From Porphyromonadaceae bacterium UBA4702 (GTDB lineage: Bacteria; Bacteroidota; Bacteroidia; Bacteroidales; Muribaculaceae), in contig DHKE01000001.1 of assembly GCA_002404675.1 (NCBI GenBank), positions 1 through 56,127 on the forward strand: a DNA stretch of 56,127 nucleotides. Direction: 5' to 3'. Of the stretch, positions 1 to 56,127 are shown in pieces; position 1 is the first letter of the stretch, and each line of letters begins with the position of its first letter. The notes beneath the pieces are model-generated. The model saw nothing but the letters and a program-made list of their open reading frames with translations. It made no database searches and was not told the origin of the DNA. Made by a program: the position numbers and the translations under genes.

Positions 1-68
1 CTCCTTGGACCAGGTCTGCCCCTCAATGCAACTACGCACTTATTATATAACTACTAAATAAATTTTGT

Positions 69-3000
69 ATGAAACATGTTCTCCTGACTGCGGCAATGGC
101 ACTCGCCTTGCCGGCATTTGCAGCCTCCACGGTTGCCACGCCGTCGCGGCAAGCAAACAGCGCCGACGCTTTCCGGTATATGCCGAAAGTGAAGGCGGAC
201 GGCGACAACGCCCTCCGCACCGGCTCTCTCGACAAGATGGACGGCGGCAAAGTGAAATTCGCGGCATCGCACTCCAACGCCATTGAGGCAGGGCAGCTGC
301 CCACGGCAGACGGCGTAAACTACATCTACGGCCCGGACGGCTCGATCTGGCACTACACGGTCAACTTCGATAAGGAAGTCGTAGACCATGGCTCCTACAA
401 GGAAACCAAGATCAACGGCTACGAGTTCACCATCTACAATACATCGTTTGAGATCGTAGGAACTATCCATGGCACCATCGAGCTGGCTGCCGGCGAGACA
501 AGCGTGGCTGATGTGGCGATAGGCCCGCAGCTGACCCGCAAGTTCTTCAACACAGATGACAAGTATGAGGCGATGGTATGCATCGCCACTACCACCAGCG
601 AGTATGTCAACATCACCAAGACGCTCGTGTACTCGCTCGGCGTGGAAGAGCCGCTGATGACAATCCCCGGATACTATGTTTCTGCCATTAACACCGCCAC
701 AGACGCTTGGAGCGAGAAGTTCTGGCTTACATTCGTCACCGAGGAGGAAACGCAGACTCCCAGCATAAACGGTGTCACGAACATGTCCGACAACGTGTTC
801 ACCGTCTACAAGTCCGCCGGCTGGAACGGCATGGAAGACCCTGTAATGACCTTCCGCGTGCCAACTATTCTCGTCTCCGGCGAGAACGCCATTCCTTTCA
901 TGGCGACGGTATATGACGGCATGCCGTATTTCGCCACTTCGATGATGAAGTACTGCTACTATCAAGACCCATACGACTACAACAACGAGAACCTGACCCC
1001 GGACAACGAGCTGCAGATAAGCCTCTACACGCTGCCCAGCAAGTGGTCATCGGAACTCGAGCTGTACTCGACCACCACAATCCCCAGCGACGCGACCAAG
1101 GACAACATCAACTTCCTGTACCTCGGCGCGTTCTCATACGATGACGACATCGCACTGGGGCATTACACTACAGACGGCACTCCCGCGTTCATCATCACCA
1201 AGGAGATATACAATATCTCCAACGACGGCTATGTCTACAACTATGACGTGATGAAGGCCGCTCCCAAGGGAGAGACCGCAGCCGCAGAGCAGCTGGTTTC
1301 TCTTGCCAAGGGCGTTGACGGCGGTTATTTTCTGAGCGACCTGCCCGGCTACGACCCCCAGGTGATGTTCATCATCAACGAGGGAGACGCTTACCGCTTC
1401 AATTTCGTCAACCTGTACACCGGCCAGCTGGAGACAACCCTGCCGCAGGTCATCGACGACGAAATCTCGATGTCTTCTTCTGTTGACCGCGTGGCCGGCG
1501 GCGACTCATACCTCTATGCCGTTTCGCAGACTACGGGTGCCGACGATGAGGAGGGCAACACCTACCACCGCATCGCCTACATCACCCCCGATGGCGACAT
1601 AGACCATGTTGACCGGATCAACCTCGGCCAGGACATCGCATACGCGCAGGTATACATGGGCGAGGGCGCGTTCAACCCCTACAACTTCAACCTCGACGAC
1701 GCTGCCGAGTACATGGTGCTCGCCAAGCGTTACGACCAGAAGGGCAGCAGCGCGTCGCACGACGAACTGCTCGTGGTCAGCACCGACCCCGAAGTAGGAA
1801 CGCTGCTCAGCCTGCGCGAGAGTCCCGAGTTCGGCGCGTTGAGATACATATACTTCTCCAATCTCGGCACTGACGATGCTCGCCTCATCGTGACATACTG
1901 TGACGACAACTGGCGTTACACTGCTGTTGACTACAAGCTCCCCTTCACATATTTCACCAAGGGCGAGGGTACGATTGACAACCCGTATGAGATAACCACC
2001 GTCGGCGAGCTCGCCCAGATCAAGGCGTTCCCCGCTGCACACTTCGCCCTCGGCGCAGACATCGACGCGCAGGGCAAGACCCTCACCACCGGCGAGTTCA
2101 CATTCACCGGCACTTTTGACGGTCGCGGGCACACCATCAGCAACCTCACGCTGAACGGCGGCGCGATGTTCCCCACACTCATGGGTTCAGAGGCAAGCGT
2201 CAAGGCTGACGAGCCTACAACCGGCGTGGTGCGCGATGTCAATTTCGTTGACCTCGTGTTCACACCCGGCGCTGACGCACAGGGCATCGTGGCTGGTTCG
2301 CTCATGTACGGCCGCATCATTAACGTCCATGTATACGGTGCAACCATCAACGCCACAGGCAATGTCGGCGGTCTCGCCGGCGGCGAATACCTATACTCCG
2401 TAATCGAGGGCAGCTCTGTCAATGCAGACATCACCGCCTCTGAAGGCGCAGTCGGCGGCATCGTCGCCAAGCAGGGCACTTCTGCATCGGTTGTGGCCTG
2501 TGCGTTCACCGGCAGCATAAGCGGCGAGACTGAAGTCGGCGGCATCGTCGGCGCTTCCGAGGAGGCTGCTTGCAAGGTGACAGACTGCCATGTCAACGCT
2601 GCTGTCAAGGGCCAGAACACTATCGGCGGCATCGTCGGTTCGTCAGTTCGCGGACAGGTTGCACGCTGCCACGTCCAGGGCTCGCTCGAGGCTACCGAAG
2701 CTGCAACGTGGGGCGGCGGTGTCAAGATGGGCGGCGTTGTCGGCTCGCTCCAGCCTGACTATTCCTCTTCTGGCGAAGTCCGCATGGAAGAGGGCGAAGA
2801 CCCCGTAACTGCGCAGGCTGTCATCAGCGGCTGCTATGTCAACCTGACCTCGATGACGGCACCCACAGGTGCTGCACAGGGCGGAAATTACGAGGGCGAA
2901 AACGACACAATGCACCGCATCGTGGGCTACTCTCGCGGCAACGAGGCTGAGCAGACCGGCGAATATGATGAAGAGTGGAATCCTATCTACGGCGACCTGC

Positions 3001-3719
3001 TCGCAGCAGAGGACGCGATAGCAAACAACTATGCAGTCTCAACGCTGGCTCGCGGCAACGACGCGATAGCCGACGACGCTGCAAGCACAGAGGGCGCGTC
3101 GGTCAACGCTGACGAGATAGACCGCAGCTTCTTCGAGGACCTCGGCTACGAGTACGGCTTTGACGCTACCACGCCGTGGAGCTACACCGGCATGGCAAAC
3201 TGCCCGACACTCTACCACGAGGGCGGTCTGGCAATATTCGACAAGTCTGCTGCCGAAGTTGATGTGGACGAGGAGGTGACCATCTACTTGTCGCTCAAGG
3301 GCGGCGTGATTGACGAGGACGCGCTGGGCAGCTTCAGCTGCAGCGTCAGCGACGAGAGCGTGCTCGAGATGACCGGCAGCGAACTGGCCGGCGAGGCAAT
3401 TGCGCTTACATTCAAGGGACTGAAAGAGGGCGTGGCTACCGTAACCGCCTCTGTCAACGGCAAGGAAGCCAAGTGCGTGATAACCGTCAAGCCGCTCGGC
3501 GCTGTTGACAACATCGCCGCTGACGCAGCGCGCATCGGCTTTGACGGCCGCACCGCCACTGCACAGGGCTGCCTCATCAGCGTTTACAACCTCGCTGGCA
3601 TGAACGTGCTTTCAGGCATCGGCTCATGCGACATGGGCAACCTTGCAGCCGGCATCTACATCGTCAACGCTGTTGATGCTGACGGCATGCTCCATACGCT
3701 CAAGGTGCGTGTGAGATAA
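69..3719 (+). CDS. Large secreted GLUG-repeat protein with T9SS sorting tail
   Basis: A 1216-residue protein that begins with a signal peptide (basic start, hydrophobic run, Ala-rich cleavage region near residue 20). The first ~620 residues are of a type I do not recognise. From about residue 631 a 'GTIDNPYEI' entry leads into a beta-helical region with GLUG-type repeats (GGLAGG, GGIVAK, GGIVGA, GGIVGS) at about residues 755-885. A bacterial Ig-like (BIG2-type) domain lies at about 1054-1145. The last ~70 residues form a T9SS type A sorting tail ending LAAGIYIVNA...LKVRVR, so the protein is probably exported and surface-attached or released. GLUG proteins are often adhesins, but no ligand can be assigned. 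It is followed by a clear terminator and appears monocistronic. Confidence 0.85.
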   Translation: MKHVLLTAAMALALPAFAASTVATPSRQANSADAFRYMPKVKADGDNALRTGSLDKMDGGKVKFAASHSNAIEAGQLPTADGVNYIYGPDGSIWHYTVNFDKEVVDHGSYKETKINGYEFTIYNTSFEIVGTIHGTIELAAGETSVADVAIGPQLTRKFFNTDDKYEAMVCIATTTSEYVNITKTLVYSLGVEEPLMTIPGYYVSAINTATDAWSEKFWLTFVTEEETQTPSINGVTNMSDNVFTVYKSAGWNGMEDPVMTFRVPTILVSGENAIPFMATVYDGMPYFATSMMKYCYYQDPYDYNNENLTPDNELQISLYTLPSKWSSELELYSTTTIPSDATKDNINFLYLGAFSYDDDIALGHYTTDGTPAFIITKEIYNISNDGYVYNYDVMKAAPKGETAAAEQLVSLAKGVDGGYFLSDLPGYDPQVMFIINEGDAYRFNFVNLYTGQLETTLPQVIDDEISMSSSVDRVAGGDSYLYAVSQTTGADDEEGNTYHRIAYITPDGDIDHVDRINLGQDIAYAQVYMGEGAFNPYNFNLDDAAEYMVLAKRYDQKGSSASHDELLVVSTDPEVGTLLSLRESPEFGALRYIYFSNLGTDDARLIVTYCDDNWRYTAVDYKLPFTYFTKGEGTIDNPYEITTVGELAQIKAFPAAHFALGADIDAQGKTLTTGEFTFTGTFDGRGHTISNLTLNGGAMFPTLMGSEASVKADEPTTGVVRDVNFVDLVFTPGADAQGIVAGSLMYGRIINVHVYGATINATGNVGGLAGGEYLYSVIEGSSVNADITASEGAVGGIVAKQGTSASVVACAFTGSISGETEVGGIVGASEEAACKVTDCHVNAAVKGQNTIGGIVGSSVRGQVARCHVQGSLEATEAATWGGGVKMGGVVGSLQPDYSSSGEVRMEEGEDPVTAQAVISGCYVNLTSMTAPTGAAQGGNYEGENDTMHRIVGYSRGNEAEQTGEYDEEWNPIYGDLLAAEDAIANNYAVSTLARGNDAIADDAASTEGASVNADEIDRSFFEDLGYEYGFDATTPWSYTGMANCPTLYHEGGLAIFDKSAAEVDVDEEVTIYLSLKGGVIDEDALGSFSCSVSDESVLEMTGSELAGEAIALTFKGLKEGVATVTASVNGKEAKCVITVKPLGAVDNIAADAARIGFDGRTATAQGCLISVYNLAGMNVLSGIGSCDMGNLAAGIYIVNAVDADGMLHTLKVRVR

Positions 3720-3746
3720 CCGACTGAAATCATAGACTGAACGAAG

Positions 3747-3782
3747 GCCGGGGCATCCCAATCAGGGTGTTCCGGCTTTTTT
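3747..3782 (+). terminator. Rho-independent terminator after the GLUG protein gene
   Basis: A 12-bp stem (GCCGGGGCATCC against GGGTGTTCCGGC, with G-T pairs) and a 6-nt loop are followed directly by six T residues. It lies 28 bases after the stop codon. Confidence 0.8.
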
Positions 3783-3869
3783 GCACTGCAAAATGGCTGA
3801 AAAATGGTGTTGTTCAGCACTTGCGCGATTTTTTCTCCCACAAATGCACATTTTGTAGGAATTAAATAC

Positions 3870-3877
3870 TACCTTTG
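3870..3877 (+). promoter_or_regulatory. Putative -7 element of the deoC promoter
   Basis: TACCTTTG matches the Bacteroidales -7 consensus TAnnTTTG. It lies 88 bases before the deoC start. No -33 TTTG sits at the usual 19-21 base spacing, so this is a partial match only. Confidence 0.45.
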
Positions 3878-3965
3878 TGTGCTAAACTATCGGGTGTCTG
3901 TTCCGGAGCGGCGTAAGCCGTACGCGGAGCGGGCAATATCCGTGTCAGCATAACATACCAACCTC

Positions 3966-4853
3966 ATGGAGATGATGGACAGATACAACAAGGCAATAGC
4001 CGACAGCCGCGTGACCGGCGACGACGCTCGCGTCGCTGCCGAGGTGGCACGCATCATGGAGAATGTGTCGCAGTATGACACGCAGGACGTTTACCGCTTC
4101 CTGTTCAGCTCGATCGACCTGACTACGCTGAGCAGCGAGGACTCCGTCAAAAGCGTAGCACGCTTCACGCAGCGTGTCAACGATTTCGACAATGACTACC
4201 CGCAATACCGCAACGTGGCGGCGATATGCGTGTACAGCAATTTCGCCGACGTGGTGCGCACGCACCTCGACGTGCCGGGAGTGGATGTGGCTGTCGTGGC
4301 GGGGTGTTTCCCTTCGAGCCAGACGTTCACCGCCGTCAAGGTGGCTGACTGCGCCCTCGCAGTCGAGGCCGGCGCGAGCGAGGTGGACGTGGTCTTCCCC
4401 CTCGGCATGTTTGCCGACGAGAATTACGAGGACCTCTGCGACGAGCTGACGGAGCTGAAGCACACGGTGCGCGGCGGCAAGCTGAAGGTGATACTCGAGA
4501 CAGGCGCGTTGCGCACGGCCGAGAACATCAAGAAGGCATCGGTGCTTGCCCTGTGGAGCGAGGCCGACTTCCTCAAGACTTCGACCGGCAAGATGTACCC
4601 TGGCGCGTCGCTCGAGGCGGCATACGTGATGTGCAGCTGCATCAAGGAGTATTACGAGAAGACCGGTCGCAAGGTGGGCTTCAAGGCCTCGGGCGGCATA
4701 CGCAGCACAGCCGACGCGCTGGGCTATTACGCCGTGGTGCGCGATGTCCTCGGCGAGGAGTGGCTCTGTCACGACCTCTTCCGCATCGGCGCAAGCAGCC
4801 TTGCCAACGCATTGCTCTCGTCCATGGAGGGTGAAGAAGTGAAGTATTTCTGA
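3966..4853 (+). CDS. deoC: Deoxyribose-phosphate aldolase
   Basis: Cytoplasmic class I aldolase that splits 2-deoxyribose 5-phosphate into glyceraldehyde 3-phosphate and acetaldehyde, the last step of deoxynucleoside breakdown. The 295-residue protein has the catalytic signatures of the family: Asp141 in EVDVVFP, the Schiff-base lysine Lys204 in DFLKTSTGK, and Lys240 in GFKASGGIR. It is longer than the E. coli enzyme mainly at the N terminus. Starts at residues 3 or 4 (also Met) cannot be excluded. A short imperfect hairpin covers the stop codon (4851-4870) without a T run. A secreted nuclease gene starts 47 bases later on the same strand, which fits a role in using DNA-derived deoxyribose (inference). 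Confidence 0.95.
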   Translation: MEMMDRYNKAIADSRVTGDDARVAAEVARIMENVSQYDTQDVYRFLFSSIDLTTLSSEDSVKSVARFTQRVNDFDNDYPQYRNVAAICVYSNFADVVRTHLDVPGVDVAVVAGCFPSSQTFTAVKVADCALAVEAGASEVDVVFPLGMFADENYEDLCDELTELKHTVRGGKLKVILETGALRTAENIKKASVLALWSEADFLKTSTGKMYPGASLEAAYVMCSCIKEYYEKTGRKVGFKASGGIRSTADALGYYAVVRDVLGEEWLCHDLFRIGASSLANALLSSMEGEEVKYF

Positions 4854-4899
4854 CACGCCAGAGCGCGTCATTGACCACAACAACCGAAACCAAATTAAA

Positions 4900-5967
4900 A
4901 TGATTAAGAAAGGGAGTATATTGGCGGCGGCAGCGGCGGCGTTGCTGCTGGCCGGGGCGGCTGTCACCGCGCAGACACAAAAGCCGGCGCAGGCCCGCCC
5001 GCAAGTCTACGGTGTCGCCTTCTACAATCAGGAGAACCTGTTTGACACTATCAACAACAACGGCAAGTACGACCTCGAGTTCAGCCCCAAGGGCAACCGC
5101 AAGTGGGACGGCCACAAGTACTGGAACAAGATACACAACATGGCGTATGCCATTTCGCAGCTGACCACCAAGAGCACCCCCGACGGCCCTGCCATAATCG
5201 GCGTGAGCGAGGTCGAGAACCGCACCGTGCTTGAGGACTTGGTCAAGGACGAGAGTCTGCGCGGCCTCAACCTGCAGATCATACACCATGACTCGCCCGA
5301 CCTGCGCGGCATAGATGTCAGCGTGCTGTACAATCCCAAGCTCTTCCGTCCGATCAACGTGACCAACCATACGCTGTTCATCGACTCGCTGCCCAATTTC
5401 CGCACACGCGACCAGATGTGCGTGGTCGGGCTGCTCGGTCCGGCACGTGTGGCTGTGATAGTCAACCATTGGCCTTCGCGGCGCGGCGGCACGAGCGGCA
5501 GCGCACCCCTGCGCGATGCGGCGGCTATGCTGACACGCCATATCGCCGACTCGCTACACCGCATCGACCCCAACATGGGCGTAATCATCATGGGCGACCT
5601 CAACGACGACCCCTACGACCGCTCGTGCGCCAAGACTCTCGGCGCGGTCAAGAAAATGGAAGACGCAGCCAAGGGCGGATACTTCAACCCTTTCTGGAAG
5701 AAACTCGACGACGGCATAGGCTCTTATATCTACCGCAGCGGCTGGAACCTCTTTGACCAGATCATCGTCAGCTACGAGTTGACAGCGCAGGGCGAGAACC
5801 CTCTGGAATATTTCAACGCCAAGGTGTGGAATGACAAGGACTTCCTCCTGCAGCAGAACGGTCAGTATGTGGGCTATCCGCTGCGCACATACTCCTCGGG
5901 CGTGTGGACCAACGGCTATTCCGACCACCTGCCCACCGAGGTATTCTTGCGCGTGCGTCGCAAATGA
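4900..5967 (+). CDS. Secreted endonuclease/exonuclease/phosphatase (EEP) family protein
   Basis: A 355-residue exported hydrolase of the EEP (DNase I-like) fold. A signal peptide with a long Ala/Leu core is cleaved near residue 25 (VTAQ). Fold signatures are in order: QENLFD at 44-49, the metal-binding Glu104 in GVSEVENR, His190 in VNHWPSRRGG, Asp233/Asn235 in GDLNDDP, and the terminal Asp342-His343 in YSDHLP. These are the residues expected for a metal-dependent phosphodiesterase. Family members cleave DNA, RNA or phosphoesters, and the substrate cannot be read from sequence. It lies between deoC and a TonB-dependent receptor gene, all co-oriented, so a periplasmic or surface nuclease is the best guess. 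Confidence 0.88.
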   Translation: MIKKGSILAAAAAALLLAGAAVTAQTQKPAQARPQVYGVAFYNQENLFDTINNNGKYDLEFSPKGNRKWDGHKYWNKIHNMAYAISQLTTKSTPDGPAIIGVSEVENRTVLEDLVKDESLRGLNLQIIHHDSPDLRGIDVSVLYNPKLFRPINVTNHTLFIDSLPNFRTRDQMCVVGLLGPARVAVIVNHWPSRRGGTSGSAPLRDAAAMLTRHIADSLHRIDPNMGVIIMGDLNDDPYDRSCAKTLGAVKKMEDAAKGGYFNPFWKKLDDGIGSYIYRSGWNLFDQIIVSYELTAQGENPLEYFNAKVWNDKDFLLQQNGQYVGYPLRTYSSGVWTNGYSDHLPTEVFLRVRRK

Positions 5968-6009
5968 GACCAGTAACAACATGAAATTCAAACAATAACC
6001 GATAAGAAT

Positions 6010-8805
6010 ATGCGAATTAAACTACTATTGACACTGCTTCTGTGTCTGGCGCTGCCCTCGTTGGCTCAAACGGGCGTGAAAGGCACATTGGTGGACGGTC
6101 GCAACGGCAAGCCCATTGCCGACGCGACAGTGATGCTGAGCGGACAGTCCGTGTTCGTGGTCAGCGGCGCTGACGGCCGGTTCACCATTTCTAACGCCGA
6201 GCCGGGGCCGGCTCAACTCGAGATCATCGCCTACGGCTATGATGACTTCTCCGAGGAAGTGGATATTGTCAAGGGCATCGTGCGCGAGCTCGACGAAATC
6301 AAGCTCAACCCGCAGTTTGACGCCATCAACCTCCTTCCCGACGACCAGAACTCTGACGACGAAACTGCATACGACGACGAGGGGCTGACACAGTCCATCG
6401 GCACTATACAGGGCGCAAACGACGACGTGTATTACCAGACGGCCAACTACAACTTCTCCGTCACACGTTTCCGCATGCGCGGCTACGACCAGACCTGGAA
6501 CGCCGGCTACATCAACGGTTTCAACTTCAATGACGCTATGCGCGGCCGCTTCAACTATTCCGGCCTCGGCGGCATGACCTCCAGCGCGTTCCGCAACAAG
6601 ACCATCAACCCCGGCATCCAGAACTCCAATTACGGCTTCGGCATGGTGGGCGGCGCGACCAATTTCACCACCTACGCCTCGGAATATGCTGCCGGCTTCC
6701 GTGGCAACGTCAGCTACACCAACTCCAACTACATGATGCGTGCTATGCTGCAGTACAACACTGGCGTGACAAAGAACGGCTGGGCATTCTCCGCTTCAAT
6801 CATCGGCCGCTACTCTCCCGAGGGTGTCATCGAAGGCACGTGGTACGACTCTTTCGGCTACGCACTCTCGCTGCAGAAGATATTCAACGAGAAGCACTCG
6901 CTGAACATCTCAACTTGGGGCAACCCCACACAGCGCGCCACAAACTCCGCTGCTACGCAAGAGGCTTACGACCTGGCAGGCAACAACCTCTACAACCCGC
7001 AGTGGGGTTATCTCGACGGCAAGAAGAAGGCTGCAAAGGTGGTTGAGGCATTCGACCCCTCAGCCCTCATCAACTGGATCTGGAAACCCACCAAGGGCAC
7101 TGTCGTCAACACTGGTGTCGGCTTCCGCTCGAGCAACTACTCAAGCTCTGCCCTCAACTGGTATCAGGCCGCTGACCCGCGTCCCGACTACTACCGCTAC
7201 CTCCCCTCATATTACTATCCCACCGCCGAGGAGGGCACTCCCCTCTACGATGCGCAAATGGAGCAGTATGAGACTTACCGCAACCTGTGGATGAACGACA
7301 AGAGCTTCCGTCAGATAGACTGGAACTCACTCTACCAGGCCAACTATACCAACTCCATACTCTACGACCGCAACCCCGAGCTGAAAGGCCAGGCTACATA
7401 CATACTCGAGAAACGCCACAGCAACTTCAACCAGTGGATGTTCAACTCGTATGTCAACCACCGCCTCAACGACCACAGCCAGCTCCAGGGCGGCATCAGC
7501 TTCTCCTATACCGAGAGCCATTACTACAAGACCATCAAGAACCTCCTCGGCGCTGAGTTCTGGCGCGACGTTGACAACTTCGCAGAGCGCGACTTCCCCA
7601 ACAACCCCGAAATCCTCCAGAACGACCTGCGCAACCCCAACCGCAAGGTGTATGAGGGCGACAAGTTCGGTTATGACTACAACATCCGCTCCTACATAGC
7701 CCGCGCTTGGCTGCAGAACCAGATCAACACCCTGCACTGGGACGTGAACTACGGCATCGAGATGAGCTATACCAACTTCATGCGCCACGGCAACATGCAG
7801 AACGGCCGCGCCCCTGAGAACTCGCTCGGCTCTGGCAAACGCCACACATTCGACAACGCTGCCATCAAGGCCGGCGCGACATACAAGCTCAACGGCCGCA
7901 ACTACTTCGTTGCACACGCCGCTTACGGCACACGCGCTCCGCTCCCTGACAACGCTTACGTTTCTCCGCGTATCAAGGACACCGCTGTTTCCAACCTCCA
8001 GTCCGAGCGTTTCCTTTCCGCCGACCTCGGCTATGTATGGAACTACAAGAACTTCCGGGGCAGCGTCACCGGCTTCTACACCGAGATGTGGAACGGCATG
8101 CGCCGCACGGGTTTCTACGACTACCAGCTCAACACGTTCATGAACTATGCCATGTCGGGCATGCAGACACGCTATACCGGCGTTGAGCTCGGCTTCGCAT
8201 ACAAGATTATCCCCTCGCTGACATTGACCGGCGCCGGGACTATCGCTTCATACACCTACCGCAACAACCCGATGGGCGTGCGCTCATACGAGAACGGCGC
8301 GCAGGACGACGTGACGCGCCGCGTTTACCTGAAGGGCTTCCACGTCGGCGGCACTCCGCAGCAGGCTTACAGCCTCGGCTTGGACTACGCTGCTCCCGGC
8401 ATGTGGTTCTTCGGCATCAACGCCAACTATTTCGCTGACGGCTATGTGGACCTCTCGCCGACACGCCACGAGGCCATGCCCGAACTCTACACTGTTGTAA
8501 CTCCCGCCGAGGGACAGACCATACAAGAGGCTGTCCAGGCCAAGGTAGAGGAGATAGCATACCAGCAGAAGCTCAAGTCAGCCTTCGTCCTCAACCTCTC
8601 TGTGGGCAAGGTGATTTACACACGCTTCGGGTCGCTCAACTTCAACCTCAGCGTCAACAACGTGCTCAACAACCGCAACATACAGACCGGCGGCTATCAG
8701 GAGGGCAAGTTTGACTACACCAACTACAACGTCAACAAGTTCCCCAACAAGTATTACTACGCGCAGGGCATCCGCATATTCTTCAACTTCGGAATACGCT
8801 TCTGA
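6010..8805 (+). CDS. TonB-dependent outer-membrane receptor with carboxypeptidase-like N domain
   Basis: A 931-residue outer-membrane transporter. After a signal peptide (cleavage near LAQT, residues 18-21) comes a carboxypeptidase-regulatory-like beta domain (GVKGTLVDGRNGKPIADATV, about residues 22-100). A plug region (about 110-230) and a large Tyr/Asn-rich beta-barrel follow, ending in an aromatic residue (FFNFGIRF) as in outer-membrane barrels. It is not a classical SusC, because no susD gene follows. Instead two OB-fold lipoprotein genes lie directly downstream (35 and 21 bases apart) and two T9SS nuclease genes after them. Likely substrate: breakdown products of nucleic acid (inference from neighbours). 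It starts 42 bases after the EEP gene and is probably co-transcribed. Confidence 0.9.
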   Translation: MRIKLLLTLLLCLALPSLAQTGVKGTLVDGRNGKPIADATVMLSGQSVFVVSGADGRFTISNAEPGPAQLEIIAYGYDDFSEEVDIVKGIVRELDEIKLNPQFDAINLLPDDQNSDDETAYDDEGLTQSIGTIQGANDDVYYQTANYNFSVTRFRMRGYDQTWNAGYINGFNFNDAMRGRFNYSGLGGMTSSAFRNKTINPGIQNSNYGFGMVGGATNFTTYASEYAAGFRGNVSYTNSNYMMRAMLQYNTGVTKNGWAFSASIIGRYSPEGVIEGTWYDSFGYALSLQKIFNEKHSLNISTWGNPTQRATNSAATQEAYDLAGNNLYNPQWGYLDGKKKAAKVVEAFDPSALINWIWKPTKGTVVNTGVGFRSSNYSSSALNWYQAADPRPDYYRYLPSYYYPTAEEGTPLYDAQMEQYETYRNLWMNDKSFRQIDWNSLYQANYTNSILYDRNPELKGQATYILEKRHSNFNQWMFNSYVNHRLNDHSQLQGGISFSYTESHYYKTIKNLLGAEFWRDVDNFAERDFPNNPEILQNDLRNPNRKVYEGDKFGYDYNIRSYIARAWLQNQINTLHWDVNYGIEMSYTNFMRHGNMQNGRAPENSLGSGKRHTFDNAAIKAGATYKLNGRNYFVAHAAYGTRAPLPDNAYVSPRIKDTAVSNLQSERFLSADLGYVWNYKNFRGSVTGFYTEMWNGMRRTGFYDYQLNTFMNYAMSGMQTRYTGVELGFAYKIIPSLTLTGAGTIASYTYRNNPMGVRSYENGAQDDVTRRVYLKGFHVGGTPQQAYSLGLDYAAPGMWFFGINANYFADGYVDLSPTRHEAMPELYTVVTPAEGQTIQEAVQAKVEEIAYQQKLKSAFVLNLSVGKVIYTRFGSLNFNLSVNNVLNNRNIQTGGYQEGKFDYTNYNVNKFPNKYYYAQGIRIFFNFGIRF

Positions 8806-8840
8806 CCCCGCGTGCATGACAACAAATAACGACTAAGACA

Positions 8841-9857
8841 ATGAAGAAAATTGCATTATACATTTCGTTGACACTTGCGTTGGTGGGCGGTCAGTTCATC
8901 TCCTCGTGCAGCGATGACAAGGAGTATCCCCCGGTAATCGTGCCGGAGGACTACGGTTCGGGCAAGTGGGACAATCCCATATCCGTGGGCCAGGTGGTCG
9001 AAGGGTTCACAGGCAACGACGTGTGGATGACCGGCTACATCGTCGGCTGGATCGACACCGGCATCTCCAACACATACACCGTGGAGAATGTCAAGTTCGA
9101 GACTCCCGCCACCGTTGCTTCCAATATGCTTGTGGCTGCCACTCCCGACGAGCGTGACATCACCAAGTGCGTCCCCGTGCAGCTCGTGAGCGGCTCTGAC
9201 GCTCGTGCTGCCCTCAACCTCGTTGACAACCCCGCCAACTTGGGCAAGCAGGTGACTATCAAGGGCAACGCAGAACGCTATTTCGGCACTGCCGGCTTCA
9301 AGAGCGTCAGCGCATACAACTGGGACAAGGTCGGCATCGAGGAGGAAACTCCAGACACACCAGATGTCCCCGCTGGCGAGCAGGTATATCAGGCTGACAA
9401 GTCGTCCGGCCTCGATGCCTTCACATTCGAGAACGTGGTGCTTCCTTCCGGTTCGTCATACGTATGGAAAGTGGATTCCAAGTACGGACTTGTGGCTTCA
9501 TCGTACTTCGGCGGAGCGTGCCACGCTTCAGAGGCGTGGGCTATTTCGCCGACCATCGACCTGACCGGCTACAAGTCGGCTGTGCTGACATTCCGCCACG
9601 CCGGCAATAAGTTTGAGTCGGCTGCCAACTTCGCTGCAAGCTGCACTGTGGCTGTACGCGAGGACGGCGGAGCATGGACCACTGTCACTGTGCCCAACTT
9701 ATGCGAAGGCACCTCATGGACGTTTATCGATTCCGGCAACGTTGACCTGACCCCGTTCGCAGGCAAGAAGATACAGTTCGGTTTCCACTACGTGTCAACC
9801 GACGAGATAGCCGGCTCATGGGAAATCGACGCAATCAAGGTCAATGCCGGCAAGTAA
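8841..9857 (+). CDS. Surface lipoprotein: DUF6359-like OB domain plus choice-of-anchor J domain
   Basis: A 338-residue lipoprotein with a lipobox at ISSC (residues 20-23), followed by Ser-Asp-Asp, a pattern favouring export to the cell surface in Bacteroidota. Residues ~39-160 resemble the OB-fold DUF6359 family (DNPISVGQV, WMTGYIVGW, TIKGNAERYFG). Residues ~177-338 are a choice-of-anchor J jelly-roll domain (EAWAISPTIDL, FRHAGNKF, FGFHYVSTDE). This second domain is strikingly close to the one at the end of the secreted nuclease at 14023-15615. It lies between the receptor and the DUF5689-like lipoprotein and may replace a SusD-type binding protein (inference). Confidence 0.82.
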   Translation: MKKIALYISLTLALVGGQFISSCSDDKEYPPVIVPEDYGSGKWDNPISVGQVVEGFTGNDVWMTGYIVGWIDTGISNTYTVENVKFETPATVASNMLVAATPDERDITKCVPVQLVSGSDARAALNLVDNPANLGKQVTIKGNAERYFGTAGFKSVSAYNWDKVGIEEETPDTPDVPAGEQVYQADKSSGLDAFTFENVVLPSGSSYVWKVDSKYGLVASSYFGGACHASEAWAISPTIDLTGYKSAVLTFRHAGNKFESAANFAASCTVAVREDGGAWTTVTVPNLCEGTSWTFIDSGNVDLTPFAGKKIQFGFHYVSTDEIAGSWEIDAIKVNAGK

Positions 9858-9878
9858 GTCATTCTAACACTACAAGCA

Positions 9879-12191
9879 ATGAAAAGTATAAGATTATCAT
9901 ATTTGGGAGCCTCGCTGCTCATGGTCACGGCACTCGCTTCGTGTCAGGATGACTTTGACGCTCCCGGAATACAGGAGCCTGTCGCTACATGGCAGGCCAA
10001 CACCACTATCGCCGGCCTCAAGGAGGCGATGTGGAAGGACGACACCAACTATGCCATCAAGTGCCCGCAGAAGGAGGACGGCTCCAACTACATCATCAAG
10101 GGGCGTGTCATCTCCTCTGACGCTTCGGGCAACATCTACAAGTCACTCTACCTGCAGGACGCTACCGGCGCGATAACCATCTCTATCAACCAGAACAGCA
10201 TCTACAACCAGTACCGCGTAGGTCAGGAGGTAGTGATGGACGTTACCGGCCTGTACATCGGCAAGTATGCTGGCTTGGAGCAGATAGGCGGCTACGGCGA
10301 ATACAACGGCACGCCGCAGGTGTCGTTCATGATATACCCGCAGTTTGAGGAGCATACGCAGCTCAACGGCCTTCCCTCGACCGACCTGACATACATCAAC
10401 TACGGCGAGGAAGCCCCCGCCGAGGGGATGTACTGCACGGTGATGAAAATCTCCGACCTCCCTACTGACAATGCCGGCATACGTGCCATGCAGAGCCAGC
10501 TCGTCGAGCTGCGCAACGTGCATTTCGAGCAGGGCGGCGAGAACACTTACTCGACTTACCAGAAGACCGAAAACCGCAACCTGGTCGATGAGGCCGGCAA
10601 CACCATCGTGGTGCGTACTTCGGGCTACTCGACATTCTATAACCAGACACTCCCCAAAGGCACAGGCACTGTCCGCGCCATGCTGTCATACTTCAACGGC
10701 ACATGGCAGCTGCTGCTGCGCTCTACGGCTGACGTGATGTTCGGCGGCAAGGGCCAGAAGGATGAACCCTACACCGTCAGCGAGGCTCTCGGCCTCCAGG
10801 ATACCGGCGCGGCCGGCTGGGTCAAGGGCTACATCGTCGGCGCTGTCAAGGGCGGCGTGAGCGCCGTGGCCTCAAACGAGGACATCATCTGGGGCAAGGA
10901 CGTGGACATGGACAACAACCTCGTCATCGGCGAGACTGCCGACACCCGCGACTACACGCAGTGCGTGGTGGTTGAGCTCAAGAGCGGCTCGGCGTTCCGC
11001 AACGCGGGCAACCTGCTTGACAACCCCGGCGTATACGGCAAGGCCATCTCCTGCCGTGGCACATTCGCACGCCTCCTGGGCATGGGCGGCGTGACCGGCA
11101 ATGCCGGCACGACCGACGAGTTCACCATCGAGGGCGTTGACAACCCCAATCCCCCTGTGACCGACGCTCCCGGCACACTCTCCTGTGACTTCGAGGAGGC
11201 TTCCAAGATAGCCGACTACACCGCCAAGGGGTGGAAGCTCGCGGCTGTCAAAGGCAACCTCTCCGGCTGGTACATCAAGACGTTCAACAGCAACAACTTC
11301 GCTAACGTGAGCGCATATCTGGGCACTGCCACCGGCGGCCCGTATGAGAACTGGCTCATCACTCCCGCTATCGACCTGTCGAAGTCGGAGAAGAAGGTGC
11401 TTTCATTCGAGTCTCAGGCTGCATACGCTGCCAACGACAGCTACCTCGAGGTGTATGTCATGACTACCGACAACCCCGCAAGCGCACAACTCACCAAGCT
11501 GAGCCCGACACTTGCCACACCCCCGGCAAGCGGCTACAGCGACTGGGTGAAGTCCGGCGAGGTTGACCTCAGCGCGTTCAGCGGCATCGTCTATGTCGGC
11601 TTCAAGTACTATTCCGCAGCCGGCGGCAAGGACAACAGCGCAACGTATGCTGTTGACAACGTGGTAATAGGCAAGTCCACCGGCGGCTCGGTAACTCCCG
11701 ATCCAGACCCGACTCCCGGCCCGACTCCTGACCTGCAGGATGCAGTAGTCCTCAAGGCTGCCGACGCTGCCAACTTTGACGGCGAGCATCACGCTGAAGA
11801 GCCTAAGGAGGGTTCGTCAAACGGTCAGGCTGAACGCTGGCAGCCCCTGCGCGGCTTCACTATAGGTGACTACGCATTTACATTCACTTCAGGCACCGGC
11901 ACCGCAACTGCATGGTACAACATCATGTCAACCGCGACATCCGGCACTCCGACTGTCCGCTTCTACAACGGCTCGGGCATGACCATAAAAGTACCCTCGG
12001 GCAAGGTCGCCAAGATTGTCATGAAGGGCAGCAACGCCAACAGCGCGCTCGCTCCCACGGCTGATGCCGGCACTGTCACCCGCGACGGCAACACTGTCAC
12101 CTGGACTTCCACCACCGGCGTAAGCAGCGTGACATTCTCATTCAATGCAACATACCGCGTCAACACCTTCGAGATTTACCTCGTGAAATAA
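9879..12191 (+). CDS. Multidomain surface lipoprotein: DUF5689-like, DUF6359-like, choice-of-anchor J
   Basis: A 770-residue lipoprotein with a lipobox at ALASC (Cys22), followed by Gln-Asp-Asp. Domains in order: a DUF5689-type OB-fold region (about residues 30-270; IIKGRVISSD, GNIYKSLYLQDATG), a DUF6359-type OB domain (about 287-425; VKGYIVGAVKGG), a choice-of-anchor J jelly roll (about 429-597; WLITPAIDLS), a Pro-Asp-Thr linker (PDPDPTPGPTPD, ~605-618) and a C-terminal beta domain. OB folds often bind single-stranded nucleic acid. With two nuclease genes next door, a nucleic-acid capture role is plausible but unproven. It starts 21 bases after the previous lipoprotein gene. Confidence 0.82.
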   Translation: MKSIRLSYLGASLLMVTALASCQDDFDAPGIQEPVATWQANTTIAGLKEAMWKDDTNYAIKCPQKEDGSNYIIKGRVISSDASGNIYKSLYLQDATGAITISINQNSIYNQYRVGQEVVMDVTGLYIGKYAGLEQIGGYGEYNGTPQVSFMIYPQFEEHTQLNGLPSTDLTYINYGEEAPAEGMYCTVMKISDLPTDNAGIRAMQSQLVELRNVHFEQGGENTYSTYQKTENRNLVDEAGNTIVVRTSGYSTFYNQTLPKGTGTVRAMLSYFNGTWQLLLRSTADVMFGGKGQKDEPYTVSEALGLQDTGAAGWVKGYIVGAVKGGVSAVASNEDIIWGKDVDMDNNLVIGETADTRDYTQCVVVELKSGSAFRNAGNLLDNPGVYGKAISCRGTFARLLGMGGVTGNAGTTDEFTIEGVDNPNPPVTDAPGTLSCDFEEASKIADYTAKGWKLAAVKGNLSGWYIKTFNSNNFANVSAYLGTATGGPYENWLITPAIDLSKSEKKVLSFESQAAYAANDSYLEVYVMTTDNPASAQLTKLSPTLATPPASGYSDWVKSGEVDLSAFSGIVYVGFKYYSAAGGKDNSATYAVDNVVIGKSTGGSVTPDPDPTPGPTPDLQDAVVLKAADAANFDGEHHAEEPKEGSSNGQAERWQPLRGFTIGDYAFTFTSGTGTATAWYNIMSTATSGTPTVRFYNGSGMTIKVPSGKVAKIVMKGSNANSALAPTADAGTVTRDGNTVTWTSTTGVSSVTFSFNATYRVNTFEIYLVK

Positions 12192-12214
12192 GGGGTTGAC
12201 CCCGTCCTGAACAT

Positions 12215-12249
12215 ATTCCCCGCTTGCGGACATTACCGCAGCGGGGAAT
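12215..12249 (+). other. Strong intercistronic hairpin
   Basis: A 14-bp stem with one bulged T (ATTCCCCGCTTGCGG against CCGCAGCGGGGAAT) and a 6-nt loop lies between the DUF5689-like lipoprotein gene and the first endonuclease I gene. It has no T run, so it is not a classic terminator. A smaller GGGG-TTGA-CCCC hairpin lies just upstream near 12193. Confidence 0.6.
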
Positions 12250-12283
12250 TAAATCTGAAACCAAGAATACATCCGTTCAACTG

Positions 12284-13996
12284 ATGAAGAAACTTTTATT
12301 GCTGGCACTGGCTCTCTGCGCGGCTATCGGCTGTGCATGGGCGGCATACCCCCAGGGCTATTATGACGCCATGGAGGGGAAGAGCCGCGACAAGCTGAAA
12401 GCAGCAGCCAAGACCTGTGTCCAGTCGCATACGCAGCTCATCTACCAGCAGCTGCCCGTATACTGGCAGTACACCGACGTTTATGCCGACCTGTACAACG
12501 GCAACAAGCGGTGGTGGGACATGTACAGCGACAACATCTACTTGATACGCGGCGGCGAGTCCGCCCTCGGCAGTTTCTCGCGCAACCGTATGCAGCGCGA
12601 GCACTCCGTCCCCAAGTCGTGGTGGAAAAGCAACGGCAGCGTGGAGTACACGCCAGCTTACAGCGACTTGTGGAACCTTTACCCCTCTGACGGCCCGGCC
12701 AACCAGGCCAAGCTGAACTACGCCTTCGGCGAGTGCGCCAGCGCCACGTTTGACAACGGCGTGTCGAAAATAGGCCCTGCCAAGACAGGCATGGGCGGCG
12801 GCAGCGGCAACGTGTTTGAACCCGATGACCGCTACAAGGGCGATTTTGCCCGCGCCATTTTCTATATGGCTACAGTCTATGACGACCTCCCCTGGGCTAT
12901 CAACTACATGTTCCAGTCAAACTCTTACCCTACGCTCCGCACATGGGCTGTCGATATGCTGCTGCAATGGAGCCGCATGGACCCGGTGGACGAGAAGGAG
13001 AAGGTGCGCAACGACGCTGTGCAGAACGCGCAGGGCAACCGCAACCCTTTCATCGATTTCCCCGAGCTGGCGGAATACATCTGGGGCACACGCACCACGG
13101 AGACTTTCCATATCGCCGATCAGGGCGGGCAGGTAACCCCTCCGTTCACCGGCGACCCCGAGGTGACATCGCCCGAGAATGGTGACGAGCTGCCCTTCGG
13201 CGACGTGGCTCTCGGCAAGACCATTTCTGCGCAGCTTACGGTGATCGGCAGCAACCTGACCTCAAACCTCTCTGTGCGCATCACCGGCACTGACCGCGCC
13301 ATGTTCACCGTCTCTGCCAACACCATTCCCGCCCTCCAGCTGAATCAGGGCGAGTCGTTCCTGCTCAACATAGTCTACCGCCCGACTTCGGAGGGCGAAC
13401 ACCACGCCAACCTCACACTGTACGACGGCGGTCTGCCGCTCGGGCAGCAGATCAACGTCAGCCTCTCCGGCAAGGCGTTCCCTGTACCTGAACTGGAGAC
13501 GCTCACCGCGACTGACGCGACCAACCTCTCCGACTATTCGTATACCGCCAACTGGAACGCCACGCTCCAGGTGATAGACAACTATGTGGTGACGCGAGTG
13601 CGCTATGACGGCGACGATACGGAGAGCGAGGAACTCAATTCCGACACCAACAGCCTCGACATATACGGCCGCACACCGGATGTGACCGAGTCCTACTATG
13701 TGCGCTCGTCGCGCCTCGGATACCTCTCCGAACCCTCAAACGTCATCGTCATTCCTGGCGGCGCCGGCGTGGTCGGCATACACGGCGACCAGCCCCTGAC
13801 GATAGGAGCTGCAGAGGGCGGCTTCGTGGTGCTGCTCGACACCGTGCATACCAACCTGCGCGTCTACAACATGAGCGGCGCGCTGGTGCTGCACCGCGCT
13901 TCAGTATGCGGCGGCGAGACGTTCACGCTTCCTGCCGGCGTGTATGTGGTGACGACAGACCAGGCTCTGCGCCCCTGCAAGACGACAGTATTCTGA
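12284..13996 (+). CDS. T9SS-exported endonuclease I family nuclease (first copy)
   Basis: A secreted DNA/RNA endonuclease of the endonuclease I (EndA/NucM) family, 570 residues from the chosen start. I chose the ATG at 12284 because it opens a clean signal peptide (MKKLLLLALALC, cleavage near AWA, residue 20); the upstream in-frame ATG at 12224 falls in the hairpin. Catalytic His-Me motif: REHSVPKSWW (Arg105, Glu106, His107), then YSDLWNLYPSD and NQAKLNYAFGE. A Hydin/ASPM-like beta domain follows (about 290-395), then a fibronectin-like stretch, and a T9SS sorting tail (LRVYNMSGALVL...LPAGVYVVTT). A second nuclease of the same family starts 27 bases downstream, so the two are probably co-expressed. 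Confidence 0.9.
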   Translation: MKKLLLLALALCAAIGCAWAAYPQGYYDAMEGKSRDKLKAAAKTCVQSHTQLIYQQLPVYWQYTDVYADLYNGNKRWWDMYSDNIYLIRGGESALGSFSRNRMQREHSVPKSWWKSNGSVEYTPAYSDLWNLYPSDGPANQAKLNYAFGECASATFDNGVSKIGPAKTGMGGGSGNVFEPDDRYKGDFARAIFYMATVYDDLPWAINYMFQSNSYPTLRTWAVDMLLQWSRMDPVDEKEKVRNDAVQNAQGNRNPFIDFPELAEYIWGTRTTETFHIADQGGQVTPPFTGDPEVTSPENGDELPFGDVALGKTISAQLTVIGSNLTSNLSVRITGTDRAMFTVSANTIPALQLNQGESFLLNIVYRPTSEGEHHANLTLYDGGLPLGQQINVSLSGKAFPVPELETLTATDATNLSDYSYTANWNATLQVIDNYVVTRVRYDGDDTESEELNSDTNSLDIYGRTPDVTESYYVRSSRLGYLSEPSNVIVIPGGAGVVGIHGDQPLTIGAAEGGFVVLLDTVHTNLRVYNMSGALVLHRASVCGGETFTLPAGVYVVTTDQALRPCKTTVF

Positions 13997-14022
13997 CCCA
14001 TAGAAAACAAAAGACTCTCAAT

Positions 14023-15615
14023 ATGAACAAAGTTATTTCTCTCATTTCCGCCGCCTTTGTGCTGTCAGCCACTTGCCTGACGATGTCGGCGGCAATCCCG
14101 GACGGCTACTATTCAGCCCTCGAGGGTAAGAAGCAGTCTGCCCTGAAGGCTGCTGCAAAGTCTGCTGCCGCAAGCCACACGCGGGTTTCGTATGGCGATG
14201 ACACATGGGACGCTTTCAGGCAGACCGATGTGCGCACAGTCAACGGACAGAAGGTGTGGTGGGACATGTACAGCGACAACAATGTGTCTGTATCTGGCGG
14301 ACACGGCGGAATGAACATAGAGCACTCTGTCCCCAACTCATGGTGGGGCAAGGCCAAAAACGACGCATACTGCGACTTGTTTCACCTGAACCCCTCGGAC
14401 AAGGAGGCCAACAACCGCAAGGCCAACTATCCCCTCGGCATAGTGGCGATGGTGAAATGGACCAACGGTGTCACCACTGTCGGCAGCCCGGCAAGCGGCG
14501 CTTGCGGCGGCGCGTCATGGGTGTTTGAGCCGGCTGACGAGTACAAGGGGGACTTCGCCCGCACCTACTTCTACATGTTCACCATCTATGACGACATCAA
14601 CTGGAGCGTGACGCAGACCGACCGCAACTTCATGTTTGACGGCAGCTCATACCCCTCGCTGCGCCCTTGGGCATACACCATGCTGCTCGAGTGGTCCAAG
14701 AACGACCCGGTGGACGAGAAGGAGCGCAACCGCAACGAGGCAATATACAAGATTCAGGGCAACCGCAACCCGTTTATCGACTATCCCGAACTGGCGGAAT
14801 ACATCTGGGGCAGCAAGCAGAACGAAGCGTTCAGCACTACTGGGTCGGTTGACCCGGACCCGGGTCCCGATCCCGATCCGGATCCCGACACTGACGAGGT
14901 CATACTGCAGGCTGACAAGACTTCCGGCTTCGAGAAATTCACTTACGACAACGTGTCGATGCCCTCTGACGCATCCTATATCTGGAAGATAGACGACCGC
15001 TACGGCCTGGTGGGCGGCGCGTACTACAACGGCAAGTGCCATGCGGCTGACGCTTGGGCGATTTCCCCCATCCTTGACCTGACCGAGAGCGCGGCAGCCG
15101 CCATGAAGTTCCGCCATGCCGGCAACAAGTTCAACGACGCCGAGACGTTTGCCTCAAGCTGCTCGCTGGGCGTGCGCGAGGTGGGCGGCGAATGGCAGAC
15201 TGTGGAGATACCCAACATGTGCGAAGGCACAAGCTGGAAGTTCATCGATGCCGGCGACATCGACCTGACCTCCTTCGTGGGCAAGGAAATCGAGATCGGC
15301 TTCCACTATGTCTCGACCGACGCTGTTTCCGGCACTTGGGAAATCGACAACCTGCAGGTGACACGCCGCAAGAACGTGGGAGTGGACGAAATGTCATCTG
15401 CTGTCTACTCCGCGACTGCATATTCTCCGGCTCACGGTACGCTCTGCATCACAGCCGACGGCACTTACTTGTCCTCAGCCGCGGTCTATGACATGGCCGG
15501 CCGCCGCGTGGCTTCCGGCTCGCTCGCCGGCGACATCACGCTGACGGTTGCCCCGGGCGTGTATATCGTCACATACTCCGATGGTCTGCCCGCTACGAAA
15601 GTAGTCGTGCGCTGA
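14023..15615 (+). CDS. T9SS-exported endonuclease I family nuclease (second copy) with choice-of-anchor J domain
   Basis: A 530-residue secreted endonuclease I protein. The start at 14023 gives a signal peptide (MNKVISLISAAFVL, cleavage near MSAA). The nuclease domain (about 24-275) carries the active-site motif IEHSVPNSWW (Glu100, His101) and CDLFHLNPSD. A Pro-Asp linker (PDPGPDPDPDPDTD, ~285-298) joins it to a choice-of-anchor J domain (about 300-455) very like that of the lipoprotein at 8841-9857 (CHAADAWAISPILDL, FRHAGNKF, GFHYVSTD). The protein ends in a T9SS sorting tail (AAVYDMAGRRV...APGVYIVTYS). It is a diverged paralogue of the preceding nuclease with a different accessory domain. 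Confidence 0.9.
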   Translation: MNKVISLISAAFVLSATCLTMSAAIPDGYYSALEGKKQSALKAAAKSAAASHTRVSYGDDTWDAFRQTDVRTVNGQKVWWDMYSDNNVSVSGGHGGMNIEHSVPNSWWGKAKNDAYCDLFHLNPSDKEANNRKANYPLGIVAMVKWTNGVTTVGSPASGACGGASWVFEPADEYKGDFARTYFYMFTIYDDINWSVTQTDRNFMFDGSSYPSLRPWAYTMLLEWSKNDPVDEKERNRNEAIYKIQGNRNPFIDYPELAEYIWGSKQNEAFSTTGSVDPDPGPDPDPDPDTDEVILQADKTSGFEKFTYDNVSMPSDASYIWKIDDRYGLVGGAYYNGKCHAADAWAISPILDLTESAAAAMKFRHAGNKFNDAETFASSCSLGVREVGGEWQTVEIPNMCEGTSWKFIDAGDIDLTSFVGKEIEIGFHYVSTDAVSGTWEIDNLQVTRRKNVGVDEMSSAVYSATAYSPAHGTLCITADGTYLSSAAVYDMAGRRVASGSLAGDITLTVAPGVYIVTYSDGLPATKVVVR

Positions 15616-15670
15616 CTCGAGAACCATATCCTCATACGATACTATTCATCCACAGCAAATATTATATAGC

Positions 15671-17167
15671 ATGATTTTCAACCGACTGAAGGTGGTCAAG
15701 GCATTGTCCTTGGCCGCCTGTCTGGCGGCAGCGCCGCTGCTGCACGCCCAATCCGGCGAAAGCCCCGGCTCTGTCACCGACAACCCCGGAGCCGAGAATG
15801 AACCCATTGCACAGCCTGTCTCCGGCACTCTGCCGGTGGTGTATGTCAACACCGAGGGCGGTGCGCCGATAGTGAGCAAAGAGGACTACCTCGACGCAAC
15901 CCTTTGGATTGACCCTATGGGCACGGAGGGGGTGGAAGCCCTCGGCTCTGCCGACGAGCCTGTAACGCTCCAGATACGCGGGCGCGGCAACAGCTCCTGG
16001 CAAGAGCGCAAGAAGCCGTTTAAGCTGAAGTTCACCAAAAAGCAAAAGCCTTTTGGCTTCCCGAAGAGCAAGCATTTCGCGCTGCTTGCCCACGTACATA
16101 CCCAAACTTATATGGGAGGTGAAGCCGCATACGAGATGGCGCGTCTTATCGGCCTTGGCTGGGTGCCACGTTCCTATCCTGTCGAGGTGGTGCTGAACGG
16201 TGTGAACCTAGGTGTCTACGCCTTTTCCGAGACGGTCCGCATCGACGAGGGACGGCTCGAAATCAACGAGCAGCCTGAGAACAACACCGACCCTGCAACC
16301 ATTGACGACGGCTGGCTCGTAGAGATAGATGCCACTATTGACACGCCGCAGATAGTGGTGTGTCAGAATTATCTCGGCACGGAGGAGAACCCACGACGGT
16401 TTACTATAAAGACCCCGGAGGTATTGTCCGATGTGCAGTTGCAGTGGATTACTGAACAGATGACAGGCGCAACCCGCGCTATATACAATCCCGACAAGCT
16501 ATCAGGTGACTGGAAGGAATATTTTGACTTGACCTCCCTCGCGCGTTACTATATAGTGCAGGAAGTCTCCTGTAACTTCGACGCATTCACCAGCAGTACA
16601 TATATGCATCACTCGTCTGGTGGGAAGTGGACTTTTGGCCCTATATGGGACTCGGAGTGGACGTGGGATCCGGAAGTCCGTAATGGTACTTTTTGGGAAG
16701 AGCTACATCGCTATTATGCCGGTGATGACGATGAGATGTATTTTCCCACATGGATTGCCGAACTGTGGAAGTACAACGAGTTCCGCCGCATCGTCCTTGA
16801 GGAGTGGGAGAAGTTCTATCCTGACTATCTTGTCAAGGTGCGCGATTTCGTTGACCGCTTCTATGCACAGACCCGCGCCGCATACCTGGTGAACGGCAAG
16901 ATATGGCCTTCTTACGATGCGATAAACATCGACTGGGCATATTCCCGCGTAACGACTCACCTTGATGCTTACGCCGCATGGTTTGACCAGTTCATACGCG
17001 AGGCAGTCAACGGAGTTGAGGGCGTGGCAGCCGGCACCGAGGCATATCCTGCTGACGTGTATACCGCTGCCGGCATCCTCGTGCGCCGTGCCGCCTCTGC
17101 CGATGAGGTGGCATCATTGCCTGCCGGCTTGTACATTGTGGGCGGCCGCAAACTTATCATACGATAA
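15671..17167 (+). CDS. Secreted CotH-like (CotH kinase family) protein
   Basis: A 498-residue exported protein with a signal peptide ending near LLHAQS (residues 23-28). It has CotH-family signatures: the GRGNSSW glycine-rich motif (104-110) followed by KKPFKLKFTKK, the EVVLNGVNLGVYAFSE stretch, and DSEWTWDPEVRNG. CotH proteins are secretory-pathway kinase relatives that phosphorylate proteins in spore formers. In Bacteroidota their targets are mostly unknown. The C terminus (VYTAAGILVRR...LPAGLYIVGGRK) looks like a short T9SS sorting tail. It ends the nuclease gene run, 55 bases after the second nuclease, and is followed by a terminator. Whether it acts on the nucleases is unknown. Confidence 0.85.
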   Translation: MIFNRLKVVKALSLAACLAAAPLLHAQSGESPGSVTDNPGAENEPIAQPVSGTLPVVYVNTEGGAPIVSKEDYLDATLWIDPMGTEGVEALGSADEPVTLQIRGRGNSSWQERKKPFKLKFTKKQKPFGFPKSKHFALLAHVHTQTYMGGEAAYEMARLIGLGWVPRSYPVEVVLNGVNLGVYAFSETVRIDEGRLEINEQPENNTDPATIDDGWLVEIDATIDTPQIVVCQNYLGTEENPRRFTIKTPEVLSDVQLQWITEQMTGATRAIYNPDKLSGDWKEYFDLTSLARYYIVQEVSCNFDAFTSSTYMHHSSGGKWTFGPIWDSEWTWDPEVRNGTFWEELHRYYAGDDDEMYFPTWIAELWKYNEFRRIVLEEWEKFYPDYLVKVRDFVDRFYAQTRAAYLVNGKIWPSYDAINIDWAYSRVTTHLDAYAAWFDQFIREAVNGVEGVAAGTEAYPADVYTAAGILVRRAASADEVASLPAGLYIVGGRKLIIR

Positions 17168-17192
17168 AAAAGACAGCCTTTTAGGCTCTGTA

Positions 17193-17227
17193 GGCACGCT
17201 GACCGCTGGGCGGCGTGCTCTTTTTTA
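17193..17227 (+). terminator. Terminator after the cotH-like gene
   Basis: GCACGC pairs with GCGTGC around a G+C-rich loop, followed by TCTTTTTT. It separates the secreted-nuclease run from korAB. Confidence 0.65.
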
Positions 17228-17259
17228 CCGCAAAAAGGTCATGGGAGCGTTTTTATTAC

Positions 17260-17267
17260 TACCTTTG
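17260..17267 (+). promoter_or_regulatory. Putative -7 element of the korAB promoter
   Basis: TACCTTTG matches TAnnTTTG and lies 70 bases before the korA start. No good -33 element is visible at the expected spacing. Confidence 0.5.
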
Positions 17268-17337
17268 CATCGAATTACAGAATAGTGAAACCCGACAGCC
17301 GCTCTAGCTGCGGTTGGAGGCATATACGTATAGAAAT

Positions 17338-19197
17338 ATGTTAGAAAACACCGATGTTAAGACGTTAGACAGGGTGGTTGTTCGTTTCGCCGGAGATTCC
17401 GGCGACGGTATGCAGCTCGCCGGAAACATCTTCTCAAATGTTTCTGCTGGCGAGGGGAACCAGATATCGACATTCCCCGACTATCCTGCGGAAATCCGCG
17501 CCCCGCAAGGCTCGCTTAGCGGCGTGAGCGGTTTCCAAGTGCACATCGGCCGTGGGGTGCATACTCCCGGCGACCAGGCTGATGTGTTGGTGGCTATGAA
17601 CCCAGCTGCCCTTAAGACTAATCTGCAGTTTCTCAAACCAAGCGGCATCATAATCTGCGATGTGGACAAGTTCCAGAAATCGGACTTGGATAAGGCGCAG
17701 TTTGCCACCGGCGACCCGGTCAAGGAGCTGGGCATCGACCCGCGCCGCATCATGCTCGTGCAGATGACCTCACTGGTCAAGCACGCCCTCGCCGATTCCG
17801 GCATGGACATGAAGAGCGTCCTCAAGAGCCGCAACATGTTTGCCCTCGGACTGATATGCTGGCTCTTCGACCGCCCTCTCGACAGCGTGCTGCGCAAGCT
17901 TCAGGCCAAGTTTGCCAATAAGCCAGCCGTATACGAGGCTAACGCCAAGGTGATACGCGCTGGCTGGGACTGCGGACATAATACGCATTCCTCGATGTCC
18001 ACTTATCGTGTAGAGACCGAATCCGAGAAGAAAGGCACTTATACCGACGTAAGCGGCAATACCGCCACGGCATGGGGTCTCATCTTGGCTTCGCAGAAGA
18101 GCGGACTCCCCCTGTTCCTCGGCTCATATCCCATCACCCCCGCGACTGACATACTCCACGAGCTGGCCAAACGCAAGGACCTCGGTGTCAAGGCTTGCCA
18201 GATGGAGGATGAAATAGCCGGCGTATGCTCCGCGATAGGCGCAAGCTACGGCGGCAGCCTTGCCGTGACGTCAACGTCAGGCCCCGGCCTCGCGCTCAAG
18301 AGCGAGGGCATCGGCCTCGCCGTTATGGCAGAGCTCCCGCTCGTCATAATAGACGTGCAGCGCGGCGGCCCCTCTACCGGCCTCCCCACCAAGACCGAGC
18401 AGACCGACCTGATGCAGGCTCTCTACGGCCGCAACGGCGAGTCCCCCGTCTGCGTCATGGCGGCTGTCAGCCCGACAGACTGCTTCTACATGGCCTTTGA
18501 GGCCTGCCGCATCGCCCTCGAGCACATGACGCCGGTCATCCTGCTCACTGACGCCTTCATCGCCAACGGCTCGTCGGCATGGCGTATACCGGAGGACGAT
18601 GAGTTCCCTGAAATCAAGCCAAACTATGTCACAGCAGAGCAGATAGCCGCCGGATGGAAGCCCTTTGACCGCGACGAGGACACAAAGGTGCGCTATTGGG
18701 CTGTCCCCGGCACAGAGGGCGCAATGCACCGCGTCGGCGGCCTGGAGAAGGACTACAACACGTCTGTCATCTCAACTGACGGCAAGAACCACCAGCGCAT
18801 GGTGGATGCCCGCCGCGAGAAGATAGCCCGCATCGCCGAGGACATCCCCCTCAACGAGCCAAAGGGCGACCTCTCCGCCGACACTATCCTCGTGGGCTGG
18901 GGCGGCACATACGGCCACCTGCTCACAGCCGTCGAAGAGCTGAACGCCGCAGGACATCCCATCGCCCTCGCACAGTTCCGCTACATCAACCCGCTCCCCA
19001 AGAACGCCATCCCGATGCTCTCGCGCTACAAGAACATCATCGTGGCAGAGCTCAACACGGGCATGTTTGCGGACTACCTGCAGCAGAAGCTCCCCGGCAA
19101 GGTGATAAAGAGAATAAACAAAGTAGAAGGTCAGCCGTTCCTGGTACAGGAAATCGTGGACGGTGTCATCAAACATATCGAGAGCAATGGAAAGTAA
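17338..19197 (+). CDS. korA: 2-oxoacid (2-oxoglutarate):ferredoxin oxidoreductase, alpha subunit
   Basis: A subunit of the oxygen-sensitive enzyme that decarboxylates a 2-oxoacid, probably 2-oxoglutarate, to the acyl-CoA while reducing ferredoxin. From ATG 17338 it has 619 residues; a start 24 bases earlier is possible but adds no conserved sequence. The N-terminal gamma-type domain begins VVVRFAGDSGDGMQLAGN. The alpha pyrimidine-binding domain follows (FLGSYPITPATDILHELAK, then QMEDEIAGVCSAIGASYGG). The fused gamma-alpha arrangement plus a separate beta subunit is the KorAB form. Its end overlaps the korB start by 11 bases, indicating translational coupling. Confidence 0.92.
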   Translation: MLENTDVKTLDRVVVRFAGDSGDGMQLAGNIFSNVSAGEGNQISTFPDYPAEIRAPQGSLSGVSGFQVHIGRGVHTPGDQADVLVAMNPAALKTNLQFLKPSGIIICDVDKFQKSDLDKAQFATGDPVKELGIDPRRIMLVQMTSLVKHALADSGMDMKSVLKSRNMFALGLICWLFDRPLDSVLRKLQAKFANKPAVYEANAKVIRAGWDCGHNTHSSMSTYRVETESEKKGTYTDVSGNTATAWGLILASQKSGLPLFLGSYPITPATDILHELAKRKDLGVKACQMEDEIAGVCSAIGASYGGSLAVTSTSGPGLALKSEGIGLAVMAELPLVIIDVQRGGPSTGLPTKTEQTDLMQALYGRNGESPVCVMAAVSPTDCFYMAFEACRIALEHMTPVILLTDAFIANGSSAWRIPEDDEFPEIKPNYVTAEQIAAGWKPFDRDEDTKVRYWAVPGTEGAMHRVGGLEKDYNTSVISTDGKNHQRMVDARREKIARIAEDIPLNEPKGDLSADTILVGWGGTYGHLLTAVEELNAAGHPIALAQFRYINPLPKNAIPMLSRYKNIIVAELNTGMFADYLQQKLPGKVIKRINKVEGQPFLVQEIVDGVIKHIESNGK

Positions 19198-20212
19198 CAA
19201 GACAACGGGACTTACCCCCTCCGACTTCAAGAACGGACAGACGGCACGCTGGTGTCCGGGCTGCGGCGACCATGCCATCCTCAGCGTGCTTCTCAAGGCA
19301 ATGGCCGAAGTGGGCGTGGAGCCGCGCAACACCGCTGTCATCTCTGGTATCGGCTGCAGCTCGCGTCTGCCGTACTATATGAATACCTATGGAATGCACA
19401 CCATCCACGGTCGCGCAGCTGCGATAGCCACCGGCCTGAAGACCACGCGCCCGGACCTCATGGTATGGCAGGTTTCCGGCGACGGCGACGGCCTCGCCAT
19501 TGGCGGCAACCATTTCATACACGCCGTGCGCCGCAACATCGACATCAACATCCTGATGTTCAACAACAAGATATACGGCCTCACCAAGGGGCAGTATTCA
19601 CCCACGTCTGCACGCGGCACTGTCTCCAAGTCAAGCCCTTACGGCACAACCGAAGACCCGTTCATCCCCGCTGAGCTCTGCTTCGGCGCACGCGGCAGCT
19701 TCTTTGCTCGCAGCTTTGACGTCGCCCTCGACACCACAAAGGAGGTTATGGTCGCAGCTGCACGCCACAAGGGTGCGGCTGTCGTCGAGATATTGCAGAA
19801 CTGCGTGATATTCAACAACGGCATACACTCCTATATGACCAGCAAGGAAAACCGCGACGAACACACCATACACCTGCGCCACGGCGAGAAGATGCTCTTC
19901 GGCAAGGACTTGCGCAAGGGCCTGGTGCAGAGCGGCTTTGGCGTCAAGGCTGTCGTCATCGGCGAGGACGGCTGGACCATGGACGACGTGCTGGTGCATG
20001 ACGCGCATTGCGCCAACAACTTCATACAGCAGCAACTGGCGATGATGGATGGCCACGAGCTGCCGCTGGCCATAGGCGTGATACGCGACCATGAAGCCCC
20101 GAGCTATGAGGCTGACGTGGAGGCGCAGGTGCGCGAGGTGCGCGAAAAACACGGCTTCTCCGACCTGCGCAGCATGATACTCAACACCCATGAAACATGG
20201 GAGGTGAAATAG
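19187..20212 (+). CDS. korB: 2-oxoacid (2-oxoglutarate):ferredoxin oxidoreductase, beta subunit
   Basis: The 341-residue thiamine-diphosphate-binding partner of KorA. I chose ATG 19187 (MESNKTTGL), inside the korA end, because conserved sequence starts soon after; an upstream in-frame start at 19163 would lengthen the overlap. Signatures: CPGCGDHAIL with paired cysteines, SGIGCSSRLPYY, the TPP/Mg motif SGDGDGLAIGGNHF, and NNKIYGLTKGQYSPTS. It lacks a ferredoxin domain, as expected for KorB. Confidence 0.93.
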   Translation: MESNKTTGLTPSDFKNGQTARWCPGCGDHAILSVLLKAMAEVGVEPRNTAVISGIGCSSRLPYYMNTYGMHTIHGRAAAIATGLKTTRPDLMVWQVSGDGDGLAIGGNHFIHAVRRNIDINILMFNNKIYGLTKGQYSPTSARGTVSKSSPYGTTEDPFIPAELCFGARGSFFARSFDVALDTTKEVMVAAARHKGAAVVEILQNCVIFNNGIHSYMTSKENRDEHTIHLRHGEKMLFGKDLRKGLVQSGFGVKAVVIGEDGWTMDDVLVHDAHCANNFIQQQLAMMDGHELPLAIGVIRDHEAPSYEADVEAQVREVREKHGFSDLRSMILNTHETWEVK

Positions 20213-20254
20213 CGGTTTTCAGGCTCTGATAAGCCCTCCCCAGCGGGTTTTACC

Positions 20255-20298
20255 CCCAAATTCTGCACAAAAGCGAATTTTTTGTGCAAGAAATTGGG
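20255..20298 (+). terminator. Long imperfect hairpin downstream of korB
   Basis: CCCAA/TTGGG, TTCT/AGAA and GCACAAAA/TTTTGTGC stack into one long stem broken by a mismatch and a bulge. It probably ends korAB transcripts, although the T-rich part lies within the stem rather than after it. Confidence 0.45.
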
Positions 20299-20303
20299 TA
20301 AAT

Positions 20304-20321
20304 ATTTCCGTAATCGGAAAT
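20304..20321. promoter_or_regulatory. Palindrome upstream of acpP-fabF, candidate operator
   Basis: A perfect 7-bp inverted repeat, ATTTCCG-TAAT-CGGAAAT, lies just upstream of the likely acpP -7 element, where a repressor or activator could act. Confidence 0.4.
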
Positions 20322-20328
20322 TAATTGC

Positions 20329-20336
20329 TTACTTTG
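20329..20336 (+). promoter_or_regulatory. Putative -7 element of the acpP promoter
   Basis: TTACTTTG is one base from TAnnTTTG and lies 46 bases before the acpP start. Confidence 0.4.
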
Positions 20337-20381
20337 CAGCCTGAAAATTAGAAAGTAGTATTAACGTAAAATCTTAGAGAC

Positions 20382-20621
20382 ATGTCTGACATTGCATCAA
20401 GAGTAAAAGCTATCATCGTAGACAAACTCAGTGTCGATGAAGCCGAAGTAACTCCCAACGCCGAGTTCACCAAAGACCTCGGTGCAGACTCACTGGATAC
20501 AGTGGAGCTGATCATGGAGTTCGAGAAGGAGTTCGGCATCACCATCCCCGACGAGGACGCTGAGAAGATCACGACTGTAGGTGACGCTATCTCGTACATC
20601 GAGAAGAGCGAGAACAAATAA
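20382..20621 (+). CDS. acpP: Acyl carrier protein
   Basis: A 79-residue acidic cytoplasmic carrier that holds growing fatty-acyl chains on a phosphopantetheine arm. The attachment serine is Ser37 in the DSL motif ([19 protein letters not shown]). Length and the flanking acidic helices are typical. fabF follows 30 bases downstream, the common acpP-fabF fatty-acid synthesis arrangement. Confidence 0.97.
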
Positions 20622-20651
20622 TTTCCAAACCAGAACCCAACCATTCCGCCT

Positions 20652-21914
20652 ATGGAATTAAAGAGAGTAGTAGTGACCGGGTTGGGAACGCTCAGCCCCA
20701 TCGGCAATGACGTCGAGACGACATGGAAAAATGCCGTTGCGGGTGTGAGCGGCGCCGCCCCGATCACGCATTTCGACGCTGAGCTGTTCAAGACGAAGTT
20801 CGCCTGCGAGGTGAAGGATTTCAACCCTGCGGACAGGTTTGACAGAAAGAAGGCTCGCCAGCTGGATCTGTACGCTATGTATGCGTTGGTGGCTGCTGAC
20901 GAGGCTATCGCCAATGCAGGCATAGATGCCGAGGGCATTGACAAGAACCGTGTCGGTGTAATCTTTGCTGCCGGCATCGGCGGTCTGCACACTTTCGAGG
21001 AGGAAGCGGGCTATTATGCCCTTAACAAAGACAAGGGGCCGAAATACAACCCCTTCTTCATCCCCAAAATGATTGCCGACATCGCCGCCGGGCAGATTTC
21101 AATCGACCATGGGTTCCGCGGCCCCAACTTCGCGACCGTTTCTGCCTGTGCTTCGTCCAACAATGCCCTCATCGATGCGTTCAACTATGTACGTCTGGGC
21201 ATGGCAGACGCTATCGTCGCCGGCGGTGCCGAAGCTGCTGTATTCCCTGCCGGAGTGGGTGGCTTCAATTCGATGAAGGCTCTCTCGACCCGCAACGATG
21301 ACCCCAAGGGCGCATCTCGCCCCTTCAGCGGCTCGCGTGACGGGTTCGTAATCGGTGAGGGCGCGGCAGCCCTGGTGCTTGAGGAGCTCGAGCACGCCAA
21401 GGCTCGCGGCGCGCACATCTATGCCGAAGTTGCCGGCGGCGGCATGAGCGCTGATGCTTATCACATCACTGCCACTCATCCCGAGGGTCTCGGCGCTGTC
21501 CTCGTAATGGAGAACGCGCTCCGCGACGCTGGCATGAAGCCCGAGGACATCGACTATGTCAACCTCCACGGCACATCAACGCCTGTAGGCGACGTGAGTG
21601 AGGCCAAAGCTATCCGCAAGGTCTTCGGAGACCATGCGTACAAGATGAGCCTCAGCTCAACCAAGTCGATGACCGGACACCTTCTTGGCGCGGCTGGTGC
21701 TATTGAGGCGCTGCTCACCGTCAAGGCTATCACCGACGGTATCGTACCCCCGACCATCAACCATGAGGAAGGCGACAACGATCCCGAAGTGGACTACGGC
21801 ATGGACTTCACCTTCAACAAGGCGAAAAAACGCGAAATCAACGCTGCTCTGAGCAACACATTCGGTTTTGGCGGCCACAATGCTGCCCTTATCCTCAAGA
21901 AATACAAAGGATAA
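20652..21914 (+). CDS. fabF: 3-oxoacyl-[acyl-carrier-protein] synthase II
   Basis: Condensing enzyme that extends acyl-ACP with malonyl-ACP in type II fatty-acid synthesis. The 420-residue protein has the thiolase-fold Cys-His-His triad in its usual contexts: Cys in VSACASSNNALIDAF, His in NLHGTSTPVGD and His in KSMTGHLLGAAG. It also carries the N-terminal RVVVTGLGTLSPIGND and the C-terminal NTFGFGGHNAALIL. It forms an operon with acpP and is followed by a terminator. Confidence 0.97.
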   Translation: MELKRVVVTGLGTLSPIGNDVETTWKNAVAGVSGAAPITHFDAELFKTKFACEVKDFNPADRFDRKKARQLDLYAMYALVAADEAIANAGIDAEGIDKNRVGVIFAAGIGGLHTFEEEAGYYALNKDKGPKYNPFFIPKMIADIAAGQISIDHGFRGPNFATVSACASSNNALIDAFNYVRLGMADAIVAGGAEAAVFPAGVGGFNSMKALSTRNDDPKGASRPFSGSRDGFVIGEGAAALVLEELEHAKARGAHIYAEVAGGGMSADAYHITATHPEGLGAVLVMENALRDAGMKPEDIDYVNLHGTSTPVGDVSEAKAIRKVFGDHAYKMSLSSTKSMTGHLLGAAGAIEALLTVKAITDGIVPPTINHEEGDNDPEVDYGMDFTFNKAKKREINAALSNTFGFGGHNAALILKKYKG

Positions 21915-21945
21915 GCCGTAGTCAGAGACAAGCCCCCGACTATAC

Positions 21946-21990
21946 CGCCCCCTGCAAAAGAGTTACTCTTAGGCAGAGGGCGTTTTCTTT
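21946..21990 (+). terminator. Terminator after fabF
   Basis: CGCCCCCTGC pairs with GCAGAGGGCG (one mismatch), followed by TTTTCTTTT. It lies 31 bases after the fabF stop. Confidence 0.7.
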
Positions 21991-22086
21991 TCCAGTGCCG
22001 AGGGCGGATTGTCGCGCCGCAGCCGGCCGGTGAATGGAATCCAGTTCAAAGTGCAAAATCTGATTTGGGCGTGGGGAACGTTGCAT

Positions 22087-22117
22087 TTTGCGGATTCGGA
22101 TTATTTTCATAACTTTG
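22087..22117 (+). promoter_or_regulatory. Promoter of the NgoBV-like R-M operon
   Basis: TTTG (22087-22090), 19 bases, then TAACTTTG (22110-22117): a full match to the Bacteroidales promoter. The methyltransferase start is 31 bases downstream. Confidence 0.7.
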
Positions 22118-22147
22118 CGTCAAACTGAAATCTAACAGCAAAGCGTC

Positions 22148-23446
22148 ATGCTCGACAAGACGGTCAGATTCATAGATCTTTTCGCTGGGATAGGCGGCAT
22201 CCGCACAGGCTTGTCACAGGCATTGGGAGATGCAGGGTTCACTCCGCAGTGTGTCCTGACATCGGAGATAAAGCCATACGCTATAAGAGTGCTGCAAGAC
22301 AATTATCCTCAAGAATCGCTTGTCGGCGACGTGACTCAACTCGACACCGCAGACATCCCTGATTTTGACATCTTGTGTGCTGGATTTCCTTGTCAGGCAT
22401 TTTCGTCCGCAGGCAAACGGCATGGCTTTGCCGATACACGAGGTACGTTGTTCTTTGAGGTAGAGCGCATTTTGAGGGAAAAGAAGCCCAAGGGCTTCAT
22501 CCTCGAAAATGTCGAGGGTCTTGTTTCGCACGATAACGGCAAAACGCTTGATGTGATACTGACAAGTCTAAGGGCATTGGGCTACAAAGTGACGTACCGC
22601 GTTCTCAACTCGCGCGATTTTGGCGTACCGCAAGAGCGCAAACGCATATACATCACTGGAACTTTCAGCACAGACCCCAACCTCGACAACTTTCCAGGCT
22701 CGTCAAAGACGGTTGGCGATATACTCGAAAGGGGAATCCCCGCCGAGAGCAGCCCGTTTATCGACTCGCTGCTCAGCCATTACTCAGTGTCTGACCTTTA
22801 CGGCAAGTCCATCAAAGACAAGCGCGGAGGCGGAAGCAACATCCACTCTTGGGACTTGGAAATCAAAGGAGCTGTTTCTATTGACCAAAAGACGTTGCTC
22901 AACTGCATGTTGCGTGAGCGAAGAAAAAAGAAATGGGCAGAAGAAATCGGCATCGACTGGATGGATGGCATGCCGCTGACCCTGAATCAAATACATACAT
23001 TCTTCCCTCATCCGCAACTTGGAGAGATGCTCGAAGATCTTGTTTGCAAGGGGTATCTGAAATATGAACACCCCAAACAGAAGAAGACACACACAGACCT
23101 GTTTGGCAGGACTACCACTGTCCGCGAACCTGATACATCACTGCCCAAGGGGTATAACATAGTTGCGGGCAAGCTGAGCTTCGAGATAAGCAAGGTCCTT
23201 GATCCTGCAGACGTTGCGCCGACACTGGTGGCAACTGATATGCAGAAACTGTATGTGTCTGACGGCGAGGGTCTGCGGCGGCTCACGCTGCGTGAGGGAC
23301 TGCGCTTGTTCGGCTATCCTGAAACAATGAACCTGAACGTGTCTGAAAAAGAGGGGTTTGACTTGCTGGGTAACACTGTTGCCGTACCAGTAATAAAAGC
23401 AGTGTCATCACGCCTGATAACAGCACTAAATACACCTGCGACATGA
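22148..23446 (+). CDS. DNA (cytosine-5-)-methyltransferase, NgoBV/NlaIV-like
   Basis: A 432-residue C5-cytosine methyltransferase that protects host DNA. Family motifs are in order: FIDLFAGIGG (motif I, 8-17), the catalytic Cys82 in GFPCQAFSSAG (IV), ENV at 120-122 (VI), QERKRIYI (VIII), a target-recognition region of about 190 residues, and GNTVAVPVI (X). The downstream gene overlaps by four bases (ATGA) and resembles NgoBV-type nucleases, so the predicted target is GGNNCC. Specificity is inferred from the partner, not read from the recognition region. Confidence 0.9.
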   Translation: MLDKTVRFIDLFAGIGGIRTGLSQALGDAGFTPQCVLTSEIKPYAIRVLQDNYPQESLVGDVTQLDTADIPDFDILCAGFPCQAFSSAGKRHGFADTRGTLFFEVERILREKKPKGFILENVEGLVSHDNGKTLDVILTSLRALGYKVTYRVLNSRDFGVPQERKRIYITGTFSTDPNLDNFPGSSKTVGDILERGIPAESSPFIDSLLSHYSVSDLYGKSIKDKRGGGSNIHSWDLEIKGAVSIDQKTLLNCMLRERRKKKWAEEIGIDWMDGMPLTLNQIHTFFPHPQLGEMLEDLVCKGYLKYEHPKQKKTHTDLFGRTTTVREPDTSLPKGYNIVAGKLSFEISKVLDPADVAPTLVATDMQKLYVSDGEGLRRLTLREGLRLFGYPETMNLNVSEKEGFDLLGNTVAVPVIKAVSSRLITALNTPAT

Positions 23447-24189
23447 ACAGCCTCATGAAACTGACAGCAGAACAAGTCTACAACAAGCTGCTGAAAGAAG
23501 ACAACATAATGGAAGAAGAGGGACAAATCCGTTTCTTCCTTGGGAACGTTGACATAATAGTACGGCAAAAGGATGTCGTGGGCAACATAATTCAGGAATG
23601 GCTCGAGGGTTGGCTGTCAAAGAACGGCATCGCATTTGACCGCAATGTCAATTCACAGATGCCGCCTGATGTTTTCCTCGACCCTGAAGACCACACTCGC
23701 GAACTGCTCGAGGTGAAAGCGTTCAACCGAGATGCCTCGCCTGGCTTTGACATCGCCGATTTCAAGGCATACGCACGCGAAATAGTCGCTTCGCCGTATA
23801 TGCTGCATACAAAGTACCTTATATTCGGCTACAGAATGTCCGACGACGGCATAGTCACAATACGCGGACTGTGGCTCAAGAATGTGTGGGAGATATGCCG
23901 CTCTATGGATAGCTGGGCACTTAACGTGCAGTATAAGAACAAGGTAATCCATAAGATACGCCCTGCGACATGGTACAGCAACAACCGCCGGTTTCCTCTG
24001 TTCAAATCGTTGGAACACTACTTGTCTGCGATTGAAGAGACGCTGTTCGGCTACCCCGACACGCACGCTGTTGCAACTGGCTGGCGGCGCAGGATGGTTG
24101 CCGCCTATCAGGATTTCTATGGGATAAAACTATCCATCCCCCGCTGGGATGAGATTGAAGACATATACCGTCCAGCAGCTGACAAATGA
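23443..24189 (+). CDS. Type II restriction endonuclease, NgoBV-like (predicted GGNNCC)
   Basis: A 248-residue nuclease, start fixed by the ATGA overlap with the methyltransferase. It carries a PD-(D/E)xK-type core: Pro75-Asp76 in MPPDVFLD, then Glu90-x-Lys92 in LLEVKAFN. The stretch PPDVFL...ELLEVKAFNRDASPGFDIADF and the Trp-rich second half resemble the NgoBV/NlaIV family as I remember it; family assignment is moderately sure. It appears full length with no internal stop. The order methyltransferase first, nuclease coupled behind, suits safe establishment of the system. Confidence 0.72.
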   Translation: MNSLMKLTAEQVYNKLLKEDNIMEEEGQIRFFLGNVDIIVRQKDVVGNIIQEWLEGWLSKNGIAFDRNVNSQMPPDVFLDPEDHTRELLEVKAFNRDASPGFDIADFKAYAREIVASPYMLHTKYLIFGYRMSDDGIVTIRGLWLKNVWEICRSMDSWALNVQYKNKVIHKIRPATWYSNNRRFPLFKSLEHYLSAIEETLFGYPDTHAVATGWRRRMVAAYQDFYGIKLSIPRWDEIEDIYRPAADK

Positions 24190-24314
24190 GCGGCTTTTCC
24201 TTTGGCTGACACTGCTTATCCATAAGCATCAAAATAAACTGACGCTGTGCCGCATTTGCCTGCCAAAAGCAATCGCCCACATTGCATCAAATCAATCAGT
24301 TGAATAAACAATTT

Positions 24315-24581
24315 ATGAAAATCGAACTTTTTGTGGTCAATGACCAATATGCAGTAGAATGTGTCGAAAACGGAGACTTGGAAGCTCTCCGCGAGTATCT
24401 CTCTGACCCAAGTTGCTATGCAACACTTGACGGCCCGATAACCCTCAATTCTGAGGCAGAGGCAGCAGCATACATAGACGGTCTCTTTTATGGGTTCGTT
24501 GAGCGCGCTCCTGCTGAAAGATGGGTTCTCCGTGCCGACAACCCAGATGACAAAGCCATTATTGACATCTTCAACGAATAG
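24315..24581 (+). CDS. Small acidic protein of unknown function
   Basis: An 88-residue acidic protein from ATG 24315 (MKIELFVVND); an in-frame TTG at 24300 or 24282 would add only a few residues. I recognise no family. It has no signal peptide or membrane segment and begins with a beta-strand-like start followed by Glu/Ala-rich helices. It stands alone between the NgoBV-like system and a lipoprotein gene. Its base composition is close to that of its neighbours. Confidence 0.55.
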   Translation: MKIELFVVNDQYAVECVENGDLEALREYLSDPSCYATLDGPITLNSEAEAAAYIDGLFYGFVERAPAERWVLRADNPDDKAIIDIFNE

Positions 24582-24613
24582 TTGTCAGGTCTGTACAAAA
24601 TACACATGTCTGA

Positions 24614-24637
24614 GGGTGCGTCTATTTTGACACACCC
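24614..24637 (+). terminator. Hairpin downstream of the small acidic protein gene
   Basis: GGGTGCGTC pairs with GACACACCC (one mismatch) around a TATTTT loop. No T run follows. The right half, ATTTTGACACACCCC, recurs exactly at 54562-54576. Confidence 0.4.
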
Positions 24638-24722
24638 CCTACGAAATTGAGTTCTACAAAATATTGAACCAACGTTGCACTTGCCTCTGCGTGTTCCGAA
24701 AAATTGATGTAAATTTGTGGAT

Positions 24723-25838
24723 ATGAAACATTTCTCCCTGCTGATAGCAGCTTTTCTTGCCGCCCTTGTGTTGACGGGATGCGGCAAGAACGAGTTCCAT
24801 GTCGAGGCCTCGCTGCCAGCTTCCGTTACACAGGTCTATGAGCTGACATATTACGCTTCCGACAGCAAAAAAGGCTGGATCACGGAGACAGTCCTCTCGG
24901 TCACCCAAGGGAAGGGTGCTGTGACGTGCGTCACGCGCAACCCCTCAATGGTGTGGGTCGCCGTGACTGGCTCTGCTGTGCCGGCTGTGGCATTTTATGC
25001 CGAGCGCGGCGACAAAATCACCATTTCCGGCAAAGATGCCGACCCGCTGACCTGGGACATCGGCGGCAACGACCTGAACGAGCGGTGGAGCAAATGGCGG
25101 CAGCAGAACGCGGCAGCCTTGCGCTCGCGCCAGGGCAAACTCATCAACCCTGCCGTGGCGAAATATGTCAAGGCCAACAAGTCGGACATCCTCTCGACCG
25201 TGCTGCTGCTCACCTCATACGTGCGCAGTGTCAATGAGAAGGAGTTTGCCGAACTGTGGAACATGCTCGATGCTGACGCTCGTGATCAGGAGATGATAAC
25301 AGCAATAGGGCGTGCCGACAAGCTGGCCTCCGCGCCAGTTGACAAGCCTCTGTGCATCACTGACCTCAAGCTGCACGCCATGGGGGAGAGCATTGCCACT
25401 GTCCGCCCGGCGGATGCTGATGCGTTGCTGCTGTATTTCTGGCAGGGCAACGAGCCGCAGCGGCACGCTGACATTGACTCGCTGCGTGCTGTAATGAAAG
25501 AACAGCGCGAGCGTGCCGGCAAGCGGCTGACAGCCGTTGACGTGGCTCTGACAGCCGACTCCATGTCGTGGCTCAATACTGTCCGCCTCGATTCCGCAGA
25601 CTGCCGGGGGTGGCTGCACACATGGGCGCCCGGAGGCCGTATGCACTCCTCAATATACACCCTCGACATACCTGCTACGCCGTGGTTTGTGGTCGTGGAC
25701 AGTCGTGGCAACCAGGCATACCGAGGGCCGGAGAGCAAGGCGGCTTTGAAGCAGGTGCGTGCGCTGCTGAGCAAGGCCAAGACGCAGAAGGACAAAGCCC
25801 CGGAAGACAAGACAACGGCTAAAGAAACGCGCCCATGA
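24723..25838 (+). CDS. Lipoprotein with DUF4369-like N domain and thioredoxin-like C domain
   Basis: A 371-residue lipoprotein from ATG 24723, with lipobox LTGC near residue 20. The first ~120 residues resemble the DUF4369 beta domain seen in front of thioredoxin-like proteins of Bacteroidota (AVAFYAERGDKITISGK). The second half has a thioredoxin-like outline (LLLYFWQGNEP, TPWFVVVDSRGNQAYRGP) but lacks a CxxC redox pair, so disulfide chemistry is unlikely. Its last four bases overlap the start of the yifB gene (ATGA). Confidence 0.75.
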   Translation: MKHFSLLIAAFLAALVLTGCGKNEFHVEASLPASVTQVYELTYYASDSKKGWITETVLSVTQGKGAVTCVTRNPSMVWVAVTGSAVPAVAFYAERGDKITISGKDADPLTWDIGGNDLNERWSKWRQQNAAALRSRQGKLINPAVAKYVKANKSDILSTVLLLTSYVRSVNEKEFAELWNMLDADARDQEMITAIGRADKLASAPVDKPLCITDLKLHAMGESIATVRPADADALLLYFWQGNEPQRHADIDSLRAVMKEQRERAGKRLTAVDVALTADSMSWLNTVRLDSADCRGWLHTWAPGGRMHSSIYTLDIPATPWFVVVDSRGNQAYRGPESKAALKQVRALLSKAKTQKDKAPEDKTTAKETRP

Positions 25839-27385
25839 AGCTGACCAAGATAACCTCCGCTTCCATACACGGCATCGACGCTTTTGCAGTCACGGTGGAG
25901 ACACTCGTGGAGCGAGGCGTGATGTTCACGATAGTCGGGCTGCCTGATGCTGCCATCAAGGAGAGCCACACGCGCATCACCTCGGCGTTGAAGCACAGCG
26001 GCATAGAGTTCCCTCACCGCCGCACAGTCATCAACCTTTCGCCGGCAGACGTGCGCAAGGAGGGAGCGGCTTTCGACCTCCCGATGGCGATAGGCATACT
26101 CGCCTCCAATGAACTCATAGATGACGCTGCCCTGCAGGGGGTGATGATGACCGGCGAACTGTCACTCGACGGCACGGTATTGCCGGTGCGGGGCATACTG
26201 CCGATGGCGATAAAGGCGCGGCAGATGGGCTTGAGGCGCATGATAGTGCCTGCCGCCAATGCTGTCGAGGCGGCGGTTGTGGACAATGTGGAGATATACG
26301 GCGTGTCCTCGCTTGCCGAGGCTGTCGCCCTGCTGAAAGGGGAGGAGGACGCTGTGCAGCCTACAGTCATCAACACCCGCGAGCTGTTCTCGATGCAGTC
26401 CGAGGTGTTTGACGTCGATTTTAGCGACGTCAAAGGACAGGAGGCTGTCAAGCGTGCCCTTGAAGTGGCGTGTGCCGGCGGACATAACATACTGATGGTC
26501 GGCGCGCCCGGTTCGGGCAAGTCGATGATGGCTAAGCGAATACCCACTATAATGCCGCCGTTGAGCCTGCACGAGGCTCTCGAGACCACCAAGATACATT
26601 CCGTGGCTGGCAAGCTGAAGTCCGGCTCGATGCTGATGACGCACCGCCCGTTCCGCATGCCGCACCATACGGTCTCGCCTGTAGCCCTTGTCGGCGGCGG
26701 CTCAAACCCACAGCCCGGCGAAATATCGCTCGCGCACAACGGCATCCTGTTTCTCGACGAGTTCCCGGAATTTCCGCGCACAGTGCTTGAAGTGCTGCGC
26801 CAGCCTATGGAAGACCGCGTTATAACCGTCTCGCGGGCGCGGTACAGTGTGGACTATCCTGCATCGTTCATGCTTGTGGCATCCATGAACCCCTGTCCCT
26901 GCGGCTATTACGGTCACCCCACACGCCGCTGCACCTGCCAGCCCGGGCAGGTGGCGAAATACATGAACCGCATCTCCGGGCCGCTCATGGACCGCATCGA
27001 CCTTCAGATAGAGATACAGCCCGTGGAGTTTGACGACATGGCCTCACGAGGCCCTGCGCTCGACAGCGCGACGATGCGGGCCAACGTGGTGCGGGCGCGC
27101 AGCATACAGCAGCAGCGGTATGCCGGCGAGCCGGGAGTGTACTGCAACGCGCAGATGAACTCGCGGCTGCTGCACCGCTACGCATGGCCCGACGAGGCCG
27201 GCCTCGCCCGCCTGAAGGACCGCATGACGCGCCTGAACATGTCGGCACGCGCCTTTGACCGCATACTGCGCGTGGCTCGCACCATCGCCGACCTCGAAGG
27301 CGCGGAAAACGTGTCGCAGACGCACATCGCCGAGGCAATAGGCTACCGAAGCCTCGACCGTGGCAACTGGGGCAACGTCTTCTGA
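25835..27385 (+). CDS. YifB/ComM family AAA+ ATPase (Mg-chelatase-like)
   Basis: A 516-residue cytoplasmic ATPase of the YifB/ComM family, which in naturally transformable bacteria drives branch migration while incoming DNA is integrated. An N-terminal Lon-substrate-like domain (MLTKITSASIHGIDAF context, HRRTVINLSPADVRKEG) is followed by the AAA+ core with Walker A GAPGSGKS, Walker B ILFLDEFPEF and a cysteine cluster (NPCPCGYYGHPTRRCTC). It ends in the Mg-chelatase C-terminal helical domain. Length is normal. The gene starts inside the end of the lipoprotein gene and is followed by an MFS transporter gene and yraN. yifB and yraN are neighbours in many bacteria. Confidence 0.92.
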   Translation: MKLTKITSASIHGIDAFAVTVETLVERGVMFTIVGLPDAAIKESHTRITSALKHSGIEFPHRRTVINLSPADVRKEGAAFDLPMAIGILASNELIDDAALQGVMMTGELSLDGTVLPVRGILPMAIKARQMGLRRMIVPAANAVEAAVVDNVEIYGVSSLAEAVALLKGEEDAVQPTVINTRELFSMQSEVFDVDFSDVKGQEAVKRALEVACAGGHNILMVGAPGSGKSMMAKRIPTIMPPLSLHEALETTKIHSVAGKLKSGSMLMTHRPFRMPHHTVSPVALVGGGSNPQPGEISLAHNGILFLDEFPEFPRTVLEVLRQPMEDRVITVSRARYSVDYPASFMLVASMNPCPCGYYGHPTRRCTCQPGQVAKYMNRISGPLMDRIDLQIEIQPVEFDDMASRGPALDSATMRANVVRARSIQQQRYAGEPGVYCNAQMNSRLLHRYAWPDEAGLARLKDRMTRLNMSARAFDRILRVARTIADLEGAENVSQTHIAEAIGYRSLDRGNWGNVF

Positions 27386-27467
27386 CCATACGCACTCTGC
27401 CGACAGCCTACTCACCTGCTCTCCCTCACAGACAAGAACAGATGAACAAACAACCCTAATACCTGAA

Positions 27468-28730
27468 ATGAACAAACAGATGAACAAACACAAGAAAAAC
27501 ACTTTCCACTACGGATTTGTAATCGTGGCGTGCTGCTGCCTGATAATGGGGGTCAATATTGGGCTGACTTTCAGTTGCGCCGGCATCTTCTATACCCCGA
27601 TATGCCAGTCGCTCGACGTGGCCAAGGGCGAGTTCGGCATCTACATGTCGGTCATGTACGTCACCTCGATACTCACGCTCACGCTCGCCGGGCAGCTTGT
27701 GGAGCGGCTCAGCGCACGCTGGCTCTTCTCCGGCTGTTCCGCGCTTATGGGCCTCACTTTTGGCGCAATGGCATTTTTCAACTCCCTGTGGGAGTTTTAC
27801 GTAGCCGGCGGCGTGCTTGGCGTCACCACCGCATTCCTTCTGTACTTGAGTTTCCCGACGCTTGTCAACCGCTGGTTCCGCTCCAAGGTGGGGCTGATGA
27901 TAGGCATCTGCAGCGCCGCCAGCGGCATCGGCGGCATCCTCTTCAACCCTATAGCCGGAAGCCTGATAGAAAACATCGGCTGGCGGTGGACATACGGCGT
28001 GTTTGCCGTAGTGCTGCTGCTTGTCGTCACCCCACTGCTCGCGCTGCTGCTGCGTGACCGCCCCTCCGACAAGGGGCTGCTGCCGTATGGCGACGACGGC
28101 TCTGCTGCCGCCAAGAAAACCGCCGGTGCCGACGACGGCATAGAATACAGCAAGGCTGTGCGTATGCCCGCGTTTTACGCTGTCGTGGTCTTCTCGTTCA
28201 TCATCATGGCAGTCTCCACGCTCAACCTCTTCATCCCTGGATATGTAGACTCCTCGTTCAGCATCGAGCAGGCTTCGATAGCCGCAGCCGTGGTAATGGC
28301 CGGTGTCACCATAGGCAAGCTTGTTCTGGGGTGGATCAACGACCGCAACTGCGCCATGGGTGTCGCCACGACGATGCTCTGCGGCATCATCGGCCTTGTG
28401 CTGGTAGTGCTCGGGCATGACAACATCTGGCTCATCTATGCCGGCTCGTTCCTGTTCGGCTGGGAATACTCCGGTGTGACGGTGCAGACCACGATGCTCA
28501 CCAAGTCGGTGTTCGGCAACCGCAGCTATGTGCGCATATACAGCATGGTCAGCATCGCCCTCGCGGCAGGAGGCGCGTTGGCGAGCGGCGGCTGGGGGCT
28601 GCTCTCCGACCGTTCAGGGTTCAACACGATCTTCCTGTGCGGCGCGGCGGCACTTGCCGCAGGCCTTGTACTCGGCGAGCTGTCACTGCTGTCAGCACGC
28701 CGCAAACCGAAGGCTGAAGCAGAGGCATGA
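27468..28730 (+). CDS. MFS transporter (OFA/monocarboxylate-like)
   Basis: A 420-residue inner-membrane transporter with 12 predicted hydrophobic segments in two halves and a central cytoplasmic loop around residues 185-220. I chose ATG 27468 (MNKQMNKHKK); ATG 27480 is equally possible. The N-terminal FHYGFVIVACCCLIMGVNIG and the FRSKVGLMIGICSAASGIGG motif resemble oxalate/formate or monocarboxylate MFS members. The substrate cannot be read. The yraN start overlaps its end by four bases. Confidence 0.85.
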   Translation: MNKQMNKHKKNTFHYGFVIVACCCLIMGVNIGLTFSCAGIFYTPICQSLDVAKGEFGIYMSVMYVTSILTLTLAGQLVERLSARWLFSGCSALMGLTFGAMAFFNSLWEFYVAGGVLGVTTAFLLYLSFPTLVNRWFRSKVGLMIGICSAASGIGGILFNPIAGSLIENIGWRWTYGVFAVVLLLVVTPLLALLLRDRPSDKGLLPYGDDGSAAAKKTAGADDGIEYSKAVRMPAFYAVVVFSFIIMAVSTLNLFIPGYVDSSFSIEQASIAAAVVMAGVTIGKLVLGWINDRNCAMGVATTMLCGIIGLVLVVLGHDNIWLIYAGSFLFGWEYSGVTVQTTMLTKSVFGNRSYVRIYSMVSIALAAGGALASGGWGLLSDRSGFNTIFLCGAAALAAGLVLGELSLLSARRKPKAEAEA

Positions 28731-29110
28731 AAGACGCGGCACAGCGGGCGGAGTTCGGACGGTTTGCCGAGGAGCGGGCGGCAGAGGAGATGCTGCTGCG
28801 CGGCTACATCGTGCGCGAGCGCAACTGGCGGCCGAAGAACAGCCACCTCGAGGTAGACATAATCTGCCAGCAGGACGACACCATCATCTTCGTCGAGGTC
28901 AAGGCTCGCAACCCCGAGGACGAAGACCCGGCGGAGGCTGTTGACGAGAAGAAGCAGCGGCGGCTCGTCCGCGCTGCGGAGATCTACCTGCGCCAGCAGC
29001 AGTATGACTTCTACTACCGCTTTGACATAGTGACAGTGACCGGCACCATGGAGGAATACGTCCTCGACCATATCGAGGACGCCTTCCTGCCGCCCCTGAC
29101 AGCCCGCTGA
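28727..29110 (+). CDS. yraN: YraN family protein (UPF0102)
   Basis: A 127-residue small protein with a PD-(D/E)xK-like nuclease core: GRFAEERAAEEMLLRGY, then RNWRPKNSHLEVDIICQQ and FVEVKARN (Glu, Val, Lys). The family is widespread and its role is unsettled, possibly in DNA processing. It is coupled to the MFS gene by an ATGA overlap. Start and length are typical. Confidence 0.92.
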   Translation: MKDAAQRAEFGRFAEERAAEEMLLRGYIVRERNWRPKNSHLEVDIICQQDDTIIFVEVKARNPEDEDPAEAVDEKKQRRLVRAAEIYLRQQQYDFYYRFDIVTVTGTMEEYVLDHIEDAFLPPLTAR

Positions 29111-29134
29111 CCTGACAGCCAGAGACGAAATAGT

Positions 29135-29167
29135 CCCGGATTTCCTTGTATATCGAGAAAATTCGGG
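29135..29167. promoter_or_regulatory. Inverted repeat across the EcoRV-like system promoter
   Basis: CCCGGATTT (29135-29143) faces AAATTCGGG (29159-29167), a 9-bp inverted repeat with one mismatch (a G-T pair as RNA) spanning the space between the -33 and -7 elements. It could be an operator controlling the restriction genes, or the end of the yraN transcript. Confidence 0.4.
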
Positions 29168-29176
29168 CTAATTTTG
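29145..29176 (+). promoter_or_regulatory. Promoter of the EcoRV-like R-M operon
   Basis: CTTG (29145-29148), 20 bases, then TAATTTTG (29169-29176). The nuclease ATG lies 80 bases downstream. Confidence 0.6.
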
Positions 29177-29256
29177 TAACTGAGTTGCGAAAACACCTCA
29201 AATATTCATAGAAACCGCAGATGCATACCCACAATGTGTCTGATTAATTTACGGAA

Positions 29257-30060
29257 ATGAACAAGGAAGATTTTTTCGACAGGCTTTCAGCGGAAGCCTG
29301 TCGATTCAAACAAGAATTGACAGACTCTGAAGAAGATTGGATTGTCAAGGGATTTATAGATGTCTGCAAGAATGTCTATACAATAAGTGCCGATACCAAA
29401 GTGGTTTCTAAGATAATAGAAATCTTGCTCATACCCAAATTGCAGAAGTTTGCCGAGAAGTGCCAGTTGGAGATGATAATGCCGTCAAAGCAGAACTTTT
29501 ATCCGGACATAACATTCAGGGATAATGACGGGAACATGTTTGCTGTGGATTTCAAGACTTGTTATTACGATGGAGAAATTGTAAATGGACTAACCCTTGG
29601 ATCTTATTGGGGGTATTTCCGTAATCGCGACAACGTACGGAATATGGATTTTCCTTACAATGCGTATTGCTCTCATATAGTCTTGGGGGTCTTGTACAAG
29701 CGAAATATAGGTACAGCCGGCTACGATGTGTATGGCATTGACGACCTTGGCTCAATTCGTTCTGTTATACGTGACTTTGTGCTTTTTGTACAGCCGAAAT
29801 GGAAAATAGCGAGTGACAAGCCAGGTAGCGGCAACACAAGAAACATTGGCGGTATAACAGATGTGGCAAAATTATGCTGTGGAGAAGGCTCGTTTTCTCA
29901 ACTTGGAGAAGATGTTTTTGACGATTATTGGACAGGCTATTTCAACATTGCAGATGCCAAGGCCGTAGGATTGGGAGTGCCGCCGTACAGAAACTTGGAT
30001 GAATATGAAAAATACCTGCAGTCAAAGGCTGACAAACTGAGTAAACTTCAAAACAGTTGA
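29257..30060 (+). CDS. Type II restriction endonuclease, EcoRV family (predicted GATATC)
   Basis: A 267-residue homologue of EcoRV. It aligns by eye along nearly its whole length. Key matches: ADTKVVSKIIEI (EcoRV has SDTKVLSTIFEL), the catalytic pair Pro83-Asp84 in NFYPDITF, Asp98-Phe-Lys100 in VDFKTCYY (EcoRV Asp74, Asp90, Lys92), and TLGSYWGYFRN. The base-contacting loop GSGNT (190-194) matches the EcoRV loop that reads GATATC, followed by NIGG. Its active site and recognition loop are intact, so it should cut GATATC to leave blunt ends. The gene is more AT-rich than its neighbours, indicating transfer. Its matching methyltransferase starts four bases after the stop. Confidence 0.9.
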   Translation: MNKEDFFDRLSAEACRFKQELTDSEEDWIVKGFIDVCKNVYTISADTKVVSKIIEILLIPKLQKFAEKCQLEMIMPSKQNFYPDITFRDNDGNMFAVDFKTCYYDGEIVNGLTLGSYWGYFRNRDNVRNMDFPYNAYCSHIVLGVLYKRNIGTAGYDVYGIDDLGSIRSVIRDFVLFVQPKWKIASDKPGSGNTRNIGGITDVAKLCCGEGSFSQLGEDVFDDYWTGYFNIADAKAVGLGVPPYRNLDEYEKYLQSKADKLSKLQNS

Positions 30061-30064
30061 TGAG

Positions 30065-30970
30065 ATGCCGATAGTAATTCCTCCTATAAAGTCACAGGGT
30101 ATAAAGACTAAGCTTGTCCCGTGGATTAACGATATCATCTCGAAATCAGGGTTAGACCAAGCAAAAGCCAACTGGATTGAACCTTTTTTCGGGACAGGAG
30201 TGGTGGGGTTGAATGCTACCGTTGGTGGAGTGCGGTATGTAGGGGACAGCAATCCTCATATCATAAATCTGTATAATGGTATACTGCATGGCGACATTAC
30301 ATCTGGTAATGTAAGGCAATATTTGGAGCGAGAAGGAGAACTGCTGTCACAGGCAGGTGAGAATGGGTATGCCCATTACCGTAAGATTAAAGACCGATTT
30401 AATTCCGAGTTTGGGTCATTTGATTTCTTGTTTTTGTCTCGAGCTGGCTTCAACGGCATGATGCGCTTTAACAGCCAGGGCAAATGGAATATCCCGTTTT
30501 GTAAAAAACCGAATAGATTCTCTCCTGCATACATTACAAAGATATGTAATCAAGTCGCTGCTACACAGCGTATTGTGTGGAAATATGGTTGGGGATTTCA
30601 CAATCAGGGTTTTCTTGAAACGATAAATATGGCTGGTGAGGGGGATTTAATTTATTGCGATCCTCCATATTTGGGCCGTTCAGTGGATTATTATAACGGG
30701 TGGACAGAGGACGACGAAAAGCAACTGTACCTTGCATTGAAAAGCACGTCTGCTCGTTTTGTTCTTTCAACATGGCATCATAACGAGTTCCGGACGAATG
30801 TTATGGTAGACAAGTTGTGGGGGAACTTCAATGTTGTTACTCGCGAGCATTTTTATCAAGCTGGAGCGCATTTGGATAATCGGCACCCGATGGTTGAGGC
30901 ACTTGTGTTCAATTTTGAGTTATGCACAGAGAAGCCAAAGGAAAGGCAGCTTCAATTGGATTTTGCATGA
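30065..30970 (+). CDS. DNA adenine-N6 methyltransferase, M.EcoRV-like (predicted GATATC)
   Basis: A 301-residue Dam-type adenine methyltransferase closely resembling M.EcoRV. Shared stretches include PPIKSQGIKTKLVP, WIEPFFGTGVVG (AdoMet motif, 38-48), FLFLSRAGFNGMMRFNS, IPFCKKPNRF, the catalytic DPPY at 199-202, VDYYNGW and STWHHNEFR. It protects GATATC sites from the coupled nuclease. Like the nuclease gene it is AT-rich compared with flanking genes. The stop overlaps the start of a GNAT acetyltransferase gene by four bases (ATGA), and the GC content jumps at that point. Confidence 0.93.
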   Translation: MPIVIPPIKSQGIKTKLVPWINDIISKSGLDQAKANWIEPFFGTGVVGLNATVGGVRYVGDSNPHIINLYNGILHGDITSGNVRQYLEREGELLSQAGENGYAHYRKIKDRFNSEFGSFDFLFLSRAGFNGMMRFNSQGKWNIPFCKKPNRFSPAYITKICNQVAATQRIVWKYGWGFHNQGFLETINMAGEGDLIYCDPPYLGRSVDYYNGWTEDDEKQLYLALKSTSARFVLSTWHHNEFRTNVMVDKLWGNFNVVTREHFYQAGAHLDNRHPMVEALVFNFELCTEKPKERQLQLDFA

Positions 30971-31416
30971 AAAAGGGCAGGCGAGGTGTGATAGTCGAGG
31001 CTTGCGTGGAGGATTACGAGACTCTTGCCGGCGTTTGGGAACGGTCGGTCAGGGCAACGCACCATTTCCTCACGGAGCAGGACATACTGCATTTCCGCGA
31101 GCGCATCATGGACTGCTATTTTCCGCAGGTCGAGCTGTGGAAATATGTGGAGGACGGCAAGGTCTGCGGCTTCATCGGACTAAGCGACATGATAGAGATG
31201 CTGTTTGTAGACCCGGACTGTTTCCGCCGGGGCATCGGCTCGCGGCTGCTCGCTTTTGCGGTCACGGAGAAGGGCATGACCCGTGTTGATGTCAACGAGC
31301 AGAACCCCGGGGCGATGGCCTTTTACCGAGCGCATGGCTTCGAGCCGGTGAGCCGCAGCGAAACTGACAGCGAGGGCAACCATTTCCCGATAATTTACCA
31401 CTCCTTGCATCCATAG
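30967..31416 (+). CDS. GNAT acetyltransferase, YjaB-like
   Basis: A 149-residue N-acetyltransferase from ATG 30967. A longer reading from 30922 would run through the methyltransferase end and is unlikely. It resembles E. coli YjaB: VWERSVRATHHFLTEQDI, MLFVDPDCFRRGIGSRLL with the acetyl-CoA loop RRGIGSRL, VNEQNPGAMAFYRAHGF and GRSE-like SRSETD. The substrate is unknown. It is GC-rich like the host backbone, yet it is translationally coupled to the AT-rich EcoRV-like methyltransferase, so the R-M pair seems to have landed directly upstream of it. Confidence 0.85.
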   Translation: MKKGRRGVIVEACVEDYETLAGVWERSVRATHHFLTEQDILHFRERIMDCYFPQVELWKYVEDGKVCGFIGLSDMIEMLFVDPDCFRRGIGSRLLAFAVTEKGMTRVDVNEQNPGAMAFYRAHGFEPVSRSETDSEGNHFPIIYHSLHP

Positions 31417-31439
31417 GCATATTTAATGCGTTGGGCTTA

Positions 31440-31470
31440 TTTGCTCGTTTGCCGATTTTGTGTATCTTTG
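31440..31470 (+). promoter_or_regulatory. Promoter of the Eco47II-like R-M operon
   Basis: TTTG (31440-31443), 19 bases, then TATCTTTG (31463-31470): a full match to the Bacteroidales consensus, 22 bases before the nuclease ATG. Confidence 0.72.
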
Positions 31471-31492
31471 CAGACACTTTCAGATACAAGAT

Positions 31493-32140
31493 ATGCACCG
31501 ATATAACCTCAATTTCATCTCTGACGAGGACATATACAACCATGTCCGATTGACAGTCGAGGCTTACCGCCGGGAAATCACACTTGCGCAGTTCAATGAG
31601 AATGTGGCTGACCCGATTAAGCTCACGTTTGATGCCAAGGTGTACGGCAAGACCATACGGCAGACCATTGAGGATGAGTGTTTCCGGCAGATAGACAAGT
31701 CTAACACTAACCGTATCGGGTATTTCCACCAGAACCTCTCCCGTTATGCTGGCAACGGCTGGGTTGTGCCGTCTAAGGGGTTTGACGTAATCAACGATTC
31801 ACGGCACATATATGTGGAGCTGAAGAACAAGCACAACACGATGAATTCCGCGTCATCGCAGAAAACCTACATGAAGATGCAGGGCAAGCTGCTGGAGGAT
31901 GACCAAGCTGTGAGCTATATGGTGGAGGTGATATCCAAAAAGTCCAAGGATGAACCGTGGAAAATCACGTTGGACGGACAGCCGCGTTCTCACCGCAATA
32001 TACGCCGTATGTCGATTGACCGGTTTTATGATTTGGTGTTCGGCGACAAGATGTCTTTTCACAGGCTGTGCGCCGCATTGCCGCAAATAATAGAGGATGT
32101 CGTCAACGACGACTGCGAGTTGCGAGTTGCACTTGCGTAA
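31493..32140 (+). CDS. Type II restriction endonuclease, Eco47II-like, C-terminally truncated by frameshift (predicted GGNCC)
   Basis: A 215-residue product from ATG 31493 (MHRYNLNFISDEDIYNHV). It resembles the Eco47II/Sau96I-type nuclease family (GGNCC): DPIKLTFDAKVYGKTI, QIDKSNTNRIGYFHQN, HIYVELKNKHNTMNSASSQK (probable Glu-x-Lys catalytic core) and SHRNIRRMSIDRFYDLV. The reading frame ends early in VALA and stop. The cause is visible: a perfect 7-bp tandem duplication at 32114-32127. Taking out one copy restores 37 more residues up to a stop at 32243, just before the methyltransferase start. The restored protein would have 247 residues. The catalytic core is present but the conserved tail is lost, so activity is doubtful. 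It could revert by slippage or recombination. Confidence 0.82.
   Translation: MHRYNLNFISDEDIYNHVRLTVEAYRREITLAQFNENVADPIKLTFDAKVYGKTIRQTIEDECFRQIDKSNTNRIGYFHQNLSRYAGNGWVVPSKGFDVINDSRHIYVELKNKHNTMNSASSQKTYMKMQGKLLEDDQAVSYMVEVISKKSKDEPWKITLDGQPRSHRNIRRMSIDRFYDLVFGDKMSFHRLCAALPQIIEDVVNDDCELRVALA
32114..32127 (+). repeat. 7-bp tandem duplication causing the frameshift
   Basis: TGCGAGT occurs twice in direct succession (32114-32120 and 32121-32127), followed by TGC. The extra seven bases shift the frame of the Eco47II-like nuclease gene. Confidence 0.9.
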
Positions 32141-32243
32141 CACCGTGTATAGCGAACTGGAAGCTAAGCACAGCGATATGTTGACGGCCTTGTACCTGCT
32201 TGCTTTTCCCACATACGAAGGCTTTGCCGCTGACACCAAGTGA
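32128..32243 (+). pseudogene. Out-of-frame 3' remnant of the Eco47II-like nuclease gene
   Basis: In the frame joined by removing one 7-bp copy, this stretch reads HLRNTVYSELEAKHSDML then TALYLLAFPTYEGF and ends at TGA 32241-32243, three bases before the methyltransferase ATG. A coherent helix-like tail at exactly the spacing of an operon partner indicates lost coding sequence rather than true intergenic DNA. Confidence 0.75.
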
Positions 32244-32246
32244 CCT

Positions 32247-33602
32247 ATGCAACGGCAGACTATTTCAGTCAATAACTTCGCTTGTCTGTTGGGGGTCTCT
32301 CGCTCTACGGTCAATGCTTGGTGCAAGTCCGGCAAATACCAAGTCCACTGCAATGCGAATGGCAGCAAGTTTTTCTATCTCGATGAACTTGCTGGCGTGC
32401 CGGAAATTGATGCTATGGCGACTACGTCATGGGAAAGCGAAAAGCAGACGCTGCCGGCGCGTCAATACACTTCCGTGGAATTGTTTGCCGGTGCCGGAGG
32501 ACTTGCTATCGGCATGGAGAAAGCCGGGTTCAGCCATGTGTTGCTAAACGAGGTGGACAAGGATGCTTGCAAAACCCTTCGGCACAATCGTCCGCAGTGG
32601 AAAGTGGTCGAAGGCGACATCCATTCTGTTGACTTCACTTCTCTGCGTGGCAAGGTGGATTTGTTGTCAGGAGGTTTCCCATGTCAGGCGTTTTCGTATG
32701 CAGGCAAACGTCTCGGCTTTGAGGAGACGCGAGGCACGCTTTTTTTCGAGTTGGCTCGTGCTGCCAGAGAGATACAGCCTTTGGTCTTGTTGGGTGAAAA
32801 TGTACGCGGGCTGTATGAACACGATGGCGGGCGCACGCTCGAGACAATCAAAAATGTGATAGCCGAAATCGGCTATACCCTCATCGAACCGCGTATCCTG
32901 AGAGCCATTCAGTATGACGTTCCGCAAAAGCGTGAACGCTTGTTTCTTGTCGCTGTCCGCAATGACATCGCTGGCGATGCTGTGTTTGAATGGCCTGCGG
33001 TCTGCAATGGCGTGCGCACACTGAGAGATGCGTTTTTCCAAGGTTTTCTATATCAGACTGATGTCCCGGATTCTCCAGGGCAGGCATACCCTGAATCGAA
33101 ACGCCGTGTCATGCAGCTTGTCCCCGAAGGCGGTGACTGGCGCGACCTGCCGGACGATGTCGCCAGGGACTATATGAAAGGAAGTTACAACCTCGGAGGA
33201 GGCAAGACTGGCATGGCGAGGCGGCTCTCTATGGATGAACCCAGCCTGACATTGACCTGCGCGCCGGCGCAAAAGCAGACAGAAAGATGCCACCCTACCG
33301 AGACAAGGCCTTTGACTGTACGTGAATATGCACGTATACAGACATTTCCTGACGACTGGCAGTTCTGCGGGTCAATGACTGCGCAATATAGGCAAATCGG
33401 CAATGCCGTGCCTGTCAACCTCGCTTGGGCTGTCGGCAGGTCGATTGTACGGATGCTGAACCGGCTGACAGTTTCAGGCATAACATCTGATACCATACCA
33501 TACGGTTGCCCTGCGTCTATTATGGTAAAAGGGGCGGAGCTGTTTGGTGACATGGCTTGTGAACCAGCAGCGAAATATGAAGACAGTGATATAAACGAGT
33601 AA
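32247..33602 (+). CDS. DNA (cytosine-5-)-methyltransferase with N-terminal helix-turn-helix (predicted GGNCC)
   Basis: A 451-residue C5-cytosine methyltransferase. Residues 1-50 form a small helix-turn-helix or excisionase-like DNA-binding domain (SVNNFACLLGVSRSTVNAW, YLDELAGVP). The catalytic part follows: VELFAGAGGLAIGM (motif I, from 78), the catalytic Cys146 in GGFPCQAFSYAG (IV), GENVRGL (VI), QKRERLFLVAV (VIII) and QIGNAVPVNLA (X). Some C5 methyltransferases use such a fused domain to repress their own operon. Specificity GGNCC is inferred from the partner nuclease. The ~45 residues after motif X are extra and of unknown role. Confidence 0.88.
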   Translation: MQRQTISVNNFACLLGVSRSTVNAWCKSGKYQVHCNANGSKFFYLDELAGVPEIDAMATTSWESEKQTLPARQYTSVELFAGAGGLAIGMEKAGFSHVLLNEVDKDACKTLRHNRPQWKVVEGDIHSVDFTSLRGKVDLLSGGFPCQAFSYAGKRLGFEETRGTLFFELARAAREIQPLVLLGENVRGLYEHDGGRTLETIKNVIAEIGYTLIEPRILRAIQYDVPQKRERLFLVAVRNDIAGDAVFEWPAVCNGVRTLRDAFFQGFLYQTDVPDSPGQAYPESKRRVMQLVPEGGDWRDLPDDVARDYMKGSYNLGGGKTGMARRLSMDEPSLTLTCAPAQKQTERCHPTETRPLTVREYARIQTFPDDWQFCGSMTAQYRQIGNAVPVNLAWAVGRSIVRMLNRLTVSGITSDTIPYGCPASIMVKGAELFGDMACEPAAKYEDSDINE

Positions 33603-33642
33603 CAGCCATAAGCAAAGGCAACTCGCTTTGGCGGAAAATGAA

Positions 33643-33672
33643 AGACAGGCTGAGCTCAGCACAGCCTGTCTC
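33643..33672. terminator. Hairpin between convergent genes
   Basis: AGACAGGCTG pairs perfectly with CAGCCTGTCT around a short loop, between the methyltransferase gene and the convergent secreted-protein gene. There is no strong T run on either side. Confidence 0.5.
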
Positions 33673-33695
33673 ATTATGTTTTGGGGAGGAAGTGG

Positions 33696-36206
33696 TCAGC
33701 GCACTGCCACTTTCACTGAACGGTCGGATACGTTCACGATGTAGATGCCGGCGGGGAGGCTCACGTCTGTGGGCGTGCCGTCACATTCCACGGCTGCGCG
33801 TGCTGTGCCGTCGAGCGTGTATATGCGTGCCATGCCGTGGGCGGTGACTGTCACCTTGCCCTTGCCGGCGGTTACGGCCGTGCCGTCTGCCCCGCTGTCT
33901 GTGGCGATGTCGTCAACGCCGTTGCTCATCTTCACTGTTACCGGGTCGGAGACTTCTGAGGCGTATGTGTAGGTGTTCTTGACTGCCGAAGCTTGTACTG
34001 TGAGGCTGAACTCCGAGTCGGAGGGGAAGCCCTCCATGGTCGCCGGTGTCGCCGTGCAGTCGAAGGCCTTGAACGGCACGGTCATGGTTTCGCCCGCTTT
34101 CAAGTCCTGCGTTATGGTGACTTCGTCGATGAGGAAGCCTGTTCCGCTGGCAGACATGAACGCTACGAGGACGTTGTCGCGGACAGGTGTTTCCGGGTAT
34201 GCCGATATGGGGTTGAAATGCACGGTGGCTGTCTTTTCGCCTGTTTCGCCCTGCTGGTAGGGTATGAACTGGTGGTCGCTTGCCTGAGTGTCCGTGACGT
34301 CGTTGAGCAGCATGACGAATATGCCGTCCGGGCCTGCCTCGCCGAGAGCGCTGTGGTTCGGGGTGAATACGGTGGTTACGGTCACGTCAAACGCTCCGCC
34401 GCCGTTGCTGAGCGAGATGCGCGGCGTAGCCACGAGACCGGCCTCTCCGAGCCAGGACGTGCCGCGAGTGCCGGCCATGCCCTGTGCCAGCTGTCCCTGT
34501 GTGGCAACCCAGTCAGTGTCTGCCTGTCCGTTGTCGCCGAGGTTGTACGCTCCGGCGGAATAGATGGCTTCGGGGCTGTCAACAGTGCCGGCGGTGACGC
34601 GGCTGAAATCCTCGTGGAGCACCGTCACGCCGCTCATGTCCTGCGCTGCGGTGAGCGTGCGGGTGGTCTTGACGCGGTATGTCTGCGCGTTGCTCAGTTC
34701 CGTCCACGCCGCCTCTATCGTGGTGGGCGATGTGGCTTGTGCCGAGGAGAACTGCGGCTTCAGCCCAATGAGGCCGTCTACCCATACGTTCTCCGAGGGT
34801 GCGGACTTGATTTCGCCGCTGGCGGCAGTCACGTTTACGAAGTGTTCGTACGCCGTGTCGTAGCTGTCGAGCGTGTATTCCGTAGCGGCGGTTTCCGCGT
34901 CAGTCACTACCGGTACGGGCATCGGCACGGGGGCATATTCTATGGTCACGTCGTCGATGTAGAAGTTGGCTACGTTCTTCTGTTCCATTGTGAACATTAC
35001 GCGGGTGGCGTTCTCGGCATTTTCGGGGATGTTGTCCATGACATAGTAGCCGCCATCCTCTTCCAGCCAGTAGTAGGGTATGTTGGCGTAGTGTTCCCAT
35101 TTGCCGTTGCAAAGGAATTTCACGCCGAGCAGCGAGAGCGAATATTCTCCAGTGTCTTCGGGGTCAGGTGCGTCGGCCTTTGCCCAGAACGAGAGACGTG
35201 TGATAGGCAGCGGCGTTTCGGGGCTTGTCATCACGTCGCCCTCCGCGTCGAAGCGTATGGAGGTTGGTGCGGAGCTGCACATAGAGCCGTCTGTTGACAC
35301 GTCCTGCGTGCCGGCGGCAGACACGTTGATGTCCCACCCTTCGGGATAGTTGGGGGCGGAGGTGTCAATCTTGCCGCCAGCGGCGTTGATGCCGTCAAAC
35401 GATTCGGCTATTGCTCCCGCCGGTATGTCGGTGTCGGGCGTTTCCTTGCGGAACACGTTGACGAGATACTTGTCGGCATCTGCCACGGCATCCCACGAGG
35501 CGCGGAACGACGAGGGCGACAGGTTGGTTACAGCCACCGCCTCAGGCGCGGGCATGGTGTTGCATACCCGGGTCAGGCGTATGTCGTCTATCAGGACATC
35601 TGTCGCGACTGCGCTTATCTGTATGGCGCACTGTCCGAATGTGGCGGCAGAGGAGGTGTATGTGAACTGCTGCCATTCATCTGTGGCGTCGAAATATGCG
35701 CCGCCGTCCACCGGGCCTTCGTAGTCATCGCAGATTACGGCCCATACGCGGGGAGTCTCTCCCTCCTCTTCCGAAATTCCTCCTGGCAGCCGCTTGATGC
35801 GGAATGTCAGCTCGATGTCGCCGTACAGCGCCGTATAGGGTGTTGTGATGTACCCGCCTACTGTCTGCTCGTACATGTCGCCGTATTCGGGGTAGGGGTT
35901 GTAGCGGTACGCCATTAGGGCTGCGCATCCGCCGGCCTGGTGCACTCCGCCGCCTATCCATCCCGGCGCCGTCATCAGCTCTTCCGGCAGGATGTTGTTC
36001 TCGCCGTTGACCACGGCGGCGTCTGGTGCGGTTTCGCTGCCGGCGGTGAACTTGTCGAAGTGCTCTTCGACGACTGTTTCAGCGGCAGGAGCGTTAGCCC
36101 CGGGTGATTCACTTGCGATTCTGAACGGCAAGGCCGTTGCTGCATTTGCCGACATCACTGCATTTCCGGCAATGACCGCTGTGAGTAGTAAAGTCAGTTT
36201 GTGCAT
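33696..36206 (-). CDS. Large secreted jelly-roll (choice-of-anchor J-like) protein with T9SS tail
   Basis: An 836-residue exported protein with a signal peptide (MHKLTLLLTAVIAGNAVMSANA). It has repeated jelly-roll domains of the choice-of-anchor J kind, marked by FDKFTAGSE-type entries and IDDIRLTRV, IDDVTIEYA and IDEVTITQD exits (about residues 45-215, 265-430 and 540-720). Fibronectin-like linkers with PEAVAVTNLSPSSFRASW lie between them. The C terminus (ARIYTLDGTARA...LPAGIYIVNVSDRSVKVAVR) is a T9SS sorting tail. No enzyme motif is visible; carbohydrate or matrix binding is possible. It is monocistronic with its own promoter. Confidence 0.83.
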   Translation of the reverse strand: MHKLTLLLTAVIAGNAVMSANAATALPFRIASESPGANAPAAETVVEEHFDKFTAGSETAPDAAVVNGENNILPEELMTAPGWIGGGVHQAGGCAALMAYRYNPYPEYGDMYEQTVGGYITTPYTALYGDIELTFRIKRLPGGISEEEGETPRVWAVICDDYEGPVDGGAYFDATDEWQQFTYTSSAATFGQCAIQISAVATDVLIDDIRLTRVCNTMPAPEAVAVTNLSPSSFRASWDAVADADKYLVNVFRKETPDTDIPAGAIAESFDGINAAGGKIDTSAPNYPEGWDINVSAAGTQDVSTDGSMCSSAPTSIRFDAEGDVMTSPETPLPITRLSFWAKADAPDPEDTGEYSLSLLGVKFLCNGKWEHYANIPYYWLEEDGGYYVMDNIPENAENATRVMFTMEQKNVANFYIDDVTIEYAPVPMPVPVVTDAETAATEYTLDSYDTAYEHFVNVTAASGEIKSAPSENVWVDGLIGLKPQFSSAQATSPTTIEAAWTELSNAQTYRVKTTRTLTAAQDMSGVTVLHEDFSRVTAGTVDSPEAIYSAGAYNLGDNGQADTDWVATQGQLAQGMAGTRGTSWLGEAGLVATPRISLSNGGGAFDVTVTTVFTPNHSALGEAGPDGIFVMLLNDVTDTQASDHQFIPYQQGETGEKTATVHFNPISAYPETPVRDNVLVAFMSASGTGFLIDEVTITQDLKAGETMTVPFKAFDCTATPATMEGFPSDSEFSLTVQASAVKNTYTYASEVSDPVTVKMSNGVDDIATDSGADGTAVTAGKGKVTVTAHGMARIYTLDGTARAAVECDGTPTDVSLPAGIYIVNVSDRSVKVAVR

Positions 36207-36244
36207 AAATGTATGGTTTTAGTGATTGTATGAATACTTGCTGG

Positions 36245-36276
36245 CAAAGATAGGCATAATAAGCGGACTAATCAAA
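36245..36276 (-). promoter_or_regulatory. Promoter of the secreted jelly-roll protein gene
   Basis: On the minus strand: TTTG (36276-36273), 20 bases, then TATCTTTG (36252-36245), 38 bases before the start codon. Confidence 0.7.
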
Positions 36277-36379
36277 TGAAATTGCACTGGATGCGAGAAA
36301 TCGGCCGTGAAATCTTGCGCACATTTAATTTATGAGTGGTTGGTTGAAAACGGGCGAGGGCTGAGACTGAAAATATTAT

Positions 36380-36410
36380 TTTGAAAATCCGCCTGAAAAT
36401 CGTAATTTCG
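36380..36410 (+). promoter_or_regulatory. Promoter of the MBL-fold hydrolase gene
   Basis: TTTG (36380-36383), 19 bases, then TAATTTCG (36403-36410, one base from consensus). The start codon follows ten bases later, so the transcript would be nearly leaderless. Confidence 0.5.
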
Positions 36411-36420
36411 CGAGAAAGTT

Positions 36421-37230
36421 ATGACGACAGAACTGACGTATATATGGCATGACTGCTTCGTGGTGCGGACGCACGGCGCAGTCCTGGTTTTTGACTATTG
36501 GCGCGACGCTTCCACTGCTGGTGCAAAGCCTATTGACGTGTCGCCTCGTTTCCTTGACGGCATCGATGCCAGCACACCGGTGTATGTGTTCGTGAGCCAC
36601 CATCACAAAGACCATTTCAACAAGGCCATATTCCGCTGGGGCGAGCGTTTCCGCGACATTCATTTCATCATCAGCCATGACACGGCCAAGTTCATCCGCT
36701 ATATGCTGCGTCCCGGGGGGACGTATGCGGGCTACAAGCCCAATCCCTACACTGTGACGGAGATGAGGCCAGGCGGCGTGTACAAGGACCGCTTGTTGAG
36801 GGTGGATGCGTTCAATTCAACTGACACAGGCAACTCATATCTGGTGACTGTCGGGGAAAGGCGGCTGTTCCATGCCGGCGACCTGAACGTGTGGGTGTGG
36901 AAGGACGAGGCGACGCGGGCGCAGGCTGCCGCCGCCATGCGCGACTACCTCGGCATACTGGACGACATACGGCGTATTACCAATGGAGAGCCCCTTGACC
37001 TTGTCATGTTCCCGGTCGATTCGCGCCTCGGCAGGGATTACTGGGAAGGGGCTGCGGTGTTCATGTACCGTCTTGCGGTGCGTGTGTTTGTGCCGATGCA
37101 TTTCTGCCTGGCGGAAACGCCGGAAGAGGCGGAGCAGCGGCTTGACGATGCGTGCCGCTTTGCAGACTATGCCCCGGAAGGCCCGTTCTGTGTGGCGTTG
37201 CAGCGCCCCTATTCCACTCTTGTGTTCTGA
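36421..37230 (+). CDS. MBL-fold metallo-hydrolase
   Basis: A 269-residue cytoplasmic protein of the metallo-beta-lactamase fold, closest in outline to UlaG-like lactonase or phosphodiesterase members. Metal ligands: the HxHxDH motif at 60-65 (SHHHKDHF), His in LFHAGDLNVW, Asp in MFPVDSRLG, and a late His in FVPMHFCLAE. The substrate is unknown. It converges on the fur-like gene with only ten bases between the stops. Confidence 0.85.
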   Translation: MTTELTYIWHDCFVVRTHGAVLVFDYWRDASTAGAKPIDVSPRFLDGIDASTPVYVFVSHHHKDHFNKAIFRWGERFRDIHFIISHDTAKFIRYMLRPGGTYAGYKPNPYTVTEMRPGGVYKDRLLRVDAFNSTDTGNSYLVTVGERRLFHAGDLNVWVWKDEATRAQAAAAMRDYLGILDDIRRITNGEPLDLVMFPVDSRLGRDYWEGAAVFMYRLAVRVFVPMHFCLAETPEEAEQRLDDACRFADYAPEGPFCVALQRPYSTLVF

Positions 37231-37240
37231 CGATGATGGC

Positions 37241-37687
37241 TTAACGCATGCGCCGAGCGCAGTCGGCGCATATACCGGTGATAACGAAATTGGCGTCTTC
37301 AGCCACACACCCCTCGGGCAGTTGCGGCATTACCAGCGGCGCGGAGTGTAGGCACACTGTGCGGTGGCACTCGCGGCAGTAGAAGTGCGGGTGTATGTCC
37401 GTATGCTCGTGAGGTTCGTCGTGAGTATGGGCTGTGTCGCGGCACAGCTCGTATTTCATAGAGCCCGAGCCGTCGTCGACGCGGTGCAGTAGGTGCGCCT
37501 CGAGGAGCGTGGCGACGGTGCGTGTTATCGTCGAGCGGTCTATGGTCTCGAGAGCCTCTTCCATTTCAGCCACCGACAGCGGCCCTGTGGCAGTGTTGAG
37601 GTATCGGCATACGATGATGCGGTTGGCTGTCGGTCGTATGCGGTGTGATGCCAGCAGCTGTTCTATCTCGAGGTGTTGTCTGTTCAT
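37241..37687 (-). CDS. Fur-family metal-dependent transcriptional regulator
   Basis: A 148-residue winged-helix regulator: RPTANRIIVCRYL, DRSTITRTVATLLEAHLLHRV (recognition helix region), then a metal-binding half with HTHDEPHEHTDIHPHFYC and two CxxC pairs (CREC, CADC) for structural zinc. It lies 27 bases behind a zinc/cadmium-type P1B ATPase gene on the same strand, so it is probably a Zur-like or related sensor that controls metal balance together with the pump. Which metal it senses cannot be read from sequence. Confidence 0.88.
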   Translation of the reverse strand: MNRQHLEIEQLLASHRIRPTANRIIVCRYLNTATGPLSVAEMEEALETIDRSTITRTVATLLEAHLLHRVDDGSGSMKYELCRDTAHTHDEPHEHTDIHPHFYCRECHRTVCLHSAPLVMPQLPEGCVAEDANFVITGICADCARRMR

Positions 37688-37714
37688 AGTTGTGGCCTAT
37701 TGGTACGCTGCCGC

Positions 37715-39682
37715 TCATTTGAGGGTCAGCAGGGTGTATATGATTGTTATGAGAGTTACGCCGGTGTCTGCGAATACAGCCATCCAGAGCGAAGCCAGTC
37801 CGCATGCGCCGAGAGCCATGACTATCAGCTTGAATGAGAGCGCGAACACTACGTTGGTTATCGCCACGCGGCGTGCGCTTCGGGCAATGTGCAGCAGCTG
37901 CGGCACGCGGGCAGGGTCGTCGCCGGCAATGACTGCATCAGCATGCTGCATTGCGGCATCCGTGCCGGCTGTGCCCATGGCAATTCCCACGTCTGCGAGC
38001 GCGAGGGACGGCGTGTCATTGATGCCGTCACCGACGTATGCTATGTGTCGCCCTTCGGTTTTCAGCTGTTTCATCACCCCGTATTTCTCTTCAGGAGACA
38101 GCTCTGCGAGGCAGGTGTCTGCTCCTATGGCTTCAGCTGCTTGCTGTACAGCGGCTTTGCGGTCGCCGGAAAGTATGCCGATGTTGCGTATCCCCATGCG
38201 GTGCAGCAGGCGGATTGACTCGGCGGCAGTCGGCTTTATTTCATCGGTCAGGCGTATTACGCCCATGTATTTCCCTCCGAGGGCAAGGTGTATCTCTGTG
38301 CTGGCAGTCTGAGTGTCATCTTGCGGCACATCCACGCCGTTGTCGGCCAGCAGCCGCCGCGATCCGGCAAGAGCTGTCTTGCCCTCATGCCGGGCAGTGA
38401 GGCCGTGACGCACGGTTGTGACATCGTCAACGGCAGCGGCGGTTATGCCGCGTTCTGCGGCAGCGTCCTTGACGGACTGTGCCAGTGGGTGTGAGGACTG
38501 CGCCTCCATGCCGGCGGCGAGCGACAGCAGCGTCTCCTCGCTGATGCCGTCAGCCGGGCGGCAGCCGTCGATGCGGAAACGTCCGGTGGTCAGTGTGCCG
38601 GTCTTGTCGAAGAGCACGGTGTCCACGCCGCACATCGCGTCGAAATATGTCGAGCCTTTGACCAGCACGCCGTGCGCAGAGGCCTTGCCCAGCGACATGA
38701 AGTAGGAGAGCGGCACGCTTATCACCATTGCGCACGGACAGGCGCAGACGAGCAGTATCAGGGCACGGTTGAACCAAGTCTGCCAGGCGAAATCTGCGGC
38801 AGGGATGACCGCCCATGCCACTGCGAACAGCAGTATGGCTGCGGCTATCACAGCCGGCGTGTACCACCTTGTAATGCGGCGTATGAGCGTCTCGGTATGT
38901 GACTTGGCTTCTGCGGCCTCCTCAACGGTCTTCAGTATGCGGGAAAGTGACGAGTCCTCGAGGCGGCAAGTCGTGGTCAGCGTAACCTCGCGGTCTACGG
39001 GGATAAGCCCGGACTGCACAGCCTCGCCTGGGGTCACGGTGCGGGGTACAGCCTCGCCGGTAATTGCTGACGTGTCAAACGAAATGGCATCGTCGCCCTC
39101 CAGCACGCCGTCGAGCGCGACCCTCATGCCGGGCTTGACGCGGATGCGCGACCCCTCGGCCACGTCCTTGGGCTGCATCTCGCGTATGCTGCCGTCGGCA
39201 CTCTCCACAGCCACGGTTTTCGGCATCTTGTCTACCAGTCCGCGTATGTGTGCGCGGGCCTTCTCGGAAGCCCTGTCCTGCAGTTTCTCTCCGAAGCTGT
39301 AGAAGAGCAGCACTGCAACACCCTCGGGGTATTCCCCTATCCAGAATGCGCCGATGGCAGCGAGTATCATCAGCGTGTATTCGTTCATGAAGTCGCCGCG
39401 CCGCCACTCGGCGAAACCGTCGATGACTATCGGCAGCCCGGTCACTATTGCTGAGATGAGAAACAGGCACAGCGGCAATGCGCCGCTGATTACGTTCAGA
39501 TGGGCGAGTACTGCAGTGGCGACGAGCAGCAGTCCCGACAGTATGTCCGGAATGAATACCTTGAACGATGGCTTGTGAGTATCGCTGCTGTGCACATGGT
39601 CGTGGCTGTGCGAATTGCAATGGCAGTGGCAGCCGCCTTCGTGGTGAGGGGAGTGGGTATGGTCGTGCGTGCAGTGTGACAT
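37715..39682 (-). CDS. Heavy-metal P1B-type ATPase (Zn/Cd/Pb class)
   Basis: A 655-residue inner-membrane metal exporter. It has no ferredoxin-like metal-binding domain. Instead the first ~36 residues are a His/Cys-rich tail (HCTHDHTHS, GGCHCHCNSHSHDH). Then come transmembrane helices, the actuator motif ITGEAV, the CPC metal site in LVCACPCAMV, the phosphorylation motif DKTGTLTTG and GDGINDTPSLALADVG. The CPC class exports zinc, cadmium, lead or cobalt. It is first in an operon with the Fur-family gene. A likely -7 element lies 25 bases upstream of the start. Confidence 0.93.
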   Translation of the reverse strand: MSHCTHDHTHSPHHEGGCHCHCNSHSHDHVHSSDTHKPSFKVFIPDILSGLLLVATAVLAHLNVISGALPLCLFLISAIVTGLPIVIDGFAEWRRGDFMNEYTLMILAAIGAFWIGEYPEGVAVLLFYSFGEKLQDRASEKARAHIRGLVDKMPKTVAVESADGSIREMQPKDVAEGSRIRVKPGMRVALDGVLEGDDAISFDTSAITGEAVPRTVTPGEAVQSGLIPVDREVTLTTTCRLEDSSLSRILKTVEEAAEAKSHTETLIRRITRWYTPAVIAAAILLFAVAWAVIPAADFAWQTWFNRALILLVCACPCAMVISVPLSYFMSLGKASAHGVLVKGSTYFDAMCGVDTVLFDKTGTLTTGRFRIDGCRPADGISEETLLSLAAGMEAQSSHPLAQSVKDAAAERGITAAAVDDVTTVRHGLTARHEGKTALAGSRRLLADNGVDVPQDDTQTASTEIHLALGGKYMGVIRLTDEIKPTAAESIRLLHRMGIRNIGILSGDRKAAVQQAAEAIGADTCLAELSPEEKYGVMKQLKTEGRHIAYVGDGINDTPSLALADVGIAMGTAGTDAAMQHADAVIAGDDPARVPQLLHIARSARRVAITNVVFALSFKLIVMALGACGLASLWMAVFADTGVTLITIIYTLLTLK

Positions 39683-39706
39683 GGAGACTTAGATTTAATT
39701 ACGGTG

Positions 39707-39714
39707 CAAAATTA
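39707..39714 (-). promoter_or_regulatory. Putative -7 element of the metal ATPase promoter
   Basis: The minus strand reads TAATTTTG here, matching TAnnTTTG. No good -33 is seen. Confidence 0.4.
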
Positions 39715-39744
39715 CATCAGCCGCGCTGCACATTTAGTGCAAAG

Positions 39745-40554
39745 TCACGTTGTCTCGCATTGGCGCATGAACAGCCGTGCAAAAAGCAGCGGGTGGGCGT
39801 GGTCACCCTGCGGGCACAGCGTGAATGTCGCGCCGCCGCCGTCCTCATGGTCATGCCGCATGATGTCTACTGTCATGCCGTATACAGCTTCCTGCATGAA
39901 CGACAGCTCAAGCCGCCTCAGCCGCGAGGAGTCCATTTGCTCGAGCGTGAACTGGTTGAGCAGCAGCACGATGTAGCGCACCGTGTTGACATGGCGGTAG
40001 AAGTCGATGTCGCAGTATCGGAATGTGTAGCCTCGAGTATCGGCGGTAGCCGTGAGTGCTGCGGCGGGACACTCCTCGCCGGCGGCGAATATCGGCGCTT
40101 GGCGTGCCTGTCGCTCTATAGGTGCACGCGAGCCGTCGATGTATTCTTCGGCAAGCGGCAGGTGCGACAGCCCGAGGCTGCGGTGTGTGGCAGTGTCGAT
40201 GACCATCCACACCGTCCGTGCATAGCCTATGGTCTCGCCTCGGCAGTCCTCGACGCGGAACGCCCGCTCCGAGAAGCGGCGGTTGTAGCTCTCTATCCAT
40301 GTCGTCAGGCGGTAGCTTTCGTTTACCTTGGGCCATCGCTCCATTTCAATTGTCAGGCGTGACAGCACCCATCCGCCGCCTGTCTCCTCCATGTCGGGGT
40401 TGCCGATATGCAGGGCGTTGGCGTGAGCCGTAGCCGTGTCGATGATGTTGCTCACCAGTATGTGCGCCGCCAGTTCACGCTGTGCGTTGGCCTCGTTGGC
40501 TGACACGAAATACTCCTCGCTCAGTGTCTTCTCCTTTCCCATTGCGAACGTCAT
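39745..40554 (-). CDS. Acyl-ACP thioesterase
   Basis: A 269-residue double-hotdog thioesterase that releases fatty acids from acyl carrier protein. I chose the ATG at 40554 (MTFAMGKEK), which overlaps the stop of the upstream nuclease gene as ATGA. Signatures: first hotdog with HIGNPDMEETGGGWVLSRLTIEMERWP and WIESYNRRFSERAFRV; second hotdog with YCDIDFYRHVNTVRYIVLLLNQ, where Asp, Asn and His are the catalytic set. Length matches bacterial FatA-like enzymes. Coupling to a secreted nuclease is odd and may simply reflect gene packing. Confidence 0.88.
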   Translation of the reverse strand: MTFAMGKEKTLSEEYFVSANEANAQRELAAHILVSNIIDTATAHANALHIGNPDMEETGGGWVLSRLTIEMERWPKVNESYRLTTWIESYNRRFSERAFRVEDCRGETIGYARTVWMVIDTATHRSLGLSHLPLAEEYIDGSRAPIERQARQAPIFAAGEECPAAALTATADTRGYTFRYCDIDFYRHVNTVRYIVLLLNQFTLEQMDSSRLRRLELSFMQEAVYGMTVDIMRHDHEDGGGATFTLCPQGDHAHPLLFARLFMRQCETT

Positions 40555-41378
40555 TTGGCGTAGTCCCACTCCTTGAACGAGGTGGTGGACTCGATGGCCT
40601 TCTCGATGTCGTCCGGCAGGGCGGGGAAGAAATCGTAGCCGGTCAGCTTCTCGAGCTCGTCAATGGTCATGACATAGTTCTGCATATTGCCCGGCGCCGA
40701 CATGTTCGGGTAAACGAATGCGATGCCCCTCGGCGCGGAGATGTATGGCGCGGCAATGGCCTTGAAGAACGCTGACGGCACACGCACTCCCCCCTCGCCG
40801 ATGCGGGTGTTGTCACCCTTGTCGTATATCGGTCCGGCGGCTATCAGCAGCACGCCGTCGCGGTCGGTCCACTTGCGGCATTTCTTCTCGAGCGTGCTCC
40901 AAGCCCCTGAATTGAGGGCGTGGTCTTGCGGGGCTATGTTGGCCATCGAGAAACAGTCGTGCATCGCCTGTTCGCTCCACTTCATGTCGGCAGCGGGGCA
41001 TAGATGCCCCCGGTCATAGCCCGAATGTTTGTAGTCGTCTGTGCTGCGGCATCCGCTGATTTCCTCGTCGGTCCAGAACTTGCTCTTGCCGCGAGACACC
41101 GCGCCGTCAGTCTCGTCGCGTGTCAGCTCCCATGCCGACCAGTTCGGCGTGCCGTTGTCCTTGTTGAACGACACCGTGTACCCCTCGTACCGCTTCACCT
41201 GCGAGGGTGTTCCGCTTGGAACAGACGGCAGTTCTGCGTCTGCTATTCTGCCGTTGGAGGCTTGGGTTGCGGCATTGTGGTCACGGGCATCGCCCTGGTT
41301 GTGGCATGAACATATCGCCAGAGCTGCAGCCGCTACGGCGACTGCGCCCGTCATCAGGTATTTCAGATAATTGCGCAT
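40551..41378 (-). CDS. Secreted DNA/RNA non-specific endonuclease (NUC1 type)
   Basis: A 275-residue lipoprotein-like nuclease from ATG 41378 (MRNYLKYLMTG); an upstream ATG at 41393 is possible. The signal sequence ends in LAICSC, a likely lipid-attachment cysteine. The His-Me finger motif is DRGHLCPAADM (His125 the general base), with the metal-binding Asn in MANIAPQDHALN. Such enzymes cut DNA and RNA without sequence preference outside the cytoplasm. It is coupled to the thioesterase gene and has a possible -7 element about 109 bases upstream. Confidence 0.9.
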   Translation of the reverse strand: MRNYLKYLMTGAVAVAAAALAICSCHNQGDARDHNAATQASNGRIADAELPSVPSGTPSQVKRYEGYTVSFNKDNGTPNWSAWELTRDETDGAVSRGKSKFWTDEEISGCRSTDDYKHSGYDRGHLCPAADMKWSEQAMHDCFSMANIAPQDHALNSGAWSTLEKKCRKWTDRDGVLLIAAGPIYDKGDNTRIGEGGVRVPSAFFKAIAAPYISAPRGIAFVYPNMSAPGNMQNYVMTIDELEKLTGYDFFPALPDDIEKAIESTTSFKEWDYAK

Positions 41379-41486
41379 ATAGAAATCGGTCAAAACTCGT
41401 CACCGCGAAATTACAAAAAATTCGTGAGCCGCCCAACCTCCGGTCGGCGGTTCACTATTTGGGTGAGAACATTCTTCATTCCGCTG

Positions 41487-41494
41487 CAAAGGTA
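41487..41494 (-). promoter_or_regulatory. Putative -7 element of the nuclease-thioesterase operon
   Basis: The minus strand reads TACCTTTG. The -33 region is weak. Confidence 0.4.
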
Positions 41495-41577
41495 GTCAAA
41501 TTCCGGACAGTAAACGATGTTTTTCATGTTTTTCTGTACGGAATTTGCGCTATTGCGGAGGCAATGCTGGGATTACG

Positions 41578-41610
41578 GCAAAAAAGCAGGGAGCGGTTTC
41601 CGCTCCCTGC
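41578..41610 (-). terminator. Terminator of the 41665-43542 gene
   Basis: GCAGGGAGCGG-TTT-CCGCTCCCTGC is a perfect 11-bp stem. On the minus strand it is followed by TTTTTT, ideal for ending the minus-strand transcript. Confidence 0.85.
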
Positions 41611-41664
41611 CGTCGTTTTGCATCACACTAAAATCCTTTGTTCTCAGATGAGTTCCGTCGCTTT

Positions 41665-43542
41665 TCAGATGCGCACCTTGCGGCCCTCCACGATGTAGAT
41701 GCCTCCTGCGAGTTCTACTGTGGTCTTGCCTTCCTGAGCATTGACGGTTGCAACGTTGCGCCCTGCGATGTCGTATACGCGGACTGCGCGAGCCTCGCCG
41801 GCGTTCTCGATGACGAGCTGGCCGTGTGAGCCGTATACGCGGAGCGTGTTGTCAGCGCCAACTGTCTCAACCACGCCGGTCTCCTTGAAGTCCTCGGGCA
41901 TGTTGTAACCTGCCATGAGGATAGCCCATGTGTCGCTGGGGGCGTTGACGGTGAGGTCGCCGAGCAGCTCGAAGGGAGCAGAGGAGGCGGTGTTGCGGCC
42001 GCGAGCGGTGATGTAGATTGTCGCGTCTGTGGGGTCGTATGCGATAGTCTGGCAAGTAGGCATCTGGCCTCCCTTGACGAGGTTCCATTCAGTAGCCGGG
42101 TCGGAAGCGAGTGTCTCTGCGTCGTATGTGCGCATGAACACGCCGACAGTGCCGTTCATGGCGTAGCCGAACACGTATACCTTGTCAGTGTGCTGCTCGT
42201 TCTGGACAGCCTTGAAGTAGCCGCAGAGAGCGGAGTAGCCCTGGCCGAGGGTAGTCGGGTATGATTCGCGGCTTGTCACGCCCTTGACCCATGCGCCGGT
42301 AGCAGCGTCAAACTTGCAGATGAAGCCTTCGCGGACGCTGGGGGTGGCAGCTGTAGAGGTGAAAGACTTGCCTTCGCCGGCAGAGATTATGCCGTCAAAC
42401 ATCCCGGTGAACCAGAGGGTGTTGCCCACCTTGGTGATGCCATAGTACTGGAAGCCCATCTTGCCGCCGATTTTCTCGCCTTTGAGGGGAGTGACCCAGT
42501 TGGCAGTCAGGTCGGCGTTCATTGAGAAGAGGATGGGTGAGAAGTCGCCGGCGAGAGTGAATGACTTGCCGCCGAAGTTCATCTTCACGCCGTCGCCGTT
42601 GATGAGGCCCTGGCCGTAGAGGCAGCCGTCTTTCCACTCGAGGCGGTCGATTTTCTCGCTTGAGGGTATGCCGCTCTCGAGGATAGACTGTGCGCTGGCG
42701 ATGTACGAGCCGTCATTGCCGTTCAGCTTGATGATGTACATGTCGCCGGCAGCTGACTGTGCGTCGGCAGACCAGCAGCTGTCGTCGTGCAGAGAGAGGA
42801 CGACGGGACGGCCTGAAGTCGGGATTGTCATGTTTGCGCGGAAGTTGCCGGCGATGTATACGTTGTCGAAGTCATCGACAGCAGTGGCGGCAACGGAGAT
42901 AGCGTCGGAGTAGAAAGTCTCCGTTGCCTCGTCCTTGAAGCGGTCAACCTGAATGAACTTCACCCAGAGGAGGTCGCCGTCAGCGGATAGGCGGCCTATC
43001 ATAATCTGGTAGAAGCGGCGCAGGTCGCTGTCATCGTGGTTCCAAGTGTAGGTGTGTGTCTGGTTCTTGCCGTCCACGAGGGTAACGTCGTTCCAGAGGT
43101 ATTCGCCGCTGCCGCCGTCATCGGTGTTGCGCAGCTTGGCAGTGAATATCACGCCGCCGTCAGAGGTAGCCACCACGTCGCCCTGGTTGTTGTAGAAGTC
43201 GCAAGTGGTGGAGTTCATCTTCCAGAGGAGGTTGCCCTGCTTGTCAGTCTTCATGATGCAGAGGTTGTTGTTCTGGCTTGTTCCGTTGGGGTCGTAGTCA
43301 GCTCCCTGGAAAAGCACGTTTTGTCCGAAATAGATGTCTCGGATGTCGTGCTTCGTGCCGCCGAGGAGGTGCCAGTAGACGTTGTCATCGGCAGAGATTG
43401 CGTTTGACTGAGCCTGATCGCCGGCAGTGGTAGCGCTGTCGAATGTGGCTCCCCACACGGCCTGCGGCGCGGTCAGTTCAGCCCCTGCGGAGAGTATTGA
43501 CCCGCAGAGGGCTATGATGCTGAAAATGGTAGACTTTTTCAT
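41665..43542 (-). CDS. Secreted beta-propeller-like protein with T9SS tail
   Basis: A 625-residue exported protein with a signal peptide (MKKSTIFSIIALCGSILSAGA). The body has repeated 'Asp-x-Asp-Gly-x-x-x-W' type strands (DKQGNLLWKMN, SADGDLLWVKF, DDFDNVYIAGNF, GYSALCGYFKA) resembling the SBBP-like beta-propeller repeats of surface proteins. It ends in a T9SS sorting tail (AVRVYDIAGRNVATV...LAGGIYIVEGRKVRI). It is divergent from the receptor-M16 peptidase operon. Two palindromes lie between the two promoters, so joint regulation is likely and it may be an extracellular part of that system (inference). Confidence 0.82.
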   Translation of the reverse strand: MKKSTIFSIIALCGSILSAGAELTAPQAVWGATFDSATTAGDQAQSNAISADDNVYWHLLGGTKHDIRDIYFGQNVLFQGADYDPNGTSQNNNLCIMKTDKQGNLLWKMNSTTCDFYNNQGDVVATSDGGVIFTAKLRNTDDGGSGEYLWNDVTLVDGKNQTHTYTWNHDDSDLRRFYQIMIGRLSADGDLLWVKFIQVDRFKDEATETFYSDAISVAATAVDDFDNVYIAGNFRANMTIPTSGRPVVLSLHDDSCWSADAQSAAGDMYIIKLNGNDGSYIASAQSILESGIPSSEKIDRLEWKDGCLYGQGLINGDGVKMNFGGKSFTLAGDFSPILFSMNADLTANWVTPLKGEKIGGKMGFQYYGITKVGNTLWFTGMFDGIISAGEGKSFTSTAATPSVREGFICKFDAATGAWVKGVTSRESYPTTLGQGYSALCGYFKAVQNEQHTDKVYVFGYAMNGTVGVFMRTYDAETLASDPATEWNLVKGGQMPTCQTIAYDPTDATIYITARGRNTASSAPFELLGDLTVNAPSDTWAILMAGYNMPEDFKETGVVETVGADNTLRVYGSHGQLVIENAGEARAVRVYDIAGRNVATVNAQEGKTTVELAGGIYIVEGRKVRI

Positions 43543-43581
43543 GTCTCGTATGCAGTTGATTTATGTTTTTATTTCACGCTG

Positions 43582-43589
43582 CAAAATTA
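43582..43589 (-). promoter_or_regulatory. Putative -7 element of the beta-propeller gene
   Basis: The minus strand reads TAATTTTG, 40 bases before the start codon. The first 16-bp palindrome begins 24 bases upstream, close to where the -33 should be. Confidence 0.5.
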
Positions 43590-43612
43590 CGGCTATCGGC
43601 GGTGCGAAAAAA

Positions 43613-43628
43613 TACCGCAAATGCGGTA
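43613..43628. promoter_or_regulatory. Operator candidate, copy 1
   Basis: A perfect 7-2-7 palindrome, TACCGCAAATGCGGTA. A related copy starts exactly 32 bases downstream. Confidence 0.6.
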
Positions 43629-43644
43629 AAAACGCGGTGCGGAA

Positions 43645-43660
43645 TACCACATTCGCGGTA
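43645..43660. promoter_or_regulatory. Operator candidate, copy 2
   Basis: TACCACATTCGCGGTA shares the outer arms TACC/GCGGTA with copy 1. It abuts the -33 element of the receptor operon promoter, so a bound protein would affect transcription. Confidence 0.55.
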
Positions 43661-43691
43661 TTGACCTGCCGCCGGGGCGGTGCTAACTTTG
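43659..43691 (+). promoter_or_regulatory. Promoter of the receptor-M16 peptidase operon
   Basis: TATTG (43659-43663), 20 bases, then TAACTTTG (43684-43691). The receptor start is 45 bases downstream. Confidence 0.6.
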
Positions 43692-43735
43692 CACTCACAA
43701 ATAATTAGGTATAGACACCCCTGATTTTCCAGGAA

Positions 43736-46414
43736 ATGAAGCATACTAAGAAGACAACAACCTTGGGTTTGGCGGCACTGGCTCTCATTGCGATGCGGGC
43801 CGGTATGCCTGCCGGTCACGCCGCGACGGTCAGTGACCGGCAGGCAACGCCTTCTGACAGCATCGCGGCGGACAGCATAGGCAAGAAGCCGGAGAAGAAG
43901 CCAGCCAAGCAGCGGAAAGAGCACCATAAAGAAACGCAGCTCGATGAGGTGGTGGTGACTGCTCGCGAGGGCGACGGCCTGACGGCCTCATCGCGCATTG
44001 ACCGCTCGGCGATGACGCACCTGCAGCCGACGAGTTTCACCGACCTGCTCGAGCTTGTCCCGGGCAACATATCGAAGAACCCCGCCATGGGCGAGGCCAA
44101 CCTCATCACCATACGCGAGACTGGCACGCTGGGCGCGACCGGCCAGAAGGTGCAGAACGAGGACTATGACATCTCCTCGCTCGGCACTCTGTTCATGGTG
44201 GACGGCGCACCGGTCAACGGTGACGCGAATATGCAGGGCGTGGGCACTTCCACTTCGGGCGACGCTCCCTCGGCGGCACGCAACATCACCAACAAGGGCG
44301 TGGATATGCGCACCATATCGACCGACAACATCGAGAGCGTTGAGATAGTGCGCGGCATCCCCTCGGCAGAGTACGGCAACCTGACCTCGGGCCTCGTCAA
44401 GATAAGCCGTATACGTAGCGCGACCCCGTTCACAGCCCGCTTCAAGGCTGACGAGTACAGCAAGCTCTTCTCTGCCGGCAAGGGCGTGTCGATAGGGAGG
44501 TACGACCATGTGCTCAACCTCGACCTGACGTATCTCGACTCAAAGGTTGACCCTCGAGATGCCCTCGAGAACTACAAGCGGCTCACCGGCTCGGCGCGTA
44601 TGGCTATGAAATTCCAGAGCGACCTTGCTGGAATAGACTGGAACTACGGACTGGACTACACCGGCTCTTTCGACAACGCGAAGGCCGACCCTGACCTTAA
44701 TTACAACAAGATAGACGAATACAAGTCAAGTTACAACCGCATCGCGTTCACGTCCGACCTCGACATCTCGCTCTTCTCCAACGCTTTTTTCAACAACATC
44801 GATGTGAACACGTCTGCCAGCTACCAGGTTGACCGTCTGGAGCGTCACAAGCAGGTTGCGCCGCAGCGTGCGTCGGTAGCCCCCACGTCGATGCAACCGG
44901 GCGTAAACCCCGGCGAGTACCTGCTGGGCGAGTACATCGCCGACTATGAGAGCGACGGCCGTCCGTTCAACCTCTTTGTCAAGGGGAAGGCTTCGGGCCA
45001 GCGCAAGACATGGTCGCTGACACACAAGTATATGGTCGGCGGCGAGTGGACGCTGTCGAAGAATTTCGGCCACGGCCAGATATACGACCTGCGCCGCCCT
45101 CTGGCAGCCGCCTGGACTTCGCGTCCACGCGACTTCCGCGACATACCCGCGCTCAACGTGCTGTCGTTCTTCATCGAGGACGAGGCGTCGATGCCGATAG
45201 GGGGCAACATGCTGACCATGCGCCTCGGCCTGCGCTCGATACAGCTGCCCGGGCTGTCGAGCAAGTATTACCTCGCCAACCGCCCGTACCTCGACCCGCG
45301 CTTCAACGCCAAGTGGAAGTTTGCCGGCATACCCACCAAGAGCGGCGACATGGTGTTCGCTCTGTCGGGCGGCATAGGCCTGACCACCAAGATGCCTACG
45401 CTCGACTACCTGTTCCCGCAGGAGAACTATGCCGACATCATCCAGCTCAACTACTATGACATCAACAAGCCTAAGGAAAACAGCCTCATCAGCCTAATGA
45501 CATACGTCAACGATGCTGTCAACTATGACCTGAAGGCGGCACGCAACCTGAAATGGGAGGTGACGGCCTCGCTGCACTGGCGCGGCAACAGCCTCAACGT
45601 GACCTATTTCCAGGAGAACATGAACTCGGGCTTCCGCTACTCGCCGGTGTATGCTCCGTATGCCTACCGCAAGTATGACGCTTCGGGCGTCATCTCCTCG
45701 CAGCTCTCCTCGCCGCCGGTGCTCGACGAGCTGCCGTTCACCGACGAGCGAGTGCTGCGCAGCTACCGCCGCGCTACCAACGGCACACGCATATTCAAGC
45801 GAGGCATCGAGTTTACCGCCTCGAGCGAGCGGTGGAAGCTGCTGCACTCCAAACTGACGATTACCGGCGCATGGTTCAAGACCACTTACAGCAACTCGCA
45901 GATGCTGTTCTCCGAAGTGTCGGATGTCATCAACGGCGCGGCTGTGAGCGACCGCTATGTGGGCCTGTATGACTACCGCGACGGTCGTGTGACCGAGCAG
46001 GTCAACACCAATTTCATGATTGACACGCAGATACCGCGCTGGGGACTCATCTTCACAACCACGCTGCAATGCATGTGGTGGGTCAAGACCACGCGCTTAC
46101 CCCTCGACGGCCGCCCGGTGCAGTATCTCGACGCTGCCGACGGCGAAATGCACCCATACGATGCCGCTGCCGAGAATGACCCGGCTCTGCGCTACCTCGT
46201 CAAGACTTACAACGGCGACACGTTCAAGACCGTCAAGGTGCCTTTTGCTGCATACCTCAACCTGAAGGCGACCAAAAGAATTGGCGACCATGTCAAGATA
46301 GCCCTCTTCGTCAACCGCATCATAGACTGGCTTCCCGACTACCGCGCCAACGGCCTGCTGATACGCCGTGCCTCAAACGCATATTTCGGCATGGAGCTAA
46401 ACCTCTCCATCTGA
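43736..46414 (+). CDS. TonB-dependent outer-membrane receptor
   Basis: An 892-residue receptor with a signal peptide, a basic spacer (KKPEKKPAKQRKEHHKE, ~50-66), a TonB box-like LDEVVVTAR (69-77), a plug domain (about 80-235; LLELVPGNISKNPAMG, SVEIVRGIPSAEYGNLTSG) and a 22-strand-type barrel ending in YFGMELNLSI. It lacks the carboxypeptidase-like N domain of SusC proteins, pointing to siderophore-, vitamin- or protein-type cargo. It is first of four co-oriented genes ending in an M16 peptidase. Confidence 0.92.
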   Translation: MKHTKKTTTLGLAALALIAMRAGMPAGHAATVSDRQATPSDSIAADSIGKKPEKKPAKQRKEHHKETQLDEVVVTAREGDGLTASSRIDRSAMTHLQPTSFTDLLELVPGNISKNPAMGEANLITIRETGTLGATGQKVQNEDYDISSLGTLFMVDGAPVNGDANMQGVGTSTSGDAPSAARNITNKGVDMRTISTDNIESVEIVRGIPSAEYGNLTSGLVKISRIRSATPFTARFKADEYSKLFSAGKGVSIGRYDHVLNLDLTYLDSKVDPRDALENYKRLTGSARMAMKFQSDLAGIDWNYGLDYTGSFDNAKADPDLNYNKIDEYKSSYNRIAFTSDLDISLFSNAFFNNIDVNTSASYQVDRLERHKQVAPQRASVAPTSMQPGVNPGEYLLGEYIADYESDGRPFNLFVKGKASGQRKTWSLTHKYMVGGEWTLSKNFGHGQIYDLRRPLAAAWTSRPRDFRDIPALNVLSFFIEDEASMPIGGNMLTMRLGLRSIQLPGLSSKYYLANRPYLDPRFNAKWKFAGIPTKSGDMVFALSGGIGLTTKMPTLDYLFPQENYADIIQLNYYDINKPKENSLISLMTYVNDAVNYDLKAARNLKWEVTASLHWRGNSLNVTYFQENMNSGFRYSPVYAPYAYRKYDASGVISSQLSSPPVLDELPFTDERVLRSYRRATNGTRIFKRGIEFTASSERWKLLHSKLTITGAWFKTTYSNSQMLFSEVSDVINGAAVSDRYVGLYDYRDGRVTEQVNTNFMIDTQIPRWGLIFTTTLQCMWWVKTTRLPLDGRPVQYLDAADGEMHPYDAAAENDPALRYLVKTYNGDTFKTVKVPFAAYLNLKATKRIGDHVKIALFVNRIIDWLPDYRANGLLIRRASNAYFGMELNLSI

Positions 46415-46446
46415 CCTCAAACCTGTGAAATAAACGATACACCTAT

Positions 46447-47745
46447 ATGAATATCAGAACACTACTCATCGCGATAGCGACCTTCGCCACGGCTCTGCTG
46501 ACGAGCTGTGACGAGCACCTCGACGCTCCCGACAGCGGCGCGGCCGTGACCGTGCAGCTCAACTGGGGCGACACCGAACAGCCGGACAACATCACGGACG
46601 GCAAGGTGACGTTCAAGAACATCAACACTGGGCAGGTGACGACCTTCTCCCTCGACACTGAAAGCATCTCCGTCGCCCCCGGCCTGTACGACATCTCCCT
46701 GACCGCCACAGCAGCCCTCCCCAACGGCGGCGTGGCTGAGGTGAAGGCGTTCCGCCAGTCGGTGACCATCGCTGCCGGCGACAATGCGGTGGAACTCTCG
46801 CCGTTCTGCACCATCAACTCCGACGACTTCATCATCTCCGAAATCTTCTTCACCGGCACGCTGCAGCCCTCCGGCAACCAGTATTACGGCGACGACTACA
46901 TCAAGATATACAACAACACCGACCATGTGCTGTACGCCGACGGGCTGACCATATTCGAGTCGAAGTTCACCACCACGCAGAAGTTCGAGTATTCGCCCGA
47001 CATCATGAGCGAGGCGATGACCGTCCATGCCCTCTACACTGTCCCAGGCAGCGGCAAGGAGCATCCGGTCAACCCCGGCGAGTACCTGCTGATAGCCGAT
47101 ACCGGCATCGACCATACGGTCATCAACCCCAACTCTTTCGACCTCTCCAGTGCCGACTTCGAGTGGTATGACGTATCGACCAAGCCGGCGCACACCGACA
47201 TCGACTCGCCGACAGTGCCAAACCTCGACAAGTGGTATTGCTACACGCTCTCGTTCTTCGTGCTGCACAACCGAGGCTTCCGCGCATACGGCATCGCGCG
47301 CATACCTGTTGACAAGGACGAGTACCTGAAGGACTACTGGTACACCTATGACTATACTATCGTCGTGCCGGCCGGCACGTTCCCCATGTCGCAGTCGGCG
47401 TACAAGCTCCCCAACAAGTGGATAGTCGATGTGGTCAACTGCTCGGTGGCTGCTGAATACGAGTGGAACGTGTCTGATCCGAGCCTCGACATGGGCTGGA
47501 CCAACTGCGGCACTATCGACCACGACAAGACGCGCTATTTCCACGCTGTGCGCCGCAAGCTCGCCGGCTTTTCCGCGACAGGCACGCCGATATTCCAGGA
47601 CACCAACAACTCTACGGAGGATTTCAACGCCATGGTGACACCCTCCGAGATAGAACGCCAGGGCACTGCCAAGGACATCAACGGCACTCCTTGCACCGTG
47701 CAGACCTACGACGGTGTAGTACCCATTGGAAAGAGCGAAAAATGA
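46447..47745 (+). CDS. DUF4876-like surface lipoprotein
   Basis: A 432-residue lipoprotein with lipobox LLTSC (Cys21), followed by Asp-Glu. An N-terminal Ig-like domain (VTVQLNWGD...) is followed by a domain I recognise as DUF4876-like (FIISEIFFTGTLQPSGNQYY, DDYIKIYNNTDHVLYADGL). The family's function is not established. Its place between a TonB receptor and a barrel protein suggests ligand capture for the receptor. The next gene starts inside its stop (ATGA). Confidence 0.8.
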   Translation: MNIRTLLIAIATFATALLTSCDEHLDAPDSGAAVTVQLNWGDTEQPDNITDGKVTFKNINTGQVTTFSLDTESISVAPGLYDISLTATAALPNGGVAEVKAFRQSVTIAAGDNAVELSPFCTINSDDFIISEIFFTGTLQPSGNQYYGDDYIKIYNNTDHVLYADGLTIFESKFTTTQKFEYSPDIMSEAMTVHALYTVPGSGKEHPVNPGEYLLIADTGIDHTVINPNSFDLSSADFEWYDVSTKPAHTDIDSPTVPNLDKWYCYTLSFFVLHNRGFRAYGIARIPVDKDEYLKDYWYTYDYTIVVPAGTFPMSQSAYKLPNKWIVDVVNCSVAAEYEWNVSDPSLDMGWTNCGTIDHDKTRYFHAVRRKLAGFSATGTPIFQDTNNSTEDFNAMVTPSEIERQGTAKDINGTPCTVQTYDGVVPIGKSEK

Positions 47746-49268
47746 GATTAGGCATCTTGACATCTACGCTGTTGGCAGCCGCCCCCGTGTTTGCGGCGAC
47801 GGCAGCCGACTCGCTTGCTGTGGCGCAGAAGTCTGCGGCGGAGGCAACGGGGTTTGCCGGCTTTGCCGCGCTTCCGTTCACCAATCCTGCCGTCCGCCCC
47901 TTGCAGCGCGGCTACTCGTACTCGCAAGCGCGGCTGGGCCACAGCTCGCAGCTGCAGACACGCGCCGCCACGATAGAAAAGGGAAGGGGCGAGCAGAAAG
48001 GCTTCTTCGCTGCCGATGCCTTTATACACTCTGGCAGCTCGACGGTGTGGGGCAGCGCGGCATACCACAACGGCCGCATCCTCGGCATGAACCTCTGCGA
48101 GTCGCCTGACTACGACAAGGTGTACCCCTACGTCATTGCCGACACCATTGGCGGCAACCAGTCGCTCGAGCGGTACATGTTCTCTGGAGGCTATGCCCGC
48201 AGCGGCGAGGCCGTGTCGTGGGGCGTGTCGCTCGGATACGTCGCCGGTCTGTACTACCGCCAGGTAGACCCGCGTCCCAAGACCATTTCGGGACAGCTGA
48301 ACATCGCTGCCGGCGTGACGTTCCGCATCGGGGGCTATGACCTCGGCCCTGCATTATTGTTTGAACGCTACCGCCAGTCTACGGGCATCTCCTTTGTCAG
48401 CGAAATGGGCGACTCCAAGCTGTACCACCTCACTGGCCTCGGCACTGACTATGCGCGTTTCGCCGGCAGCGGCGTGAATGTGTTCAGCGATGGCTATACA
48501 TACTCCCTCGGCGCAGACCTTTACCCCCGCAGCGGCTCTGGCGCGTTTGCCTCGGCTCGCTTCTCGCTCATGACCATGCGCCATGTGGTGTCTGACCTCA
48601 ACAAGCTCCCCCTTGGCAATGTCAACCACCGTGCCGCTGATTTCCAGGCCGGATATGTGTACGCCTCCGGCAGCCGCTGGCGGTGGAAGGCCATGGCAGA
48701 GGGCGGCATATACCGCCGCCACGGCAAGGAGAACCTGTTCGGCGACGCGACTTCCGGCTCTTATCCGCAGATAGGCTCGCGTCTGGCGTTTGCTGACAAT
48801 GCCTGGCGGCTGGCAGCCGGCGGCGTGGCGGAGTATTCCGCAGGCAGCTGCCGCTTGGCCCTCACTCCGAAAGTCGGCTTCCAGCACCGCCTGATGTCCT
48901 ACATTGCCGGACGCGAATGGCTGCAGGACGGCATGACGGTTTCGGCTGACTTCTCCATGGCGTGGTCGCCGGCGCAGAGATGGGTGTACAAGTTCCGCCT
49001 CGCCGGCATGCTGTACGACCCCACATCCTCCGGCCTGAAATCAGGCACTGTAGGCAGCGACCGCGAATCGCAGCTGTTTGCCGCTGCGCTGAAGGAGGAT
49101 TTCCGCAACGCCACCTGCACACGCCGCACACTCTCCGCCGCCCTTGCTGGCGAGTATGCCATCAGCGCAAAGTATGCTGTGGGCATCGACGTGACATACC
49201 GCCACGAGAACTATGCCAGCGGCGTAATCGGCAACGGCATCGAGGCAGCGGTCAGCTTCATATTCTGA
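47742..49268 (+). CDS. DUF6850-like outer-membrane beta-barrel protein
   Basis: A 508-residue exported protein from ATG 47742, fixed by the ATGA overlap. A signal peptide (MRLGILTSTLLAAAPVFA) is followed by Gly/Tyr/Ser-rich alternating strands throughout (RYMFSGGYARSGEAVSWG, YRHENYASGVIGNGIEAAV), ending in VSFIF, a typical barrel terminus. I assign it tentatively to the DUF6850 group that travels with DUF4876. It might be a second pore or a scaffold for the receptor complex. Confidence 0.72.
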   Translation: MRLGILTSTLLAAAPVFAATAADSLAVAQKSAAEATGFAGFAALPFTNPAVRPLQRGYSYSQARLGHSSQLQTRAATIEKGRGEQKGFFAADAFIHSGSSTVWGSAAYHNGRILGMNLCESPDYDKVYPYVIADTIGGNQSLERYMFSGGYARSGEAVSWGVSLGYVAGLYYRQVDPRPKTISGQLNIAAGVTFRIGGYDLGPALLFERYRQSTGISFVSEMGDSKLYHLTGLGTDYARFAGSGVNVFSDGYTYSLGADLYPRSGSGAFASARFSLMTMRHVVSDLNKLPLGNVNHRAADFQAGYVYASGSRWRWKAMAEGGIYRRHGKENLFGDATSGSYPQIGSRLAFADNAWRLAAGGVAEYSAGSCRLALTPKVGFQHRLMSYIAGREWLQDGMTVSADFSMAWSPAQRWVYKFRLAGMLYDPTSSGLKSGTVGSDRESQLFAAALKEDFRNATCTRRTLSAALAGEYAISAKYAVGIDVTYRHENYASGVIGNGIEAAVSFIF

Positions 49269-49290
49269 TACACAACACATCAACCGATAC

Positions 49291-52095
49291 ATGAAAAATC
49301 GCATAACATCATTGATATGGATAGTTCTGGCGGTCATCGCCGGGCTTCCTGCATACGCCGCCGACACGAATGTCGTGAGCGGCAAGCTGCCCAACGGGCT
49401 GACATACTACATCTACCGCAACGAGTCGCCTGCCGGCCGCGCCGACTTCTTCCTGTCGCGTGGCGTGGGCTCGATAGTCGAGCGTGAGGACGAGCGCGGA
49501 CTGGCGCATTTCCTCGAGCATCTCGCCTTCAACGGCACCAAGCATTTCCCTGGCAACTCGCTGATAGGGTGGCTCGAGTCGATAGGCGTGAAATTCGGCG
49601 AGAACCTGAACGCTTTCACCTCCGTAGACCAGACGGTCTACAACATCTGCAAAGTGCCTACGGCTCGCGAGTCCGCCCTTGACAGCTGTCTGCTCATCTT
49701 GCGCGACTGGAGCAGCGACATCACTCTCGCCGACAAGGACATCGATGCCGAGCGCGGAGTGATAAAAGGGGAGTGGCGGCACCGCAATTCAGCCTCCAAC
49801 AGGCTCTTGCAGCGTGCCGCTCCGCGCATCTACGGCTCGTCGCTCTACGGCCAGCGTCTCCCGATGGGTCTTATGAGCGTGGTCGAGACATTCCCACCGC
49901 AGCGGCTGCGCGATTTCTACAACCGCAACTACACGCCTGACACCGAAGCTATTATCGTGGTCGGAGACATCGACGTGAAGAAAATGGAGAAGAAGATCCG
50001 CAAGATGTTCGGCAATATCAAGAAGGCCAAGACTCCTGTCGTGGCTGACCGCCATGTCGAGACTGGCATGCCGTTTATGGCTGTGGCTGAAGCCGACCCG
50101 GAACAGACCACCGAGATGGTGCAGCTCTTCTTCAAGCACCCTGCCGTTGATGGATTGTCGCAAGAGCAGGAGGCTCGCGCCGAACTGGTGTCGAGCCTCT
50201 TGACGGCGATGCTCGTCGAGCGGTTTGACCGCCTCGAATTGCAGCCAGATGCCCCTGCAACAAACATCGGCGTGGGCGACACGCGCTTCCTCATCTCCGA
50301 GCCTATGCGCACCCTGCTGGTGCGAGGCGCAGTGCGAAAGGGCAATGCTCCCAAAGCAGTTGCCGCTTTCTATACCGAAATCAAACGCGCCCGCGACTTC
50401 GGCTTCTCTGCCGCCGAGTTTGACGACGCCCGCAAGCAGTTGGCAGAAGACATTGCCACAACACTCGACAAGAACCGCGACCGCAGCAACACGGTCATTG
50501 CCCGCTCCTTATCCAAAGCGTTCCTGAACGGCGAAACCCTCAAAACACCGCAGGAGGAGCATGACCTGCGCGTCTCACAGCTCGACAGCATCACTATCGA
50601 CGAGGTTGTGGCATACCTGCGCAGCATCGTCAATACCGACGGCACTGACGTGCTCGTGCTGCTTTATACCAACTATGCAGATGCTGCCGGCGAAAAGGGC
50701 GAGCAGGCCCTGAAGGATGCTTTCTTCTCCGTCAACGCCCTCACACTCGAACCGTACAACCCCGAAGAAGCTCCCGTGGAACTGAAGCTGAAAGAACCTG
50801 CGCCCGGCAAGGTGGTCAGCGTAGAGGAAAACGGACCTTTCGGCACATCTGTCGTCACGCTCTCCAACGGACTGAAGGCATACCTGCGTCCGAACAAGGA
50901 GAAACCAGGCCAGATATATTTCCGCGGCGTCGGCATGGGCGGTCTTTCGCAGGATTACAGCGAGGCTGACGCCGGCTCGCTCAAGCTCCTCAACGAGGCT
51001 GTGGCCGCTTCTGGTGTCGGCGAAATGACCAACTCCGACTTGCGCCGCTTCACGCAGGGCAAGGAGTTGAAAGTGTCAGCCATGGTAAGCAACACCGAGG
51101 AAACCATCGAGTTCTCCGCCTCGCCCGCAACGCTCGAAGACGCTTTCCGCCTCGCATACCTCAAAGTGACCGACATACGCCGCGACGACAAGGCTTACGC
51201 CGCGCTTATGGCCTCCAAGGAGAACTCGCTCGCCAACCGCCGCCTAAACCCTGTGCAGACCATGGGTGACTCCATAACCTGCAATGTGTATTCGCACCAC
51301 CCCCTCGGCGGCCAGCCCACTGCCGAGATGCTTGCCTCGGTTGACTATGACACTATGCTCCGCATTTACCGCGACCGCTTCGCCGACTTCGCCGATTTCC
51401 GCTTCTATGTGGCCGGCGACTTCGACACCGACTCCGTCAAGATGATGCTCGAGCGGTATGTGGCTTCGCTTCCCGTGGGCGGACGCATCGAGAAATCCCG
51501 CGACATCGGCTACCGCTTCTCCCCCTCGAAGGACGTGAAATTCTCACGCACAATGGAAACGCCTGTCGCTGTCGTCTACCAGTTCCGCCACACACCGGCT
51601 GAATACAACCTGCAGAATGTCATTTGCGCCTCTGCCGTGGGGCAGCTGCTCAAGGCGCGGCTGCTCGCAGACCTGCGCGAGAAACGCGGCTGGACTTACG
51701 GCATCACCACACACGGCGCGATAACCGCCGGCATGAACGGCGACGACCCGAGCGAGTTCATGCTCCCCGTATACGTCAAGGTTGACCCCGACCACTATGC
51801 CGAAACGGCGCAGATTATCGACGCGACACTGGCAGACATGGCTGCGGGCAATATCACGCCGCAGGAACTAGACAAGGTGAAGGAATACATGCTCAAGTCA
51901 GTCGCCGACAGCCGCAAGGACAACGCCTACTGGCTCGTGGTGCTGCGCCAGTACGACAAGACCGGCCTCGACATGGACAGCAGCTACGAGAGCTGCGTTG
52001 CCAGCCTGTCGCCGCAGACTGTATCAGCGTTCCTCGGCCGGGTGCTTGCCGGTGCGCAGACCCTGCGCCTTACCATGACCCCGAATCAAGAATAA
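49291..52095 (+). CDS. M16 (pitrilysin/insulinase) family zinc peptidase, PqqL/FusC-like
   Basis: A 934-residue exported peptidase with a signal peptide (cleavage near AYAA, residues 21-24). The inverted zinc motif HFLEH has ligands His73 and His77 and catalytic Glu76; the third ligand is Glu154 in DIDAERGVIKGEW, 81 residues after His73 as in insulinase. A second, inactive M16 half completes the clam shell. Length and the stretch RGLAHFLEHLAFNGTKHFPG closely resemble E. coli PqqL and Pectobacterium FusC, periplasmic enzymes paired with a TonB receptor that imports ferredoxin for iron. It is last in the operon and followed by a strong terminator. Confidence 0.92.
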   Translation: MKNRITSLIWIVLAVIAGLPAYAADTNVVSGKLPNGLTYYIYRNESPAGRADFFLSRGVGSIVEREDERGLAHFLEHLAFNGTKHFPGNSLIGWLESIGVKFGENLNAFTSVDQTVYNICKVPTARESALDSCLLILRDWSSDITLADKDIDAERGVIKGEWRHRNSASNRLLQRAAPRIYGSSLYGQRLPMGLMSVVETFPPQRLRDFYNRNYTPDTEAIIVVGDIDVKKMEKKIRKMFGNIKKAKTPVVADRHVETGMPFMAVAEADPEQTTEMVQLFFKHPAVDGLSQEQEARAELVSSLLTAMLVERFDRLELQPDAPATNIGVGDTRFLISEPMRTLLVRGAVRKGNAPKAVAAFYTEIKRARDFGFSAAEFDDARKQLAEDIATTLDKNRDRSNTVIARSLSKAFLNGETLKTPQEEHDLRVSQLDSITIDEVVAYLRSIVNTDGTDVLVLLYTNYADAAGEKGEQALKDAFFSVNALTLEPYNPEEAPVELKLKEPAPGKVVSVEENGPFGTSVVTLSNGLKAYLRPNKEKPGQIYFRGVGMGGLSQDYSEADAGSLKLLNEAVAASGVGEMTNSDLRRFTQGKELKVSAMVSNTEETIEFSASPATLEDAFRLAYLKVTDIRRDDKAYAALMASKENSLANRRLNPVQTMGDSITCNVYSHHPLGGQPTAEMLASVDYDTMLRIYRDRFADFADFRFYVAGDFDTDSVKMMLERYVASLPVGGRIEKSRDIGYRFSPSKDVKFSRTMETPVAVVYQFRHTPAEYNLQNVICASAVGQLLKARLLADLREKRGWTYGITTHGAITAGMNGDDPSEFMLPVYVKVDPDHYAETAQIIDATLADMAAGNITPQELDKVKEYMLKSVADSRKDNAYWLVVLRQYDKTGLDMDSSYESCVASLSPQTVSAFLGRVLAGAQTLRLTMTPNQE

Positions 52096-52124
52096 TACAT
52101 AACTTTTCAATTCCCAATTTGTGA

Positions 52125-52163
52125 GAGGCGTGCCGCTGATGAGAGTGGCACGCCTCATTTTTT
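52125..52163 (+). terminator. Terminator of the receptor-M16 peptidase operon
   Basis: GAGGCGTGCC pairs perfectly with GGCACGCCTC, followed by ATTTTTTA. Confidence 0.85.
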
Positions 52164-52231
52164 AGGCACAGTCCACTCCTGAAAAATACGAGAGGATTAT
52201 TTGTCACTAAATCACCGCATTGCATTTTTCG

Positions 52232-52270
52232 TTTCGCTGTTTTGAGGCATTTCATTTCGCTATTTTGAGG
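52232..52270. repeat. Left array of the 23-bp-period repeat (2 units)
   Basis: Core TTTCGCTGTTTTGAGG at 52232-52247 and TTTCGCTATTTTGAGG at 52255-52270, exactly 23 bases apart. The same core in the same orientation recurs at 55959-56020. Confidence 0.85.
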
Positions 52271-52312
52271 AGAGTCTTATCCAGTCGTCGCGGATTATTC
52301 GATTTTTATATT

Positions 52313-52320
52313 TAACTTTG
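52313..52320 (+). promoter_or_regulatory. Putative -7 element of the KAP ATPase gene
   Basis: TAACTTTG matches TAnnTTTG, 25 bases before the start. The left repeat array lies just upstream. Confidence 0.5.
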
Positions 52321-52345
52321 TTGTCTGGATAAACCGCTTTTGTAA

Positions 52346-54280
52346 ATGAAAATTCGTTCTTCTATTTCCGATACGCCGCTGGATCTGCCCGCAAACGATT
52401 TCGGCACTGAACAGTATGTGCAGGGGCTTGTGCAGTTCATTTCTCATTCATCCGCCCCTATAACCATCGCTTTGCAGGGTGAATGGGGAAGCGGCAAGAC
52501 CTCGTTGATGAACCGCCTCTACAACGACCTTTGTACCGTGGGCAAAGATTTCATCGGGATTAACATCAATACATGGGAGTATTCGATGCTTGCGACTCCT
52601 GAGGAAACCGTAGTCAAGATTATCGCTCAGCTCGTGCGCGAAATCTCTGGCTCTGACCCGAAATCCCGGAACGCGACACTCCGAATTTTCAAGTCAATAG
52701 TCAATTTCAGTTATAGGGTAGGACGTGAAGCAATGAAGGTAGCCTCGCCTGCCGCAGCAATGCTTGTGGAAGGTGTAGGGATGCCAACCGAACTCGGCGA
52801 CGGCAACGAAAAAAGCCGCAACGTCACCCTCACAGACTTGAGAGAGGCTCTCACCCAATCAATCGAGGCGATTTGTGACCCCAACGATCCCAAGAAGAAG
52901 GATGGAATCGTGATTTTTGTCGATGACCTGGACCGCCTTAACCCTCCGGTGGCTGTTCAGATTCTCGAATTGCTTAAGAATATATTCACCCTAAATCACT
53001 GCATTTTCGTTCTCGCAATTGACTACGATGTGGTTGTCAAAGGGCTTGAGCCGAAATTCGGCAAACTCGGTTCTTCCAATGAACGAGAGTTCCGCTCCTT
53101 CTTTGACAAAATCATACAGGTGCCCTTCCAGCTGCCGGTCAACAATTATCAGCCAATGGACTTCGTGCTTGACTCTCTTGAGTCAATAGGCTACATTACT
53201 CATGTGGAAAGAGGACTTCCAAAGGTCCAGAGCGTCATCGCGAAAGTGGTTGTTTCATCGGCTGGGAAAAATCCTCGCTCTATCAAGCGGCTGATAAACA
53301 CACTCTCTCTTAATGATTGCATCGCTCGGTGCTGCACCAAAAACGAGAATGACCCGCTTGAGGCCAAATTTATTAATTTCGCCTTTGTCGCCATGCAAGT
53401 GTGCTTCCCAAAGATTTATAACATACTTGTTGCCAATCCAGTATTCGAGAAATGGGATAAGAGTGTAGCCGCTAAGTTGAATCTGCATTTAGGCTCGGTC
53501 AAGGAGGAAGACGAAGAGGTAAACGGCGATGTCATTTTGGATGCCCTATGCCGGAAAGATACTTACATCGCGAAAAATCAATACAATATCATCTCATTGT
53601 TCAAGGTGATTTCCGATAACATACCTGCCAGTATCGGCGACAAAGAAGAGTATCTCAGAACAATTCTGAAACGTTCGGCATCCACTAGTATCGATCCAAC
53701 TCCCGAAAAGGTCGAGTTTGACCGCAAGGCGCTCATATACGCTCTGCATGACAACGTTGAGGATTACATCTGTAAAAAGTTGCCCGACCACGGATACAAA
53801 AAGAAGAAGAATACCGGCAATGGCGGTTTTTTCATTTATTTGCCAGATGAATCCAGCTTTGAAGTCGTTTTCCAGCCTGAACTGACTGGTGATGAAGACA
53901 GAATCGCATTGTCGATATGGCTGAAAACCGAAAATGAACGTCCGGAAAGACTCAAAGGGATGCCCTTGGAAGAAGTCCTTGAAGATGAAGCTGTTTCGGA
54001 GGTTCTAAAGCCCATGAACGAGACAGTCAAGAAATACCGAGAGTTAGGGCTGATTGACGGGAGAACATTTGACGGCGGCAAGAAATGCGACAATATAATT
54101 GAGGAGTTCGAATTGCGCAAGGTGGAACTCGGTTGGCATGAATTATACAGCGGCAATCTCGAATTTTGGATAAACCTCAAGTCCCCTTCTGATTTCGAGG
54201 AGCCGATTGTCGTTGAAGCCATTGGCGAGCTTGTCATTGCAGCTTATAAGTTGAACTGCAGGGCTTTGGAACTCGCATAA
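52346..54280 (+). CDS. KAP-family P-loop NTPase
   Basis: A 644-residue KAP NTPase. Walker A is GEWGSGKTS (45-53) and Walker B is VIFVDDLDRL (189-198), in the typical KAP context ITIALQGEWGSGKTSLMNRL and VQILELLKNIFTLNHCIFVLAIDYDVVVKGL. KAP NTPases include phage-exclusion proteins such as PifA and are frequent in defence islands. I see no strong membrane segment between the Walker motifs, unlike many KAP members. The last ~190 residues are acidic, helical and unrecognised and may be the effector or sensor part. The gene is AT-rich relative to the M16 operon, suggesting transfer. Confidence 0.85.
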   Translation: MKIRSSISDTPLDLPANDFGTEQYVQGLVQFISHSSAPITIALQGEWGSGKTSLMNRLYNDLCTVGKDFIGININTWEYSMLATPEETVVKIIAQLVREISGSDPKSRNATLRIFKSIVNFSYRVGREAMKVASPAAAMLVEGVGMPTELGDGNEKSRNVTLTDLREALTQSIEAICDPNDPKKKDGIVIFVDDLDRLNPPVAVQILELLKNIFTLNHCIFVLAIDYDVVVKGLEPKFGKLGSSNEREFRSFFDKIIQVPFQLPVNNYQPMDFVLDSLESIGYITHVERGLPKVQSVIAKVVVSSAGKNPRSIKRLINTLSLNDCIARCCTKNENDPLEAKFINFAFVAMQVCFPKIYNILVANPVFEKWDKSVAAKLNLHLGSVKEEDEEVNGDVILDALCRKDTYIAKNQYNIISLFKVISDNIPASIGDKEEYLRTILKRSASTSIDPTPEKVEFDRKALIYALHDNVEDYICKKLPDHGYKKKKNTGNGGFFIYLPDESSFEVVFQPELTGDEDRIALSIWLKTENERPERLKGMPLEEVLEDEAVSEVLKPMNETVKKYRELGLIDGRTFDGGKKCDNIIEEFELRKVELGWHELYSGNLEFWINLKSPSDFEEPIVVEAIGELVIAAYKLNCRALELA

Positions 54281-54281
54281 C

Positions 54282-54500
54282 CTTGACAGACAACTGTTAG
54301 TTTTCAGTTGGGGTTACAGTGACTATTATGGGTTGTTGAGGGCGAAGATTGGCGAGGTAAGTGTCGATGAATACAATGATCTTACGGAGAAGGGGCTGGG
54401 GAAAATAAAGGCAGCTATTACATCAGAAGGCAAAACCAACGATATCAAATTCTCAGTGGATTATATCAAGCCAACATCTGTGGTGCGCCAGTTCTATTAA
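54282..54500 (+). pseudogene. Orphan coding fragment without a start codon
   Basis: From just after the KAP stop, one frame reads through 72 codons (LDRQLLVFSWGYSDYYGLL, later KTNDIKFSVDYIKPTSVV) to a stop at 54498-54500. There is no usable start, and an in-frame stop lies just upstream at 54252. Its amino-acid make-up looks like real protein, so it is probably the 3' end of a gene that has lost its front. I do not recognise the family. From here to the next gene (54501-54609) I see nothing except the 15-base motif shared with 24624-24638. Confidence 0.45.
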
Positions 54501-54609
54501 GGAGTGATTAGAGCCGACGCTGTGTCCCTGCTTTGGCCGTGTATTCACACGAGTTCTGCGCATTTTGACACACCCCTGCTTTGACACCTCAATCATTCGG
54601 CGAGGCGTG

Positions 54610-55902
54610 TCAGTCCTTCAGGCTCGCGAGCGGTATGACTTTCACGCCGTCGGGGCGTGTGTATGCTATCGATCCGCCGGTTATGACCATCAGCAGGTCA
54701 GGTTCGCGCAGTTTCAGTTGTCCCTCTTTATTGTTGTATTTCCTGACCAGTTCCCGTATCTCCAACAGGTGCTTTGCTCCCATTTCGATTTCCGCGCTGC
54801 CGAGCTTGAACTCTATCAGTGCGTATCTGCCGTCGTCCAGGTGCAGCACGCAGTCGGCTTCGAGGTCGTAGCGGTCATGGTAATATGACAGTTCGCCGTA
54901 CATGGCTTGCGAGTATGCACGCAGGTCGCGCATCGCCATGCACTCGAATATGAACCCGAATGTCTTCAAATCCATTTCCAGGGTCGCTGGCGAGATCCCC
55001 ATGGCAGCCACGGCTATTGACGGGTCTGCAAGCTCTCGTTTGGGGCTTTTGCGGATTACGGTCGCTGACCTCACGGCAGGAGACCATGCCGGCACGTCCT
55101 GTATCACGAACAGCCGTGTCAGAGCTTTCACATAGTCGTCGTATGTGCGGTCGGAGCAGTTGTCGTTCATCGCGTTCACGTCGCGGAGCAGGTTGGCGCG
55201 TTTGGCAAGTGTGGACAGGTTGCGCGAATAGGTGCGTATTATGGCTTTCGCCAGTGCCGGGTCTCGCTTCACTCCGTCTACGCTGATAATGTCCGCTTCG
55301 ACTACGCCGTCGAGGTATTCCCTGGCGATGCGCAGGGCTTCTGCTGAATTGCCGCGCCGCAGCGATGCCGGCCAGCCGCCACGGCACGCGGAGCGTATCA
55401 GGTCATTGACTCCCATTTCGGAAATGTTGCCGTCGATGTCCGTCTCGGGGTTGTCAAACAGCTCTTTCAGCGATACTGTCCCGGAAGACTCCCCCGATTC
55501 GTACAGGCTCATCGGGTACATCTTCATCCGGGATATTCTGCCGGTGCCGCTGTGCAGTATCTGTGTGCGGTCTATCGAGTTGCTGCCGGTCAGTATGAAC
55601 TGCCCTGGTTCACCTCCGCGCTCGTCAACCGCCATACGGACGGCATCCCATAGAGCTGGCGCGTCTTGCCATTCGTCGATTAGCCGGGGTGTATTCCCCT
55701 TCAGCAGGTTTGACGGCTTTGTGGCGGCAGTGGCGAGGTATGCCCCTCTCATGTCCGGGTCTTGCAGCCGCAGCACACTCTTGGATTGCTGTGCTGCAGT
55801 CGTCGTTTTGCCGCACCATTTAGGACCTTCGATGAGAACTGCTCCCATGTATGAGAGCCGGTTTTCGAGTACCTTGTCTGCTATTCGGGGTAGATACTTC
55901 AT
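54610..55902 (-). CDS. AAA ATPase with DUF4143 domain
   Basis: A 430-residue ATP-binding protein from ATG 55902 (MKYLPRIADKVLENRL). A longer reading from 56049 would translate the 23-bp repeats and is not credible. An N-terminal AAA_14-type domain has Walker A GPKWCGKTTTA (26-36) and a QDPDMR / RLIDEWQDAPALWDAVR Walker B region. A C-terminal DUF4143 domain resembling a nuclease fold follows (HDRYDLEADCVLHLDDGRYALIEFKLG, with Asp, Glu and Lys placed as in PD-(D/E)xK cores). The family is abundant in gut Bacteroidales and its role is unknown. It is preceded by its own promoter and the right repeat array. Confidence 0.9.
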   Translation of the reverse strand: MKYLPRIADKVLENRLSYMGAVLIEGPKWCGKTTTAAQQSKSVLRLQDPDMRGAYLATAATKPSNLLKGNTPRLIDEWQDAPALWDAVRMAVDERGGEPGQFILTGSNSIDRTQILHSGTGRISRMKMYPMSLYESGESSGTVSLKELFDNPETDIDGNISEMGVNDLIRSACRGGWPASLRRGNSAEALRIAREYLDGVVEADIISVDGVKRDPALAKAIIRTYSRNLSTLAKRANLLRDVNAMNDNCSDRTYDDYVKALTRLFVIQDVPAWSPAVRSATVIRKSPKRELADPSIAVAAMGISPATLEMDLKTFGFIFECMAMRDLRAYSQAMYGELSYYHDRYDLEADCVLHLDDGRYALIEFKLGSAEIEMGAKHLLEIRELVRKYNNKEGQLKLREPDLLMVITGGSIAYTRPDGVKVIPLASLKD

Positions 55903-55923
55903 ATTTGTCTGATATTTAGACTG

Positions 55924-55954
55924 CAAAGGTACTTCAAATATTCGATACTTACAA
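55924..55954 (-). promoter_or_regulatory. Promoter of the DUF4143 ATPase gene
   Basis: On the minus strand TTG (55954-55952), 20 bases, then TACCTTTG (55931-55924). The right repeat array begins five bases upstream of the -33. Confidence 0.6.
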
Positions 55955-55958
55955 GCCG

Positions 55959-56020
55959 TTTCGCTGTTTTGAGGTATTTTGTTTCGCTGTTTTGAGATAT
56001 TTTGTTTCGCTGTTTTGAGG
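55959..56020. repeat. Right array of the 23-bp-period repeat (3 units)
   Basis: Core TTTCGCTGTTTTGAGG at 55959-55974 and 56005-56020, with a one-base variant (final A) at 55982-55997. The spacing is exactly 23 bases. Confidence 0.9.
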
Positions 56021-56050
56021 TAGTGGGCGATTCCTGCTGGCCTGCGCATA

Positions 56051-56089
56051 AAACGAGACAGCGCGTCAGCATTGCTGACGCGCTGTCTC
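56051..56089 (-). terminator. Terminator of the tRNA gene at the right edge
   Basis: A perfect 16-bp stem (56055-56070 against 56074-56089) with a 3-nt loop. On the minus strand it is followed by a G then TTTT. Confidence 0.85.
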
Positions 56090-56095
56090 CCTTAG

Positions 56096-56127
56096 TGATC
56101 CGCCTGGGGCTCGAACCCAGGACCCCA
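56096..56127 (-). tRNA. tRNA gene, 3' part only (cut by the window edge)
   Basis: The minus strand reads a T arm (CTGGG-TTCGAGC-CCCAG) followed by the acceptor 3' strand GCGGATC and discriminator A. No CCA is encoded. The anticodon lies outside the window, so identity is open; the tail would suit a lysine tRNA but that is only a guess. It is followed by a strong terminator hairpin. Confidence 0.75.

Follow-up and report, generated by a model that had tools for sequence, protein, structure and literature searches.

An operon centred on relatives of the Riemerella transformation pair is a candidate DNA importer in gut Bacteroidales

Most known competent Gram-negative bacteria rely on type IV pili. 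In Riemerella anatipestifer, it has been demonstrated by deletion that natural transformation needs both the outer-membrane protein RA0C_RS04915 and the DUF5689 protein RA0C_RS04920 (PMC8459023). Huang et al. proposed that this pair acts as binder and channel, and ascribed the conversion of dsDNA into ssDNA either to ComEC itself or to a protein yet to be identified; on the spread of the outer-membrane protein they are inconsistent, assigning it both to Bacteroidetes at large and to Flavobacteriaceae only. Deletion of a YifB-family gene also reduces transformation in Riemerella. Homologues of all these proteins are reported in Flavobacterium johnsoniae, yet this species was not competent under the conditions tested. 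The tonBB effect in R. anatipestifer was ascribed by the authors to iron shortage, and omission of phosphate lowers transformation in R. anatipestifer, whereas R. columbina shows the opposite. Our literature searches returned no mention of DUF6359, and DUF5689 only in PMC8459023, which also carries the RA0C tags. In the titles and opening lines of abstracts among the matches listed for a Bacteroidota DNA utilization locus, for competence with SusC and for DNA uptake in Muribaculaceae (a scope that excludes preprints), the operon presented here is undescribed.

The window that we analyzed is a stretch of 56,127 nucleotides from Porphyromonadaceae bacterium UBA4702 (contig DHKE01000001.1). Profile searches and the window ORFs place eight genes on its plus strand, in the order given by a preliminary description of this DNA. 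They encode a deoxyribose-phosphate aldolase, deoC (3966-4853; TIGR00126 at 136 bits, cut-off 117.3, and PF01791); an EEP-fold nuclease/phosphatase (4900-5967; PF19580, 350 bits), predicted to be secreted from an N-terminal signal-like segment recognized by eye; a receptor, that is, an outer-membrane protein of the TonB-dependent-transporter fold related to RA0C_RS04915, with a PF13620/PF13715 (CarboxypepD_reg) N-domain (6010-8805); a putative lipoprotein to which profile searches assign DUF6359 and choice-of-anchor J (8841-9857), with acidic residues (SDDKE) behind its putative lipidated Cys; a putative lipoprotein with DUF5689, DUF6359 and choice-of-anchor J, related to RA0C_RS04920 (9879-12191); an endonuclease I with a C-terminal CTD-like region (12284-13996; PF04231, 153 bits); a further endonuclease I with choice-of-anchor J and a CTD-like region (14023-15615; PF04231, 171 bits), which weakly matches the solved endonuclease I entries 1oup/1ouo (E ~1.6e-5); and a CotH-like protein (15671-17167; PF08757, 123 bits). 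The endonuclease coordinates are those of likely ATG starts, the listed ORFs starting at 12224 and 13906. Export of the endonucleases by the T9SS, as previously claimed, is not established: TIGR04183 scores 16.3 bits for the first endonuclease and 19.3 for the second, below its cut-off of 23, and CotH has no match.

The stretch from 3966 to 17167 looks like one operon, and the CotH-like gene probably shares the transcription unit of the genes upstream. A motif at 3870-3877 on the plus strand, 88 bases 5' of deoC, reads TACCTTTG, which we take to fit the Bacteroidota -7 promoter motif. The next plus-strand copy of TANCTTTG lies at 17260, ahead of korA; a search run after the motif had been spotted by eye found 12 copies in the window, versus 3.49 expected and a maximum of 9 in 100 shuffles. 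Of 35 related loci, 32 have TAnnTTTG no more than 320 bp 5' of the deoC match, while base shuffles give 3.5 on average. A stricter two-box promoter pattern has three sites in the window, none of them ahead of deoC. After CotH, a plus-strand hairpin with a T-run would close the unit (17193-17226; -24.1 kcal/mol, z -2.2, equalled by 3 of 200 shuffles); a terminator scan of the whole region found 11, not above the 11.1 expected by chance.

Among known systems, the Riemerella transformation pair comes closest, rather than the polysaccharide utilization locus that had been offered as the analogue. The receptor is homologous over its full length to RA0C_RS04915 (30% identity over residues 1-931), and the DUF5689 lipoprotein is homologous to RA0C_RS04920 (about 30% identity). 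So modest an identity leaves room for a change of substrate. We located the Riemerella pair in L111, a Riemerella-like stretch (12 regions were fetched, and L111-L113 examined) in which the genes follow one another as in the published series of locus tags, recA through comEC. The same two families stand there in the same order and strand as in the window, and the gene beside them encodes an EEP protein of the window's EEP family (40% identity over residues 60-350). The EEP gene of the window is co-directional with the pair, whereas that of L111 is divergent. The window also differs in having one DUF6359 gene, which codes for the additional lipoprotein with this domain, between the receptor and DUF5689 genes, and in its extra deoC, CotH and pair of endonuclease I genes. 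Moreover, no transformation is known for the system of the window.

SusC/SusD-type polysaccharide utilization loci, and Bacteroides BtuB with its surface lipoproteins, resemble the operon in that a single locus unites a TonB-dependent-transporter fold with a surface lipoprotein and enzymes. In contrast to the SusC/SusD loci, the eight genes give no SusD match (E 0.001), as the preliminary description had noted, and no glycan-active enzyme, their Pfam matches being limited to nucleases, an aldolase, CotH and domains of unknown function; the lipoproteins are of the DUF5689/DUF6359 kind, and the predicted substrate is DNA. Secreted nucleases that yield nutrients from extracellular DNA are described for Bacillus subtilis (YhcR/NucA/NucB; PMC11458576) and marine Bacteroidota (PMC8289736), but in the parts of these sources available to us no dedicated outer-membrane importer is described. 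PF18942 also has a match in the B. subtilis control genome.

Given that the core pair is essential for transformation in Riemerella, DNA might be imported in the first place for recombination, with the nucleases shaping the incoming DNA and deoC being a hitchhiker or salvaging the degraded strand. ComEC and DprA, each found in 20 of 21 relatives, would accord with this, as would the restriction-modification genes nearby and a YifB/ComM-type AAA ATPase encoded outside the unit (25835-27385, plus strand; TIGR00368, 584 bits, over the cut-off), a possible partner of the unit. However, with their near-universal distribution, both ComEC and DprA lack discriminating power, and Flavobacterium has the homologues without being competent. 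The 19-kb Riemerella-like stretch lacks endonuclease I and deoC by its gene list, and an operon that combines deoC with two endonuclease I genes suits catabolism better. We regard a primary role in transformation as unlikely.

Related loci were collected in one scan with two peptide patterns, of which we considered the best 80 of 183. The DUF5689 gene lies 3' of the receptor on the same strand in all 77 related loci that extend 1.5 kb or more past the receptor, at a distance of up to 2.0 kb among these best 80. The neighbourhood is thus conserved, although the preliminary description had envisaged receptor, DUF6359, DUF5689 and endonuclease I together: the receptor and DUF5689 form its core, and endonuclease I and deoC are clade-specific. 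Endonuclease I is present at 27 of 28 testable loci in one Bacteroidales clade versus 0 of 30 outside it. This count uses the first endonuclease only, since hits of the second in loci outside the clade fall on the lipoproteins, 1-4 kb away, and are due to its choice-of-anchor J domain. All neighbourhood markers were window proteins used as tblastn queries at 1e-6, so that distant nucleases were possibly missed. Outside the clade, endonuclease I occurs ~8 kb downstream in L064 and L071, EEP within 2.5 kb in L033, L069 and L073, and deoC within 4 kb in L063 and L077. The receptor tree left out L035, which has a shortened ORF. CotH, presented earlier as a member of the system, is found 3' of the receptor in 0 of the best 80 of 183 loci, including 47 that extend 8.5 kb downstream, and we rejected it as a core member; L045 and L055 carry a CotH-like gene upstream on the other strand. 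In one Bacteroidales clade the receptor and DUF5689 pair has thus been supplemented with deoC, EEP and endonuclease I, a combination that fits a nutritional use.

Across the phylum, the receptor and DUF5689 families are carried by the same 28 of 198 Bacteroidota genomes; the receptor search scored at most four candidates per genome, which leaves its absences soft, while the DUF5689 search scored all candidates and returned the same 28. The sample centre, G001, was picked for carrying the module. No more than 1.2 kb separates the two genes in 27 of the 28 genomes, and EEP stands beside them in 18. We tried several further markers and rejected them. EEP is not exclusive to the module, its family occurring also in 18 of 28 genomes lacking the pair (14 at ≥150 bits), taken non-randomly, in handle order, from 170 such genomes. 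Endonuclease I is found in 21 of the 28 genomes with the pair, but just two of them, G001 and G124, have it close to the receptor. ComEC lies ~4 kb away in the Riemerella-like trio and 12-27 kb away in G219, G225, G128 and G074, and its presence is uninformative, because it is found in 28/28 genomes with the pair and in 10/14 controls. We consider it highly improbable that the operon is a conventional surface locus for a nutrient or an adhesin, with a substrate other than nucleic acid and nuclease neighbours acquired by chance, as chance would hardly bring deoC, EEP and endonuclease I together in one clade, nor place EEP beside the pair so often across the phylum. Since EEP adjoins the pair in the Riemerella-like stretch, in these 18 genomes and in the window, the EEP gene (RA0C_RS04910 by position) is a candidate for the nuclease missing from the published Riemerella model.

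The receptor model consists of a plug inside a beta-barrel, the predicted TonB-dependent-transporter fold, although Pfam Plug was not matched. By sequence, the only solved relative of the barrel is an 85-residue SusC domain (E 0.0099), the DUF5689 protein has only a weak gingipain match in its C-terminal part, and the two EEPs and a 1216-aa neighbour have no solved relatives. The barrel's closest folds, BtuB, FecA and FhuA, carry small ligands; this, together with the phosphatases in the EEP family and the action of deoC on deoxyribose phosphate, would accord with a scavenger of nucleotides, nucleosides or another phosphorylated nutrient, whose EEP and endonuclease would work outside the cell, leaving only small products for the receptor to import. 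The Riemerella pair is, however, needed for transformation, which requires the entry of long DNA, and DNA-binding domains are among the fold matches of the lipoproteins, so that we rate such a scavenger as rather less likely still than a primary role in transformation. HIN domains consist of tandem OB folds. The OB folds previously claimed for the lipoproteins gain some support at fold level from Foldseek matches to HIN (probability 0.97-1.00), but TMt is only 0.21-0.38, and the matches come without residue ranges in the DUF5689/DUF6359 lipoprotein. At residues 40-420, a second aligner did not confirm the fold, the VIA rows listed covering mainly 428-602. Other lipoprotein matches are beta-rich, e.g., the Bacteroides surface glycan-binding protein 7kwb.

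The idea of DNA scavenging is thus partly supported, by the conserved neighbourhood, the co-occurrence of the pair and its homology to the Riemerella pair; what it had missed is the link to transformation. We suggest, at a probability of about two in three, that the unit, carried by gut bacteria related to the family Muribaculaceae, is a TonB-energised outer-membrane DNA importer, a Riemerella-type pair recruited in the clade for eating DNA and perhaps also for gene uptake. DNA as the substrate is taken from the Riemerella deletion phenotype. Several observations speak against this reading: the low TMt of the HIN matches, the non-competent Flavobacterium, the iron explanation of the tonBB effect, the opposite phosphate responses of the two Riemerella species and the EEP family in genomes lacking the pair. 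Receptor and DUF5689 lipoprotein make up the core, and the EEP nuclease often lies beside them. Endonuclease I proteins, to judge from their family, would cut extracellular DNA outside the cell. The two surface lipoproteins would bind it through tandem OB-like folds while sitting on the transporter, in the position of SusD in glycan systems. The plugged barrel, energised by TonB, would then pass DNA or fragments to the periplasm, where EEP may degrade or process them; products would reach the cytosol, and deoC would route deoxyribose 5-phosphate into central metabolism. The pair would be the older part, recruited into a DNA-eating operon in the Bacteroidales clade, and may still serve transformation via ComEC, DprA and ComM.

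The operon bears on the question of how DNA crosses the outer membrane in Bacteroidota. The window places the pair firmly in gut Bacteroidales, names a candidate nuclease in the EEP gene, and offers a concrete case for testing "DNA as food" versus "DNA as genes". More tentatively, and at slightly worse than even odds, a plugged barrel, an OB-fold lipoprotein and an EEP nuclease would form a widespread Bacteroidota DNA importer, powered by TonB and not by a pilus, of which the operon would be one Bacteroidales clade's "DNA utilization locus". If this is true, eating DNA and acquiring genes would share one outer-membrane gate in the clade with deoC and secreted endonucleases.

The window receptor (6010-8805), an outer-membrane protein of the TonB-dependent-transporter fold, and the DUF5689 lipoprotein encoded after it appear from their sequences to be members of a receptor/DUF5689 family of Riemerella. 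A transposon screen in Riemerella anatipestifer names the DUF5689 protein and, in the available excerpts of that study, markerless deletion of either RA0C_RS04915 (a PF13620 outer-membrane protein) or RA0C_RS04920 (DUF5689, choice-of-anchor J) brings transformation below detection (PMC8459023). The receptor is present in 77 of the 80 genomes from the family of one genome of our phylum survey, with ComEC about 4 kb away in three. In L111, one of these Riemerella-like stretches, the order is recA, dinB, sdhB, sdhA, sdhC, comEC, a 145-residue gene, carboxyltransferase, EEP, receptor and DUF5689 lipoprotein (ORFs of at least 90 aa; sdhB and sdhC assigned by N-terminal sequences only). Counting locus tags by fives from recA (RS04870) puts comEC at RS04895, the receptor at RS04915 and DUF5689 at RS04920, as published; given this agreement, RS04910, mentioned in the excerpts only as an upstream gene with unchanged transcription (PMC8459023), would by position be the EEP nuclease. 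The L111 lipoprotein (15731-17134, +) passes the NCBIfam model named M949_1556 with 599 bits (cut-off 475); M949_1556 is an R. anatipestifer gene whose inactivation in strain CH3 served a vaccine study, as cited in the part of PMC12566107 consulted. The 145-residue gene (L111:9263-9700, -), between comEC and the carboxyltransferase in Riemerella-like genomes, has no Pfam or NCBIfam match. Compared with the L111 stretch, the window receptor shows 30% identity (residues 1-931, 372 bits), the DUF5689 lipoprotein 30% plus 33%, and the EEP protein 40% (residues 60-350).

The receptor/DUF5689 adjacency, known from Flavobacteriaceae according to the excerpts of PMC8459023, is reproduced across the phylum. 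The receptor profile matches 28 of 198 Bacteroidota genomes at 193 bits or more (best score in the remaining genomes, 60.7), and DUF5689 matches the identical 28 at 147 bits or more (73.7 in the remainder), these boundaries being taken from the listed matches. The chance of two 28-genome sets coinciding is about 10^-34, a figure that is too strong, as it ignores kinship. In 27 of the 28 genomes receptor and DUF5689 share a strand, and the DUF5689 match starts no more than 1.2 kb downstream; the remaining genome has the two on different contigs. The distance exceeds 500 bases in 5 of the 27, leaving space for an intervening gene. Of the 28 genomes, 18 have an EEP gene no more than 0.9 kb upstream of the receptor, divergent in 17. 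ComEC is present in all 28 genomes, but is near-universal. Of two statements in PMC8459023 on the spread of the receptor, our survey favors Bacteroidetes at large over Flavobacteriaceae only. In two of these far relatives a second EEP gene lies past the DUF5689 gene, so that EEP flanks both sides (G124 C1:1330473-1331390, L115; G139 C1:934501-935421, L116).

Within Bacteroidales, we sampled the best 80 of 183 loci, mostly from Muribaculaceae or 'Porphyromonadaceae' MAGs, which also hold the receptors nearest to that of the window in this sample. Among these best 80 of 183, all 77 loci extending at least 1.5 kb have a DUF5689 gene after the receptor; where there is enough sequence, 40 of 74 have EEP no more than 2.5 kb upstream and 37 of 68 have deoC no more than 4 kb upstream, the two occurring together in 37 of 80. 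Of 28 testable EEP+deoC loci, 27 have endonuclease I no farther than 6.5 kb downstream (locus L020 is the exception), against 0 of 30 loci outside that set. The neighborhood search across Bacteroidales suggested in the preliminary description upholds the pairing of receptor and DUF5689, with endonuclease I at this distance seen in testable loci bearing EEP and deoC. CotH, listed in the preliminary description, is not a conserved member: of the 47 sampled loci with 8.5 kb of downstream sequence, none has it after the receptor. In a tree of 108 receptors built by a quick method, the EEP+deoC loci, including the window, form one clade with 100% support, and 28 far-relative receptors fall across a single branch from the rest. 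This is consistent with deoC and the endonucleases having joined an older importer once, with EEP switching from divergent to co-directional. Such a history is what one would predict had the importer been taken over for feeding on DNA. Two DUF5689 genes stand in tandem after the receptor in many loci outside the operon clade (L039, L045, L046, L056-L059, L062-L073, L075, L076 and L078-L080).

In the window, the eight genes at 3966-17167 (deoC, EEP nuclease/phosphatase, receptor, DUF6359 lipoprotein, DUF5689+DUF6359 lipoprotein, two endonuclease I and CotH) are all present on the + strand in the order first described, with gaps of 21 to 92 bases when likely ATG starts are used (endonuclease I genes from 12284 and 14023). 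The sequence TANCTTTG, which by consensus we take to be the Bacteroidota-type -7 motif, has 12 copies in the window versus 3.49 expected (maximum 9 in 100 shuffles), the pattern having been chosen once the site had been spotted by eye. A + strand copy lies at 3870, ahead of deoC, and the next at 17260, ahead of korA; a stricter two-box promoter pattern had no match at the site ahead of deoC. An RNA hairpin and then a T-run are found 3' of CotH; folding of 65 nt gave -24.1 kcal/mol (z -2.2). Among 35 related loci from the best 80 of 183, 32 carry TAnnTTTG in the 320 bases that precede the deoC match (base-shuffle control mean, 3.5), one has it in the deoC-EEP gap and none in the EEP-receptor gap; it occurs in 6 of 279 same-sized control pieces from inside receptor genes. 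The short gaps, the motif ahead of deoC, the 3' hairpin with its T-run and the motif placement in related loci together indicate that the unit is probably one operon.

Elsewhere in the window, restriction-modification genes near one another comprise a C5 methylase with an NgoBV-type enzyme (22148-24189, +), an EcoRV-type enzyme with a D12-class adenine methylase (29257-30970, +) and a further C5 methylase (32247-33602, +). A DNA/RNA non-specific endonuclease (PF01223, 180 bits) lies outside the unit at 40551-41393 (-). A second receptor locus (43736-52095, +), in which a Plug-type receptor gene is followed by genes for a DUF4876 protein, a DUF6850 protein and an M16 peptidase, is a surface system separate from the unit. 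A 1216-residue exported-looking protein (69-3719, +) has weak GLUG repeats and a C-terminus that is sorting-like by eye; searches gave no Pfam match over cut-off, no TIGR04183 match and no solved relative.

Gene order, protein families, predicted folds, homology to the transformation-essential pair and conservation of the pair are established. We suggest that endonuclease I would cut extracellular DNA, the lipoproteins would capture it, TonB would drive it through the barrel, EEP may process it in the periplasm and deoC would allow use of its deoxyribose. The main weakness concerns DNA as the substrate, a reading that draws on about 30% identity to a Riemerella pair defined genetically and biochemically uncharacterized. 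Long DNA strands may be passed on to ComEC here as well; ComEC and DprA are each found in 20 of 21 relatives. A YifB/ComM-type Mg-chelatase-like AAA ATPase (TIGR00368, 584 bits over cut-off) is encoded at 25835-27385 (+), 8.7 kb past the unit; deleting a gene of this family reduces Riemerella transformation, according to the excerpts of PMC8459023. As reported in the portions of the sources consulted, Riemerella tonBA and tonBB mutants have reduced transformation, the tonBB effect being put down to iron by the authors (PMC8383284). In R. columbina, restricting phosphate or peptone raises transformation, a response that the authors relate to DNA as food (PMC7965970), whereas in R. anatipestifer transformation drops without phosphate or peptone (PMC8383284).

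The unit resembles a Sus-type locus in combining transporter, surface lipoprotein and enzymes, but has neither SusD nor glycan enzymes; the earlier analogy to a polysaccharide locus holds for the working layout and not for locus type. Bacillus subtilis reclaims extracellular DNA as a nutrient through secreted nucleases (PMC11458576), and such reclamation has been suggested for marine Bacteroidota (PMC8289736); the excerpts of these two sources describe no importer. The initial finding stands, and goes beyond what the sequence by itself had revealed. The unit is a new form of a barely described system.
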